Assembly: GCA_017828975.1 (NCBI GenBank)
Contig: JAGAJN010000023.1
Coordinates: 1-64,000 of the forward strand
Reading direction: 5' to 3'
Length of the DNA: 64,000 nucleotides
Source of the DNA: Oscillospiraceae bacterium
Lineage (GTDB): Bacteria; Bacillota; Clostridia; Oscillospirales; Ruminococcaceae
The notes under the pieces were generated by a model. The model did no database searches. It was not told where the DNA came from and saw nothing but the letters and a program-made list of their open reading frames with translations. Positions 1-64,000 of this stretch are shown here, piece after piece. How positions within the stretch are numbered: the stretch's first letter is position 1; each line of letters opens with the position of its first letter. A program made the translations under genes and the position numbers.

Positions 1-144
1 GTCTCACGAACGGGCGTGGTGTCCCAAGGTGATACTCGTTAGTCCAATCACTGCTTTCATTATAGCTTATGTAACAAGTACGTGTAAACCATGCCTGGCT
101 TGTCATGGATTTAACGTCTAAATTTATTATAGTAGGTGATTATT
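1..144. other. Upstream region without a recognised gene
   Basis: No open frame with a ribosome binding site is visible here. A TTGTCA at 100-105 and a TATTAT at 125-130 are 19 bases apart and too close to the next gene's ribosome binding site to be a convincing promoter. The stretch may be the distal part of a leader or the tail of something outside the window. Confidence 0.4.
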
Positions 145-537
145 ATGGAAGAAATTTGGAAAAAACTTTACGAATCCGCAAAATCGGCAATGAATCCACG
201 GAAAATATCCGATTATGTGTCTGCGGGGGAGGTGGGAGCGGCTATTCTCTCAAAATCGGGCAGAATATACACAGGCGTCTGCATTGATACCTGCTCAACT
301 CTCGGCATTTGCGCTGAGCGAAACGCCATTTTCAATATGATAACCAACGGCGAACAGGAGATAGACAAGGTTATTGCCATTCTGCCCGACGGAAAAACGG
401 GTGCGCCCTGCGGTGCCTGCCGTGAGCTGATGGTCCAGCTGATGCCCGATTCATATAAGGATATTGAAATTATGCTGGATTATGAAAATGAGAGGGTCAT
501 AAAGCTGGGAGATATTACCCCCGAATGGTGGATTTGA
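145..537 (+). CDS. cdd: Cytidine deaminase
   Basis: Predicted zinc-dependent cytidine/deoxycytidine deaminase of pyrimidine salvage, cytosolic, about 130 aa as usual for the small tetrameric family. The sequence shows the two zinc motifs: CAERNA (zinc ligand Cys56, catalytic Glu58) and PCGAC (ligands Cys89 and Cys92). A GTG at 136 would add three residues, but AGGTG at 134-138 is correctly spaced for the ATG at 145. It stands alone before tpiA. Some relatives act on blasticidin S; the free base or nucleoside substrate cannot be settled from the sequence. The family call is firm. Confidence 0.9.
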   Translation: MEEIWKKLYESAKSAMNPRKISDYVSAGEVGAAILSKSGRIYTGVCIDTCSTLGICAERNAIFNMITNGEQEIDKVIAILPDGKTGAPCGACRELMVQLMPDSYKDIEIMLDYENERVIKLGDITPEWWI

Positions 538-585
538 ACTGCTCGTAAATTTCACAAGAATATACCGTAATTACACGAAATGTTA

Positions 586-614
586 ATGACAGCTTCATAT
601 ATTTATATTACAAT
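586..614 (+). promoter_or_regulatory. Predicted sigma-A promoter of tpiA
   Basis: ATGACA (586-591) and TACAAT (609-614) are separated by 17 bases, each one mismatch from consensus, about 50 bases upstream of the tpiA start. Assigned by pattern only. Confidence 0.55.
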
Positions 615-662
615 AAAATCGGTTAATTTTGTAATCTAAAACGCTTTAAAGGAGTAGTTAAA

Positions 663-1436
663 ATGAATAAGTCACTGAGAAAAGCAATCATCGCAGGAAA
701 CTGGAAGATGAACAAGACCCGTCCCGAGGCTAAGGAGCTTCTCGAAGCTATCAAGCCTCTTGTTGCAGACGCAAAGGACGTTGAGGTCATTGCATGCGTT
801 CCTTTCACAAACCTTGAAACTGCTGTAAATGTTACCGCAGGCTCCAATGTTAAGATCGGCGCAGAGAACGTTCACTTTGAAAAGAGCGGTGCTTTCACGG
901 GCGAAATTTCCGCCGATATGCTCACTGAGCTGGGCGTTGAGTACGTTGTAATCGGTCACTCCGAGAGAAGACAGTATTTCGGCGAAACCGACGAAACCGT
1001 AAACAAGAGAACAAAGGCTGCTCTGGCAGCAGGTCTGAAGCCTATCGTTTGCGTTGGCGAGCTGCTTTGGGAGCGTGAGTGCGACATCACAGAAGAAGTT
1101 ATCGCACGTCAGATAAAGCTCGATTTCTTCGGCGTTTCCGCAGAGGACATCAAGAAGTCCGTTATCGCTTATGAGCCTGTTTGGGCTATCGGTACAGGCA
1201 AGACCGCTACCGCTGACCAGGCACAGGAGGTTTGCGCATTTATCCGTGCAACTCTCGCAAAGCTCTACGATCAGGCTACCGCAGATGCTGTTACCATTCA
1301 GTACGGCGGTTCTATGAACGCAGGCAACGCTGCTGAGCTTCTCTCCAAGCCCGATGTTGACGGCGGTCTTATCGGCGGTGCTTCCCTTAAGGCTAACGAT
1401 TTCAGCGTTATCGTTCACGCTGCTGTAAACGGCTGA
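663..1436 (+). CDS. tpiA: Triosephosphate isomerase
   Basis: Interconverts dihydroxyacetone phosphate and glyceraldehyde 3-phosphate in glycolysis and gluconeogenesis. The 257-aa length is typical of the TIM barrel. Visible signatures are GNWKMN near the N-terminus (Lys15), VIGHSERR (His about 98), YEPVWAIGTGK (catalytic Glu about 170) and the phosphate-gripping YGGS. AAAGGAG at 648-654 supports the ATG at 663. It is followed by a hairpin and then gpmI, so the two glycolytic genes are probably cotranscribed to some extent. Codon use is that of a highly expressed gene (AAG, GTT, CGT). Confidence 0.98.
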   Translation: MNKSLRKAIIAGNWKMNKTRPEAKELLEAIKPLVADAKDVEVIACVPFTNLETAVNVTAGSNVKIGAENVHFEKSGAFTGEISADMLTELGVEYVVIGHSERRQYFGETDETVNKRTKAALAAGLKPIVCVGELLWERECDITEEVIARQIKLDFFGVSAEDIKKSVIAYEPVWAIGTGKTATADQAQEVCAFIRATLAKLYDQATADAVTIQYGGSMNAGNAAELLSKPDVDGGLIGGASLKANDFSVIVHAAVNG

Positions 1437-1460
1437 TAATCTATAAATAATCGCATTTTT

Positions 1461-1494
1461 CGGCAGGACAAATTATTTTTGCTCCTGCCGTTTT
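1461..1494 (+). terminator. Hairpin between tpiA and gpmI
   Basis: CGGCAGGA (1461-1468) pairs with TCCTGCCG (1483-1490), followed by TTTT. It is a short terminator or processing hairpin just ahead of the gpmI ribosome binding site. The T-tract is short, so readthrough into gpmI is likely. Confidence 0.6.
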
Positions 1495-1512
1495 ACGGAA
1501 AGGATATTGAAA

Positions 1513-3030
1513 ATGAGTAAGAAACCTGTTGCTCTCATTATTATGGACGGCTTCGGAATCAACAACAGCGATTACGGAAATGCTATCGCTGCCGCTAAGA
1601 AGCCCAACCTGGACAAGTATTTCGCCGAGTGCCCCAACACTATTATCGGTGCTTCGGGTCTGGACGTTGGTCTGCCCGACGGTCAGATGGGTAACTCCGA
1701 GGTAGGTCACACCAACATCGGTGCGGGACGTATCGTTTACCAGATGCTGGTAAAGATCTCCAAGGACATCAAGGACGGCGTTTTCTTCAAAAATCCCGCT
1801 CTTTGTGCCGCTATGGAAAACTGCAAGAAGAACGGCTCTGCTCTCCACCTGATGGGACTGCTTTCTCCCGGCGGCGTTCACAGCCATATGGAGCATATGT
1901 ACGGTCTGCTGGAAATGGCTAAGCAGAACGGTCTTGACAAGGTTTACGTTCATGCGTTCCTTGATGGACGTGACGTTCCTCCTTCCTCCGCTGCCGAGTT
2001 TATGGAGGAAGCTGCTGCCGAGATGAAGAAGATAGGTTCGGGCAAGGTGGCTACCATTTCGGGACGTTATTATGCTATGGACCGTGACAATGCCTGGGAC
2101 AGAGTTGAAAAGGCTTATGACGCTCTGGTTATGGGCGAGGGCGTTAAGGGAACAGACCCCGTTCAGGCTATCAAGGATTCCTATGCAAACGGCGTTACCG
2201 ACGAGTTTATGCTGCCTACCGTTGTTGACGAGAACGGCACTATTAAGGAGAACGACAGCGTTATCTTCTTCAATTTCCGTCCCGACCGTGCAAGACAGAT
2301 AACAAGAGCATTCGTTGACCCCGAGTTCAAGGGCTTCGAGAGAAAGAAAGGCTATTTCCCCGTGCATTTCGTTTGCATGGCTCAGTATGATGCTGCTATG
2401 CCTAACGTTTCCGTGGCATATCCTCCCGAGCAGTTGACTATGACTATGGGCGAATATCTCAGCAAAATGGGCAAGACACAGCTTAGAATTGCCGAAACTC
2501 AGAAGTATGCTCACGTTACCTTCTTCTTCAACGGCGGAGAGGAGAAGCAGTTCGAGGGCGAGGACAGAATACTCATTCAGTCCCCGGACGTTCCCACATT
2601 CGACCTTAAGCCCGAAATGAGTGCTTACGAGGTCTGCGACGCTGTTGTCAAGGCTATCAACGAGGACAAGTACGACGTTATTATCCTCAACTACGCTAAC
2701 TGCGATATGGTCGGACACACAGGCATTTTCGACGCTGCAAAGGCTGCTGTTGAAGCTGTTGACACCTGTGTCGGCAGAATGGTAGACGCTATCCTGGCAA
2801 AGGGCGGTGCTGCGTTCATTACCGCCGACCACGGAAATGCGGACAAGATGTACGAGGCTGACGGAAGCCCGTTCACCGCACACACCACCAATCCCGTTCC
2901 TTTCATCGTTGTCGGTGAGGACTGCAAGCTGAGAGAGGGCGGCGTTCTTGCGGACATCGCTCCCACAATGCTTAAGGTCATGGGACTTCCTCAGCCCGAG
3001 GAAATGACGGGTAAGTCGCTTATTGTTTGA
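1513..3030 (+). CDS. gpmI: 2,3-bisphosphoglycerate-independent phosphoglycerate mutase
   Basis: Converts 3-phosphoglycerate to 2-phosphoglycerate, Mn-dependent, cytosolic. The 505-aa protein shows the alkaline-phosphatase-fold motifs: MDGFG near residue 12, GQMGNSEVGH with the phosphorylated Ser62, DGRDVPP, FFNFRPDRARQ, and the C-terminal metal site TADHGNAD followed by AHTTNPVP. A TTG at 1507 is in frame, but AAAGGA at 1498-1503 is correctly spaced for the ATG at 1513. It follows tpiA, giving a lower-glycolysis pair, and ends before a terminator hairpin. Confidence 0.97.
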   Translation: MSKKPVALIIMDGFGINNSDYGNAIAAAKKPNLDKYFAECPNTIIGASGLDVGLPDGQMGNSEVGHTNIGAGRIVYQMLVKISKDIKDGVFFKNPALCAAMENCKKNGSALHLMGLLSPGGVHSHMEHMYGLLEMAKQNGLDKVYVHAFLDGRDVPPSSAAEFMEEAAAEMKKIGSGKVATISGRYYAMDRDNAWDRVEKAYDALVMGEGVKGTDPVQAIKDSYANGVTDEFMLPTVVDENGTIKENDSVIFFNFRPDRARQITRAFVDPEFKGFERKKGYFPVHFVCMAQYDAAMPNVSVAYPPEQLTMTMGEYLSKMGKTQLRIAETQKYAHVTFFFNGGEEKQFEGEDRILIQSPDVPTFDLKPEMSAYEVCDAVVKAINEDKYDVIILNYANCDMVGHTGIFDAAKAAVEAVDTCVGRMVDAILAKGGAAFITADHGNADKMYEADGSPFTAHTTNPVPFIVVGEDCKLREGGVLADIAPTMLKVMGLPQPEEMTGKSLIV

Positions 3031-3051
3031 TTTTTAATCGAGAACATTTTC

Positions 3052-3089
3052 AGCCGCTGCCGATATGATTTGTCGGGGGCGGCTTTGTT
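3052..3089 (+). terminator. Rho-independent terminator after gpmI
   Basis: AGCCGCTGCCGA (3052-3063) pairs with TCGGGGGCGGCT (3073-3084) with one mismatch and one G-U, followed by a T-rich tail. A second small hairpin around 3142-3163 (GGGACG/CGTCCC) lies further on and has no T-tract. Confidence 0.65.
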
Positions 3090-3256
3090 ATTAATGTGAA
3101 AAGTGGATTTTGGCAGTTTGTTTTACGATAGTTATTGTAGGGGACGCATCCCGTCCCTAACATTGATTGGAGCAAATTATCGGACAATTACATTATTTCT
3201 CGAAATACGCTTTAAAAATGTTGTTAAAATTCACAAAAAAGTCACCCAAAAAACTG

Positions 3257-3285
3257 TTGACATAACCGAAGAAATGTGATATACT
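3257..3285 (+). promoter_or_regulatory. Sigma-A promoter of the pyr operon
   Basis: TTGACA (3257-3262), 17-base spacer, TATACT (3280-3285). This is one of the two best promoters in the window. The start of transcription would fall near 3292, giving a leader of about 160 bases that holds the PyrR site and the attenuator. Confidence 0.85.
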
Positions 3286-3302
3286 ATTAAACAGTGAAAA
3301 CT

Positions 3303-3340
3303 CAGTCCTTTAAGTCGATCCCGTGAGGTTGACAAGGCGG
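3303..3340 (+). promoter_or_regulatory. PyrR-binding antiterminator/anti-antiterminator element
   Basis: The leader contains AGTCCTTTAAG followed by GATCCCGTGAGGTTGAC and AAGG. This is a close match to the conserved PyrR binding loop of Gram-positive pyr leaders (ARUCCNGNGAGGYU). With UMP or UTP bound, PyrR is known to stabilise this stem so that the downstream terminator at 3397-3433 forms. Only one such site is visible; the spaces between the later pyr genes do not contain it. Confidence 0.88.
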
Positions 3341-3396
3341 TTGTGTTAATATGCGGAAAAACGGTGTATCTCTATGCCCGTGCTGTATGCTTATTC

Positions 3397-3433
3397 AGCC
3401 TGTCTGTCAGCTTTTGACGGACAGGCTTTTTTT
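3397..3433 (+). terminator. pyr attenuator terminator
   Basis: AGCCTGTCTGTC (3397-3408) pairs with GACGGACAGGCT (3416-3427) with a single G-U pair, followed by seven T. It lies between the PyrR site and pyrR and is the regulated terminator of the attenuation mechanism. Confidence 0.9.
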
Positions 3434-3450
3434 GCGAGGTGATTTGTTTT

Positions 3451-3993
3451 ATGACGGAAGCTGCGGTCATTATGGACGAAAATGCCATTTCCCGGGCGGT
3501 CGCAAGGATATGCTATGAGATAGCCGAGAGAAACAAGGGTATTGCGGATATTGCCGTTATCGGGATAATGTCGGGCGGCGAACTGCTGGCAGAGCGTATC
3601 GCACACAAGCTGGGTGAGCTGGAGGGCTGCACAGTTCCATTCGGGCGGCTGGACATCACACCGTTTCGGGACGATGAAAAAAACATCTCCGACAGCGATT
3701 TTTCCGACATAAGCTTTGACATTGAAAACAAAAAGATCATTCTTGTGGACGACGTCATTTTTACGGGAAGAAGTGCCAGAGCCGCTATGGACGCCGTTAT
3801 TGAACGGGGCAGACCTCAGAGCGTTCAGCTTGCCGTTTTGGTGGACAGGGGACACAGAGAACTGCCTATCAGGGCGGATTATGTGGGCAAAAATGTCCCT
3901 ACCTCACGGGAAGAGGCTGTTAAGGTAATGGTCGGCGGAACGGACGGCGACAAGGTCGTTATCCAAAAGCCCGAAAAAATTGGCGGAAACTGA
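3451..3993 (+). CDS. pyrR: PyrR, bifunctional pyr attenuator protein / uracil phosphoribosyltransferase
   Basis: RNA-binding regulator that promotes termination in pyr leaders when UMP is high; family members also have uracil phosphoribosyltransferase activity. The 180-aa length is usual. The PRPP-binding motif IILVDDVIFTGRSA and the early IGIMSGGELLA loop are visible. An in-frame GTG at 3439 exists, but GAGGTGA at 3435-3441 is spaced for the ATG at 3451. First gene after its own attenuator, so autoregulated, and followed 11 bases later by pyrC. Confidence 0.95.
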   Translation: MTEAAVIMDENAISRAVARICYEIAERNKGIADIAVIGIMSGGELLAERIAHKLGELEGCTVPFGRLDITPFRDDEKNISDSDFSDISFDIENKKIILVDDVIFTGRSARAAMDAVIERGRPQSVQLAVLVDRGHRELPIRADYVGKNVPTSREEAVKVMVGGTDGDKVVIQKPEKIGGN

Positions 3994-4004
3994 AAGGAGA
4001 GCTT

Positions 4005-5276
4005 ATGGCTTCGCTTTTGCTTAAAAATACAGTTCCTTTTGACAGGGATTATCCCTGCGATATTCTTATAGAAAACGGTTTTATCACCCGAATGGAGCCT
4101 GCGGACAGGGAAAGCCTTTCTGCGGACAAGGTGCTGGACTGCGGCGGACTGACCGCATTTCCCGGGCTGTTTGATATGCACGTTCATTTCAGAGATCCCG
4201 GATATACCTATAAGGAGGACGTTTTCAGCGGCTCCGAGGCTGCTCTGGCGGGCGGCGTGACGGGCGTTGTTTGTATGCCGAACACCAATCCCGTTACCGA
4301 TAATGCGCAGGTCGTCGGGTATATTATCGACAAGGCGAGAGAAACGGGTGTGAAGATCTATCCCGCTGCCTGCATTTCTTCGGGAATGAAGGGCGGAGAG
4401 CTTACCAATTTCGCCGAGCTGCGTGATGCGGGAGTAAAGGTTATTTCCGATGACGGCAGACCCGTTAAAAACGCTGAGCTTATGCGAAAGGCTTTGGAGG
4501 AATCGGGAAAATACGGGCTTCTCTGTGCGTCCCATTGTGAGGACCTTGACATTATTGACGGCGGTATCATTAACAAGGGCGAGGTTTCCAAGGCACTTGG
4601 CGTCAAGGGTATGGACAGAGCTTCCGAGGACAGCATCACCGCACGTGAGATAATGCTGGCGGCGTCCTGCGGGGCTAGGATACACATATGCCACGTTTCC
4701 ACAAAGGGCAGTATTGATATTATCAGGGCTGCAAAGCAGATGGGCATTGCGGTCACCTGCGAAACTTGTCCCCACTATTTTATGTATACCGATGAAAAGG
4801 TAATGTCGAGAGATGCCGATTACCGAATGAATCCGCCCCTGCGTACCGAAGCGGACAGAAACGCTGTTCTTGCGGCGGTTTTGGACGGTACCGTTGACTG
4901 CATCGTTACCGACCACGCACCTCATGCTGCCGAGGAAAAGAGCGATTTTGAGAAGGCTCCCAACGGCGTTGTGGGATTGGAAACTTCGCTTGCTTCGGCG
5001 CTGACCGTGCTTCATCATCAAAACGGTATGCCCCTTCGGAGGATAGCAGAGCTTATGTCATCAAATCCGAGAAAGCTCCTCGGTATCGAGCAGATCGCTA
5101 TCATTCCCGGGTCGAGGGCGGACATCTGCATTGCCGACATTAACAGAAGCTGGACGGTATCTCCCGAAAAGCTTCATTCCAAATCGAAAAATACCGTATT
5201 TAAGGGCGAAACCTTTAAAGGACGTGTTATATACACAATTTCAGACGGAGAAGTAAGATATACCTGCGAGGAATAA
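4005..5276 (+). CDS. pyrC: Dihydroorotase
   Basis: Zinc amidohydrolase that cyclises N-carbamoyl-aspartate to dihydroorotate in de novo pyrimidine synthesis. The 423-aa length fits the class I (Bacillus-type) enzyme. It shows the metal motif HVHFRDPG near residue 60, the substrate loop VCMPNTNPV, the histidine-containing HICHVST, and VTDHAPHA near residue 303. AAAGGAGA at 3993-4000 supports the start. Unusually, aspartate carbamoyltransferase (pyrB), which often precedes pyrC in Firmicutes, is not between pyrR and pyrC. Confidence 0.96.
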   Translation: MASLLLKNTVPFDRDYPCDILIENGFITRMEPADRESLSADKVLDCGGLTAFPGLFDMHVHFRDPGYTYKEDVFSGSEAALAGGVTGVVCMPNTNPVTDNAQVVGYIIDKARETGVKIYPAACISSGMKGGELTNFAELRDAGVKVISDDGRPVKNAELMRKALEESGKYGLLCASHCEDLDIIDGGIINKGEVSKALGVKGMDRASEDSITAREIMLAASCGARIHICHVSTKGSIDIIRAAKQMGIAVTCETCPHYFMYTDEKVMSRDADYRMNPPLRTEADRNAVLAAVLDGTVDCIVTDHAPHAAEEKSDFEKAPNGVVGLETSLASALTVLHHQNGMPLRRIAELMSSNPRKLLGIEQIAIIPGSRADICIADINRSWTVSPEKLHSKSKNTVFKGETFKGRVIYTISDGEVRYTCEE

Positions 5277-5288
5277 AGGAGAATTGCT

Positions 5289-6206
5289 ATGTCACTTGAC
5301 ACATTAATGGAAAAAATCGTTGAAACTCAGAACCCGACCGTTGTGGGACTTGACCCCAAGCTGGATTACGTTCCCGAGTTTATCAAAAAGGAAGCATTTG
5401 AGGTTGAGGGATATACCCTTAAGGCTGCTGCGAAGGCTATTTACCGCTTTAACAAGGGCATTATCGACGCTGTCTGCGATGTCGTTCCCGCTATCAAGCC
5501 CCAGGCTGCATATTACGAAATGTACGGCTATTACGGAGTGAAGGCTCTTGCCAAGACCATCGAATATGCAAAGAGCAAGGGTATTTTCGTTATTACCGAC
5601 GGAAAGAGAAACGACATCGGTGCTACTATGGAGGCATATACAAATGCTCATATCGGCACTGTTACCGTTGGGGACAGAGTGCTTGAACCCTTCGGTGCAG
5701 ATGCTCTTACCGTAAACGGCTATCTCGGTTCGGACGGTATCGAGCCGCTCCTTAACGCTTGCAAAGAGTTTGACAAGGGCATTTTCGTTCTTGTAAAGAC
5801 CTCAAACAAGTCCTCGGGCGAGCTTCAGGACAGGCTTATCGACGGCAAGCCCGTATATGAAATTATGGGTGAAATGTGCGAGAAGTGGGGCGAATCCGCT
5901 CCCGGTGCTTACGGATATTCCTCCGTTGGTGCGGTAGTCGGTGCTACCTATCCCGAACAGCTCAAGGAGCTGAGAGAAAAGCTTCCCCACACATTCTTCC
6001 TCGTTCCCGGCTACGGCGCACAGGGCGGCGGTGCCGAGGGCGTGGCTAATGCATTTGACAAAAACGGCAGAGGTGCAATTGTCAATTCCTCCAGAGCCGT
6101 TATGTGCGCATACAAGAAGGAGGGCTGCGATGAAACAGAATATGCGGCAGCAGCACTCAGAGAATGTATCCGCATGAAAAACGACATAATTTCTCACATC
6201 CGCTGA
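5289..6206 (+). CDS. pyrF: Orotidine 5'-phosphate decarboxylase (long form)
   Basis: Decarboxylates OMP to UMP, the last step of the pathway. At 305 aa it is the longer class 2 form rather than the ~240-aa Bacillus type. Visible are VVGLDPKLDY at the N-terminus, IKPQAAYYE, and the catalytic TDGKRNDIG near residue 102-110. The phosphate-binding end reads VPGYGAQGGG. An AAAGGAGAA ribosome site lies 12 bases after the pyrC stop. The gap to carA is about 90 bases and holds no second attenuator. Confidence 0.96.
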   Translation: MSLDTLMEKIVETQNPTVVGLDPKLDYVPEFIKKEAFEVEGYTLKAAAKAIYRFNKGIIDAVCDVVPAIKPQAAYYEMYGYYGVKALAKTIEYAKSKGIFVITDGKRNDIGATMEAYTNAHIGTVTVGDRVLEPFGADALTVNGYLGSDGIEPLLNACKEFDKGIFVLVKTSNKSSGELQDRLIDGKPVYEIMGEMCEKWGESAPGAYGYSSVGAVVGATYPEQLKELREKLPHTFFLVPGYGAQGGGAEGVANAFDKNGRGAIVNSSRAVMCAYKKEGCDETEYAAAALRECIRMKNDIISHIR

Positions 6207-6297
6207 ACAGAAATTTTTTAAATACTCTGTTCGGACGGCATAATGACGGCTTCGGACAGAGCAGACAGGCATATCAACAGAAAGGAAGAAATAAAAA

Positions 6298-7410
6298 ATG
6301 TCGCTCTTTAATCTCGGTGAAAAAGCTTACGTTATGCTGGAAAACGGCAGAGTTTTCGAGGGATATTCCTTCGGAGCTAAAGGCACTTCATTCGGTGAGA
6401 TCGTATTTACCACAAGTATGACCGCTTACGAGGAAACGCTGACAGACCCCAGCTATTTCGGTCAGATAGTTACTCAGACATTCCCCCTTATCGGAAATTA
6501 CGGCGTGAATGACAGCGATTACGAGTCCAAAGGCTCTGCTGTCAGCGGTTATATTGTAAGGGAATGGTGCAATGCTCCGTCTAATTTCAGATGCGAGGGG
6601 AATATTGACGATTTCCTGAAAAGACACGGAATTATCGGAATACATTCCATCGACACAAGATGCCTTACAAGAATTATCAGAGAACACGGCGTTATGAACG
6701 GCGTTATCACCACGGAAAATGTTTATGAGAAAAAGGAAGAGTTTCTCAAAAAGATAAAGGAATTTTCCATTGTGAACGCCGTTGCTTCTGTTACCTGCAA
6801 GGAAATGGAGGAGTACAAGGCGGAAGATCCCCTTTATAATGTAGTGCTTTTCGATTTCGGATATAAGTACAATATCCGCAGAGAGCTGGTGAAAAGGGGC
6901 TGCAATGTTACCGTTGTTCCCTCCGATACCACTCCCGAAAAGATAAAGGAGCTTGCTCCCGACGGCATTATGCTGTCAAACGGTCCGGGAAATCCTGCGG
7001 AGAATGTTAAGATCATCGAAAATCTCAAAGAGCTTATCAAGCTGAAAATACCTACCTTCGGTATTTGTCTGGGTCATCAGCTGATGGCTCTGGCAAACGG
7101 TGCAAAGACCGAAAAGCTCAAATACGGTCACCGAGGTGCAAATCAGCCTGTTGTGGATATTCGTCTGGACAAGACCTTTGTTACCTCTCAGAACCACGGC
7201 TATGCGGTAATTTCCGACAGCGTTCCCGCCGAGGTGGGCGAGGTTTCCCACAAAAACGCCAATGACGGCACCTGCGAGGGCGTTCGCTACAAGCAGTTCC
7301 CCTGCTTTACGGTGCAGTTCCACCCCGAGGCGTGCGGAGGTCCGCTGGATACTGCCTATCTTTTCGATGAATTTGTTGATATGATAAAAGCAGATAAGGA
7401 GGCTGAGTAA
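6298..7410 (+). CDS. carA: Carbamoyl-phosphate synthase, small (glutaminase) subunit
   Basis: Class I glutamine amidotransferase subunit that supplies ammonia to CarB. The 370-aa protein has the N-terminal CPSase small-chain domain and a C-terminal GATase domain with MLSNGPGNP, the nucleophile elbow FGICLGHQLMALA (Cys near residue 257) and QFHPEACGGP with the catalytic His and Glu. GAAAGGAAG upstream supports the ATG. carB starts one base after its stop codon, so the two subunits are translationally coupled. Being inside the pyr operon it is the pyrimidine-regulated copy (pyrAA). Confidence 0.96.
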   Translation: MSLFNLGEKAYVMLENGRVFEGYSFGAKGTSFGEIVFTTSMTAYEETLTDPSYFGQIVTQTFPLIGNYGVNDSDYESKGSAVSGYIVREWCNAPSNFRCEGNIDDFLKRHGIIGIHSIDTRCLTRIIREHGVMNGVITTENVYEKKEEFLKKIKEFSIVNAVASVTCKEMEEYKAEDPLYNVVLFDFGYKYNIRRELVKRGCNVTVVPSDTTPEKIKELAPDGIMLSNGPGNPAENVKIIENLKELIKLKIPTFGICLGHQLMALANGAKTEKLKYGHRGANQPVVDIRLDKTFVTSQNHGYAVISDSVPAEVGEVSHKNANDGTCEGVRYKQFPCFTVQFHPEACGGPLDTAYLFDEFVDMIKADKEAE

Positions 7411-7411
7411 A

Positions 7412-10400
7412 ATGCCGCTTCGTTCAGATATTAAAAAGGTACTTGTTATCGGCTCGGGACCTATCGTTATCGGTCAGGCTGCCGAGTTTGACTATGCGGG
7501 CACTCAGGCGTGCCGTGCATTGAAGCAGGAGGGTCTGGAGGTCGTTCTTATCAACTCCAATCCTGCGACTATTATGACAGATAAGGCTATGGCGGACAAG
7601 GTATACATTGAGCCGCTTACCCTTGATGTTGTCAAGAAGATAATCGAAATTGAGAAGCCCGACAGCGTTCTGTCCACACTGGGCGGACAGACAGGTCTGA
7701 CACTTTCCATGCAGCTGGCAGAGGAAGGCTTTCTCGATGCCCATAATGTGAAGCTTTTGGGTGCAAATCCCGAAACTATCCACAAGGCAGAGGACAGACA
7801 GGCGTTCAAGGACACTATGGAGAAGATAGGCGAGCCTGTTATCCCCTCAAAGGTCGTTGAGGACGTGGAGTCTGCCGTCGAATTTGCAAGGGTGATCGAC
7901 TACCCCGTTATTGTACGTCCTGCGTTCACTCTCGGCGGAACGGGCGGCGGTATTGCCTATAATGAAGAAGAGCTTCGGGATATTGCTACCAACGGTCTGC
8001 GTCTTTCGCCTATTACACAGATTCTGGTTGAGAAATGCATCAGCGGCTGGAAGGAAATAGAGTTCGAGGTAATCAGGGACAGCAAGGGAAATGTTATCAC
8101 CGTCTGCTCCATGGAGAACTTCGACCCCGTAGGCGTTCATACGGGCGACAGTATCGTTATCGCTCCCGCTGTTACTCTCACCGACAAGGAATATCAGATG
8201 CTGCGTACCGCTGCACTGAATATCATTTCTGAGCTTAAGGTAGAGGGTGGCTGTAACTGTCAGTTTGCACTGCACCCCAATTCCTTTGAATATGCGGTCA
8301 TCGAGGTAAATCCCCGTGTAAGCCGTTCTTCTGCGCTGGCTTCAAAGGCTACGGGCTATCCTATCGCAAAGGTGGCAACGAGAATTGCTATCGGTTACAG
8401 TCTGGACGAGATAATCAACGCCGTTACGGGCAAAACCTACGCTTGCTTCGAGCCTGCTCTTGACTATGTTGTTGTAAAATTCCCGAAATGGCCTTTCGAT
8501 AAATTCGTATATGCAAAGCGTACCCTCGGCACACAGATGAAGGCAACGGGCGAGGTAATGGCTATCGGTACCTCCTTTGAACAGGCAATGATGAAGGCTG
8601 TTCGTTCCATCGAGCTGGGACTTGACAGCATGAATCTGAAAAAGCTTGCCAAGCTGTCCGACGAGGAGATAAAAGCAAAGATCGCCGATACGGACGACGA
8701 GCGTTCCTTTGTGGTATTCGAGGCACTCAAGAGGGGAATTTCCATTGACTATATCCACGATGTTACGAAGATAGACAAGTGGTTTCTCTCTAAGCTCAAC
8801 AACCTTGTGGAGCTGGAAAGGCTGCTGGCTGACGGCGAGCTGACGGAAGAAAAGTACGACCTTGCCAAGAGATTTGGCTATCTTGACAGCACTATCGAGC
8901 GTATGAGCGGACAGAAATGTCCCAAGCGTACCCGTGCGGTGTTTAAGATGGTCGATACCTGTGCAGGCGAGTTCAAGGCGGAAACGCCCTATTTCTATTC
9001 CACCTTTGACGAGGAAAACGAAGCAAAGCAGTTTATCGAAAGAACCGACACGGGCAAGAAAAAGGTCATAGTTTTCGGCTCGGGACCTATCAGAATTGGA
9101 CAGGGTATCGAGTTTGACTACTGCTCCGTTCACTGCGTTTGGGCGCTCAAGGAGCTGGGATATGAGGCAGTTATCTGCAACAACAACCCCGAAACCGTAT
9201 CTACCGACTTTGACACGGGCGACAGGCTTTACTTCGATCCCCTGACCAAGGAGGACGTTGAAGCTATCATCGAAACGGAACAGCCCTACGGCGTTGTGGT
9301 TCAGTTCGGCGGACAGACCGCTATCAAGCTGACAAAGCACCTCTCGGAAATGGGCGTGAATATCCTGGGAACGTCTGCGGACAGCATTGACGCAGCGGAG
9401 GACAGAGAGCGTTTTGACGAGCTGCTGAACAAGTGCGGAATTCCCCGTCCTGCGGGACATACCGTTATGACCGAGGAGGAGGCTTTGAAGGCAGCGGAGG
9501 ATCTTGGCTATCCCGTGCTTATGCGTCCGTCCTACGTTCTCGGCGGTCAGAATATGATAATCGCACATTCCGAAAAGGATATTATCGAATATATGGCGAT
9601 AATTTGCCGAAACGGTCTGGAAAATCCCGTGCTTATCGACAAGTATATGATGGGCAAGGAGGTCGAGGTCGACGCTATCTGCGACGGAAAGGACTTCCTT
9701 ATCCCCGGAATTATGGAGCATATCGAAAGAGCGGGTATCCATTCGGGAGATTCAATATCCGTATATCCTGCGCTGACACTTACAAAGAAGGTCAAGGAAA
9801 CCATTATCGAATATACAAGGCGGCTTGCTACCGAGCTTCACGTTATCGGTCTGGTAAATATACAGTATGTCGTATATAACGGCGAGGTATATGTTATCGA
9901 GGTTAACCCACGTTCTTCGAGAACTGTGCCCTATATCTCAAAGGTATCGGGCGTGCCTATGGTGGATATTGCCACTAAGATAATGTGCGGAGAAACTCTT
10001 GCGGAGCAGGGATATAAGAGCGGTCTTTACAAGGAGGCTGACTATATCGCCGTAAAGGTTCCCGTGTTCAGCTTTGAGAAGCTCCATGACGTTGATACGG
10101 CGCTTGGTCCCGAGATGAAATCCACGGGCGAATGTCTGGGTATTGCAAAGTCCTTTGAGGACGCACTTTTCAAGGGACTTATCGCTGCGGGATATAATAT
10201 GAAGAAGAGCGGCGGCGTTCTCGTCACCGTACGAGATACTGACAAGCAGGAGATAATCTATGTTGTGGACAAGTTCGAGCATCTGGGCTTTGACATTTAC
10301 GCAACCAGCGGAACGGCTTCCGTCCTTAACAAGAATATGGTGGCTGCAAACGTTGTCCGCCGTGTTTCCGAGGAAAAGCCCAATGTTATGACTCTGCTGG

Positions 10401-10603
10401 ACGAGGGCAAGATAGACTATGTTATCTCAACCTCGGAAAAAGGACGTTTACCCGCCCTTGACAGCGTAAAGATAAGACGTAAAACGGTTGAGCGTTCCAT
10501 CTGCTGTCTGACTGCTATTGATACTGCCAATGCCGTTGCGGATATTCTGGCAATGGGCAAGCGTATCGAGGATATGGAAATGGTAGATATTACCAAGATA
10601 TAA
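7412..10603 (+). CDS. carB: Carbamoyl-phosphate synthase, large subunit
   Basis: Forms carbamoyl phosphate from bicarbonate, ammonia and two ATP. The 1063-aa length is typical. The two homologous ATP-grasp halves can be seen from the repeated GSGPI(V/R)IGQ(A/G)xEFDY near residues 14 and 556, repeated paired motifs such as YPVIVRPAFTLGG and YPVLMRPSYVLGG, and FEVNPR-type ends. The C-terminal MGS-like allosteric domain (YVVDKFEHLGFDIYATSGTA) is complete. It starts directly after carA. Confidence 0.97.
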   Translation: MPLRSDIKKVLVIGSGPIVIGQAAEFDYAGTQACRALKQEGLEVVLINSNPATIMTDKAMADKVYIEPLTLDVVKKIIEIEKPDSVLSTLGGQTGLTLSMQLAEEGFLDAHNVKLLGANPETIHKAEDRQAFKDTMEKIGEPVIPSKVVEDVESAVEFARVIDYPVIVRPAFTLGGTGGGIAYNEEELRDIATNGLRLSPITQILVEKCISGWKEIEFEVIRDSKGNVITVCSMENFDPVGVHTGDSIVIAPAVTLTDKEYQMLRTAALNIISELKVEGGCNCQFALHPNSFEYAVIEVNPRVSRSSALASKATGYPIAKVATRIAIGYSLDEIINAVTGKTYACFEPALDYVVVKFPKWPFDKFVYAKRTLGTQMKATGEVMAIGTSFEQAMMKAVRSIELGLDSMNLKKLAKLSDEEIKAKIADTDDERSFVVFEALKRGISIDYIHDVTKIDKWFLSKLNNLVELERLLADGELTEEKYDLAKRFGYLDSTIERMSGQKCPKRTRAVFKMVDTCAGEFKAETPYFYSTFDEENEAKQFIERTDTGKKKVIVFGSGPIRIGQGIEFDYCSVHCVWALKELGYEAVICNNNPETVSTDFDTGDRLYFDPLTKEDVEAIIETEQPYGVVVQFGGQTAIKLTKHLSEMGVNILGTSADSIDAAEDRERFDELLNKCGIPRPAGHTVMTEEEALKAAEDLGYPVLMRPSYVLGGQNMIIAHSEKDIIEYMAIICRNGLENPVLIDKYMMGKEVEVDAICDGKDFLIPGIMEHIERAGIHSGDSISVYPALTLTKKVKETIIEYTRRLATELHVIGLVNIQYVVYNGEVYVIEVNPRSSRTVPYISKVSGVPMVDIATKIMCGETLAEQGYKSGLYKEADYIAVKVPVFSFEKLHDVDTALGPEMKSTGECLGIAKSFEDALFKGLIAAGYNMKKSGGVLVTVRDTDKQEIIYVVDKFEHLGFDIYATSGTASVLNKNMVAANVVRRVSEEKPNVMTLLDEGKIDYVISTSEKGRLPALDSVKIRRKTVERSICCLTAIDTANAVADILAMGKRIEDMEMVDITKI

Positions 10604-10608
10604 TATTT

Positions 10609-10651
10609 CGGACGGCTATCTCCGAAAACGGGAGATTGCCGTTCGGTTTTT
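10609..10651 (+). terminator. Hairpin with T-tract between carB and pyrK
   Basis: CGGACGGCTATCTCCG (10609-10624) pairs with CGGGAGATTGCCGTTCG (10629-10645), with one bulge and small mismatches, and is followed by TTTTT. It sits inside the pyr operon, so it may be an internal partial terminator or an mRNA-stabilising structure that lowers pyrK-pyrD relative to carAB. It lacks the PyrR loop sequence. Confidence 0.6.
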
Positions 10652-10668
10652 AAAGAGGAGGACGTAAA

Positions 10669-11448
10669 TTGCAGTATTTTCAGGGAAATTATCCGATAAT
10701 CTCAAAGAAAACGCTGGCAAAGGAGATCTACGATATGGAGATACTTTGCCCCGACGTTGCCGCCGAAGCTGTATGCGGACAGTTTGTGAATATCAAGGCT
10801 GACGGATATATGCTCCGCCGCCCCATATCAATATGTGGTATTGACAAGGATAAAGGTATTCTACGGATAGTATTCGAGGTAAGAGGAAAGGGAACAAAGG
10901 CTATATCCCGTCTGAGAGAAGGGGATATGATAGATATTGTCGCACCCTTAGGCGGCAGAGGCTTTGAGCTTTCGGACAGCGGCAAAAAGGCTGTTATTAT
11001 CGGCGGAGGTATCGGAAATCCGCCTATGGTGGGAATTGCCGAGCATTATGGGAAAAATGCTACTGTTATCAGCGGTTTCCGGAACGCTTCTGCGGTCATT
11101 CTGCAGGAGGATTTTGCAAAAACTGGAGCAGAGGTCATTCTCTGCACAGATGACGGCTCTGCGGGAAGAAAGGGTTTTGTTACAAACGCTCTTGCGGACA
11201 TTTTGGCAGAGTCCACGCCCGATATTATATATGCCTGCGGACCCGATGTGATGCTTAGAGGTATCTGCAAGGCGGCTGCCGAGAAGGGCATCAGATGTCA
11301 GGTATCGCTGGAGGAGAGAATGGGCTGCGGAGTGGGTGCTTGTCTGGTATGTGCCTGCCGCACGATCAGGGACGGCAAAGAGTATTTTGCCCACGTCTGC
11401 AAGGACGGTCCCGTGTTTGATTCGGAGGAGGTGTACCCCAATGAGTGA
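10669..11448 (+). CDS. pyrK: Dihydroorotate dehydrogenase, electron transfer subunit
   Basis: FAD and [2Fe-2S] protein that passes electrons from PyrD to NAD in the class 1B dihydroorotate dehydrogenase. The 259-aa protein shows the flavin motif RRPISI, the nucleotide-binding GGGIGNPP, and a C-terminal cysteine set MGCGVGACLVCACR followed by HVC for the iron-sulfur cluster. The start is TTG: AGAGGAGG at 10654-10661 lies 7 bases upstream and no better ATG exists. It overlaps pyrD by 8 bases. Confidence 0.94.
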   Translation: MQYFQGNYPIISKKTLAKEIYDMEILCPDVAAEAVCGQFVNIKADGYMLRRPISICGIDKDKGILRIVFEVRGKGTKAISRLREGDMIDIVAPLGGRGFELSDSGKKAVIIGGGIGNPPMVGIAEHYGKNATVISGFRNASAVILQEDFAKTGAEVILCTDDGSAGRKGFVTNALADILAESTPDIIYACGPDVMLRGICKAAAEKGIRCQVSLEERMGCGVGACLVCACRTIRDGKEYFAHVCKDGPVFDSEEVYPNE

Positions 11449-12355
11449 GAAGCTTGCTGTAAATTTTGCGGGGGTTCAGTTCAAAAACCCCATAGTTCCC
11501 GCTTCGGGAGCGTTCGGTTACGGTAGGGAATATGAGAAGTTTTTCCCACTGTCCAAGCTGGGCGGCATTTCCGTCAAGGGTACGACCTTGAAGCCGAGAA
11601 ACGGTAATCCCGCCCCGAGAATTGCGGAAACACCGTCGGGTATGCTGAATTCCGTTGGTTTGCAAAATCCCGGTGTTGAACATTTCCTGAATGTTGAGCT
11701 GCCCAATCTCAAGACCAAGGACACGGTTGTTATTGCAAATGTTGCGGGGGCAAATGTGGAGGAATACGGCGAAATTGCCGCTATGATTGACAAGTCCGAT
11801 GTTGATATGATAGAGGTGAACATTTCCTGCCCAAATGTCAAGGAGGGCGGCGTTGCGTTCGGCGTTACCTGCGACGGTGCGGCGGCGGTCACTAGGGCTG
11901 TCAGACGAGCGACTTCCAAGCCTGTAATGATGAAGCTGTCCCCGAATGTTACGTCCATAACCGACATTGCAAAGGCTGTCGAGGCTGAGGGTGCGGACGC
12001 TGTTTCCCTTATAAACACGCTTCTGGGAATGAGGATAGACCTTAAAACACGCCGTCCCATTCTTCACAACAACGTGGGCGGACTGTCGGGTCCTGCGGTG
12101 TTTCCCGTGGCGGTGAGAATGGTATGGCAGGTGGCAAATGCCGTGAAGATCCCCGTCTGCGGAATGGGCGGTGTGTCCACCTGGGAGGACGCTGCCGAGA
12201 TGATGATGGCGGGTGCATCACTTATTCAGGTGGGTGCTGCGCTGTTTGCCGATCCCTATGCGGCTGTGAAGATAATTGACGGTCTGGAGAGCTACTGTGA
12301 CGAGCAGAAGATTTCCAATATTTCGGAAATTGTCGGAACGGTCAAGCCGTGGTAA
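11441..12355 (+). CDS. pyrD: Dihydroorotate dehydrogenase, catalytic subunit (class 1B)
   Basis: FMN enzyme oxidising dihydroorotate to orotate, paired with PyrK. The 304-aa protein shows IVPASGAFGYG, the lysine-containing ISVKGTT, EVNISCPNVK with the class 1 active-site Cys, and the FMN-phosphate region CGMGGVSTWEDAAEMM. The frame is open further upstream, but GGAGGTG at 11426-11432 and the pyrK overlap point to the ATG at 11441. This NAD-linked form fits an anaerobe. Confidence 0.95.
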   Translation: MSEKLAVNFAGVQFKNPIVPASGAFGYGREYEKFFPLSKLGGISVKGTTLKPRNGNPAPRIAETPSGMLNSVGLQNPGVEHFLNVELPNLKTKDTVVIANVAGANVEEYGEIAAMIDKSDVDMIEVNISCPNVKEGGVAFGVTCDGAAAVTRAVRRATSKPVMMKLSPNVTSITDIAKAVEAEGADAVSLINTLLGMRIDLKTRRPILHNNVGGLSGPAVFPVAVRMVWQVANAVKIPVCGMGGVSTWEDAAEMMMAGASLIQVGAALFADPYAAVKIIDGLESYCDEQKISNISEIVGTVKPW

Positions 12356-12360
12356 GCCGT

Positions 12361-13020
12361 ATGGTCAAGGTATATTTTGTCCGTCACGCCGAGGCGGAGG
12401 GCAATGTCAAGGAGTTCTTTCAGGGGCGGATAAACACGGAGGTTTCCGAAAAGGGCAGGCGGCAGCTGGAATGCTTGGCAGAGCGCTTTCGGGATATTCA
12501 GTTTGACGAAATTTACAGCAGTCCATTAAAACGGACAGTTTCCACCGCAGAAGCCATAAATCGGTATCATCATAAGGAGATACGCTTTGATGACGGTCTG
12601 ATGGAGATAAACGGCGGCGTCTGGGAGGGTGTCGCATGGGCTGATCTGCCCGAAAAATATCCCGTTGAATACGACCAGTGGGTGAACAGAATGTGGGAAT
12701 TTTCCCCCGAAAACGGTGAGAAAATGACCGAGGTTTTCGAGCGTATGAAGAGAACCGTTGACAAAATCGTTCGTGAAAATGAGGGAAAGACCATAGTTAT
12801 CGTGTCCCACGGTTGTGCGCTGCGAAACTATCTTTGCTATGCAAACGGCGACGATATTACCCATCTGAAAGACGTTGGCTGGTCGGACAACACGGCGGTT
12901 TCCTATGCTGAATATGACGAAAGCTTCGTTCCGAGGATAGTTTTCAAGAATAATGCCGACCATCTCACGGGCGACCTGTCTACGCTGGCGGCGTCTAAGT
13001 GGTGCATTAAGAGCAAGTAA
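12361..13020 (+). CDS. Histidine phosphatase family protein
   Basis: A 219-aa member of the phosphoglycerate mutase-like/histidine phosphatase superfamily. The phosphohistidine motif FVRHAEAEGN is at the N-terminus and the second histidine is in IVSHGCALRN. The substrate is unknown; relatives include broad phosphatases and CobC/PhoE types. It starts 6 bases after pyrD with no clear ribosome binding site, suggesting coupling to pyrD; a GTG at 12349 overlapping pyrD is the alternative. It is the last gene of the operon, before the terminator at 13074. Confidence 0.88.
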   Translation: MVKVYFVRHAEAEGNVKEFFQGRINTEVSEKGRRQLECLAERFRDIQFDEIYSSPLKRTVSTAEAINRYHHKEIRFDDGLMEINGGVWEGVAWADLPEKYPVEYDQWVNRMWEFSPENGEKMTEVFERMKRTVDKIVRENEGKTIVIVSHGCALRNYLCYANGDDITHLKDVGWSDNTAVSYAEYDESFVPRIVFKNNADHLTGDLSTLAASKWCIKSK

Positions 13021-13073
13021 ATGTTTCCATACAATGTCTGATTTGAACAAAATCAGCATAAAAGGTTAAATTA

Positions 13074-13113
13074 CGGCGATTGTCGATTTTCTGTTGACAA
13101 TCGCCGCTTTTTG
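13074..13113 (+). terminator. Rho-independent terminator of the pyr operon
   Basis: CGGCGATTGTC (13074-13084) and GACAATCGCCG (13096-13106) form a perfect 11-bp stem followed by CTTTTTG. The TTGACA inside the second arm is part of this stem and was not taken as a promoter. Confidence 0.9.
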
Positions 13114-13264
13114 TGTTAATCTAATAACTGTGACGGAGGAAAAAGGCAATTTTTGACTTTTTAAATTGTGCCCCGCAAATTATCAACATAGTTGCAGATA
13201 TTGTTATTTCGGGAAAAACTGCAATATTATCCGTCAAATAGTTTTCAAATAGAGGCGATTTTTT

Positions 13265-13834
13265 ATGAGCGAAACAAAGGTTGTTAAAGAACAAAAATTT
13301 AAACTATCTGTAAAAGAAATGGTATATATTGCTATGTTTGCGGTGATCATAGCAGTATGCTCCTGGATATCCATACCTACAACTGTACCGTTTACCCTGC
13401 AAACCTTCGGCGTTTTCAGCGCTGTGGGAATGTTGGGCGGCAAGAGGGGTAGCCTTGCTGTGCTGGTGTACATACTGTTAGGTGCGGTGGGAATCCCTGT
13501 ATTTGCGGGCTTTTCACACGGAATAGGTGCGCTGCTGGGCGCTACGGGTGGGTATATCATCGGCTTCCTTTTTCTGGCTATGGCGTATTGGGTGCTGACC
13601 TCGCTGTTCGGCGAAAAGCTGCCTGTTATGGCGGCGGCAATGGTGGTGGGACTTATCCTGTGCTATGCCTTCGGTACCATTTGGTTTATGATAGTATACA
13701 CGAGAAACAATGAAGCTATCGGGCTGTGGACTGCGCTCGGCTGGTGTGTTTTCCCGTTTATTATCCCCGATCTGCTGAAAATGGTGCTGGCTATTCTGTT
13801 GACTAAAAGGCTGGGAAAATATGCCAAACTATAA
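13265..13834 (+). CDS. bioY: Biotin transporter BioY (ECF S component)
   Basis: Substrate-binding membrane component of an energy-coupling-factor biotin importer. The 189-aa protein has about six hydrophobic segments and the BioY hallmarks: TVPFTLQTFGVF and GKRGSLAVLVYILLGAVGIPVF, then the glycine-rich GIGALLGATGGYIIGF. GAGGCG upstream supports the ATG. The ATPase and transmembrane ECF subunits are not in the window and are probably shared. No BirA-type operator was recognised upstream. DUF1284 overlaps its last 14 bases. Confidence 0.94.
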   Translation: MSETKVVKEQKFKLSVKEMVYIAMFAVIIAVCSWISIPTTVPFTLQTFGVFSAVGMLGGKRGSLAVLVYILLGAVGIPVFAGFSHGIGALLGATGGYIIGFLFLAMAYWVLTSLFGEKLPVMAAAMVVGLILCYAFGTIWFMIVYTRNNEAIGLWTALGWCVFPFIIPDLLKMVLAILLTKRLGKYAKL

Positions 13835-14210
13835 GCTGCGCCCACACCACGGGCTATGCACGGCGTTTTTCGAGGGGAAGGGTTACAGCGGCGATTTCGT
13901 GCGGAATATGGCTAATGTCATTGAGATGCTTGAACGGGTCGATCCCGAAATTATCCTGACTGTCGGGGAGGATATGATATGCGCAAACTGTCCCAATAAC
14001 AGGACACATAGCTGTGAAAGCGACCATAAGGTCGGGAGATATGATGGTGCGGTGCTGGAAATCTGCGGGCTGTCGGCGGGAGATGTTGTTCGATGGTCGG
14101 ATTTTCGTGATACCGTTTCAGATAGGATAATTTCCGCAGACAGGCTGCCCGAGGTCTGCGGAGATTGCCGGTGGTTTAATATTTGCGGAGAAAAGTCTTA
14201 CAGCCGCTAA
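13821..14210 (+). CDS. DUF1284 family protein
   Basis: A 129-aa cysteine-rich protein matching the DUF1284 pattern: LRPHHGLCTAFFEGKGYS at the start, CANCPN in the middle and CGDCRWFNIC at the end. The clustered cysteines suggest an iron-sulfur or zinc site, but no biochemical role is established that I know of. It overlaps bioY by 14 bases and is thus in the same transcript; whether it serves biotin metabolism is unknown. Confidence 0.82.
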   Translation: MPNYKLRPHHGLCTAFFEGKGYSGDFVRNMANVIEMLERVDPEIILTVGEDMICANCPNNRTHSCESDHKVGRYDGAVLEICGLSAGDVVRWSDFRDTVSDRIISADRLPEVCGDCRWFNICGEKSYSR

Positions 14211-14229
14211 GTCGGTTGTAAGGCTTTTT
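14197..14229 (+). terminator. Terminator overlapping the end of the DUF1284 gene
   Basis: CTTACAGCC (14197-14205) pairs with GGTTGTAAG (14214-14222) with one G-U, followed by GC and TTTTT. The stop codon of the gene is inside the loop. Confidence 0.8.
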
Positions 14230-14298
14230 GTTGTAATTGTCTATAAATGGATAAATTATTAAAATGAATTTTGCGATATAAAACCTTTGTTCAGCTTG

Positions 14299-14326
14299 TT
14301 GACAAATTCCTTAAAAGTGGTATAAT
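14299..14326 (+). promoter_or_regulatory. Sigma-A promoter of tepA
   Basis: TTGACA (14299-14304), 16-base spacer, TATAAT (14321-14326). Both hexamers are consensus. Transcription would start near 14333, which rules out the in-frame ATG at 14332 as the tepA start. Confidence 0.88.
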
Positions 14327-14394
14327 ATATAATGTATATTTATCTCAAAATGCAAGATGATACTATTATTCTTGAATTTTGCGAGGTAGATATT

Positions 14395-15126
14395 ATGAGC
14401 GATACAAACGAAAAAAGAGAAAACGAGAATTCCGACACACCCGTTCAGCAGGAGCTTGACAAGGCGGAGCTTATCGAAAAAATGGGGCAAGCCGTCTGCT
14501 CGGACGCGAAGCATCTTATCCACTGCCTGACCATAATCGGGCAGATAGAGGGGCACTATATCCTGCCGCCCTCCGACAAGACCACCAAGTATGAGCACAT
14601 TATCCCTGCATTGGTGGCGATAGAGCAGGACCGCTCCATTGAGGGGCTGGTGATTATCCTGAACACCGTCGGCGGGGACGTGGAGGCGGGGCTTGCTATT
14701 GCCGAGCTTATTTCGGGAATGAAAACGCCTACCGTTTCGGTGGTCGTGGGAGGGGGACATTCTATCGGTGTTCCGCTGGCTGTTTCGGCGAAACGGTCGT
14801 TTATTGTGCCGTCGGCGACGATGACCATTCACCCCGTAAGAATGAACGGTCTGGTGCTGGGTGTTCCTCAGACGCTTAATTATTTCGACAAAATTCAGGA
14901 GAGGATAACCGATTTTGTCACCCGAAACAGCAAAATTTCCGCTGAACGCTTCCGCAGTCTGATGATGAACAACAAGCAGCTTGTCCTTGATGTGGGCACT
15001 ACTCTCGACGGACGGGACGCTGTAAAAGAGGGGCTTATCGACAGTCTGGGAGGGCTTTCGGACGCTATTGATGCACTCTATGAAATGATAGAGCAGTCGG
15101 AGCCGAGATATACCGATAAGGCGTGA
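14395..15126 (+). CDS. ClpP-fold serine protease, TepA-like
   Basis: A 243-aa protein of the ClpP/SDH clan without a signal peptide, resembling the Bacillus translocation-enhancing protein TepA. The ClpP fold is seen in [20 protein letters not shown], the nucleophile region [11 protein letters not shown] and TIHPVRM with the presumed catalytic His. The first ~50 residues are acidic and probably disordered. GAGGTAGA at 14383-14390 fixes the start. In Bacillus, tepA lies next to spoIIIE/ftsK; here ftsK follows after two genes, which supports the assignment. Confidence 0.85.
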
Positions 15127-15193
15127 TTTTTCGGGCGATATGGTAATATACTATAATTATAGAAATACGCCAATCAGACAAAGAGGGATTTCT

Positions 15194-15412
15194 ATGAGTA
15201 CAAAAGAACTTGCATACAGTCTTATTGACAGGCTTGATGAAAAACAGCTTGATGCGCTTATTGTAATACTCAGCGGAATGTCGGGAGTAAAGCCTGTTGA
15301 GGAGATAGAGCCTGACGAAGAAGAGCTTAGAATGATAGCAGAATCAGAAGCGGACGACAGCGAAGCTGAGCCTATTGAGGATTTCGCAAAAAGATTTCAA
15401 AGTGCTGGTTAA
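15194..15412 (+). CDS. Small acidic protein, antitoxin-like N-terminus
   Basis: A 72-aa acidic protein preceded by AAGAGGGA at 15181-15188. The N-terminus (MSTKELAYSLIDRLDEKQLDAL) resembles small Clostridial proteins sometimes annotated as antitoxin components; the second half is rich in Asp and Glu. No toxin-like gene follows it, since uppP is next, so a toxin-antitoxin role is not supported by context. Function unknown. Confidence 0.65.
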   Translation: MSTKELAYSLIDRLDEKQLDALIVILSGMSGVKPVEEIEPDEEELRMIAESEADDSEAEPIEDFAKRFQSAG

Positions 15413-15456
15413 CACTAGCAGCATTGCAGTATTAATATTTATCGGAGTTGATATTT

Positions 15457-16329
15457 TTGACAATTTTTGAAGCAATAATCCAAGGAATAGTCCAGGGCTT
15501 GACGGAGTTTCTGCCCGTTTCAAGCTCGGGACACCTTTCGCTGGTGCAGCATTTTTTCGGCATAAACGGCGAAGAGGCGGGGATAGCCTCCATAGTGATG
15601 CACCTGGGAACGCTGGCTGCGGTGTTTATCGCATTCCGTCACCGGATATGGCAGCTTATACTTGAAGCCTTTTCCCTGCTAAAAGACCTGTTTACGGGGA
15701 AATTCAAGTGGAGCAAAATGAACGAAAACCGCCGTATGATAATGCTTATCATCATTTCACTGCTGCCGTTGTTCGGGTTTATCCTGTTCAAGGACTTTTT
15801 CGACGGAATTTCGCAGGACATGGACATTACGGTGGAGGGGTTTGCGTTTCTGTACACCTCGGCGATACTGTTTTTAAGCTGCCGATTTGGCGGAAATGAT
15901 AAGGATATTGACAAAATTACCGTCCCCAATGCGCTGACTATCGGCGTTTTTCAGGGTATCGCCCTGGTGCCGGGAATTTCACGCTCCGGCTCGACCATTT
16001 CGGCTGCGCTTTTCTGCGGTATGAAGAGGGAAACTGCGGTGGAATACTCCTTTATCCTGGGAATTCCCGTAATTCTCGCCGCTGCTGCCGTTCAGCTGAA
16101 GGACTTGGGCGGCGGTGAGGAGGCTGTTCAGGCAGCACCGTTGGCAGTGGGCTTTGTGGTGTCCGCCTTGGTCGGTCTGCTGGCTATCAAGCTGGTGAAA
16201 TGGCTTATCAAGGACGGTAAGTTCAAGATTTTTGCATATTACACCCTTATTCTGGGAATTGCCACCGTTGCGGCTGGCTTTTTCGAGATGAGTGTGGGTA
16301 TGACCATTCCCGAGTACATATTCGGTTGA
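15457..16329 (+). CDS. uppP: Undecaprenyl-diphosphatase (bacitracin-resistance type)
   Basis: Integral membrane phosphatase that recycles undecaprenyl pyrophosphate for cell-wall synthesis. The 290-aa protein has about eight hydrophobic segments and both signatures: QGLTEFLPVSSSGHLSL near the N-terminus (catalytic Glu and the Ser/His set) and VPGISRSGSTI. The start is probably the TTG at 15457, 9 bases after CGGAG at 15443-15447; the TTG at 15448 touches that site and is too close. Its stop is followed at once by repeat element A. Confidence 0.94.
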   Translation: MTIFEAIIQGIVQGLTEFLPVSSSGHLSLVQHFFGINGEEAGIASIVMHLGTLAAVFIAFRHRIWQLILEAFSLLKDLFTGKFKWSKMNENRRMIMLIIISLLPLFGFILFKDFFDGISQDMDITVEGFAFLYTSAILFLSCRFGGNDKDIDKITVPNALTIGVFQGIALVPGISRSGSTISAALFCGMKRETAVEYSFILGIPVILAAAAVQLKDLGGGEEAVQAAPLAVGFVVSALVGLLAIKLVKWLIKDGKFKIFAYYTLILGIATVAAGFFEMSVGMTIPEYIFG

Positions 16330-16335
16330 TTTTAT

Positions 16336-16582
16336 GAGATTTAGTTTTGTGTAGGCTGTCAGATGGCGGCTTGCAGCAGCTTTTGTGAGCATTAAAGCTC
16401 TGCTTTTACCTCCGCAGGGATAGTATAAGGCACAGCTTTGGCACTTCGGGGACAGTTTGTGTCAGCCGATCGCCGCAGCACCGGGAAATCAGTAAAGTGT
16501 TTAGCGACGACTGAAAGTGATGGTTTTCACATTGGGGACATTAGAAATACTATTTATCGAATGTAACAAAAGTAAATTATCC
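16336..16582. repeat. Intergenic element A with terminal inverted repeats
   Basis: An unexplained 247-bp element filling the gap between uppP and ftsK. The left end GAGATTTAGTTTTGT (16336-16350) is the approximate reverse complement of the right end ACAAAAGTAAATTATCC (16566-16582). It aligns along its length with element B at 22302-22542; the longest shared run is CACTTCGGGGACAGTTTG (16442-16459). No convincing open frame. It could be a MITE-like element or a structured RNA. Confidence 0.7.
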
Positions 16583-16604
16583 AAAAAAGAAAGGACAAGA
16601 TAAA

Positions 16605-19415
16605 ATGGCGGCTCAGAAAAAATCATCTACCGCTTCAAAGTCGAAAAGCGGCGGCAGAAAGCCCTCGGCAGCGGCACAGAAGCAGAAGGAAGCACAGGAC
16701 AAGGTGCTTCACTCGGTCGTGCTGTTTGCTCTGGGAATATTGGTTTTGCTGCTTACCTTCATTGAGGGCGAGGCGGCTTGGCTTGCCATACATAATTTTC
16801 TCAGAGGAATGTTCGGAATTTCCGTATATTTGGTGGCTCCGTTGCTGCTCTATCTGTCTGTGATGACAGCGCAGGACGATAAGTCCGTTGCGGGAAAGGC
16901 ATTTTTCGGCGTTATGTTCATACTTTTCCTGTCGGCAGCCGTGCAGATATTCTTGGTGGGTGAAATAAAGGGCAGCAAGCTGTTTGCCGATATTATACCG
17001 AAGCTGTACCACGAAGGCAAGCTGATGGACGGCGGCGGAGTGGTAAGCGTTATTATTGCGGGTCCGCTGCTGGGATTGTTCAAGAAAACAGGTGCAGCCA
17101 TAATCATTGTTCTGCTGGCGATAGTGTTCATTATGCTGATCTCCAATGTTACCATTGTTGACGTGGCAAGGGCGGTGTCCGACCCTATGAAGGGTGTGGC
17201 GGGTGCTGTCAGAGATGTCCGTGAGGACAGTATCCGCAGAAGCGAGGAGCGCAGACAGGCAAGGGAAAAGGTCGTTCCCAATGACGATGTTCCCGAGGAA
17301 GTTGCGAAGGAATCTCAGGCAAAATTCAATGTGGATATTCCGATACCTATGTCCAAAAAAAAGAAGGCGGACAAAACCGTTCAGGTGGACGCTGCGGAGG
17401 ATATTCCCGAGCTGCCGCAGCACCCTGTTGTTTCACTAAAGCCCGAACCCGTAAAGCCTGCCGTTAAGGAAGAAAAGCCTGCTGAGCCTGTGAAGGCAGT
17501 TGTTCCCGAGAAGCCTGTTGAAATGGCTGTTCCCAAAACACCCGCAGAAGCTCCCGAAAAGCCTGCGGAAGTGTCGGTGGAAAAGCCTGCCGCAGCAGTT
17601 CCCGAAAAGCCCGCTGAAATAGTTCCCGAAGAGCCGGAAAAGGCGGACGACAGCCTTGTGGAGCTTATCAGAAAGGCTACCGAGGCAAAGCAGAAGGCAA
17701 AGGAAGAGGCTGCCGCAAGGGCTGCCGTCCCCGCAGAGCCTGTTAAGCCCAAGACCGTTGACATTAAGACCACACACACCGCCATCAAGCCAAACGACGA
17801 GGAATATGAGCTTCCTCCCCAGCCCACGGCGGCGGATATTGCCAAGGAAATATCCGAAAATGAGAATTCCGCTCCCGACATAATGAAGTACGCCTTCCCG
17901 CCTATTGACCTGCTGAAACCCTCCGATAATTCCTCAAATGCCGAGGACGCAGAAGCGGAAATGCGCAACAATGCGGAAACTCTTGTGAATACACTCCAGA
18001 GCTTCGGCGTTCAGACCAGAATAGTGGACATTCACAGAGGACCGACTGTTACAAGATACGAGCTGCAGCCCAGTGCGGGCGTGAAGATATCCAAAATTAC
18101 GGGACTTTCCGATGATATTGCCCTGAATCTTGCGGCGGCGGGCGTGCGTATCGAAGCACCTATCCCCGGGAAGGCGGCTGTTGGCGTCGAGGTGCCTAAC
18201 CGTGTCAAGGACGTTGTAAGCATCAGGGAAATGATAGAAAGCGACGAGTTCAAGTCCGCCAAGAGCAAGCTGGCGTTCGTTGTGGGACGTGACATCGAGG
18301 GCAACGTTATTGTGGGAGATATTGCCAAAATGCCCCACGTTATCATTGCGGGTACGACGGGTTCGGGTAAATCCGTCTGCACGAACTCTATTATAATGAG
18401 TATTCTCTACAACGCATCTCCCGACGAGGTACGGCTTGTGCTTATTGACCCGAAGATGGTTGAATTTAAGATTTATGACGGCATTCCCCATCTGCTGATA
18501 CCCGTTGTTACAGACCCGAGAAAGGCGGCGGGTGCGCTGTCCTGGGCGGTTCAGGAGATGCTAAAGCGTTACAAGCTGTTTGCTGACAGCAATGTTCGTG
18601 ACCTAAAGGGATATAACGAGCTGGCGGCAGAAACCGAGGGAATGTCACCCTTGCCGCAGATAGTTATTGCAATTGACGAGCTTGCCGACCTGATGATGGC
18701 AGCGTCCAACGAGGTCGAGGACGCTATCTGCCGTCTTGCACAGATGGCTAGAGCGGCGGGAATGCACCTTATCATCGCAACTCAGCGTCCTACCGTTGAC
18801 GTAATTACGGGACTTATCAAGGCGAATATCCCAAGCCGTATCGCTCTGACCGTTTCATCTCAGGTGGATTCCAGAACTATTATCGACACGGCGGGTGCAG
18901 AAAAGCTGCTGGGCTACGGCGATATGCTCTATTATCCCTCGGGAATTCCGAAGCCTATCAGAATTCAGGGCTGCTTCTGTTCCTCAAAGGAGGTCGAAGC
19001 GGTGGTAGCGTTCATTAAGAGCGGCGGAACTGCCGATTACAGCGATGAAATTCTCCGTGAGATCGAGAAAAATGTTCCCGTTCCCAAGGGGGAAAAGGGT
19101 GCGTCCGACAGCGGTTCGGCTTCGGGGGATATGTTCGAGGACGATATGGTGGAGAAGGCTATCGAGGTCGTTATCGAAGCAGGACAGGCGTCCACTTCGT
19201 CCCTGCAAAGGCGGCTTAAGCTTGGCTATGCCCGTGCTGCCCGCATAATCGACCAGCTGGAAGAGTTGGGCGTTGTGGGACCCTTCGAGGGTGCAAAGCC
19301 GAGAGCTGTTCTTATGACCCGTGAAATGTGGCTGCAAAGAAAGCTGGCTATGGAGGGCGGGGGAAATGAGCCGTCCGCCGAAGAAGTTGTTACAGTAAAT
19401 GAAAGCGACACATAA
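16605..19415 (+). CDS. ftsK: DNA translocase FtsK/SpoIIIE
   Basis: Septal DNA pump that clears chromosome ends at division or moves DNA into the forespore. Domain order: basic N-terminus, about four transmembrane segments (residues ~35-190), a long proline-rich linker with EKPAE-type repeats (~230-400), the RecA-like motor with Walker A GTTGSGKS (~583) and Walker B IVIAIDELADL (~686), and a C-terminal winged-helix gamma domain (~845-915). At 936 aa it is within family range. GAAAGGACAAG supports the start. Whether it acts in vegetative division or sporulation cannot be told here. Confidence 0.96.
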   Translation: MAAQKKSSTASKSKSGGRKPSAAAQKQKEAQDKVLHSVVLFALGILVLLLTFIEGEAAWLAIHNFLRGMFGISVYLVAPLLLYLSVMTAQDDKSVAGKAFFGVMFILFLSAAVQIFLVGEIKGSKLFADIIPKLYHEGKLMDGGGVVSVIIAGPLLGLFKKTGAAIIIVLLAIVFIMLISNVTIVDVARAVSDPMKGVAGAVRDVREDSIRRSEERRQAREKVVPNDDVPEEVAKESQAKFNVDIPIPMSKKKKADKTVQVDAAEDIPELPQHPVVSLKPEPVKPAVKEEKPAEPVKAVVPEKPVEMAVPKTPAEAPEKPAEVSVEKPAAAVPEKPAEIVPEEPEKADDSLVELIRKATEAKQKAKEEAAARAAVPAEPVKPKTVDIKTTHTAIKPNDEEYELPPQPTAADIAKEISENENSAPDIMKYAFPPIDLLKPSDNSSNAEDAEAEMRNNAETLVNTLQSFGVQTRIVDIHRGPTVTRYELQPSAGVKISKITGLSDDIALNLAAAGVRIEAPIPGKAAVGVEVPNRVKDVVSIREMIESDEFKSAKSKLAFVVGRDIEGNVIVGDIAKMPHVIIAGTTGSGKSVCTNSIIMSILYNASPDEVRLVLIDPKMVEFKIYDGIPHLLIPVVTDPRKAAGALSWAVQEMLKRYKLFADSNVRDLKGYNELAAETEGMSPLPQIVIAIDELADLMMAASNEVEDAICRLAQMARAAGMHLIIATQRPTVDVITGLIKANIPSRIALTVSSQVDSRTIIDTAGAEKLLGYGDMLYYPSGIPKPIRIQGCFCSSKEVEAVVAFIKSGGTADYSDEILREIEKNVPVPKGEKGASDSGSASGDMFEDDMVEKAIEVVIEAGQASTSSLQRRLKLGYARAARIIDQLEELGVVGPFEGAKPRAVLMTREMWLQRKLAMEGGGNEPSAEEVVTVNESDT

Positions 19416-19447
19416 ATAACTGAAATTTCCATTTAAGAGGTGTAAAA

Positions 19448-21358
19448 ATGCCGTTTTTGCCAATTTCCAAACAGGATATGACCGACAGAGGTATCGAACA
19501 GCTTGATTTTATCTGCATAACGGGGGACAGCTATGTCGATCACCCAAGCTTTGGCATTTCCATTATTTCCAGAATGATCGAGGACTGCGGATTTACCGTT
19601 GGCATAATCGCTCAGCCCGACTGGCACAGCGACCATGATTTCAAGAAGCTTGGCGCTCCGAAATACGGCTTTATGGTAACGGGCGGCAACATCGACTCCA
19701 TGGTCGCACACTACACCTCCGCCAAGAGAAAGCGTTCCGACGACGCTTACACAGCGGGGGGCAAGGCGGGAAAACGTCCCGACCGTGCGGTTATCGTGTA
19801 TTGCAACAAGCTTCGTGAGATTTACGGCGATGATATGCCTGTCTGCATTGGAGGTTTGGAGGCTTCCCTTCGGCGTTTTGCTCACTATGATTATTGGGAC
19901 GATGCTGTCCGTCCGTCCGTTTTATTGGACAGTAAGGCTGACCTGCTGATGTACGGAATGTCCGAGCATCAGATAGTGGAGATATGCAAACGTCTGGCTG
20001 CGGGAGAGAATGTGCACAGTCTGACCGACATCAGGGGGACATGCTATCTGACCGAACCGAAAAATACGCCGTTGGGGGCTGTGGAGTGTCCAACGTATAA
20101 GCAGGTTTGTGAGTCAAAGGAAATGTACGCAAAGGCTTGCCGTCAGCAGTATGACTGGCAGGATGAAATTTACGGAAAAACGATAATTCAGCGTCACGGT
20201 GACTATATGCTTGTGCAGAATCCGCCTGCCCGTTCTCTGACTACCGAGGAGCTTGACCATGTTTACGAGCTGCCGTATATGCGGACATATCACCCAAGCT
20301 ACGAGCCTTTGGGCGGTGTTCCCGGGATAGAAGAGGTGGAGTTCTCAATCACACATAACAGGGGCTGCTTCGGTTTCTGCAACTTCTGCTCCATTGCTCT
20401 CCATCAGGGCAGACGAATTTCCGTCAGAAGTGAGGAATCGGTGCTGAAAGAAGCAAAGCTGTTAACAACTCTGCCCAATTTCAAGGGATATATCCACGAT
20501 GTTGGCGGTCCGACTGCGAATTTCCGTCATGTTTCCTGTGAAAAGCAGCTGACAGCGGGGCTTTGCAAGGGGAAGAAATGCCTTGCACCCACTCCCTGCA
20601 AAAATTTACAGGCAGACCATACCGAATATCTTGATTTGCTCCGGAAAATTCGGAAAATCGACGGTGTTAAGCGGGTTTTCATTCGCTCGGGAATACGATA
20701 TGACTATCTGATGGAGGACAAAAACGAGGAGTTTATGCGGGAGCTTATCGAGTATCACGTCAGCGGACAGTTAAAGGTGGCTCCCGAGCATTGTTCGGCG
20801 GTTGTGCTGGACAAAATGGGTAAGCCGCATATCGAAGCATATAAAAAGTTTCAGGATAAATTTTACAGGATAACCAAGCAGGTGGGCAAGGAGCAGTATC
20901 TGGTGCCGTACCTCATGTCGTCCCACCCCGGCAGCACGCTGAAAGAGGCTGTGGAGCTGGCGCTGTTCCTGAAAAGTCTGAAGATCCGTCCCGAACAGGT
21001 GCAGGATTTTTACCCAACTCCGGGAACTATCTCTACATGTATGTTCTACACGGGACTTGACCCATACACAATGGAGAAGGTGTTCGTACCGAAAACTGCC
21101 GATGAAAAGGCAATGCAGAGGGCACTATTGCAGTATTTCAAGCCCGAGAACAAGAGAAGGGTCATAGAAGCGCTGAAACGTGCCGGAAGAACAGACCTTA
21201 TCGGCTATGGAAAGGACTGCCTTGTTCAGCCGGATAAGGAATATATTGCCGAACATAACGCTAGAAATAAACGAAACATTAAGGAAAATAACAGAAAATG
21301 GCAAGAACAAAAAGGAAACGCAAACAAACTAAAAAGAAATTCTCGTGGGAAACGCTGA
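19448..21358 (+). CDS. YgiQ family radical SAM protein (UPF0313)
   Basis: A 636-aa radical SAM protein of the YgiQ family, common in bacteria with no agreed reaction. It has an N-terminal B12-binding-like region (ICITGDSYVDHPSFG, then the conserved IGGLEASLRRFAHYDYWDD) and the cluster motif GCFGFCNFC near residue 307. A long C-terminal part contains VAPEHCSAVVLDKMGKP and LVPYLMSSHPG. AGAGGTG upstream supports the start. The basic, Asn-rich tail overlaps the next gene by 61 bases. Confidence 0.9.
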   Translation: MPFLPISKQDMTDRGIEQLDFICITGDSYVDHPSFGISIISRMIEDCGFTVGIIAQPDWHSDHDFKKLGAPKYGFMVTGGNIDSMVAHYTSAKRKRSDDAYTAGGKAGKRPDRAVIVYCNKLREIYGDDMPVCIGGLEASLRRFAHYDYWDDAVRPSVLLDSKADLLMYGMSEHQIVEICKRLAAGENVHSLTDIRGTCYLTEPKNTPLGAVECPTYKQVCESKEMYAKACRQQYDWQDEIYGKTIIQRHGDYMLVQNPPARSLTTEELDHVYELPYMRTYHPSYEPLGGVPGIEEVEFSITHNRGCFGFCNFCSIALHQGRRISVRSEESVLKEAKLLTTLPNFKGYIHDVGGPTANFRHVSCEKQLTAGLCKGKKCLAPTPCKNLQADHTEYLDLLRKIRKIDGVKRVFIRSGIRYDYLMEDKNEEFMRELIEYHVSGQLKVAPEHCSAVVLDKMGKPHIEAYKKFQDKFYRITKQVGKEQYLVPYLMSSHPGSTLKEAVELALFLKSLKIRPEQVQDFYPTPGTISTCMFYTGLDPYTMEKVFVPKTADEKAMQRALLQYFKPENKRRVIEALKRAGRTDLIGYGKDCLVQPDKEYIAEHNARNKRNIKENNRKWQEQKGNANKLKRNSRGKR

Positions 21359-22296
21359 AAAAGCTTCCGACTGTATTAGTTGTTATTCTGCTAGCTGCGG
21401 TTTTCGTCCTTGGTGTGCTTCACGAAATGGGCAAGATCGACCTGTCGAAGTATTTTGCGGGTCAGGTTGTTTCGGAGAAGGCACAGGTACCCGAGGGCTA
21501 TGAAAATGCCGAAACAAAGGTGCATTTCATTGATGTTGGTCAGGGCGACAGCATTTTCATCGAAACGACGGGGAAGACTATTCTAATAGACGCAGGCGAG
21601 CGGGAGTACGGCGAAAAGGTGACAGATTACATCTCCGCTTTGGGCGTCAAGAAAATCGACATTGTAATTGGCACTCACCCTCATTCCGATCACATCGGCG
21701 GACTGCCGCAGGTGCTTGACAGCATTGAGGCGGGTCTGATAATTCTGCCGAAAATTCCAGATGAAATGGTGCCTGCCACCAAGACATATGAGCAGCTTCT
21801 CACGGTCATCGCCAACAAGCAGATACGTGCGGTGATGGCATCGGACACGCTGCGTTTCGATTGGTCGGACAGTGCGGGCGGGCAGCTTTCCTTTGAAATT
21901 CTGGGTCCGCTCTCCGACGAATACACCGATCTAAACAACTTTTCGGTGGTGTCCAAGCTTACCTACAAGGACGTGTCATTCCTTTTCACGGGTGATGCGG
22001 AGAAGGCTGCGGAAGATGATATGCTTTATTACGACAAGGACGTTTCTGCAACTGTCCTAAAAATGGGACACCACGGAAGCTCTAGCTCCTCCTCTGCGGC
22101 GTTCCTTCGGGAGGTTTCTCCGCTGGCTGCCGTTATTCAGTGCGGCGAGGGCAACTCCTACGGTCACCCCAACGAAGAAGCGCTAAAGCGCATCGGCAAG
22201 TATACCGAGCGCATTTACCGCACCGATCTGCGGGGAACTGTCGTTGTTTATACCGACGGTGAAACTGCTGTTGCGGGCTTTGAAAGGGCTTCTTGA
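21298..22296 (+). CDS. ComEC/Rec2-like metallo-beta-lactamase-fold hydrolase, membrane-anchored
   Basis: A 332-aa protein with a basic N-terminus, one membrane segment at ~18-38 and an outside-facing hydrolase domain like the C-terminal domain of ComEC. HFIDVGQGDSIF begins the domain, THPHSDHIGG near residue 123 is the metal site, LFTGDAE and the late GHHGSSSSSS follow. It lacks the ComEC channel, so DNA uptake is not implied; secreted nuclease or phosphoesterase relatives exist. It starts inside the 3' end of ygiQ. Together with the DUF3006 gene it forms a pair often seen in Clostridia. Confidence 0.85.
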   Translation: MARTKRKRKQTKKKFSWETLKKLPTVLVVILLAAVFVLGVLHEMGKIDLSKYFAGQVVSEKAQVPEGYENAETKVHFIDVGQGDSIFIETTGKTILIDAGEREYGEKVTDYISALGVKKIDIVIGTHPHSDHIGGLPQVLDSIEAGLIILPKIPDEMVPATKTYEQLLTVIANKQIRAVMASDTLRFDWSDSAGGQLSFEILGPLSDEYTDLNNFSVVSKLTYKDVSFLFTGDAEKAAEDDMLYYDKDVSATVLKMGHHGSSSSSSAAFLREVSPLAAVIQCGEGNSYGHPNEEALKRIGKYTERIYRTDLRGTVVVYTDGETAVAGFERAS

Positions 22297-22301
22297 TTTT
22301 T

Positions 22302-22542
22302 GAGATTTACTTTTGTGACGGCTGTTACAAGGCGGTTTCAGCGGCTTTTTATATGGGCAAAGCTGTGTTATTTCTTCTATAAGATAGTATAAGTAATTGC
22401 TTTTGACACTTCGGGGACAGTTTGCGTCGGCCCACTTTCTACCCGATAGCTTGCTATCTGTCCGGCGACAAAAGCTATGCAGTGCCTTTGTCAAAAGCCA
22501 CTCAATGAAAAACGGTGACAGTTACAAGAGAAAGTAAATCTC
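22302..22542. repeat. Intergenic element B with terminal inverted repeats
   Basis: A second copy, 241 bp, of the element at 16336-16582. The ends GAGATTTACTTT (22302-22313) and AAAGTAAATCTC (22531-22542) are exact reverse complements, extended by flanking T and A runs. The 18-base core CACTTCGGGGACAGTTTG is at 22407-22424, and an internal stem GATAGC-TTGC-TATC lies near 22445-22458. It fills the gap between the hydrolase gene and the DUF3006 gene and ends just before the latter's ribosome binding site, as element A does before ftsK. Confidence 0.75.
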
Positions 22543-22565
22543 CAAAAAGAAAAGGAGGAGTAAGA

Positions 22566-22775
22566 ATGTTGGTTGTGGAGAAAATTGAGGGAAATGTTGT
22601 AACAATAGAAGATGGAGATAACCATTTCAATTTAAATAAAACAGATATTTCCTTTTCTATTAATGAGGGAGACGTTATTCAATTAATAAACGGTGAATAT
22701 TATCCCGACGAAGCAACGACTAAACAACGGAAATGCAGGCTTGCTGCTTTGCAGAACAGCTTGTTTTCCGAATAA
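22566..22775 (+). CDS. DUF3006 family small protein
   Basis: A 69-aa protein: a short beta-rich fold beginning LVVEKIEGNVVTIEDGD and a charged C-terminus. This matches DUF3006, small proteins found beside metallo-hydrolases of the ComEC type, as here. A strong AAAGGAGGAG at 22551-22559 selects the ATG at 22566 over an upstream in-frame start. Repeat element B separates it from the hydrolase, so the two may not be expressed equally. Function unknown. Confidence 0.75.
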   Translation: MLVVEKIEGNVVTIEDGDNHFNLNKTDISFSINEGDVIQLINGEYYPDEATTKQRKCRLAALQNSLFSE

Positions 22776-22805
22776 TAGATTTTCATTTGAAAGGACTTGA
22801 AATAT

Positions 22806-23678
22806 ATGAATGGTTCAATGTTTAAGGAGCTCAACAGCAGGCTGGGCAGCTTGTCGAAGGGACATAAGCGCATTGCGGAATACATTCTGGAGCATTACGA
22901 CAAAGCAGCGTTTATGACTGCGGCTAAGCTGGGCAACATTGTTGGTGTCAGCGAGTCAACGGTGGTAAGATTTGCTACCGAGATGGGCTACGAAGGCTAT
23001 CCCGAAATGCAGAAGGCTCTCAGAGAATTCACCACCAACAGGCTCACGAATGTTCAGCGAATCGACGTTATGAGCGACCAGATCGGAGAGGACGACCTTT
23101 ACGAAACTGTGCTGAATATGGATATCGACAAGATACGCCGCACCCTTGAGGAGGGCAACAAGGAGGAGTTTTACCATACTGTTGACCACCTGGTGAATGC
23201 CAAAAACATCTATATTATCGGCTCACGTTCAGCGGCGGTGCTGGCACGTTTCCTGAACTTCTATTTTAATGTTATTTTCGATAATGTAAGGCTTATTCAT
23301 ACCACCAGTACCAGCGAAATGTTCGAGCAGATACTACATATTGGGGAAGGGGATATTATGATAGGTATCAGCTTCCCGCGATATTCCAAGCATACGGTAA
23401 AGGCGTTCAAGTACGCTTCCTCCCGTGGTGCTACGGTTATTGCCATTACCGACTCTAAGACATCTCCGCTTGCGGCTTATGCGAACCATATGCTTCTGGC
23501 TCGAAGCGATATGGCGTCCTTCGCCGATTCGCTGGTCGCACCGCTGAGCGTTATCAATGCGCTTATAGTGGCTGTCGGTGTAAAAAAGCGTGACTATGTT
23601 GCCGAGAACTTCGAGCGTCTGGAGCAGATATACGATGAATATGAGGTATATGAAACCTCAGATGATCAGGACTACTGA
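22806..23678 (+). CDS. MurR/RpiR family transcriptional regulator
   Basis: A 290-aa sugar-phosphate-responsive DNA-binding protein. The N-terminal helix-turn-helix domain is recognised by SKGHKRIAEYILEHYDKAAFMTA and VGVSESTVVRFATEMGYEGYPEMQ; the C-terminal SIS domain binds a phosphosugar (YIIGSRSAAVLARFL, GISFPRYSKHTV, ATVIAITDSKTSPLA). GAAAGGAC at 22789-22796 supports the ATG at 22806. No sugar catabolic gene is adjacent, so the target and effector are unknown. It may control the flavoprotein downstream or a distant locus. Confidence 0.9.
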   Translation: MNGSMFKELNSRLGSLSKGHKRIAEYILEHYDKAAFMTAAKLGNIVGVSESTVVRFATEMGYEGYPEMQKALREFTTNRLTNVQRIDVMSDQIGEDDLYETVLNMDIDKIRRTLEEGNKEEFYHTVDHLVNAKNIYIIGSRSAAVLARFLNFYFNVIFDNVRLIHTTSTSEMFEQILHIGEGDIMIGISFPRYSKHTVKAFKYASSRGATVIAITDSKTSPLAAYANHMLLARSDMASFADSLVAPLSVINALIVAVGVKKRDYVAENFERLEQIYDEYEVYETSDDQDY

Positions 23679-23694
23679 CAGGAATTTACAAAAA

Positions 23695-24933
23695 ATGAAA
23701 TATGATGTTATTATTATCGGCGGCGGACCTGCGGGCATTATGGCTGCTCTGACCGCTGCCGATTATGGAAAAAATATCCTTATTCTGGAAAAAAGAGAGC
23801 GTCTGGGACGGAAGCTTCTGATTACCGGAAAGGGCAGATGCAACCTTACAAATAACTGCACGTCCGAAGAATTCTTTGCAAATGTCCCCGTTAATCCCAG
23901 ATTTTTGTACAGCGCATATTCGCAGTTTTCGGCACAGGATACTATGGCATTTTTTGAAGATCTGGGGGTAGAACTCAAGACAGAAAGAGGAAATCGGGTG
24001 TTCCCGACCACCGATAAGGCAATGACTATCGTCGATGCTCTTGTAAATGCTGTAAAGTCAAAAGCCGTTACAGTCAAAAATTGTGAAGTGTCCTCTTTGA
24101 TCTTTGAAGATGGAAAAGCTATTGGAGCAAACGCCGAAAATACGACATTTTTCGCAGACTGTGTTTGTGTGGCTACGGGTGGCAAGTCGTATCCCTTGAC
24201 AGGCTCAACGGGTGACGGATACAAATTTGCTGCCTCGGCGGGACATAAAATAGTGCCGCCAAAGCCTTCTCTTGTACCGATCGTTACAGAGGAACGCTGG
24301 GTTTCCGAGGTGATGGGGCTGTCGCTGAAAAACTGCACGCTTACCCTTACCGATACAAAGAATAACAAGCGGCTTTTCAGCGAGATGGGTGAGCTGTTGT
24401 TTACTCATTTTGGATTGTCGGGACCGTTGGTGCTGTCTGCCAGCAGTCATATCAGAGAGCCTGAAAGGGACAGGTATCTGCTGGAAATTGATCTGAAGCC
24501 TGCGCTGGACTTTCAGACGCTTGACAACAGGCTTCAAAAGGATTTTTCAGGAAACATTAATAAAAATATTGTGAACTCGCTGGACAAGCTGCTGCCTTCA
24601 AAGATAATATCTTCGGTCATCAGGCTTTCACATATCCCCGGGGATAAGAAGGTAAATCAGATAACCCGTGAGGAACGGCACAGGCTGGTGTCCGTTCTGA
24701 AGGCATTTCCGCTGCATTTTCGGGAGTTTAGGCCTATTGAGGAGGCTATTATCACCAGCGGCGGCGTTTGCGTGTCAGAGATATACCCGAAAACTATGGA
24801 ATCCAAGCTGTGCAGCGGGCTGTATTTTGCGGGAGAGGTCATTGATGTTGATGCTTATACGGGCGGATTCAATCTCCAGATAGCATTTTCGACGGGATAT
24901 GCTGCGGGCACTGCTATGGGTGAGAGATATTAA
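23695..24933 (+). CDS. NAD(P)/FAD-dependent oxidoreductase, BaiN/HI0933 family
   Basis: A 412-aa flavoprotein of the HI0933/YhiN group. It has the dinucleotide-binding start YDVIIIGGGPAGIMAA, LEKRERLGRKLLITGKGRCNLTNN that is characteristic of the group, CVATGGKSYP, and a C-terminal FAD-binding GLYFAGEVIDVDAYTGGFNLQ. The reaction is undefined for most members; one gut Clostridial relative (BaiN) reduces bile-acid intermediates, which is not evidence for this one. The ATG at 23695 follows the regulator by 16 bases with a weak ACAGGA site. Confidence 0.88.
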   Translation: MKYDVIIIGGGPAGIMAALTAADYGKNILILEKRERLGRKLLITGKGRCNLTNNCTSEEFFANVPVNPRFLYSAYSQFSAQDTMAFFEDLGVELKTERGNRVFPTTDKAMTIVDALVNAVKSKAVTVKNCEVSSLIFEDGKAIGANAENTTFFADCVCVATGGKSYPLTGSTGDGYKFAASAGHKIVPPKPSLVPIVTEERWVSEVMGLSLKNCTLTLTDTKNNKRLFSEMGELLFTHFGLSGPLVLSASSHIREPERDRYLLEIDLKPALDFQTLDNRLQKDFSGNINKNIVNSLDKLLPSKIISSVIRLSHIPGDKKVNQITREERHRLVSVLKAFPLHFREFRPIEEAIITSGGVCVSEIYPKTMESKLCSGLYFAGEVIDVDAYTGGFNLQIAFSTGYAAGTAMGERY

Positions 24934-24994
24934 CATATCAATATATGGTATGATAAATATATTGCTAATATCTATATATAGGAGGAGTATTGCT

Positions 24995-25687
24995 ATGTCA
25001 ATAAATATTGCTGTGGACGGACCTGCGGGTGCGGGCAAAAGCTCTATTGCAAAGCGGGTATCTGCCGATATGCAGATCATATATGTGGACACGGGTGCGC
25101 TCTATCGCACAATAGCTTTGTATGTTCTGAGAAAGGGAGCAGATCCCAAGAATAAGGAAACGGTCATTCCGCTGCTGTCGGAAATTACCGTAGAACCGAG
25201 GTTTATGGGTGGTGAGCAGAGGGTTTTCCTGAACGGCGAGGATGTTTCGGGACTTATCCGCACCGAGGAGGTATCTATGGCGACCTCGACTGTATCGGCG
25301 ATACCCGAAGTGAGGGCGTTTCTGCTTGATTTGCAGAGAAAAATTGCTGCTGAGAACAACGTTATTATGGACGGCAGGGATATTGGCACAGTTGTGCTGC
25401 CCGATGCTCAGCTGAAAATTTTCCTGACTGCTTCGGACACTGCCCGTGCCGAACGCCGCTACAAGGAACTCGTGGAGCGTGAGGGAGATGCGGCGCCGTC
25501 CTTTGAAGAGGTGCTTCGTCTGGTGCGGGAACGTGATGCTCAGGATTCCGGACGTGAAGTATCGCCCCTTAAAATGGCTGATGATGCTGTGCTTGCGGAC
25601 ACCTCCGAGCTGGATTTTGAGCAGTCTGTGGAGCTTATCAAGAAGCTTATCCGCAGCAGAACTGGATTTTCGGGAGGAGAAGGCTGA
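24995..25687 (+). CDS. cmk: Cytidylate kinase
   Basis: Phosphorylates CMP and dCMP with ATP. The 230-aa protein has the P-loop VDGPAGAGKSSIAK at residues 7-20, YVDTGALYR, the CMP-binding insert and IMDGRDIGTVVLP, followed by the lid region RERDAQDSGR. GGAGGAG at 24981-24987 supports the ATG at 24995. A weak extended -10 (TGGTATGAT, 24946-24954) upstream could start the cmk-plsC-ispH/rpsA operon. The linkage cmk-plsC-ispH-rpsA is known from Clostridia and B. subtilis-like genomes. Confidence 0.96.
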   Translation: MSINIAVDGPAGAGKSSIAKRVSADMQIIYVDTGALYRTIALYVLRKGADPKNKETVIPLLSEITVEPRFMGGEQRVFLNGEDVSGLIRTEEVSMATSTVSAIPEVRAFLLDLQRKIAAENNVIMDGRDIGTVVLPDAQLKIFLTASDTARAERRYKELVEREGDAAPSFEEVLRLVRERDAQDSGREVSPLKMADDAVLADTSELDFEQSVELIKKLIRSRTGFSGGEG

Positions 25688-26292
25688 TGAATATAGTTGT
25701 CAGAGTGCTTGCGGAAGGCTTTTACCGCATAATGTACGATCTGCATTTCGAGGGGCTGGAGAATATCCCAAAGAACGGCGGGACTATCTATGCGTCAAAT
25801 CACCGAAGCTATCACGACCCCGTGTTTATAACTATGCGTGTCCCGAAAAAGTTCAACTATATGGCGAAAGAGGAGCTTTTCAAGAATAAGATATTCGGCA
25901 GCTTTATAACTATGCTGGGCGCATTTCCCATTCAGCGCGGAACGGGAGATATGGCGGCTCTGGATAAGGCGATAGATAAGGTCAAGAACGGCGAAAATCT
26001 GGTTATTTTTCCCGAAGGCACCCGTTCCTACGACGGAAAGGTTGGCAAGGGAAAGACCGGCGTTGCTCTGGTGGCTGCAAAGGCAGGAGTGGACGTTATC
26101 CCCGTCGGCATCTGCTTTGAGGGGCCGAAGCTGAAATTTCGTCAGAAGGTGACTGTGAAGTTCGGAAAGCCCATTTCCGCCGAGCGTCTGCACGTTGAAG
26201 GAACGTCCTCAAAGGAGCTGAAGATCATCAAAAATACCATAATGCAGGCAATTACCGAGCTTGTGGAGGGATCGGCTCAGAATGAAAATTGA
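25687..26292 (+). CDS. plsC: 1-acyl-sn-glycerol-3-phosphate acyltransferase
   Basis: Membrane-associated acyltransferase making phosphatidic acid. The 201-aa protein shows the NHRSYHDP (HX4D) catalytic motif at residues 38-45, IQRGTGD, the substrate-binding FPEGTRS near residue 109 and the late VIPVGI. The start codon overlaps the cmk stop (TGATG), so translation is coupled; its 3' end overlaps ispH by 11 bases. Confidence 0.94.
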   Translation: MNIVVRVLAEGFYRIMYDLHFEGLENIPKNGGTIYASNHRSYHDPVFITMRVPKKFNYMAKEELFKNKIFGSFITMLGAFPIQRGTGDMAALDKAIDKVKNGENLVIFPEGTRSYDGKVGKGKTGVALVAAKAGVDVIPVGICFEGPKLKFRQKVTVKFGKPISAERLHVEGTSSKELKIIKNTIMQAITELVEGSAQNEN

Positions 26293-28273
26293 GATAAAAA
26301 CTGCCGAATCTGCGGGATTTTGCTTCGGTGTCAGCCGTGCGGCGGAAACGGCGTTCGGTATGGCGGAACGGGGCGAGAAGGCGGTCACCTTCGGCGAGCT
26401 TATCCACAATCCGTCGGTGGTGAACGATCTGGCGGACAGGGGAATAAGGGCAGTGGACAGTCTTGACGGTCTTTCGGGAGATGAAACGGTCATTATCCGT
26501 TCCCACGGCGTGCCGAAAAGCGTTTACGGTCTGTTGGACGAAAAGGGGCTTCGGTATGTTGACTGCACCTGTCCGTTTGTGGAAAGGATACACAAAATCG
26601 CCGCCGAAAAGTCCCGTGAAGGCTGCGATATTATCATTATGGGCGACAAAGACCATCCCGAAGTGGTCGGAATATCGGGTTTCTGTGAAAATTCACCATA
26701 TATTTTCAAAACTTTTGATGAATTCAGCCTTTTTTTGAAAAATAATTATAAAAAACTAAAAAAAACACTTGCAATTATGGCGCAAACGACGTATAATATA
26801 AGTATGTGGGAAAAGTGTACTCAGTTAGTACGCCGTATGCAGGAATGCGGCGAGCTTGCAGGAGAGGTTTGCGTCTTTAACACCATTTGCAGTGCAACGG
26901 CTAACCGTCAGGCTGAAGCGGCAATGCTTGCCAAGTCCGCCGACTTGATGATCGTTATCGGCGGCAGACGCAGTTCCAATACTTTGAAGCTTTTCAATAT
27001 TTGCAGCGGACTTTGCAGTAGATGTCTGCTGATTGAAAGCGCAGACGAGATCGACCCGTGCGAGATGAGAAAGCTGATTCCCTTAGATACCGGCGCAATT
27101 TTTACCGTTGGTATCACTGCCGGCGCTTCAACTCCGGCTTATATTATCAAGGAGGTACAAAGACTAATGAGCGAAATCGTAAAAAATCTGGACGAAGACA
27201 TTAACTTTGAAGAAGCACTTGAAGCAAGCTTCAAAAAAATATATACCGGTAACAGGGTGAAAGGATACATAGTGGCTGTCAATAACAGTGAAGCTGTCGT
27301 TGATGTTGGTACAAAGCACACAGGCTATGCGCCTCTGTCTGAACTTACCGATGATCCCGGCCTGAAGCCTTCCGATATTGTTAAAGTCGGCGATTCCGTT
27401 GATTTCATCGTTACTAAGGTTAACGATCAGGACGGTGTCGTATATCTGTCCAAGAAGAAGCTTGACGCAAGAGCAGGCTTCGAGGCTATTCTCAAAGCAA
27501 AGGAAGACGGAACAATTCTTGACGGTGTTGTTACAAACGTCGTAAAGGGAGGAGTTCTCGTTCTTTCCAACGGAGCAAAGGTATTTATCCCTGCTTCTCA
27601 GGCTACTGCAAGACGCGACGAACCTCTCGAGGGACTTCTCAAGAAGAACGTTAAGTTCAAGATCATTGACGTAAACGAACAGAGAGAAAAGGCTGTTGGT
27701 TCTATCAGAGCTGTCCTCAACGCTGAAAAGGACGCTGCTAAGGCTAAGTTCTGGGAGAACGTTAAGGTCGGCGACGTATTCAAGGGCGAGGTTAAGTCTA
27801 TCACTAACTACGGTGCATTCGTTGATCTGGGCGGCATTGACGGAATGGTTCACATCTCCGAGCTGTCCTGGAACAGGATCAAGCACCCCTCCGAGGTCGT
27901 TAAGGTTGGCGATGTTCTCGAGGTATTCGTTAAGGACCTCGATCAGGAAGCTAACAGAATTTCCCTCGGCTACAAGAAGGATTCCGATAATCCTTGGGAA
28001 AAGTTCAAGAGCGAGTACAATGTTGACGACGTAGTTAAGGCTAAGGTTGTTTCCATCACTCCTTTCGGTGCATTTGCACAGATCATTCCCGGAATTGACG
28101 GTCTTATCCACATTTCCCAGATCGCTGACAAGAGAGTTACAAACGTTAAGGACGTTCTTGAGATCGGTCAGGAAGTTGAAGCTAAGATCACCGAGATCGA
28201 CATCGACAAGAAGAGGATCAGCATGTCTATGAGAGCTCTGCTTGACGGTTCCGAGGAAGCTTCCGAGGAATAA
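26282..28273 (+). CDS. ispH-rpsA: IspH (HMBPP reductase) fused to ribosomal protein S1
   Basis: A 663-aa fusion known from Clostridia. Residues 1-~290 are the 4-hydroxy-3-methylbut-2-enyl diphosphate reductase of the MEP isoprenoid pathway, with the three cluster cysteines in GFCFGV (Cys14), DCTCPF and TICSATANRQ. Residues ~310-655 carry four S1 RNA-binding repeats, ending each in motifs such as GAFVDLGGIDGMVHISEL. ATG 26282 overlaps plsC. Oddly, an internal promoter (26769-26797) and a perfect internal ribosome site (27149-27156) precede Met296 (ATG 27167), and codon use turns to the highly expressed type there. S1 could thus be made alone as a 368-aa protein. Confidence 0.95.
   Translation: MKIEIKTAESAGFCFGVSRAAETAFGMAERGEKAVTFGELIHNPSVVNDLADRGIRAVDSLDGLSGDETVIIRSHGVPKSVYGLLDEKGLRYVDCTCPFVERIHKIAAEKSREGCDIIIMGDKDHPEVVGISGFCENSPYIFKTFDEFSLFLKNNYKKLKKTLAIMAQTTYNISMWEKCTQLVRRMQECGELAGEVCVFNTICSATANRQAEAAMLAKSADLMIVIGGRRSSNTLKLFNICSGLCSRCLLIESADEIDPCEMRKLIPLDTGAIFTVGITAGASTPAYIIKEVQRLMSEIVKNLDEDINFEEALEASFKKIYTGNRVKGYIVAVNNSEAVVDVGTKHTGYAPLSELTDDPGLKPSDIVKVGDSVDFIVTKVNDQDGVVYLSKKKLDARAGFEAILKAKEDGTILDGVVTNVVKGGVLVLSNGAKVFIPASQATARRDEPLEGLLKKNVKFKIIDVNEQREKAVGSIRAVLNAEKDAAKAKFWENVKVGDVFKGEVKSITNYGAFVDLGGIDGMVHISELSWNRIKHPSEVVKVGDVLEVFVKDLDQEANRISLGYKKDSDNPWEKFKSEYNVDDVVKAKVVSITPFGAFAQIIPGIDGLIHISQIADKRVTNVKDVLEIGQEVEAKITEIDIDKKRISMSMRALLDGSEEASEE
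26769..26797 (+). promoter_or_regulatory. Candidate internal promoter inside ispH
   Basis: TTGCAA (26769-26774), 17-base spacer, TATAAT (26792-26797), in an AT-rich patch of the ispH coding region (about 26690-26810) that stands out from its GC-richer surroundings. Same hexamers and spacing as the ptsH promoter at 31409. It would feed an S1 transcript beginning near 26804. Confidence 0.6.
27149..27169 (+). promoter_or_regulatory. Internal Shine-Dalgarno and start codon for stand-alone ribosomal protein S1
   Basis: AAGGAGGT (27149-27156) lies 10 bases upstream of an in-frame ATG at 27167, exactly where the IspH domain ends and the S1 region (MSEIVKNLDED) begins. A full anti-16S match with optimal spacing is unlikely to be chance at a domain boundary. 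Confidence 0.75.
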
Positions 28274-28297
28274 TTTCCCGTTAAAATGAATTTTATG

Positions 28298-28418
28298 ACG
28301 CCCGCAGTTTAGGGAAGTACCGATAAAGACGTTTTACCGGTACCGAGCGACAAACTTTGTTCATTTCGCTGTTTATATAACGAAATGACAAAGTGGTCGC
28401 CCCTTTGCGGGCGTTTTT
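28298..28418 (+). terminator. Large branched terminator after rpsA
   Basis: The outer stem ACGCCCGCA (28298-28306) with TGCGGGCGT (28406-28414), followed by TTTT, encloses two more helices. GTACCG (28317-28322) pairs with CGGTAC (28338-28343). CGAC plus ACTTTGT/CATTTCG (28348-28371) pairs with CGAAATG/ACAAAGT plus GTCG (28381-28399). The result is a three-way junction of about 120 bases ending the rpsA transcript. Confidence 0.75.
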
Positions 28419-28492
28419 GTTCTAATATGGTATATTCGACCGAGTTTGATACATACTTTATTTGTATTTCAAAAATTCGGGAGGACATATTA

Positions 28493-30604
28493 ATGAGCAA
28501 TAAAAAGATCTTTTCCCCGCTAAACGGTCGGGCAGTCCCGCTTGATAGCGTCCCCGACCCTGTATTTTCGGGGCGTGTGCTGGGGGACGGCTGCGCTGTT
28601 ATCCCCGAGGACGGCAAAATTTACAGCCCTGTTGACGGCAAGATCTCCACGGTTGCCGAAACACTTCACGCCTATGGAATAACCTCCGACGACGGATTGG
28701 AGATACTTGTCCATTTCGGGCTGGAAACCGTTTCCCTGAAAGGCGAGGGCTTCATATCTCACGTAAAAGAGGGGGACAGGGTGACTGCGGGGCAGCTGAT
28801 CGCAGAGGCGGACATTGATTTTCTGAAAAGTCGAAATATCGACCTTATAACTCCCGTTCTCGTCTGTGAAGGCGGCGAGGGGCTGAATATGCGAATTTCC
28901 GAAGGTGATGTCAAAAAGGGAGAACAGCTTATTCTGCTGGGAGAAGTTTCCGAAAATACGTCCGAGAAGAAAAAGCCGTCCGTTAATTTCGATTTTCTCC
29001 AGAAGCTGGGAAAGACGCTGATGACGGTCATTGCCGTAATGCCGGCGGCGGGGCTTATGATAAGCATCGGCAGGTTGATAACAATGGCGGCGGGAGATTT
29101 GAACGTTATTTCGTCGATCGGCGGCGTGGTTGAGAACATCGGCTGGGCTATCATCAACAATCTCCATATCCTGTTTGCGGCGGCGATAGGCGGATCCTGG
29201 GCGAAGGACAGGGCGGGCGGCGCATTTGCGGCGGTTATTTCCTTTATCCTGATAAACAGCGTCACGGGGGCGGTTTTCGGCGTTACCAATGATATGCTTG
29301 ATGACACGGGGGCGGTGGTTTACTCGCTTTTCGGCACCGAGATGGCTGTAAACAGCTATTTTACGTCGATTTTGGGCGCACCCGCTCTGAATATGGGCGT
29401 TTTTTCGGGAATTATTGCGGGATTTCTCGGCGGATATGTTTACAATAAATTCTACAATTTCCGAAAGCTGCCCGAAGCGCTGGCGTTTTTCAACGGAAAG
29501 CGTTTTGTGCCGCTGATGGTGATAGTTTGGTCGGCGGCGGTTTCGCTGGTAATTGCGGTGATATGGCCGCTTATCCAAAGCGGGATAAACGCATTTGGCA
29601 TATGGATAGCAAATTCTGCGGACACGTCGCCGCTGCTGGCACCATTTATTTACGGAACTCTGGAACGGCTTTTGCTGCCCTTCGGACTCCACCATATGCT
29701 GACTATCCCCATGAACTACACCTCCTTCGGCGGCAGCTACGAGGTACTGACGGGCGCAAATGCGGGAACTCAGGTGTTCGGTCAGGACCCGCTGTGGCTT
29801 GCGTGGGTGACAGACCTTATCAATTTCAAGAATTCGGGTGACACTGCCGCTTACGAAAATCTCCTGAACACTGTCACTCCCGCACGGTTCAAGGTGGGGC
29901 AGATGATAGGCGCAACCGGTTTGCTTCTCGGTATCGCTCTGGCAATGTACCGCCGTGTGGACCCCGACAAGCGGAAGGATTACCGCTCAATGTACCTGTC
30001 TACGGCGCTGGCGGTGTTCCTGACAGGCGTTACCGAGCCTGTGGAGTTTATGTTTATGTTCTGCGCCGTGCCGCTGTATATAGTGTATGCGATTTTGCAG
30101 GGCTGTGCGTTCGCTCTTTCGGGAATTGTCGACCTGCGGCTTCACAGCTTCGGCAACATTGAGTTTTTCACGAGAATACCCATGTCCGTGAACGCCGGGC
30201 TTACGGGGGATATTGTCAACTTTGTTATCAGCGTTATACTGTTTTTCGTCATAGGATATTTCGTGGCATATTTTATGATAGGAAAATTCGGATATGCAAC
30301 CCCCGGTCGTCTTGGAAATTACACCTCGGGTGAGGAAACCGCTTCTTCGGGAAACGGCAAACAGTCCAACCACAGTCAGCCTGAACGAATTATCGCGCTT
30401 CTGGGCGGTCGGGAGAACATCACCCTTGTTGACGCCTGTATGACAAGGCTGCGTGTTACCGTAAAGGATATGAGCCTTGTTGCAGACGAAAAATCGTGGA
30501 AATCCGAGGGTGCGCTGGGGCTTGTGAAGAAGGACAAGGGCGTTCAGGCGATATACGGTCCTAAGGCTGATGTGCTGAAATCGGATATTAACGATATTTT
30601 GTGA
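28493..30604 (+). CDS. PTS glucose/GlcNAc-family permease, IIA-IIC-IIB order
   Basis: A 703-aa phosphotransferase-system sugar transporter. Domains in order: IIA (residues ~1-150, active His in EILVHFGLETV), IIC membrane domain (~165-600, about ten segments, with LLPFGLHHM and GVTEPVEFMFMF), and IIB (~630-703, active Cys in DACMTRLRV). This group usually has IIA at the C-terminus, so the N-terminal IIA is notable. GGGAGGA at 28479-28485 supports the start. Glucose or N-acetylglucosamine are the likely substrates. An extended -10 (TGGTATATT, 28428-28436) after the rpsA terminator may be its promoter. HPr and EI genes lie just downstream. Confidence 0.93.
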   Translation: MSNKKIFSPLNGRAVPLDSVPDPVFSGRVLGDGCAVIPEDGKIYSPVDGKISTVAETLHAYGITSDDGLEILVHFGLETVSLKGEGFISHVKEGDRVTAGQLIAEADIDFLKSRNIDLITPVLVCEGGEGLNMRISEGDVKKGEQLILLGEVSENTSEKKKPSVNFDFLQKLGKTLMTVIAVMPAAGLMISIGRLITMAAGDLNVISSIGGVVENIGWAIINNLHILFAAAIGGSWAKDRAGGAFAAVISFILINSVTGAVFGVTNDMLDDTGAVVYSLFGTEMAVNSYFTSILGAPALNMGVFSGIIAGFLGGYVYNKFYNFRKLPEALAFFNGKRFVPLMVIVWSAAVSLVIAVIWPLIQSGINAFGIWIANSADTSPLLAPFIYGTLERLLLPFGLHHMLTIPMNYTSFGGSYEVLTGANAGTQVFGQDPLWLAWVTDLINFKNSGDTAAYENLLNTVTPARFKVGQMIGATGLLLGIALAMYRRVDPDKRKDYRSMYLSTALAVFLTGVTEPVEFMFMFCAVPLYIVYAILQGCAFALSGIVDLRLHSFGNIEFFTRIPMSVNAGLTGDIVNFVISVILFFVIGYFVAYFMIGKFGYATPGRLGNYTSGEETASSGNGKQSNHSQPERIIALLGGRENITLVDACMTRLRVTVKDMSLVADEKSWKSEGALGLVKKDKGVQAIYGPKADVLKSDINDIL

Positions 30605-30613
30605 GGTGATCTC

Positions 30614-31426
30614 GTGAAACTGCTTACTCTCAACACTCACAGCCTTGTTGAGGAGGACTATCCCCGAAAGCTGAAGATCTTCACAGATGCCGTTTCTGCC
30701 GAAAAGCCAGATATTATCGCACTTCAGGAGGTAAATCAGAGCCGAACGGAAACAGCCGCCAACACCGTAAGATATTTCCCCGCAGACCATACTGCCGTGA
30801 TTCGCAGGGACAATCACGTTTTAAACGCCGCAAAGCTTCTGCCCGAATATTTCTGGACGTGGGTCCCCATAAAGCTTGGCTACGGCAGATTTGACGAGGG
30901 AATTGCCCTGATGAGCCGCAGTCAGATTCTGGAAACAGCAATCCTGACGGTAAGTGCCGACGACGATTACAGCAATTGGAAAACTCGGAAAATTCTCGGG
31001 ATACGGACAAAAGCCCGCCCGAAGGAATGGTTTTTCAGCGTTCATTACGGACGTTGGGACGACGAAGATGACCCATTTTCGGAGCAATGGGAGAGAACGC
31101 TTTCTCAGCTGGACGGCTTCGGAAGTGTCTGGCTGATGGGCGATTTCAACAATCCCGCCGAGGTCAGGGGAGAGGGCTATGACCTTATGAAAAAATCGGG
31201 CTTTAGGGACTGCTTCACCTGCGCCCGCTTCCGTGACGAGGGTTTTACCGCCGACGGTCAGATCGACGGCTGGAAGGACAAGCGATCGGTCGGGAAAATG
31301 CGCATTGACCAGATATGGCACAGCGGGCGGGTGTCTGCCGAAAGCTGCTTTACCGTTTTTAACGGGGAGAATTATCCCGTAATTTCCGACCATTTCGGCG
31401 TTTTACTATTGCAAAATCGAAAATAA
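30614..31426 (+). CDS. Endonuclease/exonuclease/phosphatase (EEP) family protein
   Basis: A 270-aa EEP-superfamily phosphohydrolase: LTLNTHSLVEED at the start (metal Asn/His), DIIALQEVNQ with the metal Glu, FFSVHYGRWDD, LMGDFNNPAEVRG and a final SDHFGVLL His. No signal peptide. The GTG at 30614 follows GAGGTGAT at 30603-30610 and lies 9 bases after the PTS permease, so it is cotranscribed with it. Members act on nucleic acids, sphingomyelin or inositol phosphates; a phosphatase role linked to the imported sugar is only a guess. Confidence 0.85.
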   Translation: MKLLTLNTHSLVEEDYPRKLKIFTDAVSAEKPDIIALQEVNQSRTETAANTVRYFPADHTAVIRRDNHVLNAAKLLPEYFWTWVPIKLGYGRFDEGIALMSRSQILETAILTVSADDDYSNWKTRKILGIRTKARPKEWFFSVHYGRWDDEDDPFSEQWERTLSQLDGFGSVWLMGDFNNPAEVRGEGYDLMKKSGFRDCFTCARFRDEGFTADGQIDGWKDKRSVGKMRIDQIWHSGRVSAESCFTVFNGENYPVISDHFGVLLLQNRK

Positions 31427-31437
31427 TGCTATATAAT
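31409..31437 (+). promoter_or_regulatory. Promoter of ptsH-ptsI
   Basis: TTGCAA (31409-31414), 17 bases, TATAAT (31432-31437), overlapping the end of the preceding gene and just upstream of the ptsH ribosome site TTAGGAG. It gives ptsHI a start of its own beside readthrough from the permease. Confidence 0.7.
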
Positions 31438-31454
31438 AAAGTTAGGAGAATAGA

Positions 31455-31712
31455 ATGAAAACATTTGAATACACCGTCACCGACGGGCTGGGTATCCATG
31501 CAAGACCCGCAGGACTTATTGCCAAAGCGGCAAAGGAGTTTTCAAGCGAAATAGTCATCTTAAAGGACGGAAGATCCGCAGTCTGCACCAAAGTCATGGC
31601 AATTATGGGGCTTTGCGTGAAGTGCGGCGACAGAATAACCGTGACAATAACCGGCGGCGACGAGGAAGCGGCTGAAAAGGCAATGAGGGAGCTTTTTGAA
31701 GCAAATCTGTGA
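31455..31712 (+). CDS. ptsH: Phosphocarrier protein HPr, lacking Ser46
   Basis: Carries phosphate from EI to sugar permeases. The 85-aa protein has the active site GIHARPAG with His15 and Arg17. Aligned with B. subtilis HPr without gaps through this region, the regulatory serine 46 (context KSIMGVMSL) is Lys46 (context TKVMAIMGL), and Ser52/Gly are also changed. HPr kinase control and CcpA coregulation through P-Ser-HPr should therefore not operate on this protein. It may be a second HPr, or the organism may use another catabolite control. ptsI follows 19 bases later. Confidence 0.93.
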   Translation: MKTFEYTVTDGLGIHARPAGLIAKAAKEFSSEIVILKDGRSAVCTKVMAIMGLCVKCGDRITVTITGGDEEAAEKAMRELFEANL

Positions 31713-31731
31713 CAAATCCGGAGTGAGGTTT

Positions 31732-33366
31732 ATGAAAATTTTTAAGGGAAAAGGCGTTTACGGTGCGGCGGCAGCGGGAAAAATTTCCGTTTTCAAGCGG
31801 CGGGACATTCAGGTCAAGCGTGTTAAGGTAGATGACACCGATGCCGAGCTTCTGCGCCTTGAAGCGGCAAAGGCGGAGGCAATCTCCCAGCTGCGTGAGA
31901 TATACGAGCGTGCGCTGAAGGAGGTCGGAGAAGCCAATGCGCAGATCTTCGACATTCACATTATGATGATAGAGGACGAGGATTTCAACGAGGCAATTAC
32001 GGGCACCATCACCGCTCAGAGCGTGAACGCCGAGTACGCCGTTGCCGCCGCAGCCGACAATTTTTCGCAGATGTTTTCCGCAATGGAGGACAGCTATATG
32101 CAGGCGAGGGCGGCGGACGTAAAGGACATTTCCAACCGAATCATCGCTTGTCTGGCAAAGGCTGACTGTCAGTCCGAAAGCGGCGGCGAGCCTGTCATAA
32201 TCTGCGCAGATGACCTTGCACCAAGCGAAACCGTCACCCTTGACAAGGACAAGGTGCTGGCGTTTGTCACCGCTCACGGTTCGTCCTTTTCGCATACGGC
32301 AATACTTGCGCGGACTATGAATATCCCCGCTATAATCGGTCTGGGAGATGATTTTCTTCGGGAGATAAAGGACGGAGATATGGCAGTTGCAGACGGCTTC
32401 ACGGGGGAATTTATCCTTGACCCCGATGAAAAAACCATTGCCGCAGCCGAGGAAAAACGCCGTGCCGACGAGGAAAAGCGGGAGCTTCTGAAAAAGCTCA
32501 AGGGCAAGGAAAACATAACTGTTGACGGGACGAAAATAAGTATTTTCGCAAATATCGGCAGCGTTGACAATATCGGTTCGGTGCTGCTGAACGACGCTGA
32601 CGGCATCGGACTTTTCCGCAGCGAGTTCCTTTATCTGGAAAATTCCGACTATCCCACCGAGGAAGAGCAGTTCAAGGCGTATAAGCGGACGTTGGAAAGC
32701 ATGGGTGGGAAAAAGGTGATAATCCGCACCTTGGACATCGGTGCGGACAAGCAGGCGGATTATTTCAAGCTGGATAAAGAGGAAAATCCCGCTCTGGGGC
32801 TTCGTGCCATACGCCTTTGCCTGACACGCCCCGATATGTTCAAAACGCAGCTGAGGGCGCTGTTCCGTGCTTCGGCGTACGGCAATCTGGGGATAATGTT
32901 CCCGATGATCGCAAATGTCAGCGAGGTGGAAGCGGCGTTGGAGCTTTGTGAGCAGGTCAAGGAGGAGCTTCGGCGGGATAATATTGATTTTTCGGAAAAT
33001 GTCGAGCTGGGGATTATGATAGAAACTCCCGCAGCCGCCATTATCAGTGACAGGCTTGCGCCGCTGGTGGACTTTTTCAGCGTCGGCACCAATGACCTTA
33101 CGCAGTACACCCTTGCCTGTGACAGGCAGAATCCTAAGCTGGAGCAGTTCTGCGATGTTCATCACGAGGCGATTCTGCGGCTTATAGAAACGGCTGCGAA
33201 GAACGCTCACGCCAACAACGCATGGATAGGCATCTGCGGCGAGCTGGCGGCTGACACGGAGCTTACGGAAACCTTCCTGAGAATGGGCATTGACGAGCTT
33301 TCCGTTTCGCCGTCCTTTGTTTTAAGGGTAAGGGAAAAGGTGAGAAGTCTTGATCTGAGCAAATAG
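31732..33366 (+). CDS. ptsI: PTS enzyme I (phosphoenolpyruvate-protein phosphotransferase)
   Basis: Transfers phosphate from PEP to HPr. The 544-aa protein has the swivelling domain with the phosphorylated His in GSSFSHTAILAR (near residue 188), and the PEP-binding barrel with LFRSEFLYLENS, PTEEEQF, GTNDLTQYTLA and the catalytic Cys in IGICGELA. GTGAGG upstream supports the ATG at 31732; the frame is open a little further upstream inside ptsH. Slightly shorter than the usual ~570 aa, but all motifs are present. A perfect hairpin terminator follows. Confidence 0.96.
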   Translation: MKIFKGKGVYGAAAAGKISVFKRRDIQVKRVKVDDTDAELLRLEAAKAEAISQLREIYERALKEVGEANAQIFDIHIMMIEDEDFNEAITGTITAQSVNAEYAVAAAADNFSQMFSAMEDSYMQARAADVKDISNRIIACLAKADCQSESGGEPVIICADDLAPSETVTLDKDKVLAFVTAHGSSFSHTAILARTMNIPAIIGLGDDFLREIKDGDMAVADGFTGEFILDPDEKTIAAAEEKRRADEEKRELLKKLKGKENITVDGTKISIFANIGSVDNIGSVLLNDADGIGLFRSEFLYLENSDYPTEEEQFKAYKRTLESMGGKKVIIRTLDIGADKQADYFKLDKEENPALGLRAIRLCLTRPDMFKTQLRALFRASAYGNLGIMFPMIANVSEVEAALELCEQVKEELRRDNIDFSENVELGIMIETPAAAIISDRLAPLVDFFSVGTNDLTQYTLACDRQNPKLEQFCDVHHEAILRLIETAAKNAHANNAWIGICGELAADTELTETFLRMGIDELSVSPSFVLRVREKVRSLDLSK

Positions 33367-33371
33367 AAAAA

Positions 33372-33410
33372 GGGCAGTACCGAAGGTGCTTCGGTACTGC
33401 CCGATTATTT
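33372..33410. terminator. Bidirectional terminator between ptsI and the solute-binding protein gene
   Basis: A perfect 13-bp stem, GGGCAGTACCGAA (33372-33384) with TTCGGTACTGCCC (33390-33402). T-rich tails follow on both strands (GATTATTTTT on plus; TTTTTCTATTT on minus), serving two convergent genes. Confidence 0.92.
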
Positions 33411-33425
33411 TTGGATAATATGAGA

Positions 33426-34868
33426 TCAGTTAGCTGCTGCTATACTTTCGTTTACAGTCTTAAGCTCCTGGTCAATGATAGTGGAGTATTCGTTCTTGAT
33501 CTGTGTCCAGTTAGAATACTCATTTTCGTTTGCGATACCCTCGTAGATGATCTCAACGATGGCATCGCCGTTAGCGGAATCGGTGTTGCTCATTACATCG
33601 CTGATACCGTAAGCATAGTCAAATACCTGAGTGAACTTATCGGGATCGTACAGGCTCATAACAAGGTCGTACTTCTCAGATGTCCAGTAGGGGTTATTTT
33701 CGAGTATTTTTGCCTTGGTGATCTCTCTGTACTGATCGTCGTAGTACTCTCTGCGGCAGCACTCAAACCAGATCTTAACAGCATCAGCCTTATCCGAGCC
33801 CTTTACCCACATATAGCTGTGAAGAGCGTTGGAAACGTAGTAAGTATCGGAATCGGGAGCCTTGGGGAAGGGAACGATCTGAATGTCGCAGTCCTCTCTT
33901 GCCTTCTGAGCATCGTTGAATGCCCAAGTACCCATACCATAAAATGCGTTTCCGTCTGCGCCGAATGCGTCTGCTTGAGAAGTCCAGCCAATTCTGATAA
34001 GCTTGTTCTTGGTCATATCTTCGAGCATTAACTCAGCCTTTTCGAGAGCTGCGCTGTTGATATTGTTGGAGAAGGTGCTTCCGTCATAGGTAACAAGGGT
34101 TTCGCCTGCGGTAAATACGAAAGCATTTGACCACCAGCCTGCGATACCGTAACGGTTTTCGGGATCATTGTCAACGAAATTCTTCATAATGGACATAAAT
34201 GCGTCCCAATCCCAGGCATCGTTCTGATAAAGCTCCAGAGGATCGTCAATACCCTCGGACTCAAACAGAGAAGCATTGTACATAAGCACCTGAGAATCGT
34301 AGAAACGATAGCCGAGAGGAGCAACATAATGCTTGCCGCCCATAACGAAATCATCGGCAACGTCCTTCATATCCTCCCACATGGGCTGGCTGAAATCTAC
34401 CAAATCGTCAATAGGCTGATACTGTCCCTTGCTGACGCCGTAGGGGAATGCCATCCATTCATACAGGAAAATGTCGGGGGAATCGCCGCTCATGATGAGG
34501 TTTGCAAGGTCGGTGAACTTTGTGCTTGAAGTAGTAGCAACATATTCGACCTTTGCTCCGTAGGTGTCCTCAAAAAGTGTCAGAGGAACGCTTCTTTCGG
34601 GGTTTGAGTTGGTGGGGTTAATGTCGGATATTCCGAGATATGTAATGGACTGACCGCTGATGTCAACGTCGCCCTTTTCTTCTTCGTCAAGACCTTCTAC
34701 TTCAATGTTATCGCCTGTCCACTCGGTCTGGGACTCGGTAGTGGTAGTTGCTTCGGTAGTGGTCGCATTTGCGGAATCGCTGCCGCTGTCACCGCCGCCG
34801 CAGGCTGTAACTGCCGCAGTCATGGTAAGTGCCATTAAAAGGGCTGCTGCTTTCTTGTAGTTTTTCAT
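33426..34868 (-). CDS. Extracellular solute-binding lipoprotein (ABC sugar type)
   Basis: A 480-aa family 1 substrate-binding protein. It has a lipoprotein signal peptide with lipobox VTAC (Cys23), then a Ser/Thr/Glu-rich spacer (~25-60) and the binding domain, with typical SPDIFLYEWMAFPYG, and DIQIVPFPKAPDSDTYYVSN. AAGGAG is 9 bases from the ATG at 34868; an ATG at 34877 abuts that site. No permease or ATPase genes are next to it, so it is an orphan. The LacI-type palindrome upstream suggests repression by a sugar regulator. Confidence 0.9.
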   Translation of the reverse strand: MKNYKKAAALLMALTMTAAVTACGGGDSGSDSANATTTEATTTTESQTEWTGDNIEVEGLDEEEKGDVDISGQSITYLGISDINPTNSNPERSVPLTLFEDTYGAKVEYVATTSSTKFTDLANLIMSGDSPDIFLYEWMAFPYGVSKGQYQPIDDLVDFSQPMWEDMKDVADDFVMGGKHYVAPLGYRFYDSQVLMYNASLFESEGIDDPLELYQNDAWDWDAFMSIMKNFVDNDPENRYGIAGWWSNAFVFTAGETLVTYDGSTFSNNINSAALEKAELMLEDMTKNKLIRIGWTSQADAFGADGNAFYGMGTWAFNDAQKAREDCDIQIVPFPKAPDSDTYYVSNALHSYMWVKGSDKADAVKIWFECCRREYYDDQYREITKAKILENNPYWTSEKYDLVMSLYDPDKFTQVFDYAYGISDVMSNTDSANGDAIVEIIYEGIANENEYSNWTQIKNEYSTIIDQELKTVNESIAAAN

Positions 34869-34929
34869 CGAAACCATCTCCTTAAATATTTTTGCACAAG
34901 CTATGGGGAAACCGCCGATAAGACTGTTG

Positions 34930-34943
34930 TGTAAACGTTTGCA
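34930..34943. promoter_or_regulatory. LacI-family operator-like palindrome
   Basis: TGTAAACGTTTGCA is a 14-bp near-perfect palindrome with the central AAACGTTT typical of LacI/GalR (including CcpA-like) operators. It lies 62 bases upstream of the solute-binding protein start. A minus-strand TATAAT sits near 35034-35039, so the operator would be downstream of that start. Confidence 0.65.
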
Positions 34944-35103
34944 TATGCACAAACTACTGTACTATCGGCTTTTCCCAATGATTTTCTCGGTTTTCACCGA
35001 AAAGAATTTATTTTGTGGATAATTTATATTAATTATAGCATGTCGTGTAAAGGTTTTCATCAATATATTATGAATTTTTGGTAACGATTACAGCTAATTT
35101 ATG

Positions 35104-35146
35104 GAAAATACAACCGTCCCTCCAAGCTATTGCCCGAAGGGACGGT
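35104..35146 (-). terminator. Terminator of the sigma/anti-sigma operon
   Basis: ACCGTCCCT (35113-35121) pairs with AGGGACGGT (35138-35146). On the minus strand the stem is followed by TTGTATTTT, just past the stop of the DUF4179-like gene. Confidence 0.75.
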
Positions 35147-35167
35147 GTGTTCAAATATCAAAAAAGC

Positions 35168-36352
35168 TTATCCGATAGGTATCTCGTATCCGCAGAAAAT
35201 AACGGCTTCAACGCCCGAATAATCCATGATTCCCGGGAATTCAAAGTAAACATCGTTCACCTTATCGGTGGAAAAGTCCATTGTAATCTGCTCCTGCTTG
35301 TTGGAATATGCAGGCTCGGTAACTGTTGCATTAGTGTATTTTGCGTCAACAATGCTTCCGTCGGACATCTTGAATTTCAGCGGAATGCTGTCACACAGCG
35401 GCTTGTCTTCCTCGGGCAGCCACATATAAGCAAGACCCTCACCTGTAATAAACATACAAGCATTGTTGGTATAGCTTGAGGCGCAAGTGTCATTTTTGCC
35501 TTCAACAACGCAGTCCTCCAACATTCTTATGCCTATTCCCACGGTTTTCGGGGATATGGTTATGCGTGAGATCTCCATCTCAGCCACAGCACCGAACATT
35601 TCCTCTGTCGTCCAGCTGATATGAGCAGGCTCAAGCTCTATGGTTTTCGTCTGAATAGCTTCGCCTACGGTGAAATCGGCGGTGTATTCGCCCTTGATGA
35701 TCCTGTCATAATCCAGCCCTGTATCGCCCATGGGAACAATATCCGTCAGCGTAACGGTGAGCTGCTGTTCTGTGGGATCCTCTTCAAATTTATCCATATT
35801 TATCCGCATGAACGCCTTGCCGTCCTCCCGAACGTCCATAGGGCTCCAGCTAAAGCCGTTCAGACCTTCTCCGCCTTCAATGGTAATATTTACGCAGTTA
35901 TATATCTGTCCCGCTATGGGTTCATCAAAGGTAAATTCAACAGTCAGCTCAATGCCCGTGCCATAGTTGAGAACGCTGGTTATCTTTGCGCTTATGCCTT
36001 CCGCAAAGGGCTTTTGACCGTCCTCTTCGGTGATTTGCAGGGCAGTTCCCAGCAGGTCAACATCGGTGCTGTCATTTCCGTAGACCTCGTAATATTCGTT
36101 GACCGACTTCCTGTTAATGCCAAGAATATCGTCAATGACCTCTCTTGCTTCGGGAGATACGGCATATGCGGTCCCGCTGACCGCAAGAAAAGCTCCCACG
36201 CAAGCCGCAGCAACGGCGGCGATTTTTGATTTTTTCATTTTTGCGTCCTTTCCGTCCGACTCAGCCGCAAGCTTTTCTCTGACGGCATTAAGCATTTTTT
36301 CCTTCTGCCTGTCATCGGGCAAAATTTCTGCCAGCGCATTTTTTAGCTTCAT
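35168..36352 (-). CDS. Membrane-anchored anti-sigma-like protein (DUF4179-like)
   Basis: A 394-aa protein with a cytosolic N-terminus of about 45 residues (LKNALAEILPDDRQKEKMLNAV), a single membrane segment (KIAAVAAACVGAFLAVSGTAYAV, ~47-68) and a large beta-rich extracellular part. This layout, directly after an ECF sigma gene, fits a DUF4179-type regulator that holds the sigma factor. The ATG at 36352 is 9 bases from GGAGGA, which overlaps the sigma gene's stop codon region, so the two are coupled. The signal sensed is unknown. Confidence 0.78.
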   Translation of the reverse strand: MKLKNALAEILPDDRQKEKMLNAVREKLAAESDGKDAKMKKSKIAAVAAACVGAFLAVSGTAYAVSPEAREVIDDILGINRKSVNEYYEVYGNDSTDVDLLGTALQITEEDGQKPFAEGISAKITSVLNYGTGIELTVEFTFDEPIAGQIYNCVNITIEGGEGLNGFSWSPMDVREDGKAFMRINMDKFEEDPTEQQLTVTLTDIVPMGDTGLDYDRIIKGEYTADFTVGEAIQTKTIELEPAHISWTTEEMFGAVAEMEISRITISPKTVGIGIRMLEDCVVEGKNDTCASSYTNNACMFITGEGLAYMWLPEEDKPLCDSIPLKFKMSDGSIVDAKYTNATVTEPAYSNKQEQITMDFSTDKVNDVYFEFPGIMDYSGVEAVIFCGYEIPIG

Positions 36353-36357
36353 CAGAC

Positions 36358-36813
36358 TCAATCCTCCAGTATTGTTTTCAGCTTTTTTCTGCCCCTGTCA
36401 AGACGGCTGCCTGCGGTGGATTTGGCGATTTTCAGCATTTTTGCTATCTCCTCGCAGGTGTAGCCCTCGTAGTAGTGCAGATAAATGACGGTGCGGTATT
36501 TCTCGGGAAGTCCCCGCAGCAGCATAAGCGTTTCATCGACCTCAATATTTCCCGTAAGCATATCATCACTGAGCGGCTCAAAGCGGTATCTCGGACTTTT
36601 CAGCCTGTCACGGCAGATATTTTTCGCCGCAACTATAAGCCACGCCTTTTCATGCTCGGCGTTTTCAAAAACCGTCCCCGACCTCATAAGCCGCACAAAG
36701 GTATCGGAAACGGCGTCCTCGGTGTCCGCCTTGTTTTTCAGATAGATGCTGCATACACGATAGACAGTTTCAACGTTTCTGTCGTATATCTCGGCAAGCT
36801 GTTGCTGCTGCAT
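36358..36813 (-). CDS. ECF-type RNA polymerase sigma factor
   Basis: A 151-aa sigma-70 family protein with only regions 2 and 4. Region 2 (residues ~8-75) includes YLKNKADTEDAVSDTFVRLM and AWLIVAAKNICRDRLKSPR; region 4 (~95-148) holds LPEKYRTVIYLHYYEGYTCEEIA and a helix-turn-helix KSTAGSRLDRGRKKLK. AGGGGGC upstream is a modest ribosome site. It is followed by its presumed anti-sigma gene. No promoter with a repeated ECF-type -35 was recognised nearby, so autoregulation is unproven. Confidence 0.9.
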   Translation of the reverse strand: MQQQQLAEIYDRNVETVYRVCSIYLKNKADTEDAVSDTFVRLMRSGTVFENAEHEKAWLIVAAKNICRDRLKSPRYRFEPLSDDMLTGNIEVDETLMLLRGLPEKYRTVIYLHYYEGYTCEEIAKMLKIAKSTAGSRLDRGRKKLKTILED

Positions 36814-36897
36814 TTTTTAGCCCCCTTTTTTGCCCGTCAATTATAATACGATCCTGCGGGAAAAATGAACGCATTAGTTTGAAAAAAATTCGGAAAC

Positions 36898-36925
36898 AAA
36901 AAAGCTGCCCCGATTAGGACAGCTT
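36898..36925 (-). terminator. Terminator after the 131-aa unknown gene
   Basis: On the minus strand AAGCTGTCC pairs with GGGCAGCTT (36902-36925, one G-U) and is followed by TTTT and a T-rich run. Confidence 0.75.
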
Positions 36926-36943
36926 CGGATATGTGGAAATATT

Positions 36944-37339
36944 CTACTCTTCTTTGAGATAGTCCAAATGACGGTGGTATCTTTTCGGGATATTTATGCC
37001 GACCATTACATTAATTTCTGCAAGAAAATCACTTATCCCGGAAAATCCGTCCTTGTAGAATTCTGCTATTCTTCTGCGTTTATCGGTGATATTTTTGTAA
37101 TCCGGCGGGCAGATAAATGTCCAGTCGGCTTCCTCGGTACTGAATACAATGCGGAAATATTTGTCGATGTCCCTGTCGCTGTAACCCGCCTTCATCAGCA
37201 GGATATGATGCTCCATAGCTTCGTCAATATCCGACATAATGGCGGTTTTACCGTCAAAGGAGATAAGCGCAAGAAGCGGCTCTCCTTCGGAAATGGTCTT
37301 ATCAACAGCGTCTGCATTGGGGTATTTTATTATATTCAC
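36944..37339 (-). CDS. Protein of unknown function, 131 aa
   Basis: Not recognised. No signal peptide or membrane segment is seen; the protein is mixed alpha/beta with charged ends, and contains DGKTAIMSDIDEAMEHHILL and FSTEEADWTFICPPDYK. The best start is the GTG at 37339: GGGAGG lies 8 bases upstream, whereas the in-frame ATG at 37372 has no ribosome site. It is a single-gene unit with its own promoter (37395-37423) and terminator. Such small DNA-free context gives no hint of its role. Confidence 0.7.
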   Translation of the reverse strand: MNIIKYPNADAVDKTISEGEPLLALISFDGKTAIMSDIDEAMEHHILLMKAGYSDRDIDKYFRIVFSTEEADWTFICPPDYKNITDKRRRIAEFYKDGFSGISDFLAEINVMVGINIPKRYHRHLDYLKEE

Positions 37340-37394
37340 GGCGTTTCCTCCCTTATTGTCCAAACTTTTCATTTGTTGTCAAATTATTGAGTAT

Positions 37395-37423
37395 ATTATA
37401 GCATTTCTGCGGCAAAAATGCAA
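37395..37423 (-). promoter_or_regulatory. Promoter of the 131-aa unknown gene
   Basis: On the minus strand: TTGCAT (37423-37418), 17-base spacer, TATAAT (37400-37395). Confidence 0.65.
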
Positions 37424-37435
37424 TAGTTTTGAAAA

Positions 37436-37475
37436 AGAAAACGCCTATTCTACGTTATTTGCGTAAAACAGGCGT
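37436..37475 (-). terminator. Terminator of the tRNA-Ser gene
   Basis: On the minus strand ACGCCTGTTTTACG pairs with CGTAGAATAGGCGT (37441-37475), followed by TTTTCTTTTT, directly after the CCA end of the tRNA. Confidence 0.88.
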
Positions 37476-37476
37476 C

Positions 37477-37565
37477 TGGCGGAGACGGTGGGATTCGAAC
37501 CCACGTGCCGTTGCCGGCAACTTGATTTCGAGTCAAGCTCGTTACGACCACTTCGATACATCTCC
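37477..37565 (-). tRNA. tRNA-Ser (anticodon CGA)
   Basis: Class II tRNA of 89 bases including an encoded CCA. The acceptor stem GGAGATG pairs with CGTCTCC; the anticodon arm is CTTGA-CTCGAAA-TCAAG, giving anticodon CGA for the serine codon UCG. The long variable arm (TTGCCGGCAACGGCA region) and the T arm GTGGGTTCGAATCCCAC are clear. It reads UCG, which this window uses often. A terminator follows, so it is transcribed alone. Confidence 0.96.
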
Positions 37566-37705
37566 ATATGATCTTAACGGTAAATATTATACCATAAAAA
37601 TTCCCGTTTGTCAAATGAAACTTTTGATATTTACGAATGTTTAACTTTTGTTCATAAGTGACATTCCCCGAAATTTGATTTTTGTAAGAAAAAGCTTAAA
37701 AAATA

Positions 37706-37734
37706 TTGCAATTTCCGAAATAATATGCTACAAT
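37706..37734 (+). promoter_or_regulatory. Promoter of the cellulase gene
   Basis: TTGCAA (37706-37711), 17-base spacer, TACAAT (37729-37734); a TATAAT overlaps at 37734-37739. It lies 30 bases upstream of the gene start. Confidence 0.7.
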
Positions 37735-37763
37735 ATAATTACATTATGAACGGAAGTGATCTT

Positions 37764-39851
37764 ATGCAAAAAAAGACCAAAAGCCTTACCTCAAGGATTA
37801 TCGCATTTTTAGCCGCCGTGACCGTTTCTGCGGGCGCACTCTGCGGCTGTTCGGGAGATAAGCCGTCTGCGGAAGCCACCGACAAGCCCGAAACCTCGGC
37901 AGCCGATACCACCGCAGCCGAAACGGAAGCGGAAACTGTCACAACTCTCCCCGACGTTTTCGGTGAGGACTACGACCCTTTTGCCGAGGACTACGACCCA
38001 TACGGAAACGGCACCAAAAAGCCGTCGTCCAAGCCCGCAGGCACAATTTCCACGGACAGCGGGGAAACGGAGGTATCTGAACCCATGACGGAAAAACCGA
38101 CAGAAACCGAAAAGCCCCAGACCACCACAGCCGAAAAGCCGCAGGAAACGCAGTCCACAACACAAAAGCCCGCTGAAACGACTGCTGCGGAAAAACCCGC
38201 TCAGCAGACTTCAAGCAAGGACGTTTACCTAGAGATCAACAACTCAAACGGCTGGGAAAACGGCTCGGACAAGTTTTCCCAGATAGACCTGAACGTTGTA
38301 AACCACAGCGACAAGACCATCAGCAACTGGAAGGCGGTGATTCCCGTGGCGGCAAATGCACAGATAGAGCAGAACTGGAACTGCGAGCTGTCCATCTCGG
38401 GCGGAAAGCTGACTGCCACACCCGTTGAGCATAACAAAAATGTTGAGCCGGGGCAGAGCGGCACCTGCGGATTTATCCTGAAAAATGCGGGAACTCCCGA
38501 TGCGTCCAAATCCTCGGTGACTTATACTGCGGGAGCATCTCAGCAGAATTGGGGCGGCGGGTCAAACGGCGGAAATTCGGGCAGTAATCAGGGTGTAGGC
38601 AACAACAGCACACCTATTGTTGCCGCAAAGGACGTTCCCAAGCCCACCACCGATGACTGGCTGTTTGTCAAGGGCAACAAGATTGTTGACAGCAGCGGAA
38701 AGGAAGTCTGGCTGACAGGCTGCAACTGGTTCGGCTACAACACAGGCACCAACACCTTTGACGGACTTTGGGCGTGCGACCTGAACACATCTCTTGCTTC
38801 TATCGCAGACCACGGCTTCAATCTGCTGAGAGTGCCCATTTCCACCGAGCTTATCAAGCAATGGTCCAACGGGGAATATCCCACGGCTAATTTCAATCAG
38901 GCGACAAACTCCTATCTTGTGGGAATGAACAGCCTTGAAATTTTCGACTATGTTATCGGTCAGTGCCGTGCAAACGGTATCAAGATAATGATAGACATTC
39001 ACTGCGCAAAGACCGATTCTATGGGACATATGAAGAATATGTGGTACGAGGGCAGCATTACCGAGGACGATTACATAAAAACTCTCGGCTGGATAGCTAA
39101 ACGTTACGCAAATGATGATACTATCATCGCCTACGACCTGGAAAACGAGCCTCACGGCAAGCCCTATGAGTCGGAGAAGGCTATCTGGAACGGCAGCACT
39201 TCCTCCAATAACTGGAAATACATCGCAGAAAAAGCGGCTAAATCGGTTCTTTCAAACAATCCCAACGTGCTTGTTATGGTAGAGGGCATTGAGATATATC
39301 CCAAGGATATTAAGTCAAACGGTAACTTTACGTCCACCAACGACGGCGACTACTATTTCAACTGGTGGGGCGGAAATCTCCGAGGCGTCAAGGATTATCC
39401 TGTTGATCTGGGCAAATATCAGAACAAGCTGGTTTACTCTCCCCACGATTACGGTCCCGCAGTTTACAAGCAGCCCTGGTTTAAGGACGGCTACAATTTC
39501 GACAGCCTTTACAAGGACTGCTGGTACGACAACTGGTTCTACATTCAGAAGGAGGGCATCGCTCCGCTGCTTATCGGCGAATGGGGCGGCTTTATGACTG
39601 AGCCTAATCTCACCTGGATGACGCATCTCCGCCGTCTTATCAAGGAAAACCGCATCAATCACACCTTCTGGTGCTTCAACGCCAATTCGGGTGACACGGG
39701 CGGACTTGTCAAGGACGATTTCGTTACCTGGGACACAGAGAAATACAATTTTGTAAAGGAAGTTCTTTGGCAGCAGGGTGGCAAATTCGTCGGACTTGAC
39801 CATCAGATACCCCTTGGCAAAAACGGTATTACTCTTTCGGACGCAAACTGA
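37764..39851 (+). CDS. CBM2-GH5 endoglucanase lipoprotein
   Basis: A 695-aa surface cellulase. Order: lipoprotein-like signal peptide (lipobox LCGC near residue 29), a Thr/Pro/Glu-rich linker (~30-148), a CBM2-type cellulose-binding module (~150-258, WENG, NNSNGW and [11 protein letters not shown]), a Gly/Asn linker, then the GH5 domain (~305-680). Catalytic residues are visible: acid/base Glu462 in DLENEPHG and nucleophile Glu606 in LIGEWGG. There is no dockerin, so it is anchored by lipid rather than bound to a cellulosome. GGAAG is spaced for the ATG at 37764. Single-gene unit with promoter and terminator. Confidence 0.93.
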
Positions 39852-39863
39852 TATTGCACATTT

Positions 39864-39898
39864 TCCCTTCCTCGCTATTGCGGGGAAGGGATTTTTTT
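39864..39898 (+). terminator. Terminator of the cellulase gene
   Basis: TCCCTTCCTCGC (39864-39875) pairs with GCGGGGAAGGGA (39880-39891) with one G-U, followed by seven T. Confidence 0.9.
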
Positions 39899-39903
39899 GC
39901 ATA

Positions 39904-39939
39904 GAAAACCCCCGTTTCCGAAATAATCCGAAAACGGGG
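39904..39939 (-). terminator. Terminator of the VWA-protein gene
   Basis: CCCCGTTTCCG (39910-39920) pairs with CGAAAACGGGG (39929-39939, one mismatch). On the minus strand the stem is followed by GTTTTC, just past the VWA gene's stop. Confidence 0.75.
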
Positions 39940-39944
39940 AATAA

Positions 39945-42818
39945 TTATTCATCAAAGGTATAGAAACTGAGCATAACGTCCTTGTCGTTGAATTTTGCTC
40001 TGTACTGATAATCGCTGCCCGCCTGTGTAAGGACGGGTGTTCTTGTCAGGGTAACGGTTTTCAGTCGGTCGGGATAGTTTGCGTCGTAAACCTCTAGGGT
40101 AAATCTGTTGGGGTCGTCGATCTCACGGAGAAGTCTTACAGCGTTTACCACATTGTTGTCCAGAGTGATAACAACCGGTTCGCCCGTTTTCATCAGGTAA
40201 CTGAGCATTTCAAAGGCTGCGCTGCCGTCTGTGCTGAGATTGAAAACTCTGCAATCGTCCCTGAGATGGAGATTGTGGAGGTAGATGAATGCGTTCAGAA
40301 GCTCCAGGTCATCTCCCGTATAAACGGAATTATCCAGAACTGCGCACTGGAAAACCTCAAAATTGCTGATGGTCTGGAAGGTGATGTATCTCAGGAATTT
40401 GTCGGTATTGGACTGCTGAAGCTCGTGAGCGGAGCTGTCAAACTTAACGCTGACCGTACCAAAGCCGTTTTCCTCAACAAATGTACGTGCTTCGTCGGAG
40501 AACAGCAGGACATTATCCTTAATGTTCTTGAAATCCCACTTGTTTTCCAAGGAGAGATACTCGTTGTACTTATCCAGCATCTGAATGTGGAAGTTTCTGA
40601 GATCTGCCTTTCCGTCGGTGAAAAGCGGGAAATTGCGCAGGTCGTAGCCCTTGACGGTCTTTCCGTCAACGGTATAATCGGAGGCGGTAAGCTCCAGATT
40701 TCCCGTATAGTAGCGGCTCATAAACTCGGCAACTCCGAAGCCTGTACCGTCCGTGTCATAGGAGGTACGGAAATCCTTGTATGCAAGAGCGTCCTTCTTT
40801 GCGCTGAAGCCTGTGTCTGCTATCATAAACATATCGGACACGGAAACCTCTTCGCCCTCCTGCGGTTCGTAACCTTCATTTCCTGTCTGAACAATGCCGT
40901 AGTCCAGGAAGGAGGAGATCTTTGCAACTGTTGCCTGAAGCGCATCGGCGTTGGATACCTGGAAATACATACCGTTTGTGGATTCGGCGATATTTGTCAG
41001 ATAATCGGAATCTACATATTTGCCCAGACCGATGACGAAAACCGACACATTTTCCGCATTTAATGAGTCAATAGCGGCTTTTTCCGCATTGGGATTGATA
41101 GTTGTGGGCATACCGTCTGTCAGCAGGAGGATATAATTCCTGTCGGCGGGGGCGGTATCCTTAAAGACCTTTACCGCCTTTGAAAGGGAAGCGGCAATTT
41201 CCGTGCCGTTGAAGCTTTCTCGGGTATTCTTGATGCTTTCAAGCTTTGCAGTTATGGCAGCTTTGTCCGAAGTAAGATTGGAAAGCTGGGTGTATGTGGC
41301 GGTAAATTTGGCAAGTCCGTAATTTACGTCGCCTTCAATTGTTTCCATCAGCGAATTGGCAAGGTCAAGGCGCTTGAAGTCTATGTCGTTTTCCTCGGAG
41401 CCTGCGCACATTGCTTCGGGGTACATTGAGCCTGAATTGTCTATTAGGAAGAAGATGTTTGTGTCATAATCCTCGGCGGTCACAACGCCTGTATCTCCCA
41501 GAGCGAAAATGCCGCTTTCGGTGACTTTTGTGGAAACGGTTTTCTTTTCTGTGTCAATAATGCTGTTGAGCATATCAAATCTGCCGTCGGTGGAATTGTA
41601 CCAAAAAACGGACAGACTGTTGGGGTCGCCGCTCCACTTGTTCAGCTCCTCGTCGGTATATGTAAAGGTAAGCGTGCCTTCGTTAATATCCGGTGCGTAG
41701 AACTGATAAACGCTGCCCAGCATACCGGGAGTTCCCGCCATACTGTTGTTTTTATATTCCTCGATATAGCATTTGTAAATGTCGGGGGTACCCTTAACTT
41801 CTGCTTTTACGCCTTTTGTGCCGACTGTGGTCGTCATGGAAAGCTTGCCGTCCTCGTCTGTGCCGTTGGTTTTGGGATTGTTTGGGTCCAGGGAAGCCTT
41901 GATCTCAATGCCGTCCGAAACGCCGTCACCGTCGCTGTCAAATTTCAGCGGGTCGGTCTTGGTGACATTCAGCTCATAAGCATCGGACAGTCCGTCGCTG
42001 TCGCTGTCGCACAGAAAGTCGGACAGTCCGAGATTTTCCCTCTGTGACAGCGAGATACCGTCGATCTCGGTGATATTGCTGCTCAGGCTGTTGCCCTTCA
42101 TGGTCAGCAGACGGCTTTCCAGCAGCTCGATCTCGTCATCAGCCAGAGATTTTGAGTAAAGCAGTGAGAACATATAGATGGCGACCATTGCCACGATACC
42201 CACGATACCCGACTTTATGACCTTCTGAGTGTACATAGGATCTCTTTCGGGACGGTGCTTCGCAGGCTTGGACGCACTTGCGGAAGCCGACGCTGAGGAT
42301 GGCTTCGTTCCCGATGAACCGCTGTTTCCCGCAGAAGCTCCGCTTGTTCCGCCCGTCTTAGGTGCTGTGCTTTTTGCCGATGAAGTATTGGGCTTCTTCG
42401 GTGGAGCGGAGGCTGCAAAGCCCATTCTTTCCGCAAATTCTCTGTCCTTCTGGGCAAAGATGTCCGAGATGCTCTCCTTAGGTTCCTCTTTCTTTTCCGG
42501 CTCCTTGGGAGGCTCGGGCTTTGGAGCGGGTTCCTGTTTTGGTTCGGGCTTCGGAGCGGGAGCAGGCTCGTTTTTGGGAGCGGGTTCCTGCTTCGGTTCG
42601 GGCTTTGGAGCAGGTGTCGGTTCCGTCTTTGGGACGGGTTCCGTAGCAGAAATCGGTTCTTTTACGGCACTTTCCTGTATATCCAAAGGCGTTTCCTTTA
42701 TTTCGGGGGTGCTGACGGTTTTAGCGTTCTCGGCTGATTTGACAAATTCGAGAAGCTCGTCATTACCGTTTACTGTATTTTCTGAGCGTTGGCTGCTTGG
42801 TTTCTTCTTTTTTGACAT
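39945..42818 (-). CDS. Membrane-anchored VWA protein with calcium-binding repeats
   Basis: A 957-aa protein with an unusual order: a cytosolic N-terminus rich in Pro, Glu and Lys (~50-125, with PAPKPEPKQEPAP repeated twice), a Ser/Ala/Gly stretch, one membrane segment (GIVGIVAMVAIYMFSLLYS, ~203-221), then outside. Outside are thrombospondin-type-3-like calcium loops (DSDSDGLSDAYE and DSDGDGVSDGIE, ~268-310), a beta region and a VWA domain with MIDAS motifs DNSGS (~460) and LLTDGMP. The C-terminal ~300 residues are not recognised. Probably a surface adhesion or assembly protein; it is convergent with the cellulase. A GGTGATGAT ribosome site precedes the ATG. Confidence 0.85.
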   Translation of the reverse strand: MSKKKKPSSQRSENTVNGNDELLEFVKSAENAKTVSTPEIKETPLDIQESAVKEPISATEPVPKTEPTPAPKPEPKQEPAPKNEPAPAPKPEPKQEPAPKPEPPKEPEKKEEPKESISDIFAQKDREFAERMGFAASAPPKKPNTSSAKSTAPKTGGTSGASAGNSGSSGTKPSSASASASASKPAKHRPERDPMYTQKVIKSGIVGIVAMVAIYMFSLLYSKSLADDEIELLESRLLTMKGNSLSSNITEIDGISLSQRENLGLSDFLCDSDSDGLSDAYELNVTKTDPLKFDSDGDGVSDGIEIKASLDPNNPKTNGTDEDGKLSMTTTVGTKGVKAEVKGTPDIYKCYIEEYKNNSMAGTPGMLGSVYQFYAPDINEGTLTFTYTDEELNKWSGDPNSLSVFWYNSTDGRFDMLNSIIDTEKKTVSTKVTESGIFALGDTGVVTAEDYDTNIFFLIDNSGSMYPEAMCAGSEENDIDFKRLDLANSLMETIEGDVNYGLAKFTATYTQLSNLTSDKAAITAKLESIKNTRESFNGTEIAASLSKAVKVFKDTAPADRNYILLLTDGMPTTINPNAEKAAIDSLNAENVSVFVIGLGKYVDSDYLTNIAESTNGMYFQVSNADALQATVAKISSFLDYGIVQTGNEGYEPQEGEEVSVSDMFMIADTGFSAKKDALAYKDFRTSYDTDGTGFGVAEFMSRYYTGNLELTASDYTVDGKTVKGYDLRNFPLFTDGKADLRNFHIQMLDKYNEYLSLENKWDFKNIKDNVLLFSDEARTFVEENGFGTVSVKFDSSAHELQQSNTDKFLRYITFQTISNFEVFQCAVLDNSVYTGDDLELLNAFIYLHNLHLRDDCRVFNLSTDGSAAFEMLSYLMKTGEPVVITLDNNVVNAVRLLREIDDPNRFTLEVYDANYPDRLKTVTLTRTPVLTQAGSDYQYRAKFNDKDVMLSFYTFDE

Positions 42819-42888
42819 TATATCATCACCATTGATTCAATTATTACTGTTTTTGTTCGTTGTAAAAGACACATAAATACCCAAATTA

Positions 42889-42917
42889 AGTATAACAAAT
42901 CTTTCCGCAGATTGCAA
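42889..42917 (-). promoter_or_regulatory. Promoter of the VWA-protein gene
   Basis: On the minus strand: TTGCAA (42917-42912), 17-base spacer, TATACT (42894-42889). Confidence 0.7.
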
Positions 42918-42980
42918 TTAAAGTTACATATACTTTTTCTGACTTTTTTATTACTGTTTGAGAATAATCTGCCGAAAAAG

Positions 42981-43009
42981 TTGAAAAATTCACAGTTTTA
43001 GGGTATACT
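42981..43009 (+). promoter_or_regulatory. Promoter of the PHP-domain gene
   Basis: TTGAAA (42981-42986), 17-base spacer, TATACT (43004-43009), 34 bases before the start codon. Confidence 0.72.
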
Positions 43010-43042
43010 ATTATAAAAAATAACTGCTAACGGAGAGATACT

Positions 43043-43723
43043 ATGATATATAAATACGAAACACATCTTCACACCTTTGAAGCCTCTGCCTGTGCGGTAA
43101 ACAGCGGGGAACAGATGGCGGAGCTTTACAGCAGCAAGGGTTACGCAGGAATTTTCGTCACCGACCATTTTTTTAACGGAAACAGCTGTATTCCCCGTGA
43201 CCTTGACTGGGCGGAGCGTGTCAAGCAGTTTTGCTTTGGATATGAGAACGCAAAGGCAGCGGGGGAAAAGCTGGGTCTGGACGTGTTTTTCGGCTTTGAA
43301 TGGAACTATCATGCGATGGAGTTTCTCGTTTACGGTCTGGATAAGGATTTTCTTCTGGCAAATCCAAACTGTGATAAGCTAAAGCCCGCAAAATTTGCAA
43401 GTCTAGTCCATCAGGCGGGGGGATTTATCAGTCAGGCTCACCCGTTCAGAGAAGCGCCGTATATTCAGAAACAGATGCAGTATCCCGAGCTTTCCGATGC
43501 TGCTGAGGTCATTAATATGGGAAACCGTTCCGCCGATATGAACAGGAAAGCGCTTGAATATGCGGAGAAATACTCCCTTGCAAAAACGGCAGGCTCGGAT
43601 ATTCACAGCACTGACCGTTTCTGCGGCGGCGGAATGGCGTTCGACCACCGTCTGACAGGTCCCCGGGATTTTATGGACTGCGTAAGAGCGGGAAATTGTG
43701 AGCTTCTGGGTGACTTTATCTGA
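43043..43723 (+). CDS. PHP-domain metal-dependent phosphohydrolase
   Basis: A 226-aa stand-alone PHP domain protein. Metal ligands are seen in YETHLHTFEASAC at the N-terminus, FVTDHFFNG, FGFEWNYHA, ISQAHPFR and GSDIHSTDR near the C-terminus. Related proteins include histidinol phosphatase-like, nucleotide phosphatase (YciV-like) and tRNA-repair types; the substrate cannot be named. CGGAGAGA at 43031-43038 supports the start. Single gene, ending against the convergent radical SAM gene. Confidence 0.88.
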   Translation: MIYKYETHLHTFEASACAVNSGEQMAELYSSKGYAGIFVTDHFFNGNSCIPRDLDWAERVKQFCFGYENAKAAGEKLGLDVFFGFEWNYHAMEFLVYGLDKDFLLANPNCDKLKPAKFASLVHQAGGFISQAHPFREAPYIQKQMQYPELSDAAEVINMGNRSADMNRKALEYAEKYSLAKTAGSDIHSTDRFCGGGMAFDHRLTGPRDFMDCVRAGNCELLGDFI

Positions 43724-43730
43724 AATGACC

Positions 43731-44624
43731 TTACAGACCTCGCAGGTCAAATTCGGGAGTGTACTCCTCCTTTGCGGACGAACGCTCCTGCATATAGCCG
43801 TTAAAGCCCAATAAACGGGCATGATCGCAGACGGAATCATACTCAAAGGTGGAAATTCGGCGGTTTATTTCCTTGTGCTCACAGCTTTTGTAAAACGGCG
43901 TGTACTGGCTCATCAGGCTGAGATATATTTGATCCATGGGGAACGCCGCCGCTATTTCATCAAGCACCCGAAAGGAATCCTTTCTATGCGTCGGCAGTAC
44001 AAGATGGCGTATTATCAGACCTTTTTTTATAAGCCCGTTTTCTCCGAGGACTATCCCGCCTGTCTGACGGAACATCTCCTTTGCGGCGGGGAGGGCGTAC
44101 TCGAAATAGTCCGCCGCCTGAGAATATTTTTGGGAAATATCGGGGCTGAAATATTTTATGTCGGGCAGATAGATGTCAATAAGTCCGTCAAGCATTTTCA
44201 GGGTTTCTGTGAGTTCATATCCTCCCGAATTGTAGATGAACGGTACCGACAGTTTGTCCCGCACAAGCTCTATCGCCGCTATGACGGACGGCAGAAAATG
44301 TGTGGGATTTACAAGATTTATGTTGTCCGCACCCATATCCTCCAGCCGCAGGAAAACGTCCGCAAGCTGAGTGACCGTCAGCTCCTTTCCGTAATTTTCG
44401 GCAGATATTTTGTAATTCTGACAAAAGCAGCATTTCAGGGAACAGCCCGAGAAAAACACCGTTCCCGAACCGTTTTCGCCGCTGATGCAGGGTTCTTCCC
44501 ACATATGCAGGGACGCTCTTGCCGCCTTGGGGACAGCACCGCTTTTGCAGAAGCCGACGGTTTGCGTTCGGTCCGCACCGCATTGTCTTGGGCAAAGGCG
44601 GCAGTCTGTATAGGAAATTTCCAT
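43731..44624 (-). CDS. Radical SAM protein, PflX-like (COG1313)
   Basis: A 297-aa radical SAM enzyme resembling pyruvate formate-lyase activating enzymes. It has an N-terminal cysteine group CRLCPRQCGADR, typical of the PflX-like type, and the SAM cluster motif GCSLKCCFCQNYKIS. Downstream motifs INLVNPTHFLP and DIYLPDIKY are also typical. The target glycyl-radical or other protein is not known. CGGAGAG is 8 bases before the ATG at 44624. It lies downstream of pflA in the same direction. Confidence 0.88.
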   Translation of the reverse strand: MEISYTDCRLCPRQCGADRTQTVGFCKSGAVPKAARASLHMWEEPCISGENGSGTVFFSGCSLKCCFCQNYKISAENYGKELTVTQLADVFLRLEDMGADNINLVNPTHFLPSVIAAIELVRDKLSVPFIYNSGGYELTETLKMLDGLIDIYLPDIKYFSPDISQKYSQAADYFEYALPAAKEMFRQTGGIVLGENGLIKKGLIIRHLVLPTHRKDSFRVLDEIAAAFPMDQIYLSLMSQYTPFYKSCEHKEINRRISTFEYDSVCDHARLLGFNGYMQERSSAKEEYTPEFDLRGL

Positions 44625-44689
44625 TAAAAATCTCTCCGTAACAATGTGCCCTTCTCCGAAAAACGGGGAAAGGCACACTTTTTTGCATA

Positions 44690-45433
44690 TTATTTATTTG
44701 CCGAAAGCTCGTCCTTAATGCCCTTGAGAATAATATCTCTGCACTTAACGGCATCGTCCTTGCTCATAGGCTCCACGTTTTCAAGGGGATAGTCAATACC
44801 GAGATTCTTGTACTTGACCTTGCCCATATCGTGGTAGGGAAGCACGTCCAAAGCCTTGATGTTCTTGAAATGCGCCAAGAAATGTCCCAGCCTGTCAAGG
44901 TAAACGGGGTTGTCCGTAATGCCCGGGACAACAACGTGACGCACCCACATATCAACGCCGTTATCCCGCAGATATTCGGCGAATTTCAGGATATTCACAT
45001 TCTTCTGCGATGTCAGCTTGATATGCTCCTCGGGGTCGATATGCTTGATGTCCAGCATAACCAGGTCGGTGGACTTGATAAGCCTGTCAAACTTTTCCGT
45101 GTGAGCGGGCGTGAAGGTGATTCCCGATGTGTCAAGGCAGGTGTGGATTCCCTTTTCCTTTGCCTTTTCAAACAGCTCGGTGACGAAATCTATCTGCATA
45201 AGGGGTTCGCCGCCTGTGACGGTAAGTCCGCCGTTTGTGAGGAATTCCTTGCACTTGTCGTACTCCTTCATGACCTCGTCAACGGTCATTTCCGTGCCTG
45301 TGCCTATCTCCCATGTGTCGGGATTGTGGCAGTAAAGGCATCTCATAGGGCAGCCCTGTGTGAAAACCACAAATCTTACTCCGGGACCGTCTACCGTTCC
45401 GAAGGATTCCAGCGAATGTATTCTTCCAATCAT
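44690..45433 (-). CDS. pflA: Pyruvate formate-lyase activating enzyme
   Basis: Radical SAM enzyme that installs the glycyl radical on pyruvate formate-lyase. The 247-aa protein is canonical: GRIHSLESFGTVDGPGVRFV at the start, the cluster motif GCPMRCLYCHNPDTW (Cys27, 31, 34 region), TVTGGEPLMQ and VMLDIKHIDPEEH. The pflB structural gene is usually adjacent but is not in the window, so it is elsewhere. It has its own promoter at 45487-45515. The gene fits mixed-acid fermentation in an anaerobe. Confidence 0.96.
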   Translation of the reverse strand: MIGRIHSLESFGTVDGPGVRFVVFTQGCPMRCLYCHNPDTWEIGTGTEMTVDEVMKEYDKCKEFLTNGGLTVTGGEPLMQIDFVTELFEKAKEKGIHTCLDTSGITFTPAHTEKFDRLIKSTDLVMLDIKHIDPEEHIKLTSQKNVNILKFAEYLRDNGVDMWVRHVVVPGITDNPVYLDRLGHFLAHFKNIKALDVLPYHDMGKVKYKNLGIDYPLENVEPMSKDDAVKCRDIILKGIKDELSANK

Positions 45434-45482
45434 TTATATCAGCCTTTCTAAGGAAATTTTTTTGACCGAGCATACGCTCTGA

Positions 45483-46733
45483 TTATATTGTATCACTAAA
45501 TCTTGCATTAGTCAAGTCATCTGCGAAATACTCGGTGGAATACTCCTGTGCGTCAAGGCTGTCAATGTTTGTGCTGCCGTTGTCAAGGCGTTTTCCCGTT
45601 TTGTCGTCCCAAAGTGCTGAGGAAAACGCTTCAATGGTGTGGGTGCATTTTCGGAGAATACAGTACTGTCCCCTCGACATCATCATATTATAAAGCCGAA
45701 TTCTTTCGGAAATTGCGCCTTTTTTTGCATTGTGTATCTCAACGGGCAGCCCCGCACGTTCTGCGGCGTTTCTCAGACCTTTGATAAGCGTTTGCTCGGC
45801 GCTGTCGCAGTAAACGTCCGTCAGACGGTAGACCGAACGGCATTTGCGGATAAATTCTGTGAAATCATTTTCCAGAGCCACGGGGGAAATAATTTCCTTG
45901 CGGTAATATTCGTCCAGCGTTACCGCCTTGCGAAATCCCTTTGTAAATCCCGTCAGCACAAAGGCATGAGCGGAGCCGTTTCCGCCGAAATCGACGCCGA
46001 CGGTGGTTAAAATTATCTCTGACGGTTCTATCTTATCAATGATGAATTTTTCGGGAGATTCTGCAAAATCACCGTAAACGGCACCCTCCGCAGCGCACCA
46101 TTCCCCGAGTATAAAACGCCTGTAAAACAGCCCCGTGTACTCCTTTTTCAGCTCGGACACATATTTTTTTGGGAGAAACGGGTTGTCGTCGATGGTCAGC
46201 TTTCTGCGGTATATCTCGGGAGCGTTCTTGTCCTTTCTTGAGAGATAGTCCCGCATCAGCCAATGGGACGGGGAGTCTGGATTGGTGGTGGCAAGGACCA
46301 TTGCGCCGTCAACCGAAAGCCTTGAAAGCAGCATCATAAAAAATTCCTCGGGAAACAGCGTCAGCTCGTCGCAGTAGGCGGCGTAAAGCGTCATACCTCT
46401 TATCTTGCTTTCCGAGGATTCGTCGTTTGCGCCCTCGAAGTATATTTTCCGTCCGAAAAGCCGTCCCTCCTTGGACTCTGCGGAGCCGCTGAAATTTTTT
46501 CGTCCAACCAGCTCCGTAAGCGGTTCAAGGACGTTTCTTTTAAGTGTAGTCAGCGTCTTTCCCGACATCAGCATAGCCGCATTTTTCGGGCTTTTCAGGA
46601 CTATCATACACCAAAGCACCAGACTTATCCAGGTTTTTCCCGAACGCACAGACCCTTCCAGCAGGTTAATTCTGCGAAATTTCCCGCTTCTCAGGTCGTT
46701 GATAAGTTCCATTTGTTTTTTTGAAATTTCCAT
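45483..46733 (-). CDS. Orphan phage terminase large subunit (PBSX type)
   Basis: A 416-aa DNA-packaging motor protein. The ATPase domain has Walker A LLEGSVRSGKTW at residues ~25-36, Walker B-like LYAAYCDELTLF and the coupling LATTNPDS; the nuclease half has VGVDFGGNGSAHAF and DSAEQTLIKGL. Length and motifs are complete. No small terminase, portal, capsid or tail genes are near, so this is a lone remnant or a co-opted gene. GGAAGGGGG before the ATG at 46733 lies within a hairpin (46735-46775) that would mask it. Confidence 0.85.
   Translation of the reverse strand: MEISKKQMELINDLRSGKFRRINLLEGSVRSGKTWISLVLWCMIVLKSPKNAAMLMSGKTLTTLKRNVLEPLTELVGRKNFSGSAESKEGRLFGRKIYFEGANDESSESKIRGMTLYAAYCDELTLFPEEFFMMLLSRLSVDGAMVLATTNPDSPSHWLMRDYLSRKDKNAPEIYRRKLTIDDNPFLPKKYVSELKKEYTGLFYRRFILGEWCAAEGAVYGDFAESPEKFIIDKIEPSEIILTTVGVDFGGNGSAHAFVLTGFTKGFRKAVTLDEYYRKEIISPVALENDFTEFIRKCRSVYRLTDVYCDSAEQTLIKGLRNAAERAGLPVEIHNAKKGAISERIRLYNMMMSRGQYCILRKCTHTIEAFSSALWDDKTGKRLDNGSTNIDSLDAQEYSTEYFADDLTNARFSDTI
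45487..45515 (-). promoter_or_regulatory. Promoter of pflA
   Basis: On the minus strand: TTGACT (45515-45510), 17-base spacer, TACAAT (45492-45487), inside the last codons of the terminase gene. An alternative -10, TATAAT (45487-45482), is offset by five bases. Confidence 0.65.
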
Positions 46734-46734
46734 A

Positions 46735-46775
46735 AAAATTCCCCCTTCCGATTTTATTTTACATCGGTCGGGGGG
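46735..46775 (-). terminator. Terminator/attenuator between the zeta-like and terminase genes
   Basis: On the minus strand CCCCC..CCGAT pairs with ATCGG..GGGGG, followed by AATTTTT. The 3' arm contains the ribosome binding site of the terminase gene, so folding would both end transcription and hide that site. Confidence 0.7.
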
Positions 46776-46795
46776 ATTTGTTAATACTACAAAAT

Positions 46796-47350
46796 TCAAA
46801 GGAGATCTTTGAGTTCTCCGAGCCATTCGGGGACATCATCGCATTTTATGATAAGCTTGCCGTTTCTGTATTCCGCTGCTTCGACAAATCCGTTTTCATT
46901 GTCGTAGAAATAGACCTCATTACAGTAGGGGAGTATGGTCAGCAGGTCATCAAAACGCTTCCCGTATCTGCGGATAACGTCATCATCGGGTATGCTGTGA
47001 CCGCCCTTTTCAACACGGTTTTTAATGCGCTTAATGCTTTCCTCTGCGGAATTTACGCCGATGTAGTACAGCCTGATATAATAGTTGCGGTCGATAGCTT
47101 TCTTGATGGTTTTCAGCGTTCGTGAGCCTGACAAAGTGGTTTCCTGAGTAAAGTTAATGCCCATTTCAAGGCTTTGATTTATGCGTTCGATAGCTGCTTT
47201 TCCGCCTTGTAGCTTATCGCCGCCAAGCTTTGCGGTTATTTTATCTGTGTCAATGATAACGCCAAGGTCATTGCTTTTTGCAGATAAAACGCCTGTCAGA
47301 CTGCTTTTGCCAACTCCGTTTACACCGCCGATAATTGTATATATTTTCAT
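46796..47350 (-). CDS. Zeta-toxin-like P-loop kinase
   Basis: A 184-aa P-loop protein like zeta toxins and related small kinases: Walker A GGVNGVGKSSL at residues 8-18, VIIDTDKITAKLGG, NFTQETTLSGSRTLK and a lid GGHSIPDDDVIRRYGKR. Zeta toxins phosphorylate UDP-N-acetylglucosamine; no epsilon antitoxin gene is seen upstream (only 72 bases to the next gene), so a non-toxic house kinase is also possible. The ribosome site before the ATG is weak. It is upstream of the terminase gene. Confidence 0.78.
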   Translation of the reverse strand: MKIYTIIGGVNGVGKSSLTGVLSAKSNDLGVIIDTDKITAKLGGDKLQGGKAAIERINQSLEMGINFTQETTLSGSRTLKTIKKAIDRNYYIRLYYIGVNSAEESIKRIKNRVEKGGHSIPDDDVIRRYGKRFDDLLTILPYCNEVYFYDNENGFVEAAEYRNGKLIIKCDDVPEWLGELKDLL

Positions 47351-47422
47351 TTATACATCACACTTTTCATTATAAAATTCTGAGATAGCTTGCTTATATT
47401 TTATATCAAAACATAAGATTTG

Positions 47423-48295
47423 TCAATCCCCCATAACCTTCCCAAAAAACTCCTCCGACGAAACATAAGCGGGACGGTTATACCTGTTCAGCGAATAAAG
47501 ACATTCGGGGTCACGGGTGATATAGTTCGGCTTTTCAAAGCAGTTGAGGGTCACACGAAAGCCCATGAACCTCAGCAGGGGAACACTTTCCTTTGAGATA
47601 TATCCGTAGGGATAGGCAAACAGCTTCGGTTCAATGCCGCAGTTTTCTCTAAAGGCAACGCTAAACATGGAAATGTCACCTGTGAAAGCGGCGGCGTATT
47701 CCTCGGGTGATTCGTTCCATTTTTTCTTGCAGCCCTTTCGGGGAGATGTGCCGTGCATATCCCATGTGTGACAGCCTATCTCAATGCGTCCGCTTTCGTC
47801 AAGCTCGGTTATCTCGTCCCATGTCAGGTAGGAATAGGCGGGATTGATGTCGCCGCTTTCGGAGGATTTTTGGCAGTATTCGCCCACGGGAGATATGACC
47901 GCCTTCATGTCATATTTTTCCAGAAGCGGCAGAGCATAGGTCATATTGTTGTAAAAGCCGTCATCGAAGGTTATCATCACAGGCTTTTCGGGAAGCTCGC
48001 CGCCGCTGTCTGTGTATGCGATAAGGTCGTCGGAGAGGACAGCCGTCCAGCCGTTGTCGAAGAGCCATTTCAGGTCGTTTTCCAGCTGTTCGGGAGATAT
48101 TACATAGCTGCCTTGCCTTGCGGGTTCTATGAGTATGCTGTGATACATTATTACGGGGAGAAATACACCGTCCGGTTCTGTGCTTGCCGGAATGCTTTTG
48201 GGGATATGTCCGATAAACGGGACAGCAATAATTGCCGCCGCCGCTATCATAGCCATAAGTCCCGACGCTTTTCTTAGATTTATGCAAATATACAT
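47423..48295 (-). CDS. Polysaccharide deacetylase (NodB-type), membrane-anchored
   Basis: A 290-aa carbohydrate esterase family 4 protein. It has one N-terminal membrane segment (LMAMIAAAAIIAVPFIG, ~13-30) and a NodB domain with MYHSIL, the catalytic ITFDDGFYNN (near residue 107), the zinc His pair in GCHTWDMH (near 177) and FAYPYGYISKE. It probably deacetylates cell-wall or extracellular polysaccharide outside the membrane. CGGAG lies 10 bases upstream of the ATG. Transcribed away from pcrA's terminator as a separate unit. Confidence 0.9.
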   Translation of the reverse strand: MYICINLRKASGLMAMIAAAAIIAVPFIGHIPKSIPASTEPDGVFLPVIMYHSILIEPARQGSYVISPEQLENDLKWLFDNGWTAVLSDDLIAYTDSGGELPEKPVMITFDDGFYNNMTYALPLLEKYDMKAVISPVGEYCQKSSESGDINPAYSYLTWDEITELDESGRIEIGCHTWDMHGTSPRKGCKKKWNESPEEYAAAFTGDISMFSVAFRENCGIEPKLFAYPYGYISKESVPLLRFMGFRVTLNCFEKPNYITRDPECLYSLNRYNRPAYVSSEEFFGKVMGD

Positions 48296-48349
48296 TTAAC
48301 ATCAGCTCCGATTAATAGCGTTTGTACAAGTATATTTACAATATCAAAG

Positions 48350-48384
48350 AAAAATGCGTCCCCACCGAAAAACGGTGAGAACGC
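48350..48384 (-). terminator. Terminator of pcrA
   Basis: GCGTCCCCACCG (48356-48367) pairs with CGGTGAGAACGC (48373-48384) with one mismatch or G-U; on the minus strand ATTTTTC follows. It is 10 bases past the pcrA stop. Confidence 0.85.
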
Positions 48385-48393
48385 AAAATGTAT

Positions 48394-50778
48394 TCACGAC
48401 AGCTTGGTAAGCTTTGCAAAATTAGCCATGATCTTTTTCGTGCCGACGCTGTCGAAGTTTACCTCAAGCATTGCATCATTGGACATTTTTTTGACGGAAA
48501 CTATGGTACCTTCGCCGAAAACCTTGTGCTTGACTCTCTCTCCCTCGGAATAATCTGCGGAGGCTGCGGCACTTTGCTTTGCAGCTGCGGTCTTTCTTTC
48601 CATAAGCTCGTTCTGAAGGGAGAATGGGTTTCTTCCGCCGTTTGCAGCGATAATACCCTCGTCCTTTTCGACCTTTTTGGTTTTAACGGTCCTGTCTATC
48701 TTTTCCAGAAGGTCACTGTCTATCTCCTTGACAAATCTGGAAACGAAGTTGCGTGTTGTGCTGCCGAATATCATTCGCTGTGCGGCGTAAGTAAGGTAGA
48801 GGTGCTTCTTTGCACGGGTGATAGCCACATATGCAAGTCTGCGCTCCTCCTCCATATCCTCCAGAGAATCCATAGAGCGGGTGCCGGGGAAGATACCCTC
48901 TTCCATTCCCACGATAAACACCTCGGGGAATTCCAGACCCTTTGCGGAGTGCATTGTCATCAGGCAGACAGCATTGTCGTCCTCCGAAAGCCTGTCAACA
49001 TCGGTATAGAGGGATATTTCCTCCAAAAATTCCGACAGGGACGGTTCATCGGAGCTTTCGGTATATTCCTGCATGGTAGATTTCAGCTCGGCAATATTTT
49101 CAAGTCTGCCCTGACCCTCATCGCCCTGACCTGCAAGTGCGGCAGCATAGCCCGACTTATCCATGATAAGGTCAAGCAGCTCGGGAAGGTCAAGCTCTTC
49201 CGCCTTTTCCGCAAACATATCAAAGGTCTTTGCCAGCGAAGAAAGTGCGGCAGCCTTCTTTGACAGCAGCGGATAATTCTCCGCATCTCTCATAATTTCG
49301 ATAGGTGAGCTGCCCAGGTCGTTCGCTATCTGCTCGATCATTGAAACGGTAGCTTCACCGATACCTCTTTTAGGCTCGTTGATTATCCTCTTGAAACGGA
49401 GCATATCTCTCTGATTGTTAATCACCGACAGATAGGCAATAACGTCCTTTATCTCCTTGCGGTCGTAGAATTTTACGCCGCCGATAACACGGTAGGGAAT
49501 ACCCGAAGCGGTCATCGCACGTTCCAGCGAGTTTGACTGAGCATTCATTCTGTAAAGCACGGCGTGATCCTTATAGGACATACCGTTATGGACATTTTCA
49601 AGTATCTTGTTAGCAACGAACTTGGATTCTGCAGCCTCGTCGGGAGCCTTGAAAAGCACCACCTTGTCGCCGTCGCCGTTCTCAGTCCACAGCTTCTTTT
49701 CCTTTCTGCCCGTGTTATTTCCGATAACTCCGTTGGCGGCGGACAGGATATTCTGCGTTGAACGGTAATTCTGTTCAAGGCGGATAACAGCGGCATTCTC
49801 AAACTGCTCCTCAAAGCTGAGGATATTTTCGATAGTCGCCCCTCTGAACTTGTAGATGGACTGATCGTCATCACCCACGACACAGAGATTTTTATGTCCC
49901 GCCGAAAGCAGGCTTATAAGACGGTACTGAGCCTGATTGGTGTCCTGATATTCGTCCACCATAATGTACTTGTATTTTCTGCGGTATTTATCGAGAATAT
50001 CGGGGAATTTCTCAAACAGCTCAACAGTCAGGCAGATAATATCATCGAAATCAAGGGCATTTGCGCTCCTGAGTCTATCCTGATAAAGCTTGTATATCTT
50101 GGCAATGGTGTTCTTGCGATAGTCGTTCTGTGTGTTTTCCAGAAAATCCTGCGGAGTGATGAGCTTATCCTTTGCCGACGAGATAATGCCCGCCATGGAC
50201 TTGGGAGGGAACAGCTTCTCGGAAACGTCCAGCTCGGCAATGCACGCCTTCAGCAGACGCTGCGAATCATCGCTGTCATAGATAGCAAAGCCGCTGCCGT
50301 AGCCCAGAGCCTCTATCTCCCGCCTGAGTATTCTCACGCAGGCAGAATGGAAGGTAGCCGCACAAATGTCCTGACCTTCATCGCCAAGCTTTGCGGTTAT
50401 CCTGTCCCGAAGCTCGCCCGCTGCCTTGTTTGTGAAGGTGATAGCGAGGATATTCCAGGACTTAGGCGTGTCACAGGCGACAATATCACGAAGCCTTGAA
50501 GCGTCGGTTTCCTTGCCCTCCGCAAATGCACGGAGGAACGAAAGGTCGTCCTCGGAAGCGCCGTCGGGAACCTTATCGTTCATATAAGCATTTCCGAAAT
50601 AGATAAGATTAACGCAGCGGTTTACAAGGACTGAGGTCTTTCCGCTGCCTGCGCCCGCCAGTACAAGGACAGGCCCGCAAACGGTGAAAACAGCCTTTTT
50701 CTGCTCGGGATTCAGATTATCGAAATACTTTTCCAAAGCTCTTTTCCTTGCTTCAATAAAAGCGTTAGTTTCAACCAT
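48394..50778 (-). CDS. pcrA: UvrD/PcrA-type DNA helicase
   Basis: Superfamily 1A 3'-5' helicase for repair and removal of proteins from DNA. The 794-aa protein carries all motifs: Q-motif LNPEQKKAVF, Walker A LAGAGSGKTS (residues ~40-49), Ia ITFTNKAAGELRDR, II MVDEYQDTNQAQ, III VGDDDQSIYKFRGA, IV LEQNYRST, V MTMHSAKGLEFPEVFI and VI VAITRAKKHLYL. The C-terminal GERVKHKVFGEGTIVSV is the Tudor-like polymerase-binding end of PcrA. GGGGAGAA supports the ATG at 50778. Confidence 0.96.
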   Translation of the reverse strand: MVETNAFIEARKRALEKYFDNLNPEQKKAVFTVCGPVLVLAGAGSGKTSVLVNRCVNLIYFGNAYMNDKVPDGASEDDLSFLRAFAEGKETDASRLRDIVACDTPKSWNILAITFTNKAAGELRDRITAKLGDEGQDICAATFHSACVRILRREIEALGYGSGFAIYDSDDSQRLLKACIAELDVSEKLFPPKSMAGIISSAKDKLITPQDFLENTQNDYRKNTIAKIYKLYQDRLRSANALDFDDIICLTVELFEKFPDILDKYRRKYKYIMVDEYQDTNQAQYRLISLLSAGHKNLCVVGDDDQSIYKFRGATIENILSFEEQFENAAVIRLEQNYRSTQNILSAANGVIGNNTGRKEKKLWTENGDGDKVVLFKAPDEAAESKFVANKILENVHNGMSYKDHAVLYRMNAQSNSLERAMTASGIPYRVIGGVKFYDRKEIKDVIAYLSVINNQRDMLRFKRIINEPKRGIGEATVSMIEQIANDLGSSPIEIMRDAENYPLLSKKAAALSSLAKTFDMFAEKAEELDLPELLDLIMDKSGYAAALAGQGDEGQGRLENIAELKSTMQEYTESSDEPSLSEFLEEISLYTDVDRLSEDDNAVCLMTMHSAKGLEFPEVFIVGMEEGIFPGTRSMDSLEDMEEERRLAYVAITRAKKHLYLTYAAQRMIFGSTTRNFVSRFVKEIDSDLLEKIDRTVKTKKVEKDEGIIAANGGRNPFSLQNELMERKTAAAKQSAAASADYSEGERVKHKVFGEGTIVSVKKMSNDAMLEVNFDSVGTKKIMANFAKLTKLS

Positions 50779-50842
50779 ATATCATAATTCTCCCCTTGGA
50801 TATGCAGTGAATTCTAATAGCAGCTATCTGCCGCTAATTAAG

Positions 50843-50851
50843 ATTATACCA
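50843..50851 (-). promoter_or_regulatory. Extended -10 promoter of pcrA
   Basis: On the minus strand TGGTATAAT (50851-50843), an extended -10 without a good -35, about 65 bases upstream of pcrA. Confidence 0.55.
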
Positions 50852-50886
50852 TATTTTCTTTTGCAATAAAAGTACCTTTTTCATAT

Positions 50887-50916
50887 TTAACATTTTTCTA
50901 ACAGTTATTTTATAGT
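50887..50916 (+). promoter_or_regulatory. Candidate promoter of the NSS transporter gene
   Basis: TTAACA (50887-50892), 18-base spacer, TATAGT (50911-50916). If used, the transcript begins near 50923 and has a leader of about 200 bases. Confidence 0.5.
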
Positions 50917-50921
50917 TTTCT

Positions 50922-51122
50922 TGTAATGGTATTTTTTACAGGGAAAATTTTACATTTCCTAGTACGGCAGCTTTGTAAAAGCGGCAGCCTTTGTGTGGTC
51001 TGTAACTATGTGAGCTTGCCTGCCGCCGACGCTTTTCGTTTTCTCCGCAGAAAAGCGGTCGGCTGTATATTCCGCAAAAATTGGGGAAAACTACGTCCAT
51101 TAAACCGAAAGGACTGATGAAA
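50922..51122 (+). other. Long structured 5' leader of the NSS transporter gene
   Basis: No open frame of note. GCCGACGCTTTT (about 51026-51037) pairs with AAAAGCGGTCGGC (about 51051-51063) with one bulge. A further CGGCAGC/GCCTGCCG pairing is possible upstream. No T-tract follows the main stem. It resembles no riboswitch I recognise. Confidence 0.4.
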
Positions 51123-52451
51123 ATGCAGGCAGAACGGGAAAGCTGGTCGGGAAAATTCGGCTTTATTATGGCGGCAGCAGGCTCGGCTATCGGGCTGGGA
51201 AATATCTGGAAATTCCCCTATATGGCGGGGACAAGCGGCGGAGCGGTTTTTCTCATTGCCTATGTGATATTCCTCTTTCTGCTGGGAGTGCCCGTAATGA
51301 CAGCTGAGATCTCCGTGGGACGGTTTGCGGGAATGAACGCCGTGGATTCCTGCCGACGCATATCGGAGAAATGGGAATTCGTTGGCTGGATCGGTCTTGC
51401 GGGAGCGTTCGCCATACTGTCCTATTACAGCGTGGTGGGCGGCTGGGTGATAAAGTACGCATTAAAATATCTGAGAGGCATCGGCACGGGGGACACCGAG
51501 GCTTATTTTAACAGCTTCGTTTCAAAAACGGGGGAGCCTGTGCTGCTGCATATCATCTTTTTGCTGGTGTGTGCCCTGATAGTCCTCTGCGGCGTTTCGG
51601 CGGGGATAGAGCGGGTCAGCAAGATACTGCTGCCGCTTTTGTTTGTACTGCTTATCGTTACAGCGGCGTTTTCGCTTTCTCTGCCGAACGCCGAGGAGGG
51701 CGTAAGATTTTTTCTTGTGCCGAAGCTGTCCGAGGTCAACGGGTGGGGGAGTGTCTGCCTGAATGCTATGGGACAGGTCTTTTTCAGCCTGTCCTTGGGA
51801 ATGGGAACGCTTATCACCTATGGCAGCTATCTTAAAAAGGACAGCAATATCCGTTCCTCCGCATATACCATAATTGCGCTGGACAGCATTGCGGCAGTCC
51901 TTTCGGGCTTTGCGGTAATGCCTGCGGTCTTTTCTGTGGGGCTGGAGCCGAGATCAGGTCCCGGACTGCTTTTCCTGACCTTGCCCGCCGTGTTCGATTC
52001 CGTACCGTTCGGCAGATGGGTGGCGGTGGCGTTCTTCCTGCTGGTGCTTCTGGCGGCGGTCACGTCAGCTATATCGCTGATGGAGGTGCTTATCGCATTT
52101 CTGACGGGCAGGCTGGGAATGAAGCGCATCTCAGCCGTAATTTTGCTGACGATCGTGCTGGGAATAACGGGAGCAATATCCTCATTGTCAAACGGCATAT
52201 TGTCGGATATGCTCATCTTCGGAATGACATTTTTTGATTTTATGTCCTTTTTATCGGACAAGATAATCATGCCCATCGGCGGACTGCTGATGTGCCTGCT
52301 TGTGGGCTATGTCTGGGGAATTCCCGCCGCCGCAAACGAAATAAGCAACGGAGGAAAGCTTCCATTCCGAGGAAAAAATCTGTTTTCCTTTGTTATAAGA
52401 TATGTATCTCCCGCACTGATAATAATAGTTTTTGTTTCCTCGTTTTTCTAA
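51123..52451 (+). CDS. Sodium-dependent transporter, NSS/SNF family
   Basis: A 442-aa Na+-coupled transporter of the LeuT-like fold with about eleven membrane segments. The first segment carries GSAIGLGNIWKFPYMAGTSGGAVF, the sodium and substrate site typical of the family; later landmarks are EISVGRFAGMNAV and SLGMGTLITYGSYLKKD. Bacterial members carry amino acids such as tryptophan, alanine or leucine; the substrate is not predictable. AAAGGA at 51108-51113 favours the ATG at 51123. No partner genes; the long leader may control it. Confidence 0.92.
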   Translation: MQAERESWSGKFGFIMAAAGSAIGLGNIWKFPYMAGTSGGAVFLIAYVIFLFLLGVPVMTAEISVGRFAGMNAVDSCRRISEKWEFVGWIGLAGAFAILSYYSVVGGWVIKYALKYLRGIGTGDTEAYFNSFVSKTGEPVLLHIIFLLVCALIVLCGVSAGIERVSKILLPLLFVLLIVTAAFSLSLPNAEEGVRFFLVPKLSEVNGWGSVCLNAMGQVFFSLSLGMGTLITYGSYLKKDSNIRSSAYTIIALDSIAAVLSGFAVMPAVFSVGLEPRSGPGLLFLTLPAVFDSVPFGRWVAVAFFLLVLLAAVTSAISLMEVLIAFLTGRLGMKRISAVILLTIVLGITGAISSLSNGILSDMLIFGMTFFDFMSFLSDKIIMPIGGLLMCLLVGYVWGIPAAANEISNGGKLPFRGKNLFSFVIRYVSPALIIIVFVSSFF

Positions 52452-52484
52452 AAAAAGCCGCACCCCCGAAAACGGGAGTGCGGC
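52450..52484 (-). terminator. Terminator of the 789-aa repeat protein gene
   Basis: GCCGCACCCCCG (52457-52468) pairs with CGGGAGTGCGGC (52473-52484). On the minus strand it ends in seven T. On the plus strand there is no T-tract, so it serves the minus-strand gene first. Confidence 0.88.
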
Positions 52485-52517
52485 AAAGCCTTATAAAGGC
52501 AATTATGTCGGTCAATA

Positions 52518-54887
52518 TCAGCCCTGATCCTTCATAATGATAAGAGCGTAGATACCGGAAGTATCAACATCAAAGGTAGCATAGCCATTGCTGTCAATGG
52601 TAGCATAATCTGTTCTGATAAGGTAGTTGTTAGCGGGGTCGTATCTGAACAGCTTGGCAGTCTTGCCGGCATTTCTGGTCTTGAATTTAACTGTCATCTG
52701 ACCTGTGAAGCCGAACTTGGTAATGGTAGGATTGCCGATGGTGATCTCAGCATAGCTCTGAGCGAGGGCATCTGCAGCCTTCTTCAGACCAACGGGAATA
52801 TCGGTGGTGTTGTACTTGATATAGATGTTGGTGTTGTCAACGGCATTGTTGGTAATATCATTGCCGTTTATCTTCCATACCGCACCGTTGGACATTACCA
52901 GCTCAACATTTTTGTTAGTACCCTTGAAGCTGTCGAGGAATTTCTTGGACAGAGTGTTTGTCTTGTTCATGTTGATCTTGGTAGTGGTGCCGAGAGAAGC
53001 GTTCTTGACCTGATTGATAAGTGCGCTCCAGCCCTTTACTCTGGACGAATTGTACAGATAGGGGTCATCGGAGTTGACCTTTTCATTCAGAGAAGCGTAA
53101 TATTCATCGCAGTTTGCTGCGCCTGACTTAGGATAGTATCTGCCGTTATCGTCATCGCAGTCCTTGGTAAAATAGTAGTGACCGTTTACATAAACGATAC
53201 CGTTGTTGTATGCGACATAGCTTGTGTAGTTGTGGGAATAGCCCTTTGCATCTGCCTTGGGGGAATATCTCTTTGTAACGTAGTCATATGTGCAGTCGGT
53301 CTTGTTGTAATATTTGCCGTTGACATAGACCATGTAGTCATATTCCTTGTATTCGCCGTACTGAGCATCGTAGTTGACAGCACCCTTCTTGGGGTAATAT
53401 CTGCCGTGGTCGTAATCGCAGTCCTCTATCTTGTAATAGTGGCTGTTTACGTAAACAACGTTCTTGTCAATGAGCTTATAGTTGGTGTAAAGGTTGTTGT
53501 AGCCTGTTGCTGTGTTGTAGGGGACATACCTTCCGTCGGACTTATAGCACTCGGTCAGGTCGTAATACAGACCGTTGATGTAAACCATTGTGTCATAAAC
53601 CTTGTAGGAGGAGTAAGCAGCGTCAACATTGGAAGCGCCCGACTTGGGGTAATATCTGCCGTTGTCGTTTACGCAGTCGGACTTGGTGTAATAGTGACCG
53701 TTTACATAAACTGTGTTAAGGTCAACATCGCGGTAGCTGGAGTAATAGTTAGCGTAACCCACAGCGTTCTTGTAGGGGACATATCTCTTTGTGCTTGTGT
53801 CAAGATAGCAGTCGCTCTTGTCGTAATATTTGCCGCCGATGAAATACATCTGGTCCAGCTCTTTGTAGTTGGAGTAAGCATATGTATCATCATACTTGCT
53901 AACGTCCTTGGGGTAGTATCTGCCGTTGTCGAGAACGCAGTCGCTGATGAGATAGTAGTGACCGTTTACATAAACAACGCCGTCGCTGTACTCCTTGTAG
54001 CTGGAGTAATAGTGGTCATAATACTTTGCGCCCTCTCTGGGGATATATCTGCCGTTCTTGTCCAGAACGCAGTCTGTCTTGTCGTAGTATTTGCCGTTAT
54101 AGCGTATAATGCCGTTTACATACTCAAGATAGTCGCTGCCGTCCTGAGCGGTGCCGTCAAGGCTGGAGGGGTAATATCTTCCGTTATCGAAAATGCAGTC
54201 AGACTTATTGTAGTAGTTTCCGTTTACATAAACCTGATTTCCGTTATCCTGATAGGAAGAATAGTAATGGTTATACCAGGTGCTGTACTGTGTGGGGACA
54301 TACTTGCCGTTTACGTAATTGCACTCTTTCTTAACGTAATACTTTCCGTCAATGTAAACGGTGTACTCGTCATATTCCTTGTATGAAACTGCGGTGGAAG
54401 CACCCGACTTGGGATAGTATCTGCCGTGGTCCTCAACGCAGTCTGTCTTGTTGTAGATAAGACCGTTTACGGTCACGGTGCCGTTGCCGTTGTCCTTATA
54501 GGAAATATAATAGTAGTCGTATCCGACAGCATTTGTGTAGGGAACATATCTGTTTGTCTTGGTATCGAAGTAGCAGTTGTACATATCGTAGTACTTTCCT
54601 TCGATGCGTACGACCTTATTATCAAACTCCTTGTAGGTAGTGTCCACGGGCTTTGTGGTGTCATTGGTATCGCCCTCGTAATATGGAGTGGCGTCGTTGT
54701 AGGGGATATATACTCCGTTTGCAGTCAGGAAGCATTCGGACTTAAGATAGTAAGCATTTCTGCTTGCGACATAGACGTAGTTGGGGTTATTGGAATATGT
54801 AGCAGCAGATGCTCCTATGCAGCCAAAGGTCTGAGCTGCCAGAACTGCGGACAGAACAGCCGCTGCGGCTCTTTTGTTGAATTTCAT
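52518..54887 (-). CDS. Secreted Tyr-rich protein with 13 Cys-containing repeats
   Basis: A 789-aa exported protein of a type I do not recognise. Signal peptide residues 1-~29 (ending GASAA). Residues ~37-600 hold about 13 repeats of 40-45 residues with consensus VYVNGHYYxKSDC, then DNGRYYPKSGA or KRYVPYxNAVGY, and a YSSYKEYD link. Each repeat has one Cys after an acidic or polar residue. The two sub-types tend to alternate, giving a ~85-residue super-repeat. Residues ~620-789 form a distinct domain shared with the 444-aa neighbour (VMSNGAVW, KKFLDSFKG). AAGGAG supports the ATG. Likely a surface or matrix protein. Confidence 0.8.
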   Translation of the reverse strand: MKFNKRAAAAVLSAVLAAQTFGCIGASAATYSNNPNYVYVASRNAYYLKSECFLTANGVYIPYNDATPYYEGDTNDTTKPVDTTYKEFDNKVVRIEGKYYDMYNCYFDTKTNRYVPYTNAVGYDYYYISYKDNGNGTVTVNGLIYNKTDCVEDHGRYYPKSGASTAVSYKEYDEYTVYIDGKYYVKKECNYVNGKYVPTQYSTWYNHYYSSYQDNGNQVYVNGNYYNKSDCIFDNGRYYPSSLDGTAQDGSDYLEYVNGIIRYNGKYYDKTDCVLDKNGRYIPREGAKYYDHYYSSYKEYSDGVVYVNGHYYLISDCVLDNGRYYPKDVSKYDDTYAYSNYKELDQMYFIGGKYYDKSDCYLDTSTKRYVPYKNAVGYANYYSSYRDVDLNTVYVNGHYYTKSDCVNDNGRYYPKSGASNVDAAYSSYKVYDTMVYINGLYYDLTECYKSDGRYVPYNTATGYNNLYTNYKLIDKNVVYVNSHYYKIEDCDYDHGRYYPKKGAVNYDAQYGEYKEYDYMVYVNGKYYNKTDCTYDYVTKRYSPKADAKGYSHNYTSYVAYNNGIVYVNGHYYFTKDCDDDNGRYYPKSGAANCDEYYASLNEKVNSDDPYLYNSSRVKGWSALINQVKNASLGTTTKINMNKTNTLSKKFLDSFKGTNKNVELVMSNGAVWKINGNDITNNAVDNTNIYIKYNTTDIPVGLKKAADALAQSYAEITIGNPTITKFGFTGQMTVKFKTRNAGKTAKLFRYDPANNYLIRTDYATIDSNGYATFDVDTSGIYALIIMKDQG
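53095..54780 (-). repeat. Tandem degenerate coding repeats (~125-135 bp units)
   Basis: The DNA encoding the 13 protein repeats. The units are diverged at DNA level but recurring plus-strand words such as ccgtttacataaac, gtaatatctgccgtt and gcagtc mark nearly every unit. The divergence argues for old duplication, with conservation held at the protein level. Confidence 0.75.
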
Positions 54888-54960
54888 AAAATTATCTCCT
54901 TTTCTGTTTATTCGGTAAAGGTCTGAAGCAGATCGGAAATTGAATTCCTTTTATATGCCT

Positions 54961-54988
54961 ATTATAACACATTTTTTATGTAAAGCAA
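54961..54988 (-). promoter_or_regulatory. Promoter of the 789-aa repeat protein gene
   Basis: On the minus strand: TTGCTT (54988-54983), 16-base spacer, TATAAT (54966-54961). The arrangement matches the promoter of the paralogue at 56585-56612. Confidence 0.6.
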
Positions 54989-55114
54989 TTAAAATTCGGC
55001 AAAATTTAGTTACAAATCAGTTACAAGTTACCATAGTCAACTCAGGGGCTCGGACCATAAAACCCGAACCCCCTGTTTTATCTGAAATTGTCTTTGAAAT
55101 ATCGGAAAACCCCG

Positions 55115-56449
55115 TTACTTGGAAATGGTGATTGCATAGGTGCCTGTATTTACCAGATCGAATGCAGCGGAACCGTCTGCACCGATAACTGCTGTGTCTA
55201 CAAGAATGAGGACATTTCTTCCCGCATCATATCTGTATATCTTAGCGACCTTGCCTGCCTTGTTCTTGTTGAACTTAGCTGTAAGAGAGCCATTGAAGCC
55301 CATGTAGCCTGCATCTGTTCCAACTGTGATCTCGCAGTAGCTGCCCTGACCGATGCTTGCCTTCTGCTTGAGGATAGCAGGGATCTTGTTGGTGTTGTAC
55401 TTAACGCTTACATTTACCGCTCTTACGCTGTCTTTATCAATATCTCTGCCGTTGAAGCTCCAAACAGCACCGTTGGACATAACCAGCTGGAGGTTGATGT
55501 TCTTGCCCTGAACAGCATTCAGGAACTTCTTGGAGATAACGGAGGTCTTGTTCATATCGATCTTGACTGTTGCGCCCTTCTTGGAAGCATAAATGGTGTT
55601 CATGATGGCGTTCCAGCCCTTTTTCTTGCTGTTGCCGTAGATAAAGGGATCGGATTCGGAAACAGAGCTTGAAGTGTTCGATGTGAAATAGTATCCGTTG
55701 TAGTAACGGATAGAAGAAAGGTAGTCAGAGTAAGAATTATAAACATTTCCGTTATAATAGTAGGCACCTGTGGGGAGATAAGTCACATAGTTTGCGGTTG
55801 ATATGGGGTGATAGCGTCCGTCACTGTATGTGCAGTCCGACTTTCTGTAAACGTAGCCATTAATGATAACGTAGCCGTTGCCCTCAACGTAATCTTTGTA
55901 GACATATCCGTTATAGTATTGACCTGTAACGCCTGCCTTGGGGTAATATCTCTTGGTAGTGGTGTCGTAGTTGCAGTCGTCCTTGTCGTAGTAGTATCCG
56001 CCGATAATAACGTAATCGGAGTATTCTGCGTAATAGTTGCCGTAGTAATAGCCGTTATAATAATAGTAGTAAGGGTTTGATGTATTTGTTGTGGCGATAG
56101 GTGCAGCATCTCTCGAATAGTATCTGCCGTTGTAGTAAACGCAGTCCTTCATTCTGTATACATTACCCTCGATATAAACGGTTCCGTCGGAATATTCTCT
56201 GTAAATATCTGTGAAATTTACAGTGCCCTTGGGATAGTAATCGCCGTTTACCAGATAGCAGTCCTTGGTATAGAACCAGCCGCCTACGGTGTAAACAAGG
56301 TCGCCGTTTACGCCGGGAAGAGTATTGGCGTCGATAGGACGTGCGGTAGCAGCAGAAGCGGTCACGCCTGCAAACATAGCTGAAGCCATCATAACAGAAA
56401 GTGCAGCCGCACCTGCTGCCTTGGCAGTTTTCTTGATCTTAAAGGTCAT
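55115..56449 (-). CDS. Secreted Tyr-rich repeat protein, shorter paralogue
   Basis: A 444-aa exported protein paralogous to its downstream neighbour. Signal peptide to about residue 35 (MFAGVTASAATA). About four repeats follow with the same plan (YTVGGWFYTKDC, YIEGNVYRMKDC, IIGGYYYDKDDC, IINGYVYRKSDC), each with one Cys, plus a Tyr-rich fifth unit without Cys. The C-terminal ~165 residues match the neighbour's C-terminal domain, with VMSNGAVWSFNGRDI and KKFLNAVQGKN. AGGGAG is 9 bases from the ATG at 56449; the ATG at 56458 abuts it. Own promoter upstream. Confidence 0.8.
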   Translation of the reverse strand: MTFKIKKTAKAAGAAALSVMMASAMFAGVTASAATARPIDANTLPGVNGDLVYTVGGWFYTKDCYLVNGDYYPKGTVNFTDIYREYSDGTVYIEGNVYRMKDCVYYNGRYYSRDAAPIATTNTSNPYYYYYNGYYYGNYYAEYSDYVIIGGYYYDKDDCNYDTTTKRYYPKAGVTGQYYNGYVYKDYVEGNGYVIINGYVYRKSDCTYSDGRYHPISTANYVTYLPTGAYYYNGNVYNSYSDYLSSIRYYNGYYFTSNTSSSVSESDPFIYGNSKKKGWNAIMNTIYASKKGATVKIDMNKTSVISKKFLNAVQGKNINLQLVMSNGAVWSFNGRDIDKDSVRAVNVSVKYNTNKIPAILKQKASIGQGSYCEITVGTDAGYMGFNGSLTAKFNKNKAGKVAKIYRYDAGRNVLILVDTAVIGADGSAAFDLVNTGTYAITISK

Positions 56450-56584
56450 TTTAAGCATCTCCCTTTTTTATAAAGTAATATATTCCGAAAGTTCAAACCC
56501 GCAAGCGGATTCTTCCTCTTGAACCGACGGAGAATATGATATTTGATATGCAGATACTTTTGCATCAGGCATACCCATAAATCT

Positions 56585-56612
56585 ATTATAACATATTTTT
56601 CAAGATATGCAA
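56585..56612 (-). promoter_or_regulatory. Promoter of the 444-aa repeat protein gene
   Basis: On the minus strand: TTGCAT (56612-56607), 16-base spacer, TATAAT (56590-56585), about 135 bases upstream of the start, leaving a longish leader. Confidence 0.6.
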
Positions 56613-56977
56613 TAGATTTTCCGCCAAAAAAAATTACAACTTTATTACGATTTGGAAATAAACGCTGTAAGAAATTCGGTTGATCTATATTTTGTTATAA
56701 AATATGAGAAATATTTCCTCGCAAAGCTTCGTTTTGATGCGAAGAGAAATTGTTCCCTTAATGCCTAAAGAAAAATGATACCCGATTTTGTAAAAAAGCT
56801 ACAAACCTGCCGAAAATTACTGTGCAAATTCCCAAAAATAAGTTACAGAACGGTAAAAATGAAAACTTTCGGCGGGAAATGTTGTATTATAGACAGCAAG
56901 AGAAAATCGGTAATTCCTTGCATGAAGCATTTCGGAAAATTAACACAAAAGAATAATCTGTTGAGAGGAGTTTTAAT
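56613..56977. other. Intergenic region between divergent secreted-protein genes
   Basis: AT-rich with no supported gene. It should contain the plus-strand promoter for the 711-aa gene; a TATTAT near 56883-56888 is a possible -10 but no clear -35 accompanies it. A short hairpin CTTCG...CGAAG lies near 56730-56747. Confidence 0.4.
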
Positions 56978-59113
56978 ATGAAATTCAAGAAAAGAAAAAT
57001 GCTTGCGGCAATTGCTGCCTGCGCACTTATGGCGGGGACGATACCCGTATGTATCAATGTTTACGGCACTTCCCCTGCGGCAATTTCGGCGGAAAGCGAG
57101 GACGCAGAGATGAAAAGACTTCTTACCCTGGTAAAATCCAGAGTGACTGTTCCCGAGGAGCTGAGCGAGTTCAGCTTTTCCAAGGAGGGCAAGGGAGCGG
57201 CAATTTACTATTCCTTCCATTGGAACACCAAGGACGGCGTTTCTCCCGTAAAGGCCCTTGATATTTCCGCTTCGGGAGAGTCTATCATCAGCTATAACTA
57301 TTATTCCTCCGACCGCAAATACAGCGGTGAGCCTGCCTTTGGTAAAATGACCGAAGCACAGCTGACGGAGAAAGCAGCGGCATTCATTAAAATGCTGAAC
57401 CCCAACTTCGGAGATGCCTTTAAGCTGGACAATTTCAACGCAACACTCAGAGGAAGAAACGCATCCTTCAGCATCGTAAGAACGGAGCAGGGCAGTAACG
57501 CATTCTCAAACAGCGGCTCTATCGCCCTGAACAAGGACACGGGGGAGATCGAAAGCTTCAATATGACCTGGTGGGACAAGGCGGCGTTCAGCGACATTTC
57601 AAAGGCAGGTTCCCTTGACGATATGAAGAAATTCTACAAGGCGGGGACAACTCCCGAGCTTGTTTACACCGTAAATTATAACGAGGATAAAAAGGCTTAT
57701 CTTCCCGCACTTGTTTATATTATTAAAAGCGATAAGTATTATGACCTGCTGACAGGCAGCGAGTCGGCGTATGCTGCTGAGTTGAAGGCAAATAACGACA
57801 AGAACAACGTAATTTCCGAGAATTACGGCGGTGTGTATATCACTGAATGTGATGATGCTGTTGTTCTGGAAAGTCCCACAGTAGCCAAAGGAGAGGGCGG
57901 CGTTACCTTCACTCCCGAGGAGCTGAAGGCCATGGAGGAGGAAAACGGTCTTATCTCCAAGAAAAAGGCTGAGGAGATCGTCAGGGCGGACAAGCTTCTG
58001 CCTGTGGCAAACGCTCCCGAGGGCGTTACTATGACCATGAGAAATGCCCGTCTTGTCAAAAATGACGAGCGCAGCCTGAGAAGCGGCTACACATGGATAA
58101 TGTCCTTTAGCGGCAAATATTCTGACGGCAATGAGGTTTCCGCATATGTAAATCTTGACGCAAAAACAGGCGAGATACTTAGCCTTTCCTCATGGGACGG
58201 CAATTTCAAGCCCGTGACCGACACAAAGGCAGCCGCCGCAGCTGCTGACACAGCATTCAAGCATTTAATGGGCGACAAGGCTGCCGAATACAAGCTTCAC
58301 GACACCAACGAGTGGGGCAATGAGAGGAATAAGCGTATTACCTACACCTATGCGAGATATGTAAACGGCGTAAGAGTGACCACTGATGACGTTTCCATAA
58401 ATGTTGACGGAAAGGGTATTACCGAGTTTTCTTCCGCTTACCACAATGTGGAGTTCCCCTCCGCAGAGGCAGTCGGCGCAGAAAAGGCGTTTGACGGACT
58501 GTTTGCCGCAAATGAGTTCAACAGCGGCTTTATGGGCTTCCGCACTATGGACGGCAAGGCGCACACCTATCCCGTTTTCTATCTCACGGGTAACTATTAC
58601 ATCAATGCTAAAACAGGCGTTCAGTGCCGCTATGACGGTACCGCACTTGACGTAAAGGAAGCAGGCTATACCGACATTTCCGACCATTGGTGCAAGAAAT
58701 ATGCGGAAAAGCTGCTGGAATATAACATTTACATAAATTCCGACGACGGAAAGCTTCTGCCCAACAATGCCATTTCCCGTAAGGAGCTGGAAGAGCTTAT
58801 TTCAAGGGTCTACGGCGATGTTATCCCTTACAAAATGGCGGCTGATTCCGAAGCGGCTTCAAAGGCACCCGTTACCTACCGTGACGCAGTAAAAATGTAT
58901 GTGGAATATGCAGGCGGGGACGATTTTGCAAAGTATACGGGCATCTACAAATCGCCCTTCAAGGACGTTCCCGAAAGTGATGCAGACGTCGGATATTTCG
59001 CTCTTGCATACGGCGCCGGCTTCGCAGTTCCCAACAAGGACGGCGGCATAACCCCCGATTCCCTCGTTTCCAGAGGAATGATCCTTTATATGCTGTATAA
59101 TTCTCTGAATTGA
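56978..59113 (+). CDS. Secreted protein with YcdB/PepSY-like repeats and C-terminal SLH-like region
   Basis: A 711-aa exported protein. Signal peptide 1-~38. The body has two alternating YcdB/YcdC-like units (~45-240 and ~330-560) with motifs such as SGSIALNKDTGEIESFNMTW and NLDAKTGEILSLSSW, the PepSY-like pattern of secreted peptidase-inhibitor proteins. The end (~565-711) resembles S-layer homology modules: YTDISDHWCKKYAEKLLEYNI, ISRKELEELISRVYG and VSRGMILYMLYNSL. SLH modules would hold it to the cell wall. GAGAGGAG at 56963-56970 supports the ATG. Function unknown. Confidence 0.78.
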   Translation: MKFKKRKMLAAIAACALMAGTIPVCINVYGTSPAAISAESEDAEMKRLLTLVKSRVTVPEELSEFSFSKEGKGAAIYYSFHWNTKDGVSPVKALDISASGESIISYNYYSSDRKYSGEPAFGKMTEAQLTEKAAAFIKMLNPNFGDAFKLDNFNATLRGRNASFSIVRTEQGSNAFSNSGSIALNKDTGEIESFNMTWWDKAAFSDISKAGSLDDMKKFYKAGTTPELVYTVNYNEDKKAYLPALVYIIKSDKYYDLLTGSESAYAAELKANNDKNNVISENYGGVYITECDDAVVLESPTVAKGEGGVTFTPEELKAMEEENGLISKKKAEEIVRADKLLPVANAPEGVTMTMRNARLVKNDERSLRSGYTWIMSFSGKYSDGNEVSAYVNLDAKTGEILSLSSWDGNFKPVTDTKAAAAAADTAFKHLMGDKAAEYKLHDTNEWGNERNKRITYTYARYVNGVRVTTDDVSINVDGKGITEFSSAYHNVEFPSAEAVGAEKAFDGLFAANEFNSGFMGFRTMDGKAHTYPVFYLTGNYYINAKTGVQCRYDGTALDVKEAGYTDISDHWCKKYAEKLLEYNIYINSDDGKLLPNNAISRKELEELISRVYGDVIPYKMAADSEAASKAPVTYRDAVKMYVEYAGGDDFAKYTGIYKSPFKDVPESDADVGYFALAYGAGFAVPNKDGGITPDSLVSRGMILYMLYNSLN

Positions 59114-59131
59114 TTTTCCGCAAATAATTCG

Positions 59132-59172
59132 GCGGCTCAGTCATCAAATTTCTGATGGCTGAGCCGCTTTTT
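59132..59172 (+). terminator. Terminator after the YcdB/SLH-like gene
   Basis: GCGGCTCAG-TCATCA (59132-59146) pairs with TGATG-G-CTGAGCCGC (59152-59167), followed by TTTTT. It reaches the stop codon of the convergent kinase gene. Confidence 0.88.
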
Positions 59173-60377
59173 CACTTTGATATGACGGGAAGCTTCACGG
59201 TAAATTTGTTTATACCGTCCGAGCTTTCCGCCTTTATTTTTCCGTTATGCTCCCTGACAATATTTTCCGCAATGGACAGTCCTAAACCGTAGCTGTGGTT
59301 CATGCTCCTTGCCTTATCCGCACGGTAAAAGCGTTTGAAGATGTTTTTCAGGTCCTCCTTGGACAGCGCTTCGCCGTGGTTTTCCACCGACAGCAGGGCG
59401 TGTGTCCCGTGACGTTCAAGGGTAAGCTTAACAGCCGTGTTCGGGTGGGAATATTTCATTGCATTGTCCAGAAGAATGTCCACTGTTCGCAGAAGACAGT
59501 CAAAGTCGCCCTTGACAAAAATCCCGTCCTCCGCCCGGCATTGCAGTTCAAGCCCTTTCTCAAAATAAAGCGGTTCAAAGGGCAGTACGGCGTCCGTTAC
59601 AAGACCGCTCAGGTCAACGGGCAAAAAGGTCATTTTCACCGAACCGTTGTCTATCCGTGCCAGCTCCAGAAGATTTTCCGTAAGCCCCCGCATCTGCTTG
59701 GACATTGTAAGAATGCTTTTGGAAAACTGCCGCCGCTTTTCCTCGCTGAAGCTGTCCTCACGGAGCATTTCGGCATTTGTCATAATGACGGTCAGGGGAG
59801 TTTTCAGCTCGTGAGATGCGTCCGCAACGAACTGCCGCTGCTCGTTCCACGCTCTTTCTGCGGGCTTTACCACCCAGTTTGACAGAAGCAGGCTGATTAT
59901 GAGAAACACCCCGAAGCTTATCCCGCCCATCAGGGCACAGTTTTTCAGCAGGCTTTTCATGACCACCTTTTCCGAGGATATATCCGAAAATGCTGTCAGC
60001 CGATAGTTACGGGAATTTACCTGCAAAAATCGCAGTTCATATCGTTCGAGAGTACCCGATTCTTTGCCTGAAACTGCGGAATTCAGTTCAGCAAGAAATG
60101 TCTTATCCGTAATATCGTAGCGGCTGAAGCCCTCGGCGGACAGCGTACCGTCGGCAGCTTCCACCATCAGAAAGCAGGGCAGCCGCATATCCTCCCGACC
60201 GCCTTCGGGGGGCTTTGGACGAAGCATCATAGAAGTTGTCGTTCGCATAGCTTGAATGCTCTGGTTTTCCAGCTCGTTTTTGGTGAATATCAGCACTGTC
60301 CCGAAAATTATCCCCAGCATTATGGTGACTATAAGCATATTCACAAACACAAATTTTATTTTCAGACGCTTTATCAT
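59172..60377 (-). CDS. Sensor histidine kinase
   Basis: A 401-aa membrane sensor kinase. Two membrane segments (~10-31 and ~148-170) flank an extracellular sensor of about 115 residues that lacks a domain I recognise. Then comes HisKA with the phosphorylated His in VADASHELKTPL (near residue 188), followed by the ATPase domain with DNAMKYSHPN (N box), FKRFYRADKARS and YGLGLSIAENI (G boxes). GGAGGT at the end of the response-regulator gene serves the ATG at 60377, so the pair is coupled. Signal unknown; the divergent VTC-CotH operon is the likely target. Confidence 0.93.
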   Translation of the reverse strand: MIKRLKIKFVFVNMLIVTIMLGIIFGTVLIFTKNELENQSIQAMRTTTSMMLRPKPPEGGREDMRLPCFLMVEAADGTLSAEGFSRYDITDKTFLAELNSAVSGKESGTLERYELRFLQVNSRNYRLTAFSDISSEKVVMKSLLKNCALMGGISFGVFLIISLLLSNWVVKPAERAWNEQRQFVADASHELKTPLTVIMTNAEMLREDSFSEEKRRQFSKSILTMSKQMRGLTENLLELARIDNGSVKMTFLPVDLSGLVTDAVLPFEPLYFEKGLELQCRAEDGIFVKGDFDCLLRTVDILLDNAMKYSHPNTAVKLTLERHGTHALLSVENHGEALSKEDLKNIFKRFYRADKARSMNHSYGLGLSIAENIVREHNGKIKAESSDGINKFTVKLPVISK

Positions 60378-60378
60378 C

Positions 60379-61047
60379 TCAATCGACCTCCAGATGATAG
60401 CCCAGCCGCCTGATTGCTTCAATGCGGACATTTGAACCTATCCCCGACAGCTTTTTCCGCAGAAATCCCACATAGACCTCAACGTGATTTTCAACGGCGT
60501 TTGAGTCATAGCCCCACACCTTGGTAAGCAGCGTTTCCTTGGAGATATTGTTCTCGCCCGACTGCATAAGAAAGCGCATAACGTCAAATTCACGGGAGGA
60601 CAGGCGCACGCTTTTTTCGCCGCAGATAAGCTTTCCCGATTCCAGGTCAAGGGAAGTGTTTCCGTAAACAAGCTCGTTCACCTGCGAACCCTGACGGCGG
60701 AGAAGTGCGTTCACGCAGGCAAGCAGCTCCCGTGAATCAAAGGGCTTTGTGAGATAATAATCCGCACCCGAGTTAAGCCCCTCTATCCTGTCCTCAATGG
60801 CGGAGCGGGCGGTCAGCATAAGTATAGGCGTTGAACAGTGCTTGCGGCGAATGTCCTTTGCAACCTGAAAACCGTTTTTCACCGGCATCATAACGTCTAA
60901 AATGAGCAGGTCGTAAATGCCCGGCTCGGCGTATTCCTCGCCGCTTTCGCCGTCAAATACGGTTTCCGCTTCAAAGCCCTTTGACTCCAGCAGGTCCTTT
61001 ATGGAATTTGCAAGGAGGATCTCGTCCTCTATTATAAGTATTTTCAT
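60379..61047 (-). CDS. OmpR-family response regulator
   Basis: A 222-aa DNA-binding response regulator. The receiver domain has the acidic pair IIEDE, the phosphorylated Asp51 in LLILDVMMP, Thr in MLTARS and Lys in YLTKPFDSREL. The winged-helix output domain (~125-220) shows LSSREFDVMRFLM, VWGYDSNAVENHVEVYVGFLRKKL and IRRLGYHLE. GGGAGG precedes the ATG. It is transcribed divergently from the VTC-domain gene, across an intergenic region with a 9-bp inverted repeat that may be its site. Confidence 0.95.
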   Translation of the reverse strand: MKILIIEDEILLANSIKDLLESKGFEAETVFDGESGEEYAEPGIYDLLILDVMMPVKNGFQVAKDIRRKHCSTPILMLTARSAIEDRIEGLNSGADYYLTKPFDSRELLACVNALLRRQGSQVNELVYGNTSLDLESGKLICGEKSVRLSSREFDVMRFLMQSGENNISKETLLTKVWGYDSNAVENHVEVYVGFLRKKLSGIGSNVRIEAIRRLGYHLEVD

Positions 61048-61150
61048 AGCAGCCTCCCAATATTTACACTATTATTATAATACATCGGCAGACTGAAATC
61101 AAGCTGAAAATGCAATAGATAAAGTCTGGCAAAAATGAAAATCAGGTGAA

Positions 61151-61179
61151 AACTGAAAATATTTAAGCTTTTTTCAGTT
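61151..61179. promoter_or_regulatory. Inverted repeat in the divergent control region
   Basis: AACTGAAAA (61151-61159) and TTTTCAGTT (61171-61179), 11 bases apart, with further TGAAAAT and TTTCAATTCAG words close by. A TATAAT (61199-61204) follows without a good -35, as is usual for an activated promoter. Candidate site for the response regulator. Confidence 0.5.
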
Positions 61180-61238
61180 TCAATTCAGCAGGGTATTGTA
61201 TAATCTAAGTGAAATCAAAATTAAACGGAGGTAAAATG

Positions 61239-61907
61239 ATGAAATTCCGTCATGAATGGAAACACGAGATAAATTTCTCGGATATGTTGGTTCTGCGGCA
61301 TCGTCTGAAAGCTGTTGCCCGCTGCGACCCCAATGCACCCGACGGCAAGTATTTTATCCGCAGCCTGTATTTCGACACGCCCAATGATAAGGCTCTGATG
61401 GAAAAAATAAACGGCATCAGCCGACGTGAGAAATTCAGGATAAGGTATTATAACGGCGACACTTCCTTTATCCGTCTGGAGAAAAAATCCAAGCTGGACG
61501 GGCTTTGCGGAAAACAGGGGGCGTCCCTGACAGCCGATGAGGTGCAGTCAATTATGGTTGGTGACATCGGATTTATGAAAACTTCCGAAAATGAGCTTGT
61601 CCGTGAGCTTTACTCGAAGATGAACTCACAGCAGCTTCGCCCGAAAACCATTGTGGATTACGACAGGGAAGCGTTTGTCTATCCTGCGGGAAATGTGCGG
61701 GTGACTATGGACTGTAACATTCGCACGGGGCTGTATTCCACGGATTTTCTGGATATGGACTGCGTTACCGTCCCCGTGACGGGCGCTGTTATCCTGGAAG
61801 TGAAATGGGACGAGTTTCTTCCGTCGGCAATACGGGACGCCGTTCAGTTAGAGGGCAGGCACACCTCGTCATTTTCAAAATACGCAGCCTGCAGAATTTA
61901 CGATTAA
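61239..61907 (+). CDS. VTC-domain (polyphosphate polymerase-like) protein
   Basis: A 222-aa soluble protein of the VTC/CYTH tunnel-fold group. Visible are FRHEWKHEIN at the start, YFIRSLYFDTPNDKAL, KFRIRYYNG, IRLEKKSKLDGLCGK, IVDYDREAFVY and a final ILEVKWDEFLP, giving the alternating basic and acidic residues that line the tunnel. Eukaryotic Vtc4 makes polyphosphate; bacterial members next to DUF4956 and CotH have no shown activity that I know of. CGGAGGT at 61226-61232 fits the ATG at 61239 better than 61236. Confidence 0.88.
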   Translation: MKFRHEWKHEINFSDMLVLRHRLKAVARCDPNAPDGKYFIRSLYFDTPNDKALMEKINGISRREKFRIRYYNGDTSFIRLEKKSKLDGLCGKQGASLTADEVQSIMVGDIGFMKTSENELVRELYSKMNSQQLRPKTIVDYDREAFVYPAGNVRVTMDCNIRTGLYSTDFLDMDCVTVPVTGAVILEVKWDEFLPSAIRDAVQLEGRHTSSFSKYAACRIYD

Positions 61908-61922
61908 AGGAGATTTTTTACT

Positions 61923-62594
61923 ATGACTTTCAACGATATTTTTAAATCAAGCTTTCTGGAAAATGTTGCAAGCGTGACCGTTCTCGATATGGCTATCGCT
62001 CTTGTTCTCTCATTCGGCATAGGAATGTTCATTTTTATGGTCTACAAAAAGACCTTTTCGGGCGTGATGTACTCGTCAAGCTTTGGCGTTACTCTGGTGG
62101 CACTGACTATGATAACCACCGTTGTTATTCTGGCGGTTACGAGCAATGTGGTGCTTTCGCTCGGTATGGTCGGTGCGCTGTCTATCGTACGTTTCCGAAC
62201 GGCTATCAAGGAACCTCTGGATATTGCGTTTCTTTTCTGGTCTATCGCTTCGGGAATTGTCCTCGCTGCGGGACTGATTCCGTTGGCTGTTATAGGAAGC
62301 GTTGTTATCGGTGTTATCCTGCTGATTTTCGTAAACAGAAAATCTCACAGCACACCCTACATTGCCGTTATCCGCTGTGAAAATCACGATGCCGAAACCA
62401 AGGCAAAGGCGCATCTCGAAAAGAATTCCGAACGCTGCATCGTCAAGAGCAAGACCGCTCAGAAGGGCGAAATTGAGCTTAATATGGAGCTTCGTCTTAA
62501 AGAGGACAACACCGATTTCATCAACGAAATTGCCGATATGGACGGCGTAACAAGCGCAGTTCTCGTTAGCTATAACGGCGATTATATGGGATAG
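61923..62594 (+). CDS. DUF4956 membrane protein
   Basis: A 223-aa protein with four or five membrane segments in residues ~20-145 (including ALVLSFGIGMFIFMVY and LAAGLIPLAVIGSVVIGVILL), the conserved loop GMVGALSIVRFRTAIKEPLD, and a soluble C-terminal ACT-like domain (~150-223). It follows the VTC gene by 15 bases with an AAAGGAG site. VTC, DUF4956 and CotH genes recur together in Firmicutes, which suggests one membrane machine, but its job is not known. Confidence 0.88.
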   Translation: MTFNDIFKSSFLENVASVTVLDMAIALVLSFGIGMFIFMVYKKTFSGVMYSSSFGVTLVALTMITTVVILAVTSNVVLSLGMVGALSIVRFRTAIKEPLDIAFLFWSIASGIVLAAGLIPLAVIGSVVIGVILLIFVNRKSHSTPYIAVIRCENHDAETKAKAHLEKNSERCIVKSKTAQKGEIELNMELRLKEDNTDFINEIADMDGVTSAVLVSYNGDYMG

Positions 62595-62605
62595 GAGGCA
62601 CACTA

Positions 62606-64000
62606 TGTCCGCAAGTAAGCATATCGACAAAATATGCGCTGCCGTGACCGCCGTTGTCCTTGTCCTGACGCTGCTTTTTATGAACGGCAGCTCCCTCGGG
62701 ATAACCGCTGTTTCACGGGAAATGGGCTACGAAAGCCGCATTTTCGACACCTCACGGGTGCATACCATAGATATTGTCATGGACGGCTGGGAGGATTTTA
62801 TCGAAACCTGTGAGAACGAGGAGTACGCAAACTGCACGGTTATTATTGACGGCGAAGCGTACAAAAACACCGCTATCCGTGCAAAGGGCAACACATCTCT
62901 TAGGAATGTTTCGGAGATGGACAGCGACCGTTACAGCTTCAAAATAGAATTCGACCATTACGACAGCACACGCACATATTACGGTCTTGACAAGCTTTGC
63001 CTGAACAATATCATTCAGGACAACACCTATATGAAGGATTATCTTGCTTATCGCCTGATGGCGGAGCAGGGGGCAGCGGCACCTCTTTGCAGCTATGCGT
63101 ATATTACCGTCAACGGTGAGGATTTCGGGCTGTATCTTGCTGTGGAGGGCGTTGAAGAGTCTTTCCTTCAGCGGAATTTCGGCAGCGATTACGGCAATCT
63201 TTACAAGCCCGACAGCTCCGATATGGGCGGCGGCAGAGGCAACGGCAAGGATTTTGATATGGAAAAGGTAATGCCTCAGGAGAATAATGTGTCCGATTTT
63301 ACGGACAGAACAAATTTCGCTCCTGCCGACCGTTCTCAGATGAAGCAGCAGTTTGGCGGCAAAGGCGGCGGAATGGGAAGCGACGATGTCAAGCTGAAAT
63401 ATATCGATGACGACCCCGAAAGCTACCCGAACATTTTCGACAGCGCAAAAACCGACATTGACGACTCAGACAAGGCAAGGCTCATTTCCTCTCTGAAATC
63501 ACTTTCCGAAAATGAAAATATCGAGCAGGTCGTTGATATTGAGGAGGTCATTGACTATTTTGCGGTGCATAATTTCCTCTGCAACGGCGACAGCTACACG
63601 GGAAGCATTGTCCACAACTATTACCTGTATGAAAAGGACGGCGTTATGTCCATGATACCTTGGGATTACAACCTTGCTTTCGGGACATTCCAGGGCGGCA
63701 ATGCTTCGCAGCAGGTGAATTTCCCCATAGATTCGCCCGTTTCATCGGGAGATGTTTCCGACCGCCCCATGGTTTCGTGGATATTTGAAAGCGAGGAATA
63801 CACCGAACAATATCACAGCAGCTTAGCCCGTCTGGTGGAAAACACCGATTTTTTGGCAATGATAGAAGCCACAGCCGCACTCATTGACAAATACGTTGAA
63901 AAAGACCCCACAAAATTCTGCACCTACGAGGAATTTCAGAAGGGTGTGACGGCTATTTCCGAATTCTGCCGTCTGCGTGCGGAAAGCGTCAAGGGACAGC
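62606..64000 (+). CDS. CotH-family protein kinase-like protein (3' end outside window)
   Basis: Open for 465 codons to the window end, so partial. An N-terminal membrane segment (ICAAVTAVVLVLTLLF, ~10-25) is followed by an outside domain with IRAKGNTSLRNV, NNIIQDNTYMKDYLAY, LYLAVEGVEESFLQRNF and the CotH kinase motif MIPWDYNLAFG (near residue 352). A Gly/Met-rich insert (GGKGGGMGS) is typical of this group. Bacillus CotH phosphorylates spore-coat proteins; this membrane-anchored form more likely acts on surface proteins. TAGGAGG at 62593-62599 sets the ATG 11 bases after DUF4956. Confidence 0.9.

Follow-up and report, generated by a model that had tools for sequence, protein, structure and literature searches.

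A pair of exported tyrosine-rich repeat proteins with one cysteine per unit and a shared C-terminal domain in a gut Ruminococcus-type bacterium

The 64,000 nucleotide stretch of DNA analysed here (the window) comes from a gut Ruminococcus-type bacterium and carries two adjacent genes, A and B, for exported tyrosine-rich paralogues, whose C-terminal domains share 46% identity over query residues 600-789. In both proteins a signal peptide is followed by an array of repeats with one cysteine per unit and by a common C-terminal domain, and both genes are preceded by a box of the WalR type at a fixed distance from a TATAAT element. We tentatively read A and B as envelope or matrix proteins in which hairpins would form a polymer-binding rod stapled by cysteines and placed under WalR-type control, the leading reading in our view but one that we would stop short of calling probable. 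The features of the two genes are the following.

52518..54887, minus strand: gene A, exported repeat protein of 789 aa (open reading frame and translation)
54801..54887, minus strand: signal peptide of A, approximately residues 1-29, probably type I with an ASA-A site (read from the sequence)
53088..54770, minus strand: repeat array of A, 13 units of about 42 aa, Cys52 to Cys577, with an extra Cys593
52530..53069, minus strand: C-terminal domain of A, about 180 aa, containing NGAVWKINGNDI (profile match; A is a row of the profile)
52457..52484, minus strand: terminator-like hairpin behind A, strong, 12 pairs of which 10 are G-C, T7
55115..56449, minus strand: gene B, exported paralogue of A, 444 aa (the longest frame, 55115-56458, has 447 aa)
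55778..56311, minus strand: repeat array of B, four Cys units and then a degenerate Cys-less stretch
55118..55654, minus strand: C-terminal domain of B, about 179 aa, with the single Cys375 (profile match; B is a row of the profile)

The start of B at 56449, already proposed by the first-pass annotation, is better than the one at 56458, because the second ATG of the frame lies 9 nt behind GGGAG. A signal peptide can be read from the sequence of B as well. Cys23 of A sits within the signal peptide and, as read from the sequence, outside any proper lipobox, so that A was rejected as a lipoprotein. Neither protein has an SLH match in Pfam, and their C-terminal ends, formed in both by the C-terminal domain, have by eye no LPXTG motif and no membrane span; besides this domain and the repeats no other domain was detected. 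An identity as spore-coat proteins was rejected, because the mother cell makes these in its cytoplasm and they have no signal peptides. In the neighbourhood, an SLH domain is found in the gene at 56978-59113 and a two-component system at 59172-61047, 2.7 kb from B, with the regulator at 60379-61047; the genome has four sortase matches.

The unit of A has the consensus VYxNGxYYxKxDC-x(2-4)-NGRYYPK in an alternating two-unit pattern. Cysteines are found at positions 23, 52, 105, 150, 189, 231, 273, 317, 360, 405, 447, 490, 532, 577 and 593, with a spacing in the array of 39-45 residues after a first gap of 53. The thirteen units first counted in A stand, while the "about 4-5" of B are four Cys units (Cys67, 106, 162 and 209 in the 447-aa frame, in which the cysteine of the C-terminal domain is 375) ahead of the degenerate stretch. 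Tyrosine makes up 16.2% of A and 13.6% of B, as compared to 1.9-8.3% in 16 further proteins that look exported within 324 kb of sampled genome, the window included; each protein has three tryptophans. A 38-column unit profile matches 16 stretches in the genome (E 8e-19 to 7e-11), which exceeds chance, though the profile was built from these very units. At the DNA level Tandem Repeats Finder reported no array, and units 2-13 of A, compared over an ungapped 15-codon block, have a mean base identity of 61% (42-82%) with the Cys kept in all 12, in agreement with the earlier observation that this residue persists while the DNA diverges. Base identity is 65% between units at even-step distance and 58% at odd-step distance, a pattern that points to growth of the array by double repeats of about 85 aa.

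Both genes are under purifying selection. In G001, the sole other sampled genome of the genus, the orthologue of A is 95% identical (dN 0.0275, dS 0.341) and B is identical at 410 of 447 aligned positions (dN 0.0485, dS 0.306); the Cys codons are kept at 15 of 15 positions in A and 5 of 5 in B. The Cys array was found in this genus only, apart from a lone unit in L045, which scores 22.1 bits (at most 6.7 among 1000 shuffles) and lies upstream of true choline-binding repeats in the same protein.

The C-terminal domain is common among genomes of the same family and has no name. It measures about 177 residues, not the 165 first estimated, and its profile matches A and B, both of which are rows of it, with E about 1e-73. 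At E<=0.001 it is matched in 99 of 297 same-family genomes, a count that includes the genome studied here and some partial matches. An independent tblastn search with A reached loci L064-L075 with E 5e-29 to 1e-15, of which L070, L071, L072 and L075 contain, as far as read, the proteins of L024, L023, L032 and L028 again. By eye, the domain is joined in the loci read to leucine-rich, Ig-like, glycosidase-like, transglutaminase-like, dockerin-like and membrane-anchored parts; it is repeatedly joined to Tyr-rich hairpin arrays and likewise forms the end of exported Tyr-rich proteins that have no Cys array. In 14 domain proteins the N-terminal part carries 0-3 Cys each and Tyr ranges from 6 to 28%, so not all are Tyr-rich. 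By eye the Cys units seemed likely to be homologous to the Cys-less Tyr units. This was not supported and is not claimed, since for nearly all targets the profile scores fall within or under the range of shuffles and hhalign gives a probability of 27% over 15 columns. Searches of Pfam, NCBIfam and PDB with the C-terminal domain gave weak scattered matches only: PPC is matched by five of the 33 alignment members (best E 4e-4; 14.8 bits in the one case shown, where the cut-off is 25.9) and CBM_X2 by two (best E 0.007), in both cases with repeat fragments among the members, and neither identity is claimed.

That no family could be recognised was borne out by the searches of whole proteins and profiles. 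A and B have no family at E<=1 in Pfam or NCBIfam (DUF7454 reaches only E 1.3 with B), nothing of weight in PHROGs (best E 0.011, for A), and in PDB there is no match for A at E<=1 and a best E of 0.58 for the unit profile. The array of A has no match in phages, nor has A in plasmids and viral contigs. The first-pass annotation had named choline-binding and WG repeats as families whose recognition would overturn its view: the choline-binding models PF01473, PF19085 and PF19127 match neither protein at E<=1, while all three match L045, and the WG model PF14903 matches neither at E<=1, nor anything in the whole genome or in any of 14 control genomes. Literature searches on tyrosine-rich secreted repeat proteins of Ruminococcus found none, and those combining Ruminococcus with surface, disulfide or tandem-repeat gave nothing on this family among the matches listed.

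Upstream of the two genes are found similar promoters.

54961..55025, minus strand: promoter of A, WalR-type box at 55009-55025 (TGTAACTGATTTGTAAC), 42 bases, TATAAT at 54961-54966, the latter within an extended -10 (TGTTATAAT)
56585..56649, minus strand: promoter of B, box at 56633-56649 (CGTAATAAAGTTGTAAT) with one mismatch, 42 bases, TATAAT at 56585-56590

The box of A is an exact TGTWAH-N5-TGTWAH, the WalR consensus as given in an excerpt of PMC9210968; both boxes are conserved in G001, and the 17-mer of B recurs upstream of a relative's gene in L030 with a gap of 43 bases. For the box without the -10, 0.16 exact matches would be expected in the window, and at least one occurred in 15 of 100 shuffles. 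The composite TGTWAH-N5-TGTWAH-N(41-44)-TATAAT has 93 sites in 297 genomes, as compared to 14 for the backward pattern. For ten of these sites it was confirmed that a domain gene follows directly, as is the case at five named loci (L064-L068). The composite precedes 13 checked domain-family genes outside the genus, plus several lipoprotein-like genes. Among 33 gene starts of the window that were chosen for a scan, none but those of A and B carry it at up to two mismatches. Out of 50 box sites read, a set with duplicates and four sites picked for the domain gene, a downstream gene could be read at 39, and for 24 of these genes the product looked exported by a heuristic for which there is no matching background. 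At up to one mismatch the composite is absent upstream of seven of the 16 relatives scanned, one of which has the box without TATAAT and one of which was scanned over 244 bases only. A sigma-70 promoter scan showed no excess over shuffles (10 vs 10.8). The signature would tie a number of domain-family genes to envelope control, with the assignment to WalR resting on the recognition sequence.

In the reading that we favour, A and B would be exported non-catalytic proteins of the envelope or of an extracellular matrix. Each 42-residue unit probably forms two short beta-hairpins with Asn-Gly turns (VYVNG-xYYxK and DC...NGRYYPK), and the stacked hairpins would make an elongated rod with rows of tyrosines facing a polymer. 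This polymer would most likely be a glycan, whether from the cell wall, a capsule, plant fibre or mucus. The rod would work like choline-binding or glucan-binding repeats, yet stand outside their family, and by this analogy carbohydrate binding is plausible. The C-terminal domain is a module that exported proteins of the bacterial family share, perhaps for docking or assembly, and growth or stress of the cell envelope would activate both genes by way of a WalR-type response-regulator promoter. The single Cys per unit of this genus would most likely provide disulfide staples between neighbouring units. The surface or matrix location first proposed is backed indirectly, by the signal peptides, the absence of another detected domain, purifying selection and a WalR-type promoter common to genes of exported proteins.

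The cysteines might instead stay reduced in the anoxic gut and present an extracellular thiol surface, which could bind metal, buffer persulfide or redox state, or trade disulfides with host mucin; we consider this unlikely. DSBA, VKOR and DsbD/CcdA (DsbD_TM) have no match in the genome (94.7% completeness), while the searches for VKOR, DsbD_TM and DSBA match in 3, 10 and 8 of 14 control genomes, respectively; this argues against enzymatic disulfides of a known kind and favours free thiols, as do the one Cys per unit, the D or E preceding it in 12 of 13 units of A, and its being kept though neighbouring residues vary. An exclusion of Cys from exported proteins was expected and had to be rejected, however, since the 16 other exported-like proteins contain 1.40% Cys as compared to 1.97% in 133 cytosolic-like ones; exported proteins thus do not shun thiols as a rule, and an oxidation route of some kind may exist. 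The even Cys numbers (14 in mature A, four in the array of B) fit pairing, weakly, as each would arise by chance in one case out of two. Beyond the Cys, no metal ligand recurs in every unit. A His next to the YY pair occurs in only four of 12 units of A compared, and no CxxCH haem motif is visible. A bolder version, which we rate as a long shot, has Ruminococcus-type bacteria sharing an undescribed class of Tyr-rich hairpin-rod envelope proteins, with an uncatalogued end domain and a WalR-type promoter, of which one genus would have made an extracellular thiol array: a reduced Cys every 42 residues exchanging disulfides with host mucin or binding metal, the usual disulfide enzymes being missing. 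Intermolecular cross-links through dityrosine and disulfide, giving an insoluble coat, would suit the abundant tyrosine (16% in A, 14% in B), the regular Cys and a C-terminal domain that may serve assembly. We hold such a covalent matrix to be very unlikely, as dityrosine needs an oxidant or peroxidase, hardly to be expected in an obligate anaerobe, and no peroxidase or cross-linking family was found among 22 other proteins scanned, a subset of the window's genes.

The remaining rivals concern the family and the regulator. That the repeats are diverged CW_binding repeats anchoring A and B to the wall is quite unlikely: the NG-turn aromatic hairpin motif does resemble the choline-binding consensus, which in an excerpt of PMC4929436 includes DNGSWYYLN, and one Cys unit shares the L045 protein with true repeats, but the models that detect L045 miss A and B, there are three tryptophans in each protein, and the period is 42 with Cys rather than about 20. 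Another OmpR-type regulator, for example a PhoP-like one or the 59172-61047 system, may instead be in control, so that A and B would respond to phosphate or some other local cue rather than to wall growth; this reading is possible though not what we expect. It draws on the vicinity of the two-component genes to B and on L070 and L075, where a response regulator and a kinase lie directly upstream of a Tyr-rich family gene, the regulator of L075 being identical to that of the window at 107 of 222 residues (48%). Identity of this order is ordinary among such regulators, L070 and L075 are close to each other and count as one case, and the box fits the WalR consensus as excerpted (PMC9210968).

One third of the genomes sampled from a major gut family have matches to this exported domain, for which these searches gave no Pfam or NCBIfam model over its cut-off. 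Together with the promoter signature it allows a large set of uncharacterised gut surface proteins to be tested jointly. The Cys array offers a clear example on which to ask how extracellular cysteines are handled by an anaerobe where DsbA, VKOR and CcdA were not found.

With respect to known systems, WG beta repeats (PF14903) are like A and B by eye in their unit, which has a length of about 40 residues and places for G, Y and P; A and B differ in lacking a profile match and any WG or KWG motif. The choline-binding and glucan-binding repeats (CW_binding_1, PF01473; Choline_bind_2/3) are likewise exported aromatic beta-hairpin repeats around Asn-Gly turns, the hairpins of A and B being our reading, and coexist with one Cys unit in L045; in this known family the hairpins build a beta,beta-3 solenoid whose ligand site lies between repeats; A and B differ from them by the absence of a profile match, a longer unit with a fixed Cys and no catalytic partner domain. 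Closest are the relatives in other Ruminococcus and Oscillospiraceae (L022-L024, L028, L032, L064-L068, L073 and L074), for which no Pfam or NCBIfam model was found and which have, like A and B, a signal peptide, Tyr-rich repeats with NG or TG turns and the common C-terminal domain as their last segment. Many also share the composite promoter. Their repeats differ, being of the YYSSYTGKYYSTYxxA type. On the side of regulation, the WalR (YycF) regulon of Firmicutes has the same TGTWAH-N5-TGTWAH box and, as would suit A and B, envelope and exported-protein targets.

The neighbouring genes of the two exported Tyr-rich paralogues, here A and B, are placed as follows.

52518-54887, minus strand: gene A, 789 aa
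55115-56449, minus strand: gene B, 444 aa (longest frame begins at 56458)

The start of B is placed at the ATG at 56449, which is properly spaced from a GGGAG, and not at that of the longest frame (56458). Both proteins have a type I signal peptide at the N-terminus, as judged by eye. A carries 13 Cys-bearing units, from Cys52 to Cys577, with a spacing of 39-45 residues after a first gap of 53, and an extra Cys593 beyond them. B has four such units and one Cys within the C-terminal domain (C-domain), the module of about 177 residues which ends both proteins. The unit consensus is VYxNGxYYxKxDC-x(2-4)-NGRYYPK. The first-pass annotation, which described an adjacent pair with signal peptides, Cys-bearing units and a shared C-terminal domain, was right in its main points, including the retention of the Cys in diverged DNA: the Cys and one Tyr are invariant across 16 aligned units (12 of the 13 of A, the degenerate first unit being omitted, and the four of B), while no tandem array is called in the DNA, base identity between units being too low. 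Units of A at even-step distance are more alike (65% of bases) than those at odd-step distance (58%), which makes growth of the array by double units probable.

The pair is present in both sampled genomes of the genus, the second being CAMCRP010000066.1 (uncultured Ruminococcus sp.), where A and B lie in the same order and adjoin the same genes. This comparison gives dN/dS values of about 0.08 (A) and 0.16 (B), and every Cys codon of A and B is a Cys codon in the sister genome too. The find is not an artefact. Among 297 genomes of the family the unit profile matched ten at E<=0.01, which are the two of the genus and eight with one short stretch each; a sample of 390 other genomes of the class, which left out the sister genome, yielded nothing further at E<=0.001. 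The one inspected of these eight stretches, at locus L045, is real (22.1 bits versus at most 6.7 in 1000 shuffles), and it sits in an exported protein with choline-binding repeats at its end. That no family was recognised at first holds for A, B and the C-domain in the database searches made, and by profile A and B gave no match to the choline-binding family.

The more useful result is, in our view, the unnamed C-domain together with a promoter signature. A profile built from seven domains (A1) matches 99 of the 297 same-family genomes at E<=0.001, with 239 matches as summed from the table, some of them partial. No Pfam or NCBIfam model scored above cut-off (the whole-alignment tables give E-values only), and no PDB relative was found at E<0.09. 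By eye, the parts preceding the domain are leucine-rich, Ig-like, glycosidase-like, transglutaminase-like or otherwise exported; some proteins continue beyond the domain with a membrane-spanning segment or a dockerin-like terminus, and it is therefore not itself a universal anchor. In several Ruminococcus/Oscillospiraceae proteins it closes an array of YYSSYTGKYYSTY type which is rich in Tyr and has little Cys if any, and the N-terminal parts of 14 C-domain proteins (two or three of them not Tyr-rich) contain 0-3 Cys each. As to homology of these arrays with the Cys units, profile scores showed no clear excess over shuffled sequences, the nearest to one being L023 (best stretch 9.7 bits versus 2.6 in 50 shuffles), and hhalign of the Cys units against the Cys-poor Tyr-rich repeats gave 27% over 15 columns. 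What A and B certainly have in common with their Tyr-rich relatives is the architecture and the C-domain. Another genus again has a tandem pair of adjacent C-domain genes with Tyr-rich repeats (L005 and L009, G022:C108).

Upstream of A, TGTAACTGATTTGTAAC fits the WalR consensus TGTWAH-N5-TGTWAH as reported in PMC9210968 without a mismatch and stands 42 bases before TATAAT; upstream of B, CGTAATAAAGTTGTAAT has one mismatch and the same distance. Both are kept in the sister genome, with one spacer base changed for A, and the exact 17-mer of the B box also precedes a relative in L030, with a gap of 43 bases. The box by itself is modest evidence, since 0.16 exact matches are expected across the window and 15 of 100 shuffles have at least one. 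The composite TGTWAH-N5-TGTWAH-N(41-44)-TATAAT is not: it has 93 sites in 63 of the 297 genomes versus 14 for the backwards pattern (table sums), and at up to two mismatches only A and B had it among 33 chosen gene starts scanned in the window. Ten of the 93 sites were confirmed directly upstream of a C-domain gene (G000, the own genome; G001, the sister genome; and G003, G022, G157, G217, G232, G237, G275 and G292), where chance would give about 0.04, assuming roughly 600,000 genes in the sample and the 239 domain matches. The same holds for five named loci, L064-L068; 13 of these 15 cases lie outside the genus, several being close relatives of one another and so not independent. Among 16 relatives scanned, the composite was exact in eight, had one mismatch in one and was absent at that level in seven, one of which has the box without TATAAT. 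By a simple heuristic without its own background rate, 24 of 39 readable genes downstream of 50 sites (duplicates included, four chosen for their C-domain gene) look exported, 11 of them lipoprotein-like; one false call, seen twice, fell on an enzyme which by eye looks MurA-like and whose gene is also a wall gene. The second composite of the own genome precedes a lipoprotein-like gene (L138, G000:C16) and is kept in the sister genome (L139, G001:C10).

Further genes of the window are the following.

33426-34952 and 35168-36361, minus strand: two long frames, no Pfam match at E<=0.001, both exported-looking by a crude signal-peptide heuristic
45483-46826, minus strand: phage terminase large-subunit-like gene near ordinary chromosomal genes, also in the sister genome, possibly a phage remnant
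56978-59113, plus strand: exported protein with YcdB/YcdC repeats (DUF4901) and SLH domains, PepSY match slightly below cut-off; divergent from B, neighbourhood kept in the sister genome
59172-61047, minus strand: two-component kinase and OmpR-type regulator, near A and B
61209-62594, plus strand: VTC-domain gene, then a DUF4956 gene

In L070 and L075, a Tyr-rich C-domain gene is immediately preceded by relatives of both this kinase and this regulator. Elsewhere in the genome, G000:C10:41280-45901 (L085-L088) holds four sortase matches in less than 5 kb.

As to the state of the cysteines, DSBA, VKOR and DsbD/CcdA profiles had no match in the own genome (94.7% complete); each of these searches had positive controls. 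In a 324-kb sample Cys content is 1.40% in 16 other exported-like proteins versus 1.97% in 133 cytosolic-like ones, as sorted by a heuristic with some doubtful members; the 16 include the GH5-CBM2 cellulase at 37725-39851 (plus strand), with 10 Cys in its exported part. The organism thus seems to export cysteines as a rule; what is special in A and B is only their periodicity. The Cys number is even in mature A (14) and in the array of B (four), which agrees with pairing but is weak evidence, and disulfide staples appear likelier than free thiols.

The initial interpretation, a surface or matrix material in which Tyr and Cys might cross-link or bind metal, haem or carbohydrate, is partly supported. 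The find belongs to no known family in these searches, but its kind, that of exported surface proteins with aromatic repeats, is familiar. Judging from the sequence, each unit may form two Asn-Gly-turn hairpins rich in Tyr, and the proteins would be exported rods, expressed under envelope control, whose Tyr rows would bind a polymer as putative ligand. Among described mechanisms the closest is that of the choline- and glucan-binding repeats, reported as hairpins stacking into a solenoid which presents aromatic residues to the ligand (PMC4929436); although the profiles place A and B outside that family, the preferred reading is one of polymer-binding rods of a comparable kind.
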